Shown here: in pieces, positions 1 through 26,176 of the stretch
Layout of the letters: the number at the start of each line of letters is the position of its first letter
Position numbering within the stretch: position 1 is the first letter of the stretch
From: a virus
IMG/VR virus record: IMGVR_UViG_3300020160_001425
Location: 1 to 26,176 of that record
Length of the DNA: 26,176 nt
Reading direction: 5' to 3' (one strand)
Notes under the pieces: model-generated
The model's input: only the letters and a program-made list of their open reading frames with translations
Told to the model about the DNA's origin: nothing
The model's database searches: none
Translations under genes and position numbers: made by a program

Positions 1-5
1 CCGGA

Positions 6-335
6 ATGGGAATATCTTTTGCTCCATACGAATGGGTAGGCGGCATGTTCCTTGCCGTAGCTGGCGCGACGTTCGCCATGCGATCCGACCCAGAGCAGGA
101 CAGCCGGGAGCTCTGGCTGGTGATCCTCGGAGCGTTTCTGGCTTCACACATCGCAGCCATGGGGTCACACAAGTTCATCCCAGACTTCCCGGTTCAGGTT
201 ACCATGTTCTTGGCTGGCTTCTTCTCCCGGCGCATTACACGCTTCGCCCTCAGGTTTGCTGGCATGATCGAGCAACGAGGCGACCAGATCGCCGACAAGG
301 TGATCGACAAATTCATAGACGGTGACGGAAAATGA
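6..335 (+). CDS. putative holin (small membrane protein)
   Basis: A 109-aa protein with three hydrophobic stretches (about residues 12-26, 36-54 and 62-74) and a charged, probably amphipathic C-terminal tail (residues 86-109). It overlaps the start of the endolysin gene by four bases (ATGA), and two spanin-like genes follow. Small multi-pass proteins directly upstream of an endolysin are usually holins, which form lesions in the inner membrane to release the lysin. I do not recognise a specific holin family, so the call rests on topology and position. The ATG is only five bases from the window edge, so a longer N-terminus cannot be excluded. Confidence 0.55.
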   Translation: MGISFAPYEWVGGMFLAVAGATFAMRSDPEQDSRELWLVILGAFLASHIAAMGSHKFIPDFPVQVTMFLAGFFSRRITRFALRFAGMIEQRGDQIADKVIDKFIDGDGK

Positions 336-823
336 CTGACCTGCCATGGATGCTGGAGGCCAAGAAGGTCAACGGCCTGCACGAGGTCAGTGACAAGGCT
401 GCCCTGTCCAAATGGCTGAAGTCTGAAGGCAGGACCCTCGGCGACCCCACAAAGCTCCCATGGTGTGGTGACTTCGTCGACACCGCCATGTCCCTTGGCC
501 TGCCGGGTGAGCCCCGGCCCGGCCCGCTTGGTCAGAACCCGTACTGGGCGCTGAACTGGCTCCACTTCGGCGTGCCCTGCGGCGACGTCTATGGGGCCGT
601 GGCGGCCTTCAAGCGCCCCGGCGGTGGGCATGTCGGCTTTCTGGTGGGAATGGATCGTACGCGGTACTACATCCTCGGCGGCAATCAGGGTGACCGGGTC
701 TGCATCGTGCCGATCCTGCGGTCCCGCTGTCAGGGCCTGCGCTGGCCGTCCACGTTCAAGGGCAAGGCTAAGCCCGCGATGATCATGGAGAGCTCTGCCA
801 AGGCGTCCACCAACGAGGCGTGA
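332..823 (+). CDS. endolysin, NlpC/P60-CHAP-type cysteine peptidase (TIGR02594-like)
   Basis: A 163-aa peptidoglycan hydrolase of the small phage family usually named TIGR02594. The catalytic arrangement is visible: Cys45 in the motif PWCGDFVDTAM, His100 in GGGHVGFLVG, and Asn118 in GGNQGD. This Cys-His-polar order is that of CHAP and NlpC/P60 enzymes, which cut peptide bonds of the cell-wall cross-bridge or stem peptide. The length is normal for the family, with no separate wall-binding domain. There is no signal peptide, so release through the upstream holin is expected. Its ATG overlaps the holin stop codon, and the spanin gene follows one base after its own stop, giving a compact holin-lysin-spanin cassette. 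Confidence 0.85.
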   Translation: MTDLPWMLEAKKVNGLHEVSDKAALSKWLKSEGRTLGDPTKLPWCGDFVDTAMSLGLPGEPRPGPLGQNPYWALNWLHFGVPCGDVYGAVAAFKRPGGGHVGFLVGMDRTRYYILGGNQGDRVCIVPILRSRCQGLRWPSTFKGKAKPAMIMESSAKASTNEA

Positions 824-824
824 C

Positions 825-1109
825 ATGATCCAGAAACTGCTCATGATCGCTGTGGTGGTTGCCGGGATCGGCGGGTATTTCACGGGGGTGAGGCTTGAGG
901 CTGGCAGGCAGGCAATTCAACTCGCAAAAGCTCAGCAAGCCGTGGTACGCGCGGCAGAAGCCGCCAGTGTCTCGGAAGAGAAGAGACTGGTTGCGGAGTT
1001 TCAAAGGGCACAGAGCATGATCCAGCTGGAGGATGAGGCAAATGCAGATACGGCCGCTGGCAATATGTGCCTTGGCGCTGACAGCGTCATGCGCCTCAAC
1101 CGTCGTTGA
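825..1109 (+). CDS. putative inner-membrane spanin (Rz-like)
   Basis: A 94-aa protein with an N-terminal hydrophobic anchor (about residues 5-21) followed by a long Ala/Gln/Glu-rich helical stretch that would lie in the periplasm. This is the build of Rz-type inner spanins, which pair with an outer-membrane lipoprotein to fuse the two membranes at the end of lysis. Sequence conservation in spanins is weak, so the call relies on topology, on position after the endolysin, and above all on an embedded lipoprotein gene in another frame within its 3' part. A GAGG Shine-Dalgarno site precedes the ATG at 825. Confidence 0.65.
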   Translation: MIQKLLMIAVVVAGIGGYFTGVRLEAGRQAIQLAKAQQAVVRAAEAASVSEEKRLVAEFQRAQSMIQLEDEANADTAAGNMCLGADSVMRLNRR

Positions 1110-1269
1110 TGTTCCCCCGCCGCCCAGCCTGACCGTGCCATGCCCCATGCCTGTCACGCTGCCCAGTGGCCCAATGACGCAGGCAGAGGTGGAGAAAAGC
1201 TGGGGTAGGGACAGATCGGCCCTCCGCTCCTGCGCTGAAAGGCATCAGGCACTCGCCAGCTGGCCCTGA
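1042..1269 (+). CDS. putative outer-membrane spanin lipoprotein (Rz1-like)
   Basis: A 75-aa product in the +1 frame relative to the inner spanin, starting inside it and running 160 bases past its end. The N-terminus has an Arg at position 4, a hydrophobic core and a lipobox ending in TAS-Cys17, followed by a proline-rich segment (VPPPPSLTVPCPMP), typical of Rz1 proteins. Lipidation at Cys17 would anchor it in the outer membrane facing the inner spanin. I chose ATG 1042 because GGAGG (1028-1032) lies nine bases upstream; the in-frame ATG at 1033 directly abuts that site and is less likely. The lipobox is slightly off consensus (Thr at -3). Confidence 0.7.
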   Translation: MQIRPLAICALALTASCASTVVDVPPPPSLTVPCPMPVTLPSGPMTQAEVEKSWGRDRSALRSCAERHQALASWP

Positions 1270-1302
1270 TTGCGATAGGATGCCGCAAAACGAGGTGACG
1301 CC

Positions 1303-2052
1303 GTGCCCGGACTTACATACACGACATACCTGACCCAGATCGCTCAGATGGCGGTTGTTGATGTTGCTGACGTCAACTTCGTGGCCATCGTCCCCGCGAT
1401 GATCGATTACGCAGAGCTTCGCATCTACCGCGATCTCGACCTGATGTTCACCTCCACGTCGATCCATGGTCCCACCATCGGTCTGACAGCCGGGAACCGG
1501 AACCTGAGCTTCCCGATGACGCTGCCGGACAACTCTGGCACCATCGTCGTGACTGAGCAGCTGAACCTGATCCTTCCGGTCGGCACAAGCGACCCCGATG
1601 CCGCCACCGCCACCCGTGTCCAGCTTCTCCCGACCACCAAGGAGTTTCTGGACGCGGTCTATGGATCGAACGTGGTGGCAAGCCGTGGCCAGCCCAAGTA
1701 CTTCGCGCCGTTCAACGAGAACCTGTTCTTTGTGGGCCCGGTGCCTGACCAAAGTTACAAGGTCGAGGTGGTGGCGACGTACAGACCGAACGCCATGGCC
1801 GCATCCAACCAGACCACGTTCATCAGCCAGTACCTGCCCGATCTCCTGATCATGGCATCGATGGTTTACATCTCCGCCTATCAGCGGAACTTCGGCCGCC
1901 AGTCAGACGATCCGCAGATGGCGCAGAGCTATGAGAGCCAGTACCAGACCCTGCTGAAGAGCGCTGCGGTCGAAGAGGCGCGGAAGAAGTTCGAGGGTCC
2001 CGGCTGGACGTCTCAGTCCCCATCGCCGATCTCCTCCCCCACCCGAGGGTAA
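1303..2052 (+). CDS. putative head-tail adaptor protein
   Basis: A 249-aa protein opening with a helical segment (YLTQIAQMAVVD), then mixed beta regions, and ending with a helical block in which the motif YLPDLLIMASMVYISAY is followed by a helix rich in charged residues. This arrangement, small helix, beta core, then the L-P-D-LL helix, resembles phage adaptor proteins of the SU10/T7 gp11 type that sit beneath the portal ring and connect to the tail nozzle. Its position immediately before a nozzle-like gene fits. The start is GTG at 1303, chosen for the GAGGTGA site at 1292-1298. The family call is from pattern memory and is moderate. Confidence 0.5.
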   Translation: MPGLTYTTYLTQIAQMAVVDVADVNFVAIVPAMIDYAELRIYRDLDLMFTSTSIHGPTIGLTAGNRNLSFPMTLPDNSGTIVVTEQLNLILPVGTSDPDAATATRVQLLPTTKEFLDAVYGSNVVASRGQPKYFAPFNENLFFVGPVPDQSYKVEVVATYRPNAMAASNQTTFISQYLPDLLIMASMVYISAYQRNFGRQSDDPQMAQSYESQYQTLLKSAAVEEARKKFEGPGWTSQSPSPISSPTRG

Positions 2053-2055
2053 GAC

Positions 2056-4338
2056 ATGCCGCACGCCTCACTCAAGCTGGTTCCCGGCGTCGATCAGAAC
2101 CGCACCCCGGCGCTGAACGAGGCCGCGATCTCCGAGAGCAACCTGATCCGCTTCGTGCCGGATCGGAACGGCACCGCCCTGCCCCAGAAGCTTGGCGGGT
2201 GGAGCAGGTACTACAACCAGCCCATGACGGCCATCGTGCGCGCCCTGTGGGCTTGGGCTGATACGAATGACGACAAGTTCTTGGCCGTCGGCTCCGAGGA
2301 AGGTGTTTTCACCATCAAGAACGACTTCACCTTGGACAACAGGTCTCCGCAGAGATATGTCGCCAACCCGACAATCTCGTTCAACACCACGTCGGGGTCG
2401 AACGAGGTGGAGATCGACGACACCGGGTCGAACGTGTCGAGCTATGACAGCATCTTCCTGTCCACCCATGTTTCCATCGGTGGCCTTGTCATGTTCGGCT
2501 TTTACAACTGCGAGGCTGCAACATCCAACAGGTACTCCGTGTTCTCGCGGAATGTGATCGGCCTGCCTGTGAACGCGGCATCGACCGTCGCAGCTGGTGG
2601 CGCTGTGCCGACCCTGACGACCGTGAACGGCTCCCAGTCCATCACCGTCAGCCTCGCCAACAACAACTTCGCGGTGGGCTCGACCTTCCCTATCCTCATC
2701 CCCACCACGGTCGGCGGCATCACTCTTTACGGAAATTACATCGTACGGAGCATCACCTCCTCAAGCGATTTTGTGATCGCGGCCGACAACAGCGCGACAT
2801 CCTCGGCGACCGTTTCGATCAACGGCGGTAAGCCCCGGATCACGTATTACGTGGGTCAGAAGTCTTTCCCCCCATCGGTGGGCTTCGGCGGTGGACCGTA
2901 TGGCGCTGGCGGGTACGGCACTGGCGTGACGTCATCCGGCGGCCGGACCTTTGTGACAACCGCCGCGTCCTGCGTTGGGACGGTGGCGACGGTATCGTTC
3001 TCTGGCGAGTTTGCCGTCTCTGCGGGATCGCAGGTCACCATCTCCGGCGTCACGCCGACCGGGTACAACGGCACTTGGACGGTCACCGCTTCGACCACTG
3101 GGGCGACGTCCACCATCAGCTTCACCGTTCCGTCGACACTGACCGCCCAGACCGTGGCTGGCACCATCGTCGTGAACTCATGGGACTTCGAGACGACCTC
3201 CGACTGGACACTGGACAACTGGGGCGAATACCTGATCGCAAGCCCTACAGACGCCGAGATTTACTACTGGAACCCCAACGACGGTGGTGCATATGCCTCT
3301 GTCGTTCCCAATGCGCCAAAGGTGAACGAGGGCTGCTTTGTCGCCATGCCTGAGCGGCAGATCATCGCCTATGGCTCCTCGTTCACTGGCATCAAGGACC
3401 CGCTGCTGATCCGGTGGTGCGACATCGGCAACTTCACCAGCTGGGTGGGTACGGTCTCGAACCAAGCCGGGTCATATCGCATCCCGAAGGGCTCCAAGAT
3501 TGTCGGCGGCCTTCAGGGGCCCCAGCAGGGCCTGATCTGGACCGACCTTGGCGTCTGGGCCATGCAGTACATCAACCTGCCCCTCGTGTGGTCGTTCAAC
3601 GAGATCGGCAACGGCTGTGGCCTGATCGGACGCCGCGCCGCCGCGTCCCTGAACGGAACGGTCTACTGGATGGGTCAGAGCCAGTTCTTCACGCTATCTT
3701 CCGGCGGCGTGCAGCCGATGCCATGCCCGGTCTGGGATGTGGTGTTCCAGAACATCGACATGGACTATGCCCAAAACATCAGGTGCGCTCCCAACAGCCG
3801 CTTCGGCGAGATCGCTTGGTACTATCCGACAATCGGCTCCGGCGGCGTGCCCACCGACTACGTGAAGTACAACGTGCTCATCGGCCAGTGGGATTACGGC
3901 ACCCTGACCAGAACCGCGTGGATCGACCAGTCTGTTCTGGGCGCACCCATCGGTGCTGGCTCTGACAAGGTCATCTACCAGCACGAGACATCGAAAGACG
4001 CCGACGGTCAGGCGATGACGTCCTACTTCCAGACGGGGTACTTTGCCCTGCAGGATGGCGATCTCAAAACCTTCGTCGACCAACTCTGGCCGGACATGAA
4101 GTGGGGCTACTTTGACGGCCCGGCGTCAGCGACCGTGAAGATCACGTTCTACGTGGCGGACTATCCCGGCCAGACGCCATCTGTGTTTGGGCCATATTCC
4201 GTGACGCAGGCCACGACGTACATCACCCCGAGGTTCAGGGGCAGGCTGGTGTCCATAAGGGTCGAGAGCTCTGACGTTGGGTCGTTCTGGCGTCTGGGGA
4301 ATATCCGGTATCGCATTCAGCCTGATGGGAAATTCTGA
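2056..4338 (+). CDS. putative tail nozzle / DNA-stabilisation protein (P22 gp10 or T7 gp12-like)
   Basis: A 760-aa, beta-rich structural protein starting three bases after the adaptor gene. The N-terminal section (residues 1-100) contains LGGWSRYYNQ and a WAWADTNDDKFLAVGSEEG segment, like the propeller-type stabilisation/nozzle proteins of podoviruses. In the middle (about residues 130-375) come Ser/Thr/Gly/Val-rich beta domains, including one with the look of an Ig-like module (VTISGVTPTGYNGTWTVTAS). The C-terminal half returns to tryptophan-rich propeller-like sequence. It probably forms the tail tube that plugs the portal and conducts DNA at infection. The inserted beta domains may contact the host or fibres. 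Exact family membership is not certain by eye. Confidence 0.5.
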   Translation: MPHASLKLVPGVDQNRTPALNEAAISESNLIRFVPDRNGTALPQKLGGWSRYYNQPMTAIVRALWAWADTNDDKFLAVGSEEGVFTIKNDFTLDNRSPQRYVANPTISFNTTSGSNEVEIDDTGSNVSSYDSIFLSTHVSIGGLVMFGFYNCEAATSNRYSVFSRNVIGLPVNAASTVAAGGAVPTLTTVNGSQSITVSLANNNFAVGSTFPILIPTTVGGITLYGNYIVRSITSSSDFVIAADNSATSSATVSINGGKPRITYYVGQKSFPPSVGFGGGPYGAGGYGTGVTSSGGRTFVTTAASCVGTVATVSFSGEFAVSAGSQVTISGVTPTGYNGTWTVTASTTGATSTISFTVPSTLTAQTVAGTIVVNSWDFETTSDWTLDNWGEYLIASPTDAEIYYWNPNDGGAYASVVPNAPKVNEGCFVAMPERQIIAYGSSFTGIKDPLLIRWCDIGNFTSWVGTVSNQAGSYRIPKGSKIVGGLQGPQQGLIWTDLGVWAMQYINLPLVWSFNEIGNGCGLIGRRAAASLNGTVYWMGQSQFFTLSSGGVQPMPCPVWDVVFQNIDMDYAQNIRCAPNSRFGEIAWYYPTIGSGGVPTDYVKYNVLIGQWDYGTLTRTAWIDQSVLGAPIGAGSDKVIYQHETSKDADGQAMTSYFQTGYFALQDGDLKTFVDQLWPDMKWGYFDGPASATVKITFYVADYPGQTPSVFGPYSVTQATTYITPRFRGRLVSIRVESSDVGSFWRLGNIRYRIQPDGKF

Positions 4339-4679
4339 TGAGCTCAGTTTCGGACATCCTGACGTCCACAAAGAACATCGTCACCGCGCTGAACCAGCTG
4401 GGGCAGACGTACCTGTCTGTCGTCGGGTCGAAGTTCTACAGCGACATCACCGCCGCCACCGTGGTCCTGACTGGTCAGGGCCGCATCGCCCGATTGTCGG
4501 TTGTGGTGGCTGGCAGCGCTGCGGGGTCGATCTACGACGCCAGCTCCAGTGGTGCCACCACCAACAAGATCGCATCCATCCCTACCACGGTTGGGGTCAC
4601 CGAGATCAATCTCCCAGTCAACAACGGCATCGTCGTCGCACCCGGCACCGGGCAGACCGTAGCCATCAGCTACTCGTGA
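4338..4679 (+). CDS. small beta-rich virion protein, function unknown
   Basis: A 113-aa protein coupled to the nozzle gene by a TGATG overlap. After a short N-terminal helix (residues 1-30) it is composed of alternating hydrophobic and small polar residues, suggesting a single beta-sandwich; the C-terminal stretch ends VAPGTGQTVAISYS. Similar small proteins occur between nozzle and ejection genes in phages of alphaproteobacteria, so a minor tail or decoration role is possible. No enzymatic motif, signal peptide or membrane segment is seen. Confidence 0.6.
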   Translation: MSSVSDILTSTKNIVTALNQLGQTYLSVVGSKFYSDITAATVVLTGQGRIARLSVVVAGSAAGSIYDASSSGATTNKIASIPTTVGVTEINLPVNNGIVVAPGTGQTVAISYS

Positions 4680-4686
4680 GGGCGCA

Positions 4687-5715
4687 ATGAACGAAGCAGT
4701 CATCAAAAATGCCGTCGGCCTCGCCCGTGGGGGCAAGACGAAAACGCACAGTGGGCCGATCCACAGCTCGGTCGCCGGGCGCACGGACCACCTGCCCATG
4801 CATGTGGCGTCTGGATCGTACGTGATCCCGGCCGACATCATCTCCGCCTTGGGCGAGGGCAACTCGATGGCTGGGTTCAAGGTGGCCAAAAACATCTTCT
4901 CAGCGCCGGGCCCGTACGGCCAGTCCACCGATGCGATGCCCTACGGCGCGTCCGGCCTGCCCTATGGCGTGCCGTCCCCGCGCAAGGCCGCTGGTGGTGC
5001 TACCGCAAAGGCTGCGCCACCGTCGCGCCCGGCCGGGCTTGCTGGCGGCAACAAGGGGTACACTGGCCTGAAGGATATGTTCGACGGTGGCGGCGCTGGC
5101 CGATCCGGCGCGAAGTTTGAGGGTGGCCCGTTCTCCGGCGCGCTCAATGCCATTGGCGTGAAGCCGCTGGGTGGTGGGTATCAAAGCATGCGCGACCGCT
5201 TCGATGGCGGCGGACCCGGCGCATCGGGTGACCGTTTCCAAGGCGGCATCCTCTCCGGCGCGCTCAACACTTTGGGCGTCAAACCGATAGGGTCGCAGGA
5301 CGCGCAGCCCGCACAGCCCACGCCTCAGGCGAACCCGTACGCTCCGACGTACATTCCGACCGTGAAAACGGCCGCGCCTGCATACATCCCATCCGTGGTC
5401 CGCACGAGGGAAGCTGCTGGCACACCATTCCCGTCGACGTCCTTCAGTGCGCCGGACACACTGGCATCCGACAGCCAGCGCATGCTGGCCGCATCCCAAA
5501 GCGTGCCTTTTGGTGGATACGCATCCGGCGGCGCGACGAGCGCGGTGCCCATCGTTGCGGCTGGCGGGGAGTACGTGATCCCGCCTGAGGATGTCATGCA
5601 TCTGGGTGGTGGTGACCTCGACCACGGGCACAAAATCCTTGATGCGTTTGTCAAGAAAATGAGAGAAAAGACAATCAAGACCCTGCAGAGGTTGCCGGGT
5701 CCGAAAAAGGATTAG
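4687..5715 (+). CDS. repeat-containing virion-region protein, function unknown (duplicated YVIP module)
   Basis: A 342-aa, Gly/Ala/Pro-rich protein. The N-terminal part (residues 35-70) holds a motif containing HVASGSYVIP (YVIP at 45-48) followed by LGEGN. The C-terminal part (residues 285-325) holds a related motif, AAGGEYVIP (YVIP at 296-299) followed by LGGGD, so one ancestral module is present at both ends. Between them are two tandem 39-aa repeats with the core FDGGG...GALN..GVKP, then a Pro/Ala-rich linker. The last 30 residues are basic (KKMREKTIKTLQRLPGPKKD). No catalytic motif is recognised. Its place among virion genes suggests a minor virion or scaffold-like role, which is inference. 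Confidence 0.65.
   Translation: MNEAVIKNAVGLARGGKTKTHSGPIHSSVAGRTDHLPMHVASGSYVIPADIISALGEGNSMAGFKVAKNIFSAPGPYGQSTDAMPYGASGLPYGVPSPRKAAGGATAKAAPPSRPAGLAGGNKGYTGLKDMFDGGGAGRSGAKFEGGPFSGALNAIGVKPLGGGYQSMRDRFDGGGPGASGDRFQGGILSGALNTLGVKPIGSQDAQPAQPTPQANPYAPTYIPTVKTAAPAYIPSVVRTREAAGTPFPSTSFSAPDTLASDSQRMLAASQSVPFGGYASGGATSAVPIVAAGGEYVIPPEDVMHLGGGDLDHGHKILDAFVKKMREKTIKTLQRLPGPKKD
5056..5292 (+). repeat. two tandem 117-bp (39-aa) coding repeats
   Basis: Copies at 5056-5172 and 5176-5292, 120 bp apart. Each encodes GY followed by (K/R)D.FDGGG, a Gly/Ser-rich turn, then F.GG..SGALN and a GVKP-hydrophobic-G end. The register is exact with no gaps. The DNA copies have diverged more than the protein pattern, implying selection on the amino-acid motif. 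Confidence 0.8.
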
Positions 5716-5719
5716 CATT

Positions 5720-6202
5720 ATGGAAGTGGAAGTCAGGACTGGCGTTGTCGCCGATTTCGATGAGGTCATGCGCCTCGCAATCGACGCGACAGAGGAAAAC
5801 GCCTTCATTCGGCCGGATATGGCCAAGCTTGCAATGCCGATCTACGGCGTCCTGACCAAGCAAATTCCCGGCATCATCGGCGTGATCGGTGAAGTCGGCG
5901 GGAAGCTGGAGGGGGCGATCCTCCTGAACATCGGCGAGATGTGGTACAGCAAAGAGCAGATCATCGAAGAAAAGGCCATCTTCGTTGATCCTGAGTACCG
6001 CGCCGCAAAGGGTGGCCGGGCACGAAAGCTGGCAGAGTTTGCCAAACGTGTGTCGGATGAGCTAGAGTTGCCCTTGTCTATTGGCGTGCTGTCCAACAGC
6101 CGGACAGCTGCAAAGATGCGCCTCTATGAACGCGTCTTCGGCGAACCTGCTGGTGTCTACTTCCTGTACGGTGCGAAAACTGGTATGACTGGCGAAACCT
6201 GA
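5720..6202 (+). CDS. GNAT-family N-acetyltransferase
   Basis: A 160-aa protein of GNAT length and pattern. The N-terminal strand and helix (VRTGVVADFDEVMRLA) start the fold, a beta hairpin follows (residues 50-75), and motif A is visible as IFVDPEYRAAKGGRARKL, matching the V-x-P-x-x-R...G-x-A acetyl-CoA pyrophosphate loop. A C-terminal NSRTAAKMRLYERVFGE helix matches the usual N...a..lYe..GF ending. It would transfer an acetyl group from acetyl-CoA to an unknown amine. AAGGA at 5707-5711 is its ribosome site. Lying between virion genes it may acetylate a host or virion target; the substrate cannot be read from the sequence. Confidence 0.8.
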   Translation: MEVEVRTGVVADFDEVMRLAIDATEENAFIRPDMAKLAMPIYGVLTKQIPGIIGVIGEVGGKLEGAILLNIGEMWYSKEQIIEEKAIFVDPEYRAAKGGRARKLAEFAKRVSDELELPLSIGVLSNSRTAAKMRLYERVFGEPAGVYFLYGAKTGMTGET

Positions 6203-6215
6203 GAGGGGAACGACT

Positions 6216-9200
6216 GTGGGCGGCAAAACTTCAACGAGCACCTCTCAGGTATCAATCCCTCCGGAAGTGCTTGCCCGGTATAACGCGGTCAACACCCGTG
6301 CTGAGGATGTGGCGACAAACCCATTCAAGCAGTATGGCACGACCGCTGACGCCTTTGTCGCCCCCGTTAACCAGCAGCAGACCACTGGTATCGCGAACGT
6401 GAACGCTGCGGCTGGCACTGCCCAGCCGTACATCGATGCCGCCAAGGCCGCCACGACAGCTGGCATGGGCTCCGCGCAGCCCGGTGAGCTGGACGTCAGC
6501 AAGTACATGAACCCCTACCAGCAGCAGGTCATCGATGCGACCATGAAGCAAATGGGGCAGGCCAACGAGCAGGCGCAATCCGGCGCTCTCGGCACGGCCG
6601 TGTCTTCAGGTGCCTTTGGTGGTGACCGGGCTGGCATCGCTGCCGCCAACCTTGCCAACCAGCAGGGCATGGCCATGGGCTCCACCTTGGCTGGCCTGAA
6701 CGCTCAGAACTATGGTCAGGCCGTGCAGACCGCGCAGCAGCAGCAAGGCGTCACGCTGGGGGCCACGCAGGCCGATCTGGCGCGCTTCCTGCAGGGCGGC
6801 GGCCAACTGGCCAACCTTGGCGTCACCGCACAGCAGGCAGGCCTGCAGGGCGCGGAAGCCCAGATCAACGCTGGCACGCTGCAGCAGCAGACCGAACAGG
6901 CCGGGAAGACCGCTCTGGTCAACCAGTTCATGCAGGAGCAGGGCTACCCGTTCCAAGTGGCGCAGTTCCTCGCCAACATCGCCATGGGCACCGGATCGCT
7001 GTCTGGGTCGACCACGACGTCGACACAGCCCACGCCGTTCTTCTCGGATCGCCGCCTGAAGGAAGACATCAAGCGCATCGGCAACACCGATGACGGTCTC
7101 CCGATCTACAAGTTCAAGTACAAGGGCGACGACAGCCACCAGACCCACGTCGGCTTCATGGCTGACGAGGTCGAGCAGAAAAAGCCTGAGGCTGTCGGCC
7201 TGCACCCCAGCGGGTACAAGACGGTCGATTACGACAAGGCGACCCGCAACAGCATGGGCGGCGGTGTGATGCCGGAGCGTGCCGGGCAGGGCTTTGCTGA
7301 GGGTGGTATCGCCGGGCCGTACGGTTCTTCGGCAGGATCGCAGGTCGACTTCGGTGGGTACGTCCCGCAGGCATACCTCCCGGTCGGCGGCTTGATGATG
7401 GCCGACCCTGCCCTCATGGACAACTCCAACAGAAACCTTGCCGCCCTGATGGAGAAGTCGTCCAACTTCGGCTCAAACCTACAGAAGCTTGACGAGCAAT
7501 TCGGCAAGGATGGAACCTTCTGGGACATGTTCCGGAAGCAGGATGATGAATATGCATCCGGCGGCGCTGCGTACCTCAAGACCCCCAGCGGGGGCCTCGC
7601 GCCGAACAGCGCTAAGAGCTATCTGGCCGACACCATCGAGAGCCAGAACAACGCCGAAAAGCCGGAGCTGATGACGGCGCAGGGTGGCGGCAGTGATCGC
7701 AAGAGCCCGGCCGAGAACGTCCTTGATCTTGGCAAGATGGCCATGACGATCTTCGGTTTCCAGAACGGCGGCCGTACCGGATACGCCGACGGCGGCAACC
7801 CGTACGATGCTCTCGAAAGGATGATGCCCGAAGAGAAGAAGCAGTACACCGCAGACCTTCGCGCGTTTGCCACGAGGGACCCTTCGATCATCCGTTCCGC
7901 AAATGAGGGTGGCCTGAACCCCACGGCCTATCTCGGGAACGATGCCGCGACACCCACTGCCGATCTCTCGTACAGGAATGCACTCTCCGTAATGTCTGAC
8001 CCCGAGTACAAGCAGTACCGGGGTGACATTGACGCATTCAATATCAGGCACCCCGGAACAATCCGGCGCGCTGAAGACACCGGAACAAACCCGCGCTCCG
8101 TGATGGCTGAACGGCCCCCGACTGGCCTTTCCCCGGATGGAACGAGGGTCGGGCCGACCATTGAGAATGCGGCAGCCATTTCGCGTCCAGCTCCGACGGT
8201 TCCTGCGCCCACGATGGGCGACCTGAACGCGGCTGGCATCGGCGCTGCCAAGATGCCCGCAGCCCCCGCAGAACCGACCGGGGTCGCCAAGGCCGCCATT
8301 CCGGCTAATGGCCCGCTTACCGACACCGGGAACGTCCCAGAGGGTGGGTATGATGCCATTGTCCCGCTTGGGACGCAGCTGGATTTCGTCATGCACGAAC
8401 TGCAGCAGCCCGCCTACAATGGCTACCTGAAGCGCGACTACCGGACGCCGTCTGAGGCCGCAATCGCCTTCGATGCGATCTATGAACGGTCGGGCGGTGC
8501 TGGCAACAAGATCGCCGCAGCGAACGCAGAGGATATCTACGCCGCTGCCGCATCAGGTGACATGTCCGGCCTGCCGCCGAACGTGGCGACGGCATACAAC
8601 CACTTTGTGCAAGGCGGCATGGACCCTATCCAAGCAGCTGGCGCGGCTGGCCGACTGATGGTGGAAAGCTATTCCCATCTTGACCCGAACGCCCGCAACA
8701 CGATGGGCGGAGGCAATGGGACGTACGGCATCGCCCAGTGGCGCGGCGACCGCATGGAGAACTTGGCAAACTTCGCTGGTGTTCCCTTCGATGCCCTCAC
8801 TGGTGCCCCGGTATCGACGCCGGAGGGGCGCTACTATTCGTCCGGCTCTGGCGGTGACGGGTACTCCGGCGGCCTCAGCCGCTCGACCAGCAACGGCGAA
8901 GAGGGTGGTCGCGGTCTCGGCCTCGGCAAGTTCCTGAAGGAAAACGCTGGCAACAAGGACTTCCTGCTGTCCCTGCTGTCGGGCCTCGGAACCATGGCGT
9001 CCTCGCCCAGCCTGTACCTTGGCTCTGCGCTTCTGCAGGGCGTTGGTGGCGCGGCCAATACGTACATGGCACGCGAACAGCAGCGTGGTGAGATCACCAA
9101 GCAGAACATCGACAACATGTACCAGATCGCCCAGAAGACGATGGACTGGAACGCGATGAACCCGGAAAATCAGATCACTCCAGCTCAAATGGCCAAGATC

Positions 9201-10208
9201 GTTGGCATGGATGTGAACTTCCCTGAAACCGCCACGGTTCAGGACATTATGAGCGGTGCGTACACCCCAACCACCGGGAGCGGTCTGGAAAAGATAGACT
9301 ACCAGACCTTCCAGAATGGAGTTGTGGATATCGACGGCAGAACCGTCCGCATGCAGGACGACCCGGTGTCGCTGCAGCGCTTTATTCTCGATAACGGCGG
9401 TGCCAGCCCCGACAGCTGGATCGGACGCGAGGTGGCGAGAGCTGAGACGAGGCTGGCTCAAATTGAAGCCTCTGGCGGCATGACGACTGACGCCAACGAT
9501 CAGCAGTTCCAAATCCCCGGCTACACTTCCGTGGGCGACACTCAAGCTCTGGCTCAGGCGAACCGTGAAGCCTCTGCTGAGTTCCGCGCTGCAACCACTG
9601 AGGAAATCAACGCCTCAAGCCGCCAACTGGCGTCCATCGGCACCCTTGAGGGCATCTACTCCAAGATGGAAGCCGGGAAGTTTGCCAACGTGGGTGCGGA
9701 GACAAGCGCGGTGCTGTCCGCCCTCGATCCGGGCAATTTCACCGGGTGGCAGAAGTACGATCTGACCGATCCGGCCCAGTACGAGATCGCCATGAAGGGT
9801 GCCGGGGAGATCATGGCATCCAGACTGTCGACGTTGCCCGGCGGTGCCCCAAAGGCAGGGATCGAGCTTTTGTCGACCGTGACGCCGATGCCCGACATGC
9901 AGCCTGATGCAATCAAAAAGCTTCTCGCCATCGCAAAGGCTGAAGCAAAATACCGCATGGCTATGTACAGGGATTATGACCCGGCGGTGCATGGAACCGA
10001 CGTGACCAAATACACGAAGGAATTTGCCGCAAATGGCGAAAGGTTCCAAGAGTATCTGGACGAGGCACTGGCATCCATGCCTGAGTTTGCAGGGGAGCGG
10101 GGTTCTGAAGTATTGACGGCAGACAATGCGCCAGATGGGTCCACGGACGTTGACACTAATGGAAGGCCCATCATCAAGAAAAACGGAAAGTGGGTGCTTC
10201 AGCCATGA
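6216..10208 (+). CDS. giant ejection/internal virion protein with S74 autoprotease core and permuted tail-lysozyme domain
   Basis: A 1330-aa protein starting at GTG 6216, with GAGAGGGG at 6201-6208. Domains in order: (a) residues 1-270, Gln/Ala-rich helical region; (b) 277-344, Peptidase S74 core beginning SDRRLKEDI with the Ser277/Lys282 pair, then GFMADEVEQ and YKTVDYDKA; (c) 345-715, low-complexity region with two related 35-aa repeats (539-573, 596-630); (d) about 716-862, lysozyme-like region with the HEL...YERSGG half (E728, Y756-R758) before the catalytic half (Glu817 in LMVES, Q841-W842 in GIAQWRG); (e) 863-1330, Gly-rich linker, hydrophobic segment (about 920-950) and helical tail ending KKNGKWVLQP. 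Likely role: ejected at infection, opening peptidoglycan for DNA passage, as T7 gp16 does. S74 domains are normally C-terminal in fibres, and the lysozyme order is unusual. Confidence 0.75.
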   Translation: MGGKTSTSTSQVSIPPEVLARYNAVNTRAEDVATNPFKQYGTTADAFVAPVNQQQTTGIANVNAAAGTAQPYIDAAKAATTAGMGSAQPGELDVSKYMNPYQQQVIDATMKQMGQANEQAQSGALGTAVSSGAFGGDRAGIAAANLANQQGMAMGSTLAGLNAQNYGQAVQTAQQQQGVTLGATQADLARFLQGGGQLANLGVTAQQAGLQGAEAQINAGTLQQQTEQAGKTALVNQFMQEQGYPFQVAQFLANIAMGTGSLSGSTTTSTQPTPFFSDRRLKEDIKRIGNTDDGLPIYKFKYKGDDSHQTHVGFMADEVEQKKPEAVGLHPSGYKTVDYDKATRNSMGGGVMPERAGQGFAEGGIAGPYGSSAGSQVDFGGYVPQAYLPVGGLMMADPALMDNSNRNLAALMEKSSNFGSNLQKLDEQFGKDGTFWDMFRKQDDEYASGGAAYLKTPSGGLAPNSAKSYLADTIESQNNAEKPELMTAQGGGSDRKSPAENVLDLGKMAMTIFGFQNGGRTGYADGGNPYDALERMMPEEKKQYTADLRAFATRDPSIIRSANEGGLNPTAYLGNDAATPTADLSYRNALSVMSDPEYKQYRGDIDAFNIRHPGTIRRAEDTGTNPRSVMAERPPTGLSPDGTRVGPTIENAAAISRPAPTVPAPTMGDLNAAGIGAAKMPAAPAEPTGVAKAAIPANGPLTDTGNVPEGGYDAIVPLGTQLDFVMHELQQPAYNGYLKRDYRTPSEAAIAFDAIYERSGGAGNKIAAANAEDIYAAAASGDMSGLPPNVATAYNHFVQGGMDPIQAAGAAGRLMVESYSHLDPNARNTMGGGNGTYGIAQWRGDRMENLANFAGVPFDALTGAPVSTPEGRYYSSGSGGDGYSGGLSRSTSNGEEGGRGLGLGKFLKENAGNKDFLLSLLSGLGTMASSPSLYLGSALLQGVGGAANTYMAREQQRGEITKQNIDNMYQIAQKTMDWNAMNPENQITPAQMAKIVGMDVNFPETATVQDIMSGAYTPTTGSGLEKIDYQTFQNGVVDIDGRTVRMQDDPVSLQRFILDNGGASPDSWIGREVARAETRLAQIEASGGMTTDANDQQFQIPGYTSVGDTQALAQANREASAEFRAATTEEINASSRQLASIGTLEGIYSKMEAGKFANVGAETSAVLSALDPGNFTGWQKYDLTDPAQYEIAMKGAGEIMASRLSTLPGGAPKAGIELLSTVTPMPDMQPDAIKKLLAIAKAEAKYRMAMYRDYDPAVHGTDVTKYTKEFAANGERFQEYLDEALASMPEFAGERGSEVLTADNAPDGSTDVDTNGRPIIKKNGKWVLQP
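7830..8105 (+). repeat. two diverged 35-aa repeats in the ejection protein
   Basis: Residues 539-573 (7830-7934) and 596-630 (8001-8105) share the pattern E-x-KQY-x2-D-x2-AF-x2-R-x-P-x2-IR-x-A-x3-G-x-NP. About 15 of 35 positions are identical by eye. They lie between the S74 core and the lysozyme-like domain and look like a small helical module copied once. Confidence 0.7.
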
Positions 10209-12094
10209 CCGATGAAATCATCCCCAGCGGGAAATCCCTCAAGCTCCCCGGTGCGGTCAGTGAGGATGCTGTAATCCCAAGTGGAAAGAGCTTGGCCGCT
10301 CCTAAATCGGCACCCGGCTGGGACACGGCCGATGTTGGCAAGAGTGTCGGGTCGAAGCTTGTGCAGGGCACTACGGCGCTGGCTGACCTGCCCGGCGACA
10401 TCGCCAAGGGCGGCATCGGTCTGGCTGAGCGTGTCACTGGGTACGACATCCCCGACTGGGCAGAGCGTGGGATGATGGCTCTGACGCCCGGCGGTATGGG
10501 TCGCGCTGTCAGCGGTGAAAGCTCCACTGAGGCCGTGACGCGGGAGCTCCCTTCCGTCATGGGTTACGAGCCCAAGTCGACAGCTGGCCGTTACGCTGGA
10601 AACGTGGCTTACATGGCACCAGCTGCCGCCACGGCCGCGCTGAGTGGGGGTGCATCCCTTCTTCCGACCCTCGTCGGCGGTGCTGTGGTTCCCGGTCTCA
10701 GCGGGGAGCTGGCGCGCGACATTGGCGAAAGAGCTTCCAGAGCTGGCATTGTGGGCACGGAGAACCCGGAGCAAACCGGAGAGGCGTTCAAGCTGGGCGC
10801 TGAGCTCCTGTCGCCGTTTGCTGCGGCTAAATTCCTCCCATCGGTCGGAACAGCCATAAAAAACCCGGCAATGAGAACTCCCGCCGAGGAGATCGAAAGG
10901 CTGAGAGCATCCGGCATCAACGTGACGCCGGGCTCGTATCGCCCGACGCAGGAGGCTGCTCTTGCTGGGGCTTCTGGGGACCTTACCAACCCCAAGATGG
11001 CTGCAATCATCGGAAAGCAGCCTGAGCAGTTCAGCAATTTTGCGCTGAAGACGTCCGGCATCACCGATGATATGGCCCGGTCTTACGGCTACACTGAGGG
11101 ACTGACCCCGATGACCGCTCCCAAGGTGGTCAACGCTGAACTGAGCAGGATTGGCCCTCAGATCGGCCAAACCTACGACGCAATTCTCGCCAGAAACTTC
11201 CCTGTCCAACTCTGGTCGAAGATCAGAAATCTGGCAAATGGTCTTCCAGATGTTCCTGCATTTGATCCGTCGAAAAAGACGTCAGGCGAGTGGCTCCATG
11301 ATATTCGTCAGGGGGCAAATCAAATCATCAAAAAGGGTGAGCTAAAGTCACACATCAGGGACGCTGGGAACCTGATAAGCTATATTGATGACGCAATCAC
11401 TCATGTCGTTGGACCCTCCGGAAGGGAAGCGCTGGACGCGGCAAACGCTCAATTCTCTCGCCTGAAGTCTCTGCAGGATGCATTCGAGATCGCAGCAAAT
11501 AATCGCAGGTCTGGGGTTATCCACCCGTCGGACATGACGGCCGTGGGCGGGACAAGACACACCGCAGATGTATCTGAGATCGCAAGCATCGCGGACAAGT
11601 ATCTTATCCCTCAGGGGGCTGGCAGGGCGGTATCCCCGTCCAAGGGCAGGACCCTGATGCAATACGGGCGTGACGCCGTCGGGGGTGCTTTGGCAAGCGC
11701 CCCGGCAATGATGGCGTACGGCATGCCGTCAGACATTCCCAGCATCGTGAAGGCGGTGACCGCCGCAGCTGCTGGCGCGGCAGGAACCGACCTTGTTCAA
11801 CGCGCCCTCCGCGCCGCGAAGGGATCGTCTTACGCACAGAACGTGGCCCGGTCGAAGGCTCTGTACGGAACGCCCATGGCACCCATGCTGGCCGCGCCCG
11901 CCCTCAACGCTGCAGACGACCGCATCGGCCGCAAGTCCGGGGGCCGGGTGGGCGACCACATGGCGGCGGCTGACCACTTGGTGCGGGCTGCCGAACGTGC
12001 TAAGAATGACCTTGGAAAGACCACCGAGCCGCTTCTGAACCAGTCGGACGACGCGGTGGCGCACGCGCTTGAAGTGGCGAACAGGAGCATCTGA
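10205..12094 (+). CDS. putative ejection/internal virion protein
   Basis: A 629-aa protein; ATG 10205 overlaps the previous stop (ATGA), preferred over an in-frame GTG at 10190. The N-terminus holds two copies of a short element (IIPSGKSLKLPG and VIPSGKSLAAPK). Two long Ala/Gly-rich hydrophobic stretches (about residues 122-155 and 491-530) could insert in a membrane, separated by a largely helical, charged middle. The C-terminus (RKSGGRVGDHMAAADHLVRAAERAKNDLGK...ALEVANRSI, shown in part) resembles a tail motif seen in large proteins of phages of alphaproteobacteria. Its place after the lysozyme-bearing protein suggests it helps build the DNA-translocation channel across the envelope. No enzyme motif is seen. 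Confidence 0.6.
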   Translation: MTDEIIPSGKSLKLPGAVSEDAVIPSGKSLAAPKSAPGWDTADVGKSVGSKLVQGTTALADLPGDIAKGGIGLAERVTGYDIPDWAERGMMALTPGGMGRAVSGESSTEAVTRELPSVMGYEPKSTAGRYAGNVAYMAPAAATAALSGGASLLPTLVGGAVVPGLSGELARDIGERASRAGIVGTENPEQTGEAFKLGAELLSPFAAAKFLPSVGTAIKNPAMRTPAEEIERLRASGINVTPGSYRPTQEAALAGASGDLTNPKMAAIIGKQPEQFSNFALKTSGITDDMARSYGYTEGLTPMTAPKVVNAELSRIGPQIGQTYDAILARNFPVQLWSKIRNLANGLPDVPAFDPSKKTSGEWLHDIRQGANQIIKKGELKSHIRDAGNLISYIDDAITHVVGPSGREALDAANAQFSRLKSLQDAFEIAANNRRSGVIHPSDMTAVGGTRHTADVSEIASIADKYLIPQGAGRAVSPSKGRTLMQYGRDAVGGALASAPAMMAYGMPSDIPSIVKAVTAAAAGAAGTDLVQRALRAAKGSSYAQNVARSKALYGTPMAPMLAAPALNAADDRIGRKSGGRVGDHMAAADHLVRAAERAKNDLGKTTEPLLNQSDDAVAHALEVANRSI

Positions 12095-13221
12095 TGGCGA
12101 CGACGAACAAGGGTTTGAACCAGCCCGCCACGAACTCCACCAACTGGGATGTGCCGCTGAACGCCAACTTCGGGTTCATCGATGCGGCCCTTGGCTCCAC
12201 CACCACGAAGAGCGTCACTGGCATCGGCACGACGCCCGTCGTCCTGACCGCCACCGAGTACCAGAGCCTGATCCTGAGCTTCACTGGGACGCTAACCGCG
12301 AACGTGAACTATCGCATCCCGTCGGGTGTTGGCGGCCAGTGGCAGATCGTGAACGGCACCACCGGGGCCTTCACCCTGACCATCTCCAGCGCCGGGGGTG
12401 CACCGACCGTCGTTGTCCCGACTGGTGGCCAGCGTGTCGTGTTCTCCAATGGGGTTGGCATCTTCGCCTCGGACAACTCCGTCACCTCGGTAGGCTCGAC
12501 AGGGAACGTCATCTATAACGGCGGCAGCGGCCTGACTGGCAGCTCCGGCCTTTCGTACGATGGCACCGACCTTTCGATCATCGCCACCACAGCCACCACG
12601 AACGCAGCCGTCGAGGTCCTACGGGTCGAGACCCAGTCCACCGGGACCCCGGCGGTTGGCCTTGGGCCGATGATCTCATTCGCCTCCGAGACCACGGCTG
12701 GGAACACCGAGGTGGGTGCCCAGATCGCGGCTGTGATCTCTGACGTCACTGCGGCGTCTGAAGACTTCGACTTCGTCCTGCGCCTCATGGCGGCCGGGGC
12801 TGCGGCGTCTGAAATGCTCCGCATCACGTCCACTGGGGTCATGACCCTGAACGGCGGCAACGTCGTGGCGGGCAGGGCAGCTGTCAACACGGCCGTGCAG
12901 GACTTGGCATACGCTGGCATCATCGCGACCGCTGATGATGACGGCACACTCTCGACCGGGACATACACCCCGACCCCCGTGGGTGGCAACTTCAAGCGGA
13001 TCAGCAACGCCGGGGCCTTCACCTTCGCCGCTCCGACAGCTTCCGGGGACTATACTTTGGTAGTACAGATCACCAACGCAACGGGCGCTGGCGCAATCAC
13101 GATGTCAGGGTTCAGCCGGGTGACCGGGGACCCCTTCACGACCACTGTTGGTTCAGACTTCTTTGTGTTCATCACGAAGTGCAACGGCTTCACATCGGCA
13201 AACATTCAGGCCCTGCAATGA
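12094..13221 (+). CDS. putative tail fibre protein
   Basis: A 375-aa beta-rich protein joined to the upstream gene by TGATG. It opens with a motif common at fibre starts (NKGLNQPATNSTNWDVPLN), followed by repeated Thr/Gly/Val strands. A GNVIYNGGSGLTGSSGLSYD segment is typical of the region that precedes an S74 chaperone domain in other fibres, yet no S74 domain follows here. The C-terminal part (residues 285-375) looks like a beta-sandwich tip, TPTPVGGNFKRISNAGAFTF onward. Probable role: host recognition, attached to the short tail. There are no coiled coils or collagen repeats. Confidence 0.65.
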   Translation: MATTNKGLNQPATNSTNWDVPLNANFGFIDAALGSTTTKSVTGIGTTPVVLTATEYQSLILSFTGTLTANVNYRIPSGVGGQWQIVNGTTGAFTLTISSAGGAPTVVVPTGGQRVVFSNGVGIFASDNSVTSVGSTGNVIYNGGSGLTGSSGLSYDGTDLSIIATTATTNAAVEVLRVETQSTGTPAVGLGPMISFASETTAGNTEVGAQIAAVISDVTAASEDFDFVLRLMAAGAAASEMLRITSTGVMTLNGGNVVAGRAAVNTAVQDLAYAGIIATADDDGTLSTGTYTPTPVGGNFKRISNAGAFTFAAPTASGDYTLVVQITNATGAGAITMSGFSRVTGDPFTTTVGSDFFVFITKCNGFTSANIQALQ

Positions 13222-13841
13222 CCTTCCCGCTGATGCCAACGGTCCCGGCCTATATACGGGCCGCGCCTACGTGGAGCGGTCAGGTTGGCGCTGCTTCCAG
13301 CACAAGTGACGCATTTGTTGGTGGCACGATCACCCTTACCGCCACAACGGCAACCAGACTTTTGGTTGTGTTTTTCCAGATCGGTAACGTGGGTGGCCGC
13401 GTGGCGACCATCACCATCGGAGGCGTCACCCCCACGACCGCTGCTCAGGTTGATGGGTACTATGTTTTCACTACGCCCGTGAGCACATCCGGAACAGCAC
13501 TCACGCTGGCCGGAACCCAGTCTGGGACCTACGGTAGATCGGTTTGGCGTGCCTATGAGCTGTCTGGATACTCCAGCGCTACCCCGTCGATTATCATGTC
13601 AGCGCCGTCGACCGCGCCAGTATCTTCTTGGTCCGCGATGACATCGACAAACATGGCGACTGGCGGCCTATTTGAGGGAACGTCTACGCTCACGGTGTCT
13701 GCCGGAACCGCGCCCTCAGTGGTCGCAACTGGGCTGGAAGCTGGCGTGTACAACAACTTTCTGCAGGGCGCGACAGCTCAGGGCCCGATAACCTATACGC
13801 CGGGGCAGAGCACCCGATATCTGTTTGCCGCTTGGAGTTGA
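13218..13841 (+). CDS. small fibre-associated or receptor-binding protein, function unknown
   Basis: A 207-aa protein; ATG 13218 overlaps the fibre stop (ATGA), preferred over an upstream ATG at 13179 inside the fibre gene. It is almost entirely short beta strands rich in Thr, Ser, Ala and Gly, with aromatic residues near the middle (GRSVWRAYELSGYSS) and C-terminus (YTPGQSTRYLFAAWS). This suggests a jelly-roll-like or carbohydrate-binding fold displayed on the fibre. No family is recognised. The gene is followed directly by the next one through a TGATG junction. Confidence 0.55.
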   Translation: MTFPLMPTVPAYIRAAPTWSGQVGAASSTSDAFVGGTITLTATTATRLLVVFFQIGNVGGRVATITIGGVTPTTAAQVDGYYVFTTPVSTSGTALTLAGTQSGTYGRSVWRAYELSGYSSATPSIIMSAPSTAPVSSWSAMTSTNMATGGLFEGTSTLTVSAGTAPSVVATGLEAGVYNNFLQGATAQGPITYTPGQSTRYLFAAWS

Positions 13842-14308
13842 TGATGCTGAACCTGAAACAGAACGGAACCATCCTGTTTGCTGTTCCCGAAGGTGGCTGG
13901 GTGAACCTGCCGGACGGGCGGACGATCTCCCCGGCCGAGGACGGCTGGACGGACGGCGAATACACTCTTGAGCTGGTCCCGCCCGCGCCCGCGCCCACGC
14001 CTGAAGAGGCTCTGGCCGCCGAACGCGCCATGATGAAGCTGTCGTTCGCTCAGCTGATGATCGGCCTCGTCACTGAGCAGTGGATCACAGAGGCTGAGGG
14101 CGACGGCTGGCTGGCTGGCACGCTCCCCTTCGCCGTTCTGACGGTCATCGACAGCCTGCCCTTGGAGCAGCGCTTTGCGGCCAAGGCACGCGCTCTGCGC
14201 CCGTCTGAAGTGCTGCGCTCCGACCCGCTGGTGTCCGCAATGGGTGCCGCGTCTGGCAGGTCGGTGTACGAGATCGACGCCTTCTTCCGGACCTATGCTT
14301 TCGTATAG
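13841..14308 (+). CDS. small protein at end of tail module, possible fibre-assembly factor
   Basis: A 155-aa protein. The N-terminal 45 residues are beta-like (GTILFAVPEGGWVNLPDGRT), then a Pro/Ala hinge (PPAPAPAPTPEE) leads to a helical C-terminal domain (residues 60-155). A short domain, hinge and helical tail resembles proteins following phage fibre genes, some of which act in fibre assembly; function here is not proven. ATG 13841 gives a TGATG overlap, but ATG 13844 is better spaced from GGAG at 13834-13837, so either may be used. The 3' end overlaps the convergent leftward gene by 16 bp. Confidence 0.55.
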   Translation: MMLNLKQNGTILFAVPEGGWVNLPDGRTISPAEDGWTDGEYTLELVPPAPAPTPEEALAAERAMMKLSFAQLMIGLVTEQWITEAEGDGWLAGTLPFAVLTVIDSLPLEQRFAAKARALRPSEVLRSDPLVSAMGAASGRSVYEIDAFFRTYAFV

Positions 14309-14598
14309 CGTTTAGGATCGATCACAAGCAGATCGCCCACCCAGACCACTGGGTGGTTGTGCAGGCCGAACGGCACGGTGTCGACCATTTCCTTGGGGAT
14401 GTTGATGCGCCTCTTGTGCGCCCGAGAGCTGCACCGCCGGACAACGAACTCTCCACCCTCATCCATGAACTTGATGCCGATCCGGCCTCTGTTGTCCTTG
14501 TAGACCATGGCCGTCGCATCCCGGTCGATGATCTCGGCCGAGACGGTCACATAGGCGATCCTTGGGTTCTTGGGGCTCCGAGATACGCTCACACTCAC
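14293..14598 (-). CDS. hypothetical protein, last gene of leftward operon
   Basis: A 101-aa protein starting at GTG 14598, in a GTGA overlap with the gene before it in transcription. It is basic and predicted mostly beta, with RIAYVTVSAEIIDRDATAMV and a final VVWVGDLLVIDPKRY segment. No recognised domain, membrane segment or signal peptide. Its stop lies inside the convergent tail gene, so the two transcription units meet here. Confidence 0.55.
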   Translation of the reverse strand: MSVSVSRSPKNPRIAYVTVSAEIIDRDATAMVYKDNRGRIGIKFMDEGGEFVVRRCSSRAHKRRINIPKEMVDTVPFGLHNHPVVWVGDLLVIDPKRYTKA

Positions 14599-14831
14599 TT
14601 GTGGGTATCCATCTTGACCTTGCCGATATGCATCACGCTCAGCGCGATCCGGCCCATGCTGTAGTGGCTGCCGTCGGCGTTCCGGTAGAACTCCTCGACT
14701 GTGACAAAATCCACCCCCTCGGTAAGGCCAACGAACTCCTCCAAGGTCTTCGCCGGGTGCTCACAGATCACTTGGTGGATCAGCCCGCCGCTGCGGGACG
14801 GCATGTTCATCGTAATCAGAAATCTGCTCAT
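14595..14831 (-). CDS. hypothetical protein
   Basis: A 78-aa protein, ATG 14831 overlapping the preceding stop (ATGA). The N-terminus (MSRFLITMNMPSRSGG) reads as a beta strand and loop, with an acidic helix (AKTLEEFVGLTEG) and a beta C-terminus. No known family. The tight coupling on both sides argues it is translated as part of the operon. Confidence 0.55.
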   Translation of the reverse strand: MSRFLITMNMPSRSGGLIHQVICEHPAKTLEEFVGLTEGVDFVTVEEFYRNADGSHYSMGRIALSVMHIGKVKMDTHK

Positions 14832-15076
14832 TTTCCGTTCCTAAGATCGAACAGGCGTCTAGCCTCCATCTCGATGTACGGTCTGATCAGGTCCGGCACC
14901 CGAGACAGCGCTTTGCGCCTTGCGTCTTTCCCGTTTAGGGCAAGGATCGAGACAGCGCCATCGTAGATGTATTTGCGGCAGGCAGATTGTATGCCGGGCT
15001 CCTCATCCTCCATGCGGACCTGACCGCGCAGCACACGGCGTATCCGGCTGCTGGGGCGGGTCTCATCCGTCCACAT
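14828..15076 (-). CDS. hypothetical small basic protein
   Basis: An 82-aa protein. ATG 15076 gives a 14-bp overlap with the end of the VRR-NUC gene; the frame stays open upstream to 15223, but that extension lies within the nuclease gene and reads as low-complexity Ser/Pro/Arg, so it was not used. The product is rich in Arg and Asp/Glu and mostly helical (GIQSACRKYIYDGAVSILAL). No domain recognised. A start at a downstream Met (MEDEEPGIQ) is also possible. Confidence 0.5.
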   Translation of the reverse strand: MWTDETRPSSRIRRVLRGQVRMEDEEPGIQSACRKYIYDGAVSILALNGKDARRKALSRVPDLIRPYIEMEARRLFDLRNGK

Positions 15077-15476
15077 GGCTAGACCACTCCAGAAACGCGC
15101 CCCACGCAGCGTCACAGCCCAATGCGATGCAGGTGAAGCACCCGGCAGCCTGCGCCGCCCGCAGATACCCCAGCTGCTCGTCGGCGATGGTGGACTGGGT
15201 ATGGTCCCGCCGCTTGAGCTCACAGACGAACGCAGGAGCGCCGGGGATGACGATATCTGTCGCCCCGGTGGTCATGCCCTCGCTGCGCTCCTTGGCGGCC
15301 TGCAGGAGCGTTCTCTTGCCCTCGTTGCGGGGGTGGATCGCCAGAGCCCCGAAGGTGTCCGGAAACTGCCGCCTGAGGCGCGAGAAGAAGGTCACCTGCT
15401 CCAGCGTCTCCTTGGGACACGTCCCGCGATAGGACGTGTCGCCATAGATCGGAATGTCACTTGGGAGCTTCATCAT
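15063..15476 (-). CDS. VRR-NUC domain nuclease
   Basis: A 137-aa stand-alone VRR-NUC protein of the PD-(D/E)XK superfamily. Visible active-site elements are HPRNEG (residues 48-53), Asp74 in GATDIVI, Glu86 and Lys88 in CELKR, and a Gln-bearing helix (DEQLGYLRAAQAAG, residues 99-112). Phage members of this family act as structure-specific nucleases on branched DNA such as Holliday junctions. It overlaps the end of the helicase gene by 20 bp and probably works with it on replication or recombination intermediates. ATG 15476 or 15473 is preferred to an ATG at 15503 deeper in the helicase gene. Confidence 0.8.
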   Translation of the reverse strand: MMKLPSDIPIYGDTSYRGTCPKETLEQVTFFSRLRRQFPDTFGALAIHPRNEGKRTLLQAAKERSEGMTTGATDIVIPGAPAFVCELKRRDHTQSTIADEQLGYLRAAQAAGCFTCIALGCDAAWGAFLEWSSHVDG

Positions 15477-17244
15477 GCGGCCTGTTGTAAGCGTAAACCT
15501 CATAGAACCCGGTCTCAGCGTTCTTCTGATAGGTGACCGTGTCGGGTGCCTTGCCGCCCAGAGCGTCCAGTGCGGTGCGGGCCTGCTTGGCCTTGGACCA
15601 CGTCGGGAACTTCATCACCCAGAACGAGAATGACCTGTACGCGGTGGTCACGTCAACCCGATCCATGGGCTTGCCGCTCTTGGCGATCATGGGCTTCACT
15701 TCCCACTCCATGACCTGATCGGTCTGCATGCGGGTGGGGTCCTTCTTCATGGCCTTGAAGTCGGCTTTCAGCTTGTCGTTCGGATTGACGATCTCGCCCT
15801 TGCACTTGATGCAGTACCGGGCGGCGATGTCGTTGGGCTCCGTGCAGTGCGGACACTCCTTGGACGTCCAGCGGTAGGTGCACTGCACCAGATCGCCAGC
15901 CACGGTCTCCATGGCCCGGCAGCGGCGGCCGTAGTGCGCTGGCATCCAGCCCCACTCTGTCTCGATGGGCATGCCGTCCAGATCGAGGAAGTAGCCGTTG
16001 TCGTCGATCTCGTACCCGTCGAGGTTCGGCCGGGCGGAGAAGGTGTTCTGGACGCCACACTGGGGGCAATCGCAGTTGACCTCGGCCGCCTCTTCGCCGC
16101 CACCAAGCGACACCTTGATCTCGGGAGAGAACAGGTCGCCATCCGGGCAGTGCCGCTCGACGTTCTCGGCATAGTCCAGAACGAGGCAGTCGGACTTGCC
16201 GGGGTCGACGCGCAGCCCCCGGCCGATGATCTGCTGCATCAGGCCAACGCTTTCGGTGGCGCGCAGGATCGCGATGACATCGACGTGGGGTGCGTCGAAC
16301 CCGGTGGTCAGGACCGACACGTTGACCAGATACTTGATCTTGCGGGCCTTGAAGGCCTTCAGGATGCGATCCCGCTCGGCCTTCTTGGTCTCGCCCGTCA
16401 CGATGGCGGACATGCTGGGCGGCAGGCTCTCCAAGCACTCGTGGGCGTGCTTCACGGTGGCCGCGAAGATCATCACGCCATGGCGGTCGCGGGACTGCTC
16501 CACCACGTCGGCGATGATGGCGGAAGTCTTGCGGCCCTGCCCATGGTAGGCCCGGTCGATGTCGGCTGCGTCAAACTGGCCGCGCACGTTCAGGTGCATG
16601 TTCAGTGTTTCGTACGGATCAGCGTTGATCTCGCCGATGATGGGCTGGGTCAGGTATCCGGCCTCGATCAGCTCATAGGCCCGGATGCGGTGCACGCAGG
16701 CGGCGAAGTACGGGTCGCGCGTCTGGCTCTCCGACACGGGCTTGCCGTCCGGCCAGATGCCGAAGATGTACCCGGTCTTCATGCGGTACGGGGTGGCGGA
16801 CAGGCCGATCACGCGCAGGTTGGGGTTCTGCTCCCGCATCGCCTCGATAATCGCCTGAACGGTGGGCGTGATCCCATGGCACTCGTCGATCACGACGGCG
16901 GCAAACTGGCTGCCGAAGCGGCTTATCGCGTTCTTGACCGTGCCGGGCGTGCCGAACACCACCGGGTGCCGTAGGCTCTTCTGTCCGGCGCTGGCGCTGA
17001 AGATCGAGCACTTGGCCCCGGTCGCCTTGTACTTCTCGCTGTTCTGGACGACCAGTTCGGCCGACGGCGCGAGGCACAGGACGTGCTTGCCCTTCGACAC
17101 CTCGTGTACCGTGGCCGCCACCGCTTGGATGATGTGGCTCTTGCCACCCCCTGTGGCCGCCTCGATGCAGCACGGCGTCCGGTTCTTGGTGATCCAGCCT
17201 ATGATCGCGTCATGGGACAGCTGCTGGTATGGTCTCAGGGTCAT
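15457..17244 (-). CDS. superfamily 2 DNA helicase (DEAD/DEAH-like) with C-terminal zinc clusters
   Basis: A 595-aa SF2 helicase. Motifs: Q-like LRPYQQ (3-8), Walker A ATGGGKS (30-36), Ia LAPSAELV, motif II DECH (120-123), motif III SAT (149-151), and motif VI near residues 335-345 (QQIIGRGLRVD). After the helicase core are two cysteine clusters, CDCPQC (about 386) and CPHC...CIKC (about 460-480), likely zinc ribbons for DNA binding. The arrangement is that of phage UvsW-like or type III restriction-like helicases that remodel branched DNA. It lies between a PD-(D/E)XK-like nuclease (35-bp overlap) and the VRR-NUC gene (20-bp overlap), which suggests the three act together. Confidence 0.85.
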   Translation of the reverse strand: MTLRPYQQLSHDAIIGWITKNRTPCCIEAATGGGKSHIIQAVAATVHEVSKGKHVLCLAPSAELVVQNSEKYKATGAKCSIFSASAGQKSLRHPVVFGTPGTVKNAISRFGSQFAAVVIDECHGITPTVQAIIEAMREQNPNLRVIGLSATPYRMKTGYIFGIWPDGKPVSESQTRDPYFAACVHRIRAYELIEAGYLTQPIIGEINADPYETLNMHLNVRGQFDAADIDRAYHGQGRKTSAIIADVVEQSRDRHGVMIFAATVKHAHECLESLPPSMSAIVTGETKKAERDRILKAFKARKIKYLVNVSVLTTGFDAPHVDVIAILRATESVGLMQQIIGRGLRVDPGKSDCLVLDYAENVERHCPDGDLFSPEIKVSLGGGEEAAEVNCDCPQCGVQNTFSARPNLDGYEIDDNGYFLDLDGMPIETEWGWMPAHYGRRCRAMETVAGDLVQCTYRWTSKECPHCTEPNDIAARYCIKCKGEIVNPNDKLKADFKAMKKDPTRMQTDQVMEWEVKPMIAKSGKPMDRVDVTTAYRSFSFWVMKFPTWSKAKQARTALDALGGKAPDTVTYQKNAETGFYEVYAYNRPHDEAPK

Positions 17245-17683
17245 GTCGGATCACCTTAAATTTCTCGATTGGGAAGAGGACAACTTCGTCCCTGTCGTTC
17301 ACGTCGCGCACTTTGGTGAGGGTCTTGGTCTTAGCATCGAAATGGAAGGGCTTGTCCCACTTCACCTCAAAGTACAACATTGCGTTTGTGACTTCTACAA
17401 CAAAGTAAAAGTTGACCATCAGTTTTTTCGAGATAATCCGGGCCGACCTCGACTTCCCATAATCCAGCATGATGCTGCCCAGTTCCTGCATGCGCTCGTA
17501 GCTGTAGTTACCCCCTCTTGCCTTGCATTCACCGATGCCACAAAGAACCCCGTCCTTGTGCATGACGTAATCCATCGATGCACCCTTGGGTGTCTTTATG
17601 ATGTCGAAGCCCATAAATTCCGCGAACTCGATGCCGATGCGGCGCTCGTTTTCTTGATCCTCGGCGCTCTGATACATCCCCAT
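17210..17683 (-). CDS. putative PD-(D/E)XK-type nuclease
   Basis: A 157-aa protein. The likely active site is Asp38 (SMDYVM), then Glu52-Cys-Lys54 (GECKARG), the D-x(13)-E-x-K spacing of PD-(D/E)XK enzymes. A helix follows (YERMQELGSIMLDYG) and then beta strands. ATG 17683 is used because it sits two bases after the upstream stop; the frame is open further but runs into the previous gene. It is coupled to the SF2 helicase by a 35-bp overlap, resembling nuclease-helicase pairs in recombination. Its base composition is a little lower in GC than that of neighbours. The family assignment is by motif only. Confidence 0.6.
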   Translation of the reverse strand: MGMYQSAEDQENERRIGIEFAEFMGFDIIKTPKGASMDYVMHKDGVLCGIGECKARGGNYSYERMQELGSIMLDYGKSRSARIISKKLMVNFYFVVEVTNAMLYFEVKWDKPFHFDAKTKTLTKVRDVNDRDEVVLFPIEKFKVIRHDPETIPAAVP

Positions 17684-17684
17684 T

Positions 17685-17921
17685 TCAGCCCCCAATAATC
17701 CCCCGCAGCGCATTGGCGTAACCATCACCATGGTGGTTGTGCAATCTGCCCTTCTTGACTGGCGTCATGACATATGCGCTGCCGTCCTGAACGAGGTTGA
17801 CACTGTGATCCTCGCAGAGCTTGGCGCAGTACTCGACGGTGTCGCGGCGGCACTTTTCCAGTTGCCGCCGCAGCTTGATGTTGATGCCGATCTGGCGATC
17901 CAGCTGTTCCTGAAGGGTCAC
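17685..17921 (-). CDS. hypothetical protein with N-terminal helix
   Basis: A 78-aa protein starting at GTG 17921 in a GTGA overlap. Residues 1-40 form a charged helix, possibly a coiled coil (LDRQIGINIKLRRQLEKC), with Cys24, Cys32 and Cys36; the second half has two histidines in LHNHHGDGYA. The Cys and His residues could bind a metal, but no known zinc motif fits. No family recognised. Confidence 0.5.
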   Translation of the reverse strand: MTLQEQLDRQIGINIKLRRQLEKCRRDTVEYCAKLCEDHSVNLVQDGSAYVMTPVKKGRLHNHHGDGYANALRGIIGG

Positions 17922-18412
17922 TTCTTGAACTCAGCGCCGGGGTGGGACAGGATGTAATCGATGTGAACAGGCTCAAACGCGTTGGCATCGACGCCCACGT
18001 TGAACCTGCGGACCCCGGACATGAACACCCTGCTGTGGGTGTGGCAGTGCAGGTGGATCGACCCCTTGTAGAAGTTGTTCCACTCCTCGATGGGGTAGTG
18101 GAAGAGGACAAGCTTCCTGCCCTTTTTCTCCACCTCGATGTACTCCGCCGGGCCCCACTTATCGTGGTTGCCACGGACGTGAATGATCACCCCGTTCAGC
18201 CTGCGTCTGATCCTTGCGATCTCATCATCCTTCATGTGCCAGAAGAAGAAGTCGCCCAGATGGAAGACCTCGTCTTTCGGGCCCACGACGTGGTTCCAGT
18301 TGGTGATCAGGCGTTCGTTCATCTCTTCGACGTCGTGGAACGGCCTGTTGCAGAGCTTGATGATGTTGGCGTGGCCGAAGTGCGTGCAGCCAGTGAAAAA
18401 CGTCTCGCTCAT
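17918..18412 (-). CDS. calcineurin-like metallophosphoesterase with altered first metal motif
   Basis: A 164-aa phosphoesterase of the compact phage/YfcE-like type. Motifs: I, GCTHFGH (residues 8-14); II, HLGDFFFW; III, RGNHDK; IV, LFHYPIEEW; V, HLHCHTHS. The family normally reads D-x-H in motif I; here the Asp is Cys9 (codon TGC on the minus strand), while His11 and all other metal ligands remain. Members hydrolyse phosphodiesters or phosphomonoesters with two metal ions. ATG 18412 overlaps the exonuclease stop (ATGA). Placed within a recombination operon it may trim DNA or RNA ends or clear a cyclic nucleotide; the substrate is unknown. Confidence 0.75.
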   Translation of the reverse strand: MSETFFTGCTHFGHANIIKLCNRPFHDVEEMNERLITNWNHVVGPKDEVFHLGDFFFWHMKDDEIARIRRRLNGVIIHVRGNHDKWGPAEYIEVEKKGRKLVLFHYPIEEWNNFYKGSIHLHCHTHSRVFMSGVRRFNVGVDANAFEPVHIDYILSHPGAEFKK

Positions 18413-19281
18413 TTCAGCCCCCAGAAGCTGGAGGGCTTGCCGCGCCACGGTTCGAGGTTCGCGCCGGGGGCCAGCACCTTGATGGCCTGAGCGTAGGAGA
18501 TGGAGCCCTTCTTTTCGGTCTTGGTCAGCTTGCGGCCGCCGAAGATGGCGTTCCTGCCCTTGGACATCTCGACCATCTTTTCCAGAAGCTCCTTCTTGCG
18601 ATCCTCTGCCTTGGCGATGGCATCGATCACGTCGTTGTACTCGGCCACCATCTGCAGAGCGCGAGGCGTGTCGATGATGACGCGTGCCTCCTCCAGATAG
18701 TCGTCCGGCTCGTCGCAGGCGGCCAGAAACTCCATGTAGAACTCGCGGAGCTTGGGCAGCGTTTCGGCGATGAACTGGGGGTCATAATCGACCACGATCA
18801 GCTTGGCGTCCCTCGGGGTCCACTGCCAGAAGTAGCACTTTGACCGACCAGCGCAGAGCATCTGGACCTGCATCTGGGCGTGGTAATGCGGCTGATCCTC
18901 GACCGACTTGAACTCGACCGGGGGCTCATCGGCGCGCAGGCCAAACGGGCACTTGATCTCCACGTTGAAGTCATCGCCGACGTACCCATCCGGGCTTGCG
19001 CCCAGCCAATTCATCTCCGGGTGGACGACGAACGTCGCCGGGGTGATGACCTGACCGAGATGCGCCTGCAGGTCTTCCACGGCCTCCATCTCGTGGGTGA
19101 TGCCCCACTGGGTGGCGATGTTGCCGTCCCACTCGCTGGGTGCCCCATGGTACTGCCTGACCATGCGGCGCATGATCTCGGCACGTTTGAGGTTGGGGTC
19201 GATGTCGAGGATCGCGCCGACAGCCGATCCGGTCACGCGTCCCTTGCGGGCGGTGAACCACTCTTCACTGCGCTGCTCCAT
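18409..19281 (-). CDS. YqaJ-like viral recombinase exonuclease
   Basis: A 290-aa nuclease of the lambda-exonuclease/YqaJ family. Start region EQRSEEWFTARKGRVTGS is typical. Active-site elements: Glu64 in GITHEMEA, Asp98 in LGASPDGYV, and Glu108/Lys110 in VEIKCP. A DQPHYHAQMQVQML helix follows, as in the family. The C-terminal 90 residues are helical (AIAKAEDRKKELLEKM...). It would digest one strand of double-stranded ends to make ssDNA for annealing. ATG 19281 is used (TGATG overlap with the 32-aa gene). It works logically with the SSB-like and Sak4-like products upstream in the same operon. Confidence 0.85.
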   Translation of the reverse strand: MEQRSEEWFTARKGRVTGSAVGAILDIDPNLKRAEIMRRMVRQYHGAPSEWDGNIATQWGITHEMEAVEDLQAHLGQVITPATFVVHPEMNWLGASPDGYVGDDFNVEIKCPFGLRADEPPVEFKSVEDQPHYHAQMQVQMLCAGRSKCYFWQWTPRDAKLIVVDYDPQFIAETLPKLREFYMEFLAACDEPDDYLEEARVIIDTPRALQMVAEYNDVIDAIAKAEDRKKELLEKMVEMSKGRNAIFGGRKLTKTEKKGSISYAQAIKVLAPGANLEPWRGKPSSFWGLK

Positions 19282-19379
19282 CAAAAATACCCGTTGGCCT
19301 GAGAGCACTGGGACATCAGAGCCACGCAGATAACGATGGTGGCGCAGATGATGAGCATCGTACGGTGTTCATTGGTCAT
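19281..19379 (-). CDS. 32-aa single-span membrane microprotein
   Basis: A short gene coding for MTNEHRTMLIICATIVICVA and 12 more residues, the first half forming one hydrophobic span (about residues 8-23) and the C-terminus polar (QCSQANGYF). AGGA lies about eight bases before ATG 19379, and its TGA overlaps the ATG of the exonuclease gene (TGATG), so it is probably translated and coupled. Cys12, Cys18 and Cys25 are notable in so short a chain. It has no recognised family; a membrane-tethering or regulatory peptide is possible, but it could also serve mainly to couple translation. Confidence 0.5.
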   Translation of the reverse strand: MTNEHRTMLIICATIVICVALMSQCSQANGYF

Positions 19380-19402
19380 ATCGATAATCCTAAGGGGCTG
19401 GT

Positions 19403-19424
19403 GGGGCCGCCCGAAGGCGACCCC
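19403..19424. other. UUCG-loop hairpin downstream of ssb-like gene
   Basis: GGGGCCGCC (19403-19411), CGAA (19412-19415), GGCGACCCC (19416-19424). In the leftward mRNA this folds as a nine-pair stem with one G-U pair closed by a UUCG tetraloop, nine bases past the SSB-like stop. On that strand no U-run follows. On the plus strand the stem is followed by GGTTTT, so it looks like a terminator for antisense (rightward) transcription. It may also protect the 3' end of the sak4-ssb message. Confidence 0.55.
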
Positions 19425-19432
19425 GGTTTTCA

Positions 19433-20056
19433 TCAGAACGGGATTTCGTCGTCCATGCTGCGGCTGCCGCCACCGCCCATGCCGCCACCGCTGGTGCTCG
19501 AAACGTGCTTTTCGAGAGCGGCCTGCGCCTTGGCGATATCCTCGGCCGAGGTCTGCGGCGCGGTCTTGGGGGACACAGCGCCGATCCAGTTGCCACGGGC
19601 CATGTCGCCAGTCGCCCGGTCGCGCATCTCCCAGATCATGACCTTGACCACCATGGGCTTGTTGGTCAGGCACGAGGTCAGGCTCTCATCGGTCGGGGCA
19701 ACGCCCTTGGCCATCAGTTTGCCGCCGCAGTTGGTGTCGATGGCACCCAGCATCTTCTTGGCCTTGTCGCGCTTCGCAGCCACCTTGTCGGCTTTGGCGC
19801 GCGGGTCGGCATCGGACACCCAGAGCTTCTGGAAAACCTTGCGGTTGTTGTAGTCTTCCGGAGCCAGAACGTTCCACCGCAGCGAGATGAAGCGGTTGCC
19901 GTCCTGATCCTTGTCCCACTTGGCCTCGTCGATGGCCGCCAGAACGGAGGTCTCGGCCGGGATCGGCAGGAGGTTACCACCACCCGCGTCAAACTCGCCC
20001 GAGCTTGCGGTTTCTTTGACGTCTTCGCCGTCAGACAGGTTCCAAAAATCGCTCAT
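19433..20056 (-). CDS. phage ssDNA-binding protein (SSB-like, acidic DDEIPF tail)
   Basis: A 207-aa protein overlapping the Sak4-like gene by ATGA. The N-terminal two-thirds has a beta-rich core (residues 30-150, with NRFISLRWNVLAPEDYNNRK and VVKVMIWEMRD strands) suitable for an OB fold of the DUF669/DUF2815 type. A flexible Gly/Ser linker (GGGMGGGGSR) leads to the terminal DDEIPF, nearly the same as the DDDIPF tip of bacterial SSB that recruits partner proteins. Role: coat ssDNA produced by the exonuclease or replication fork and recruit helicase, nuclease and Sak4-like partners. The OB fold itself is inferred. Confidence 0.75.
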   Translation of the reverse strand: MSDFWNLSDGEDVKETASSGEFDAGGGNLLPIPAETSVLAAIDEAKWDKDQDGNRFISLRWNVLAPEDYNNRKVFQKLWVSDADPRAKADKVAAKRDKAKKMLGAIDTNCGGKLMAKGVAPTDESLTSCLTNKPMVVKVMIWEMRDRATGDMARGNWIGAVSPKTAPQTSAEDIAKAQAALEKHVSSTSGGGMGGGGSRSMDDEIPF

Positions 20057-20823
20057 TTCCCAGCTTCCTTGTTTGCGGGCTTCGACATGTATTGGGCAAA
20101 GGGGTTCTCGCCCATCTTGACTTCCAGCGGTTCGCTGATGCCGAAGCGGTTCTTCGACACGTTCGCCGCCATGGCGTGGACAACCAGCTGGCGCGTGCCG
20201 TCCGAGATCGCCTTCTTGAGGTCACCGTCGCCAGTGACGAACGTCTCCAGCCGGAGGAAACCCACCGCGTCCACGTTGTCGATGTACGGCTGGGTCGACT
20301 TCTCGGCCATCCGCATCGCGTACTTCGTGTAGGGGTTGGCATCCGGCGGCTCGATCCGAACCGTTTCAGCATGCGCGACGAACACGATGTTCATCCCACG
20401 GTCCATCATCAGGCCACAGGCCTTGCGGACCCGGCGATGCTGGCTGGCGACCATGTCACGCCCGGCACCGAAGCCACCGTGCGCTTGGTTCAGGCTCTTC
20501 GCGCCCTTGGGGTCCGTATCCAGCACCCAGTCGGTGAACAGGCTGTCCAGCGTGGTGACGGTGTCGATGACACACGTCTGGTAGGGGTGGTCTTCCTTGA
20601 CCAGCGCGGCCAGCTGGGGCCACAGATCATCGGCGTTCCGGAGCACGGGAAATGCATCGGGACGGCGATCCACCGGGACGGCCTGAAGGCCATCTTCGGA
20701 ACGGATAAAGATCGGTTTCGGGAAGGTTGCGGCAAGGCTTGTCTTGCCAAGGCCAGCATCACCAATGATCGTAATGGCGATGGGCCTGTCAGTCGGTTTG
20801 GTGACAGTATCGAGAATACTCAT
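20053..20823 (-). CDS. Sak4-like RecA-fold ATPase (AAA_24-type)
   Basis: A 256-aa P-loop ATPase. Walker A is GDAGLGKT (residues 21-28), Walker B is TCVIDTVT with Asp87, and NIVFVAHAE near residue 155 resembles the sensor strand. Phage proteins of this class (AAA_24 or Sak4) are remote RecA homologues; Sak4 of phage HK620 anneals single strands and is stimulated by its cognate SSB. The next gene here is an SSB-like protein, overlapping by four bases, matching that partnership. ATG 20823 is supported by GAGGAG upstream; an upstream in-frame start at 20850 would overlap the promoter. It is first in the leftward operon. Confidence 0.75.
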   Translation of the reverse strand: MSILDTVTKPTDRPIAITIIGDAGLGKTSLAATFPKPIFIRSEDGLQAVPVDRRPDAFPVLRNADDLWPQLAALVKEDHPYQTCVIDTVTTLDSLFTDWVLDTDPKGAKSLNQAHGGFGAGRDMVASQHRRVRKACGLMMDRGMNIVFVAHAETVRIEPPDANPYTKYAMRMAEKSTQPYIDNVDAVGFLRLETFVTGDGDLKKAISDGTRQLVVHAMAANVSKNRFGISEPLEVKMGENPFAQYMSKPANKEAGK

Positions 20824-20849
20824 CTTCGCTCCTCTTCTTCTCAACAGCA

Positions 20850-20878
20850 TTGACGTTACGGTGACGTTGTGAGAATGT
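20850..20878 (+). promoter_or_regulatory. candidate rightward early promoter
   Basis: On the plus strand, TTGACG (20850-20855), 17-bp spacer, GAATGT (20873-20878), a good -35 with a weak -10. It lies on top of the leftward promoter in opposite orientation. TGACGTT occurs twice (20851-20857 and 20862-20868), 11 bp apart, about one helical turn, which could be a regulator site. Confidence 0.35.
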
Positions 20879-20881
20879 CAA
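20853..20881 (-). promoter_or_regulatory. candidate leftward early promoter
   Basis: On the minus strand, TTGACA (20881-20876), 17-bp spacer, TAACGT (20858-20853). The -35 is a perfect sigma-70-type match and the -10 matches three of six. Initiation near 20846 would leave a leader of about 23 bases holding GAGGAG before the Sak4-like ATG at 20823. Confidence 0.5.
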
Positions 20882-20912
20882 CACATGAAACGTGACCGAG
20901 GGAACAACAACA

Positions 20913-21149
20913 ATGTCGCAAAGTAACATAGGCTCCATCGAAGAGGCGGCAGACGTCCTGCAAAAAGCCATCGAGGGTGAGCTCTCGCGCATCCGTCTGG
21001 CGCTTGCTGACCGCACCCTGTCGAAGGTCGCTCAGGCCACCGGGCTCCATGAGAACACGGTGCGTAACATCGCGAAGGCCCACGGCAGCACGCCGACCGT
21101 GGAGACCATTGCCAAGCTGTCCCAGTACCTGTTCACGCAGACCGCCTGA
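20913..21149 (+). CDS. small helix-turn-helix DNA-binding protein
   Basis: A 78-aa protein. Residues 28-70 read as a lambda-repressor-like helix-turn-helix: TLSKVAQATGLHENTVRNIA holds the two helices, then a third (TVETIAKLSQYLF). The N-terminal helix (EEAADVLQKAIEGELSRIRL) is acidic. GAGGGA (20898-20903) precedes ATG 20913; an in-frame GTG at 20892 would place the ribosome site inside the coding region. It is the first rightward gene next to two divergent promoter candidates and directly before the primase gene. It may be the early-region regulator or an origin-binding protein; the sequence does not settle which. Confidence 0.65.
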   Translation: MSQSNIGSIEEAADVLQKAIEGELSRIRLALADRTLSKVAQATGLHENTVRNIAKAHGSTPTVETIAKLSQYLFTQTA

Positions 21150-21156
21150 CACAGAC

Positions 21157-23451
21157 ATGGATTACAGGATTTTTTGGGAGGCCGGATTTCAAGTCTTCGG
21201 CCTGTACGGTCGTGGGCCGGACGGAAAATGTGCGTGCGGCAATCCGCATTGCCCTGAGAAGTCGCTGTTCAAGCACCCACGGGTGTCGAACTGGCAGCAC
21301 ACGCCTCACTGGTCGGAAGAGCAGCTGGAGACCATGGAGCTCATGGGCCAGTTCAAGACCGGGTACGGCGTCCTGCTGAGAACGGTTCTGGTCATCGACG
21401 TGGATGCGCGGAACGGCGGCATCGCCAGTCTCGCGAAGCTTCTGGAAGACTTCCCCGAGATCGCGTCGGCCGGGCTGATCGTCAACACGGGCTCCGGCGG
21501 CGGATCGAAGCACTATTTCTTCCGCGTGCCGGAAGGCACCTCGCTGCTGATCAAGCTGGAGAAGTATCCCGGCATCGACTTCAAGTCCGGCGCTGCCTTC
21601 GTGGTGGGGCCCGGCTCCATGCATGCCAGTGGCAACCGCTACGAGATCGCGATTGGCTCCCCGGAAGACATCGATGATGCCCCGGCGGCCCTGATCGAGG
21701 CGCTGCGGGTGCCCGAGAAGCACCGGGCGGATATCGGCGGCCGGACGGTGGACGTGTCCCACGGCGATCTGGCGGACATGCTGGCGCATATCCCGAACGA
21801 TGATCTGGACTATGACCAGTGGATCAAGATCGGCATGGCCCTTCACCATGCCTCTGGCGGGTCGGCCTATGCGGTCTGGGACACATGGTCGCAGAAGTCG
21901 AAGAAGTACGACGAGACGTCGATGCCGTACAAGTGGCACAGCTTCGGGCGGTCGGCCAACCCGGTCACGCTGGGCACGCTGGCCCACTATGCAGAGCAGA
22001 ACGGCTGGACCCAGCCCGTGACGTTCGTGCCGGATGTCGAGTTCGATTTTACACCGTACGAAGCAAAAGACAGCATCGACATCGACACGGCTGGCGTTGA
22101 CCTCCTGCGGCCGCCGGGCCTCGCCGGGCAGATCGCCACATGGATCGAAAGCCGGACCCGCCGGAAGCGCGAACAGCTGGCGTCCATGGCGGCCATCGTG
22201 GCCATCGGAAACATCTGCGGCCTGCGCTACATCGACGACCTCGACCGCTCCACCACCAACCTGTTCGTCTTCAATGTCGCGGGCTCCGGCACGGGCAAGG
22301 AGGCGGTGCAGGACTGCATCAGGGAGATCATGGTCGTCTGCGGCATGGCTGAGGCTGTCCACGGCACCATCAAGTCCGAACAGGAAGTCATGCGGAACCT
22401 GCTGAGGCACCAGCCCGCGTTCTTCCTGATCGACGAGATCGGCTTCCTGCTGCAGAAGATCAAGTCGGCCCAGAAGCGCGGCGGTGCCACCTATCTGGAG
22501 GGCATCATCGGCATCCTGATGTCGGCCTATTCCAAGGCTGACGGCAACATGATCCTGAGCGGTGACGCCAAGGACGAGATCAAGGCTGAGCTCCGCAAGG
22601 AACTGGTCAAGATCGACAAGCAGCTGGATGAGCTTGGCGAGAAGCCCTACCTGATCAAGCGCAAGGCCAGCGTGGAGTACCAGCTGCGGACCATCGGTCA
22701 GGGCCTGCCCCGGCCGTTCCTGTCGCTGTCCGGATACACCACCCCGGAGAACTTTGACGAGCTGGTGGACTATCAGAGCGCGGCCAACGGGTTTATCGCC
22801 CGGTCGATCCTCTGCATCGAGACCGATACCGCGCCGGAGACCAAAGACGACTGGATCAAGCAAGACCTGCCGGAGAGCCTGAAGATCACGCTGCAGCAGC
22901 TGTCCATGGGTGGCTCGTTCGACATGGTCGAGACCTTCGACGCCCGCGTGGAGTACTATGGCGATAAGATCGTCGTCCCGACCGCGCCGAAGGCCAAGGA
23001 CATGCTGCGCCGGGCCCGTAAGCTGTTCGACAAGATGGCGTACGAGCACAAGACCCTGTCCGGCCTTGAGGCGCTGCCGAACCGGGGCTACGAGCAGGTC
23101 AGCAAGGTCAGCCTGATCCTCGCCATCCCCGAGGGCGTCCGCACCGAGGAGCACGTCCGCTGGGCCTATGCTCTGGTGAAGCGGGACATCGAGAGCAAGA
23201 TGCACCTCGTGACAGGGAACGAGCGCGCCGTGGACAACCCGGCAATGGCCCTTCGGTCTAAGATCAGGCAGCTGCTGATCGGGCCGGAAGGCGAGACGCT
23301 GGGCGTGATCGTGAACCGTTTGCGGAAATACAAGCGGGAAGACATCGAGAAGTGCTTGGCCAAAATGGAGGAGGGCAACCTGATCACCTCCGAGGAAGAC
23401 ATCCACAAGTTCAACAAGAAACCCATCAAAAGGTTCAAGATAAAAGAGTGA
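21157..23451 (+). CDS. bifunctional primase-polymerase / helicase (Prim-Pol, PriCT-like, DUF3987-like)
   Basis: A 764-aa replication protein. Residues 1-190 are an archaeo-eukaryotic-type Prim-Pol domain: Asp81 and Asp83 (VIDVDARNGG), His119 (GGGSKHYFF), and VVGPGSMHASGNRYE (149-163). A Cys-rich loop lies near the N-terminus (CACGNPHC). Residues 200-285 resemble PriCT (YDQWIKIGMALHHASGG...). The C-terminal part is a DUF3987-like P-loop helicase: Walker A GSGTGK (376-381), Walker B FFLIDE with Asp426/Glu427. It should both prime and unwind phage DNA. ATG 21157 is chosen; it lies seven bases after the helix-turn-helix stop with no strong ribosome site, so translational coupling is likely. Confidence 0.85.
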   Translation: MDYRIFWEAGFQVFGLYGRGPDGKCACGNPHCPEKSLFKHPRVSNWQHTPHWSEEQLETMELMGQFKTGYGVLLRTVLVIDVDARNGGIASLAKLLEDFPEIASAGLIVNTGSGGGSKHYFFRVPEGTSLLIKLEKYPGIDFKSGAAFVVGPGSMHASGNRYEIAIGSPEDIDDAPAALIEALRVPEKHRADIGGRTVDVSHGDLADMLAHIPNDDLDYDQWIKIGMALHHASGGSAYAVWDTWSQKSKKYDETSMPYKWHSFGRSANPVTLGTLAHYAEQNGWTQPVTFVPDVEFDFTPYEAKDSIDIDTAGVDLLRPPGLAGQIATWIESRTRRKREQLASMAAIVAIGNICGLRYIDDLDRSTTNLFVFNVAGSGTGKEAVQDCIREIMVVCGMAEAVHGTIKSEQEVMRNLLRHQPAFFLIDEIGFLLQKIKSAQKRGGATYLEGIIGILMSAYSKADGNMILSGDAKDEIKAELRKELVKIDKQLDELGEKPYLIKRKASVEYQLRTIGQGLPRPFLSLSGYTTPENFDELVDYQSAANGFIARSILCIETDTAPETKDDWIKQDLPESLKITLQQLSMGGSFDMVETFDARVEYYGDKIVVPTAPKAKDMLRRARKLFDKMAYEHKTLSGLEALPNRGYEQVSKVSLILAIPEGVRTEEHVRWAYALVKRDIESKMHLVTGNERAVDNPAMALRSKIRQLLIGPEGETLGVIVNRLRKYKREDIEKCLAKMEEGNLITSEEDIHKFNKKPIKRFKIKE

Positions 23452-23481
23452 TTGACGTCGTACTAACATCGGTGATATGAG
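23452..23481 (+). promoter_or_regulatory. candidate promoter with leader hairpin (copy 1)
   Basis: TTGACG (23452-23457) begins right after the primase stop codon; TATGAG (23476-23481) follows with an 18-bp gap. Transcription would start near 23488, a few bases before the hairpin at 23492-23506. The same layout recurs upstream of the gene at 25820. Confidence 0.5.
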
Positions 23482-23491
23482 TTTTCTCACA

Positions 23492-23506
23492 GGGGCAAGG
23501 TGCCCC
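23492..23506 (+). promoter_or_regulatory. 5'-leader hairpin GGGGCA-AGG-TGCCCC
   Basis: A six-pair GC-rich stem with a three-base loop between the promoter candidate and the ribosome site GGAG (23511-23514). No T-run follows, so it is not a terminator. It probably lies at the very 5' end of the message. Confidence 0.6.
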
Positions 23507-23520
23507 GCTTGGAGATCAAG

Positions 23521-24108
23521 ATGACCCACAATGCAGAAGAAACCCGTCGCTCGATCAAGCTGTTCGCTGAAGAGCACCCGGACATGTGGAAGGACCTATG
23601 CGCCGCCAGCAACGAGTTCACCGCGTCACTGCATGCGTCCCTGCACCGCTGGGGCACCCTGACCCAGAACCAGATCAACGCGTGGTATCGCGGCTGGGAA
23701 AAGCGTCAGGCAGCAGTCTCCAAGGGCGGTGAGGCTGACCTGTCGCGCATCCGCGAGATGTTCGACACCGCCACCGCCAGCGGGTTCAAGAAGCCATGCT
23801 ACCGGGCCGAGGGCCTGAAGATCACCTTGGCCCCGGCGACCGGGCGCAACGCTGGTGCCCTGTACGTCGTGCAGATCGACTTCGAGGTCTATCAGGGCAA
23901 GGTCGAGGGCACCACGTTCAAGGCTGTCTATGGGGCTGGCAATGACACTCTGAGACGCCTGCAGATCATCGCTGCCAACCCGATGGAAGCAGCGGTGCGC
24001 TACGGCCGCCAGACCGGGCGCTGCTCGTGCTGCGGCCGGGAACTTACCAACAAGGTGAGCATCGACGCCGGGATCGGCCCGATCTGCGCGCAGAAGTGGG
24101 GGCTGTGA
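23521..24108 (+). CDS. DUF6011 zinc-binding protein
   Basis: A 195-aa protein. The C-terminal motif CSCCGRELTNKVSIDAGIGP followed by ICAQKWG is the DUF6011 signature, with cysteines that likely bind zinc. The N-terminal half is helical (EETRRSIKLFAEEHP, WYRGWEKRQAAVSK) and a beta-rich middle has LYVVQIDFEVYQG. DUF6011 occurs in many phage early proteins; its role is unknown but DNA or RNA binding is commonly assumed. ATG 23521 is chosen for GGAG six bases upstream; the frame is open to 23500 inside the leader hairpin. It has its own promoter candidate. Confidence 0.75.
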   Translation: MTHNAEETRRSIKLFAEEHPDMWKDLCAASNEFTASLHASLHRWGTLTQNQINAWYRGWEKRQAAVSKGGEADLSRIREMFDTATASGFKKPCYRAEGLKITLAPATGRNAGALYVVQIDFEVYQGKVEGTTFKAVYGAGNDTLRRLQIIAANPMEAAVRYGRQTGRCSCCGRELTNKVSIDAGIGPICAQKWGL

Positions 24109-25079
24109 TGGGGGATGTTCTGGCATCCATCCGCCACCTTCACGATCCCGGTCGGAGCGTTGATGAATGCTCCGATCTTTTTAAGGATTTTGTTTCCGGA
24201 TATTTTGGCCAAATCAATTTTGCAATTTACGTTTATTTTGACGACAGCATAGGGGCTATCCTTACAAAGAAATGTGGAAAAATTACAAAAGGAAATATGG
24301 AGGCTTTTTGGAAAAAGCTGGGGTACGAACGCATGGAGCGTTTTGAGTTAACGGTGAGTGGAAACGGAGTTGCTATCGCAATAAAGCCAGATGAGGTTAA
24401 GGATATGATTATAGCTAAACCAAAAGGGACAGACCGTGGTCCTGTTGCTGAAGTCAAATGTGACTGCTGCGGGTTCACGGAGAATGTCAGGGCGGACTAT
24501 GAACGGCTGTCCGCAGACAAGTACAAGTTGAATGAGGGTCAGGTGCTTGTGAAGGCCACCAAGAAGGGGTGGTCCAGCATCAAGGGAACCCTGCGCTGCC
24601 CAGAATGCGAAACGAAGCGCCGCGAAGAGGCGAAACCCCAGAAGGAAATTACAGTGAAAAACGTCGTGAACCTGCCCGTGACCGAAGAGCCCCGCCAGCC
24701 CAGCCGGGAACAGAAGCGCCAGATCGTTGCCCTCCTGACCGACGTCTATGACATCGCGTCCAACCGCTACACCGGGGGTGAGACCGACAAGACGGTCGCT
24801 GATGCCATCGGCAACGGTGTCCTGTTCGGCTGGGTGGCGCAGATCAGGGAAGACCTGTTTGGGCCCGACGGCGGCAACGAGGAAATCGTCCGGCTGGAGG
24901 TTGACGTGAAGGCGCATTCTGATGCGATCAGCGCCCTGACCCGCGACATGGCCGCATGTAGTAAGCTGATCGCTGACGGTCAGGACACCCTCTCCACCCT
25001 GCGTGCCAACCAGTCCGACCTTCAGCGCCGCATCGACGCCCTGAAGGCGTCTGTCGGCCCGCGCGCCCGAAACGTGTGA
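24108..25079 (+). CDS. mosaic zinc-ribbon protein, function unknown
   Basis: A 323-aa protein joined to the DUF6011 gene by TGATG. Three sections: (1) residues about 1-110, Phe/Tyr/Lys/Ile-rich, with AT-rich coding DNA; (2) residues 115-170, a zinc ribbon with Cys118/Cys121 and Cys164/Cys167; (3) residues 190-323, a segment with the pattern LLTDVYDIASNRYTGGETD and W...REDLFGPDGGNEE, then a coiled-coil-like tail (ALTRDMAACSKLIADG). Sections 2 and 3 look like separate phage proteins fused together. No enzyme motif is visible. The sharp composition change within the gene suggests recombination. Confidence 0.6.
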   Translation: MGDVLASIRHLHDPGRSVDECSDLFKDFVSGYFGQINFAIYVYFDDSIGAILTKKCGKITKGNMEAFWKKLGYERMERFELTVSGNGVAIAIKPDEVKDMIIAKPKGTDRGPVAEVKCDCCGFTENVRADYERLSADKYKLNEGQVLVKATKKGWSSIKGTLRCPECETKRREEAKPQKEITVKNVVNLPVTEEPRQPSREQKRQIVALLTDVYDIASNRYTGGETDKTVADAIGNGVLFGWVAQIREDLFGPDGGNEEIVRLEVDVKAHSDAISALTRDMAACSKLIADGQDTLSTLRANQSDLQRRIDALKASVGPRARNV

Positions 25080-25083
25080 CGCC

Positions 25084-25452
25084 ATGACCGTCAAGAAGTG
25101 CCGTATCGACGGGTGCCGTGAGCCAGCGGTGGGGGGGTACATGCCCTTCCGCTGCGCCCAACACAAGGCAGACCGCATCCGTAGGCAGAAGGCCAGCCAA
25201 CAGAGCAACCACCTGCGAACCCTGCCCAGCGGGGCCAAATGCCCTGAATGCGGCACCCCACTGAACGAGGTCCCATTCGGCGACTGTGTCGCGCACCGGG
25301 TTTGGACCATGTGTTCGAGCGAAGAGATCGCACGACGCACTGAAGAGCGCGACGTGGTGCAGCGGGCCACCGCCGACCGGGCTGTGGCGCTGCTGGAGGC
25401 CCTTCGCGACGTCTACGGTATCGATCTTCTCTCGAAGGGGGACAGGACATGA
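25084..25452 (+). CDS. small cysteine-rich (zinc finger-like) protein
   Basis: A 122-aa protein with two Cys/His sets: Cys6, Cys11, Cys24 and His27 (CRIDGCREP, FRCAQH), and CPEC with later His and Cys residues (CVAHRVWTMC). It ends with a helical tail. It probably binds zinc; function unknown. A run of seven G at 25131-25137 lies in the frame. It follows the previous gene after four bases and overlaps the next by ATGA. Confidence 0.6.
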   Translation: MTVKKCRIDGCREPAVGGYMPFRCAQHKADRIRRQKASQQSNHLRTLPSGAKCPECGTPLNEVPFGDCVAHRVWTMCSSEEIARRTEERDVVQRATADRAVALLEALRDVYGIDLLSKGDRT

Positions 25453-25724
25453 CCACCAGAACAAAAGAAGAGGCGTTTGACCTGTTTGAAGCTCACCGTG
25501 CAGAGTGGCTTGCCGCCGCCCGCAACTTTCTTAACAGGCAGCCCATCGGGTCAAAAATGACAGTAAACGATGTGCGCTCCGCTGTACCGCTGCCGGGCGG
25601 CATAGATGGCCGTGTCATGGGTTCTGTATTCAGGGGTCAGCCTTGGAAGATGGTTGCCTACAAACCCTCCGCCCGGAAAACTTGCCACAAACGTCCTATT
25701 GCGGTGTTCGAGAGGGTGGGGTGA
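25449..25724 (+). CDS. hypothetical protein, possible winged-helix
   Basis: A 91-aa protein. The pattern AHRAEWLAAARNFL, then IGSKMTVNDVRSAVPLPG, then VMGSVFRGQPWKMV suggests three helices and a beta wing, similar to small phage winged-helix proteins; this is inference. It ends with a basic stretch containing CHKRPI. ATG 25449 overlaps the previous stop (ATGA). Confidence 0.5.
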   Translation: MTTRTKEEAFDLFEAHRAEWLAAARNFLNRQPIGSKMTVNDVRSAVPLPGGIDGRVMGSVFRGQPWKMVAYKPSARKTCHKRPIAVFERVG

Positions 25725-25748
25725 GGCGAAAAAATAAGGTCTATGATG

Positions 25749-25777
25749 TTGACAATGCCACTGGACGAATGTAGAAC
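25749..25777 (+). promoter_or_regulatory. candidate promoter with leader hairpin (copy 2)
   Basis: TTGACA (25749-25754), 17-bp spacer, TAGAAC (25772-25777): perfect -35, four of six at -10. It lies in the 95-bp gap after the 91-aa gene. The predicted start near 25784 is just before a GGGGC/GCCCC hairpin. Confidence 0.6.
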
Positions 25778-25786
25778 TTCACACAT

Positions 25787-25801
25787 GGGGCATGTCGCCC
25801 C
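25787..25801 (+). promoter_or_regulatory. 5'-leader hairpin GGGGC-ATGTC-GCCCC
   Basis: A five-pair stem with a five-base loop, followed by GGGAG (25808-25812) and ATG 25820. Same order and spacing as the leader at 23492-23506; no T-run follows. Confidence 0.6.
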
Positions 25802-25819
25802 GCAGCTGGGAGAGCTGAT

Positions 25820-26176
25820 ATGGAACTGGAAATCGAGAACCTCGAACGCGCCCTGACCGACAAGGGCTACACGCAGCCGAACGTCTGGCTGGGCATCAAG
25901 TGGATCGGGAACTTCTGCTTCAACATCACCGCCTACAACCCGAAGGCCGTTGTGACCAACCAGACGATCACCCGCCTCTGCAAGGGCGACACCTTCGAAG
26001 AGGCTCTGGCCCGCGCGAAGGATGAGATCGAAAAGCTGCCCGATCCGGCTGTCGAGCTCAAGGAGCAGTTCCTGAAGGACCTCGCCAAGATGATCGACCG
26101 AGGCAACGAGCTCGGGGTCACCGTCAACCCGCTCACCGAGATGATGAAGAAGCTCTCGAAAAACGTGATCACGAAA
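25820..26176 (+). CDS. hypothetical protein, 3' end beyond the window
   Basis: Open from ATG 25820 (GGGAG at 25808-25812) to the window edge, 119 codons with no stop. It begins MELEIENLERALTDKGYT, has a beta middle (WLGIKWIGNFCFNI), then a helical acidic and Lys-rich part (EEALARAKDEIEKLP, EQFLKDLAKMID). No family recognised. It has its own promoter and leader hairpin, so it may start a further early operon. Confidence 0.65.
   Translation, partial: MELEIENLERALTDKGYTQPNVWLGIKWIGNFCFNITAYNPKAVVTNQTITRLCKGDTFEEALARAKDEIEKLPDPAVELKEQFLKDLAKMIDRGNELGVTVNPLTEMMKKLSKNVITK

Follow-up and report, generated by a model that had tools for sequence, protein, structure and literature searches.

A putative start-associated leader hairpin in a phage record, its relatives, and other phages

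The window examined here is a virus record of 26,176 bases (IMG/VR IMGVR_UViG_3300020160_001425, positions 1 to 26,176), in which 2 short leaders share a promoter, a GC-rich hairpin, an SD sequence, and an ATG (Table 1). Copy 1 is located directly behind a primase-polymerase gene (PF09250, PF08707) and precedes a gene for a DUF6011 protein, while copy 2 precedes a gene for which no Pfam or PHROG family was identified at E ≤ 0.01. By inference only, the product of a small HTH_3 gene next to the primase gene is a candidate regulator of the 2 promoters. It was also noted that GC content drops to 40% to 46% at positions 24150-24524, close to where the 24108-25079 reading frame begins, against about 60% to 65% around it, with a terminator-like stem at 24150-24177; this low-GC part is perhaps an insertion or a fused gene.

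Table 1. Coordinates of the leaders and associated genes in the window
Feature	Position	Strand	Description
Small HTH_3 regulator	20913..21149	+	Adjoins primase; Pfam/PHROG search
Promoter of copy 1	23452..23481	+	-35 TTGACG 23452-23457, 18-base spacer, weak -10 TATGAG 23476-23481
Leader hairpin, copy 1	23492..23506	+	GGGGCA-AGG-UGCCCC, 3′ end 14 nt before ATG
Second small stem, copy 1	23508..23520	+	CUUG-GAGAU-CAAG, most of SD in loop; predicted fold
SD and start codon, copy 1	GGAG 23511-23514, ATG 23521	+	
Gene behind copy 1	23521..24108	+	DUF6011 protein (PF19474, phrog_4046), 195 aa
Promoter of copy 2	25749..25777	+	-35 TTGACA 25749-25754, 17-base spacer, -10 TAGAAC 25772-25777
Leader hairpin, copy 2	25787..25801	+	GGGGC-AUGUC-GCCCC, 5-bp stem, 5-nt loop, 3′ end 18 nt before ATG
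Second stem, copy 2	25803..25817	+	CAGCU-GGGAG-AGCUG, SD in loop; predicted fold
Start codon, copy 2	ATG 25820	+	Copy 2 is 2.3 kb downstream of copy 1
Gene behind copy 2	25820..26176	+	119 codons, runs off record

A search of the window with the pattern TTGAC-N30-36-GGGGC-N3-6-GCCCC gave exactly 2 matches, 23452-23506 and 25749-25801, both on the plus strand, compared with a mean of 0.01 in 100 shuffles of the window, none of which reached 2. These are the 2 sites reported in the first-pass annotation, whose description of copy 1 as a TTGACG promoter followed by a GGGGCA/TGCCCC hairpin and a GGAG site is thereby borne out. The similar layout that it placed downstream was also recovered, except that the six-pair form of the stem is confined to copy 1. 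A looser layout (TTGAC, any GC-rich 5-bp stem, SD, and ATG) again identified only the leaders at 23452 and 25749, with a mean of 0.045 and a maximum of 1 in 200 Markov resamples of the window. Neither leader promoter was listed in a sigma-70 scan of the window that required at least 9 of 12 consensus bases, and the weak TATGAG was the best-scoring -10 candidate at copy 1; support for the copy 1 promoter instead comes from the conservation of TTGAC after the primase gene in 30 of 34 relatives, as described below. Intrinsic terminators were rejected as an explanation, as neither hairpin was among the 9 terminator-like sites of positions 13000-26176, and the stems are followed by GC and an SD with no T run. 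In both leaders, the second stem starts one base past the first hairpin; that of copy 1 is identical in the 84% relatives and hence shows no covariation.

The window primase matched 88 stretches in IMG/VR, 80 of which were kept, and we read the bases 3′ of the primase gene in 34 of these 80 relatives and in the window (fetched stretches, or loci, carry L-numbers and whole records G-numbers). A TTGAC was present within about 40 bases of the primase end in 30 of the 34 relatives, the exceptions being L011, L014, L032, and L033, and the promoter position is therefore old. The hairpin was found only in the window and in 8 of the relatives read (L003-L008, L026, and L035); on this comparison, it is younger than its promoter position. 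The stem is GGGGC/GCCCC in the window and GTGGC/GCCAC in the 8 relatives, where the hairpin reads GUGGC-ACAGC-GCCAC and the sixth, inner pair of copy 1 is lost (A-U to A.C), whereas the next 17 bases (GCTTGGAGATCAAGATG) are identical. This is the cleanest pairing-preserving change in the data set because orthology fixes the site.

Other structures were observed just after the primase gene in other relatives. In L025 and L031, the predicted fold places the SD of the post-primase gene inside a small stem instead. The inverted repeats GGGATAACC-N8-GGTTATCCC in L027, L028, and L030 and GATAACCC-N6-GGGTTATC in L012 and L038 overlap the post-primase -10 and are likely repressor operators. Among named records, a single 62% relative of the primase was found, in MW202675.1; a model of the leader, R1, had no match at E ≤ 10 in 18 kb of this record (L083).

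Model R1 was built from 35 leaders, and sites used in building it match by construction, including the copy 2 hairpin (23.4 bits). A scan of 18 whole records at E ≤ 0.01 identified 2 sites in the window, 7 each in G001, G002, and G003, 6 in G013 (L172), 4 in G011 (L091), 3 in G012 (L144), 2 each in G696, G697, G698, G699, G700, and G005, 1 each in G701 and G702, and 1 weak site in a Stenotrophomonas phage; in both G698 and G699 one match duplicates another on the opposite strand, and one of the matches in G002 is weak (18.6 bits). Close relatives of the window thus contain further copies near small genes, up to 7 per record, and the absence of further copies, which the first-pass annotation would have counted against its reading, was not observed. 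In G001 (63,799 bases), the orientation-neutral pattern GGGGC-N5-GCCCC occurs at 5 places, all within 9044-11415, and in the L008 list all 5 are on one strand and precede an SD and an ATG. Sites not used for R1 include GGGCC-GCGGU-GGCCC behind a TTGACA promoter (G700:958), GGGCC-GUUGU-GGCCC 19 nt before an ATG by manual reading (G013:27259), a UUCG-type stem (G012:4264), and GGGGC-AGGGU-GCCCC behind the spacer GGGGGCGTTTGCCCC, with a possible TTG and no ATG at the usual place (G697:12269).

In 74 further primase-family sources, R1 matched only L035 and L027 at E < 0.01, and the element is therefore not common in the wider clade. A genome-wide pattern search yielded 29 stretches, which by a rough estimate is near chance in a collection of 257 billion bases, and these served only to reach further genomes and to view host leaders. 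A blastn search of the leaders against named phages gave, among the matches listed, short matches with E 0.08 to 7 and no record covering a leader, and R1 had no match in the whole records of Rhodobacter phage RcMrWorf and Roseobacter phage RDJL Phi 1.

To compare gene content, 21 window proteins and 376 ORFs from the window, L008, L007, and L003 were used in tblastn searches of the fetched stretches of 5 to 14 kb. Locus L098 was a clear relative of the window group, whereas L146, L171, L172, L164, L168, and L166 had nothing in common with it at E ≤ 1e-5. Between these extremes, L091 and L144 had one small protein in common with the group (about 45% identity), L165 the DUF6011 protein, L169 one protein (37%), and L173 a 22% primase match. 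Phages with at most one or two proteins in common with the window group, in the stretches compared, contained one to six copies, and by this comparison the leader layout occurs in several distant phage lineages. We also noted that 3 of the 5 leader hairpins in L172 (G013:17008-19642) follow a GGGACCG...CGGTCCC stem and TTT, so that the small genes are punctuated by a recurring series of terminator-like stem, leader hairpin, and SD.

In an alignment of 32 hairpins (28 distinct), 95.2% of the cells were paired, and double-sided changes were observed in 22 cells compared with 6.4 after shuffling, with none of 500 shuffles reaching 22. A single pair accounts for 13 of the 22 double changes (12 are G-C to C-G), and much of the covariation mixes rows fetched with 2 patterns fixing GGGGC or GGGCC. 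Stems that were not fixed by a pattern, listed by scripts that did demand pairing, are GTGGC (8 relatives), CCCGC (L098), GGGAC (L144), GGCCC (L173), GCGCC and TGGCC (L172), and the GGGCC copies of L091, and a single phage, L172, has 3 different stems. With the caveat of pattern seeding, base pairing is thus conserved in the element. The predicted folds keep the leader stem in 33 of 36 leaders folded, the minimum-energy fold being another one in L008:15327, L003:13246, and L172:1387. A second hairpin with the SD in its loop was clear in the window leaders and the relatives of copy 1, but not in most of the 36, and was rejected as part of the element.

These changes bear on whether the leaders were merely duplicated by recombination along with small genes, the hairpin itself being functionless. 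Long identical stretches among the L006/L008 copies and among the L172 copies would fit such a history, but the stem changes preserve pairing both at the orthologous site and in distant lineages, the positional anchoring is kept with non-identical flanks, and a similar geometry is seen at rpmJ in a bacterial family (see below), all of which makes this explanation improbable.

At about 15 nt in length, the hairpin usually has the form N5-ANRGU-N5′. Its 3′ end is located 13 to 24 nt before the ATG in 42 listed sites, mostly 17 to 22 nt, with orthologous copies counted apart, scripts that required an SD and an ATG within about 45 nt, and collection patterns that allowed about 9 to 31 nt. At L091:2709 the second ATG (20 nt, not 15) was preferred, since the first opens a two-codon frame. 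Most of the 42 sites have a TTGAC-type or TTG-type -35, and the -10 ends about 7 to 13 nt before the hairpin. By manual reading, about 10 of the 42 lack a convincing promoter: L008:15715, L008:16880 (one weak candidate), L007:16170, L003:13587, L098:13684, L091:3747, L091:3990, L172:294, L172:1033, and L172:1387; the first L172 copy, cut short in the promoter listing, has a TTGACA/TATAAG promoter further upstream. These sites and the narrow spacing from the ATG tie the hairpin to the start codon and not only to the mRNA 5′ end. The first-pass annotation had called it a 5′-terminal stem, but the sites lacking a convincing promoter indicate that it is not merely a 5′ cap.

The same sites weigh against the view that GGGGC-N5-GCCCC is a DNA operator, bound by a repressor or another DNA-binding protein at the transcription start. 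Phage repressor sites are often near +1, and the element is palindromic DNA near the expected +1 in most promoter-bearing copies. However, a DNA operator sits poorly with the sites that have no clear promoter, the asymmetric loop, the narrow distance to the ATG, and the different half-sites within one genome (L172, L144, L098, L091, and L008), and we give it little credence. Palindromes are instead found inside the promoters of the relatives: the mean score of operator-like palindromes in 26 promoters was 4.43 compared with 3.46 (sd 0.17), and they differ between phages. In some sister promoters they lie between or around the -35 and -10. A perfect palindrome, ATGTCCAGTTGGACAT, lies between the -35 and -10 in two promoters of L007 (14776-14801 and 15823-15848), and is unlike the CATCGTACGATG type of related phages. 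The small regulon proposed for the window thus finds a fit in relatives, where palindromes are common to some sister promoters, but is unproven for the window's own 2 promoters because neither has a significant palindrome (p 0.45 and 0.80).

The association with start codons was quantified by counting GC-rich hairpins of at least 5 bp upstream of ORF starts having an SD, in comparison with shuffles. In the window group, comprising 6 loci of which 2 (L090 and L098) were fetched by the hairpin pattern, a hairpin ended at 17 to 22 nt in 15 of 147 starts, compared with 2.1 in shuffles (maximum 5), and at 12 to 16 nt in 7 of 147, compared with 1.5. In loci chosen by the hairpin, the counts at 17 to 22 nt were 11 of 73 starts for the L091 group (1.4 shuffled) and 5 of 16 for L172/L173 (0.5 shuffled). 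The 54% to 66% primase relatives, which were not chosen by the hairpin, had 10 of 485 starts at 17 to 22 nt (7.0 shuffled) and 21 of 485 at 23 to 28 nt (6.5 shuffled, maximum 12); part of the latter signal is more likely an operator, the inverted repeat GGGATAACC...GGTTATCCC and its kin overlapping the -10. The more distant primase relatives had 5 of 350 starts at 17 to 22 nt (3.1 shuffled). No excess at this distance was found in the first 50 kb each of RcMrWorf (0 of 45 starts) and RDJL Phi 1 (1 of 81), which had 4 of 45 at 29 to 34 nt and 6 of 81 at 41 to 45 nt, respectively, compared with 0.8 and 1.0 shuffled.

The loop of the phage hairpins is mostly ANRGU, that is an A-U closed triloop NRG, which is partly owed to the search patterns. 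It is more conserved than a stem alone needs, which counts against a plain stem and leaves room for a specific factor. The hairpin could be a sequence-specific RNA operator, in which a phage or host factor reads the ANRGU loop and switches the translation of a gene set, much as coat proteins and CsrA switch translation via other hairpins. Among 14 further copies in the pattern-fetched records that were not fetched by the seeds, 12 have the triloop NGG or NAG on differing stems (4 in L172, 3 in L091, and 1 each in L173, L144, L098, G700, and G697), the exceptions being GUUGU (G013:27259) and a UUCG-type loop (L144). Unseeded hairpins with a 5-nt loop before an SD and an ATG in the pattern-fetched loci carried ANRGT in 8 cases and its reverse complement in 2. 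Both reverse-complement cases are true copies read on the opposite strand, and a chance origin seems likely for one of the 8 (L163); the same script, with seed hairpins left out, gave 0 versus 0 in the primase loci. The loop is also common to phages with few or no proteins in common.

Several observations make such an operator doubtful. The loops vary within the window group (AUGUC, ACAGC, GCGAU, AAGAC, and GCGYUGGA), the rpmJ and rpmF hairpins described below carry other loops, and some of the L172 copies have common flanks and are probably recent duplicates. An orientation control scan gave 30 stretches with the forward loop and 14 with the reverse loop, but at least 12 of the 30 come from the lineages already described, which leaves 18 versus 14. 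The 14 loci fetched with the reverse loop as a control also had a hairpin at 17 to 22 nt in 17 of 158 starts compared with 2.7 shuffled, partly by construction. The phage loop CANGGUG resembles the CsrA site CANGGAUG, but lacks the A of GGA, the usual loop being NGG followed by U. No csrA gene was found in 12 phage records, which is not decisive for a phage that could use a host protein; with no GGA in the loop and no csrA in these records, a CsrA/RsmA site was rejected.

Matches to R1 were also obtained in bacterial genomes, in 13 of 295 genomes of the Frigidibacter albus family and in 5 of 385 of the class at E ≤ 2e-4 (E-values rough), among others in the leaders of rpmJ (3 matches), rpmF, ndk, and aroB, with names read from translations. 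Frigidibacter is assigned to the Rhodobacterales, Paracoccaceae, in NCBI. We examined the best 30 loci for each of rpmJ and rpmF, from 40 genomes of this family with a match in each search, allowing hairpins at 8 to 27 nt before the ATG. A hairpin was found in 23 of 30 rpmJ leaders compared with 2.9 in shuffles (maximum 9 of 200), ending 15 to 25 nt before the ATG, and in 11 of 30 rpmF leaders compared with 1.6 (maximum 6), ending at 18 to 22 nt. Across the class, 4 of 29 rpmJ leaders had a hairpin compared with 1.4 shuffled (maximum 5), in a sample drawn from the 30 best of 54 matches, with one dropped because it had been used before, and open to family members; one of the 4 (L274) has the stem of the Frigidibacter family. 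Other ORFs of at least 100 codons in the rpmJ and rpmF loci had a hairpin at 17 to 22 nt in 2 of 106 cases compared with 3.3 expected, and a general host rule was rejected on this ground.

In loci L213-L242, the SD of rpmJ (bL36) is often preceded by a GGCGC/GCGCC hairpin, which in turn often follows a terminator-like stem, and 13 of 14 rpmJ loci tested for RNAs also hold a tRNA gene close by. Searches against Rfam gave only tRNAs in 20 rpmJ/rpmF loci, with no family covering the leader hairpin, and no matches above the gathering score in 7 phage sources. The window primase was not found at E ≤ 1e-100 in the 295 genomes of the Frigidibacter family, in a search that had no positive control, and assigning the window phage to a Rhodobacterales host would be a guess.

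What can be read directly from the sequences is the layout, its repetition, the narrow distance to the ATG, the stem variation with pairing preserved, and the presence with and without a clear promoter. A structural leader element is in our view the best reading because the place of the stem is kept across genes and distant phages, with and without a promoter, and at rpmJ and rpmF with other loops. We infer that the hairpin acts as RNA, and its recurrence in distant phages and in bacterial ribosomal-protein leaders probably reflects a real tuning of how messages are kept or read. More specifically, we propose with moderate confidence that the 2 sites in the window are members of a family of start-anchored leader hairpins that shield the mRNA and keep the ribosome site open. 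A GC-rich stem-loop of 5 to 6 bp, with its 3′ end 13 to 24 nt (mostly 17 to 22 nt) upstream of the start and just 5′ of the SD, would be located approximately at the upstream edge of the 30S ribosome. There it could protect against decay that depends on the 5′ end (through RppH, RNase E, or RNase J) and prevent pairing between upstream RNA and the SD without hindering the ribosome, and behind a promoter it would also cap the 5′ end of the transcript. Phages may thereby obtain higher and more uniform expression of small accessory genes, using the geometry that one Rhodobacterales family would use for rpmJ and rpmF.

A more speculative extension, which we put forward tentatively, is that a host factor, either an RNA-binding protein or the ribosome, recognizes the ANRGU hairpins. 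They would then serve as a translational signal anchored at the start codon, acquired or converged on by distant phages and mirrored in the host at rpmJ and rpmF of one Rhodobacterales family, and would mark messages for preferred translation or survival. What began as an odd single leader has in either case become a testable family, a 15-nt RNA element with a narrow geometry, changing stems, and a preferred loop. If the stem alone suffices, it would offer a small genetic part that can be moved between constructs to give steady expression in alphaproteobacteria, and if the loop matters, an RNA-binding factor awaits discovery.

Literature searches of open-licence PMC papers identified no paper whose title or abstract start describes such a leader hairpin. 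The element was compared with systems that resemble it in part. The rpmJ and rpmF leaders have a GC-rich 5-bp hairpin 15 to 25 nt before the ATG, in rpmJ often followed by GCGA, but differ in their stems (mostly GGCGC in rpmJ and GGGGN/GGGCN in rpmF) and in their varied loops, mostly not ANRGU. Protection from decay by a 5′ hairpin, as had been suggested for the window leaders, is plausible by analogy with other bacteria; exceptions named in a review include the rpsO mRNA and a T7-transcribed lacZ mRNA, which are not stabilized by a sequestered 5′ end (PMC3997798). The leader hairpin resembles the mRNA-stabilizing 5′-terminal stem-loops of the ompA and papA type, work on which is in the reference list of that review, in placing a GC-rich stem before the SD of a short leader and close to its 5′ end (PMC3997798), this closeness being expected here from the -35/-10 spacing. 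Unlike them, it is also found between genes without a clear promoter, keeps a narrow distance to the ATG, and is repeated within one genome.

The nearest phage signals known to us are the SAS and ESAS repeats of cluster K mycobacteriophages. According to the papers describing them, these are short repeats outside the structural genes, mostly in one direction and tied to start codons, and about half have an upstream inverted repeat, read by later work as a promoter, their function being unknown (PMC3203893, PMC11373665, PMC12699233). The SAS is given there as a 13-mer, GGGATAGGAGCCC, that contains AGGAG and is located 3 to 7 or 3 to 9 bp from the start, and RNA pairing within the ESAS repeats was judged by the authors to be poorly supported (PMC3203893, PMC11373665, PMC12699233). 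The leader hairpin is likewise repeated, start-associated, and partly accompanied by a promoter and an inverted repeat, with an outer GGG...CCC in both, but it is located 13 to 24 nt from the ATG, the SD lies outside it, and its stems vary while pairing is kept. A search of the window for GGGATAGGAGCCC with up to 2 mismatches gave 2 matches (10561 and 10930), both with 2 mismatches and neither at the leaders, a number within chance given 0.78 expected. Membership in the SAS as described is thus ruled out by sequence and distance, although the layout is similar, and the leader hairpin would be an RNA-level parallel to these unexplained mycobacteriophage signals.
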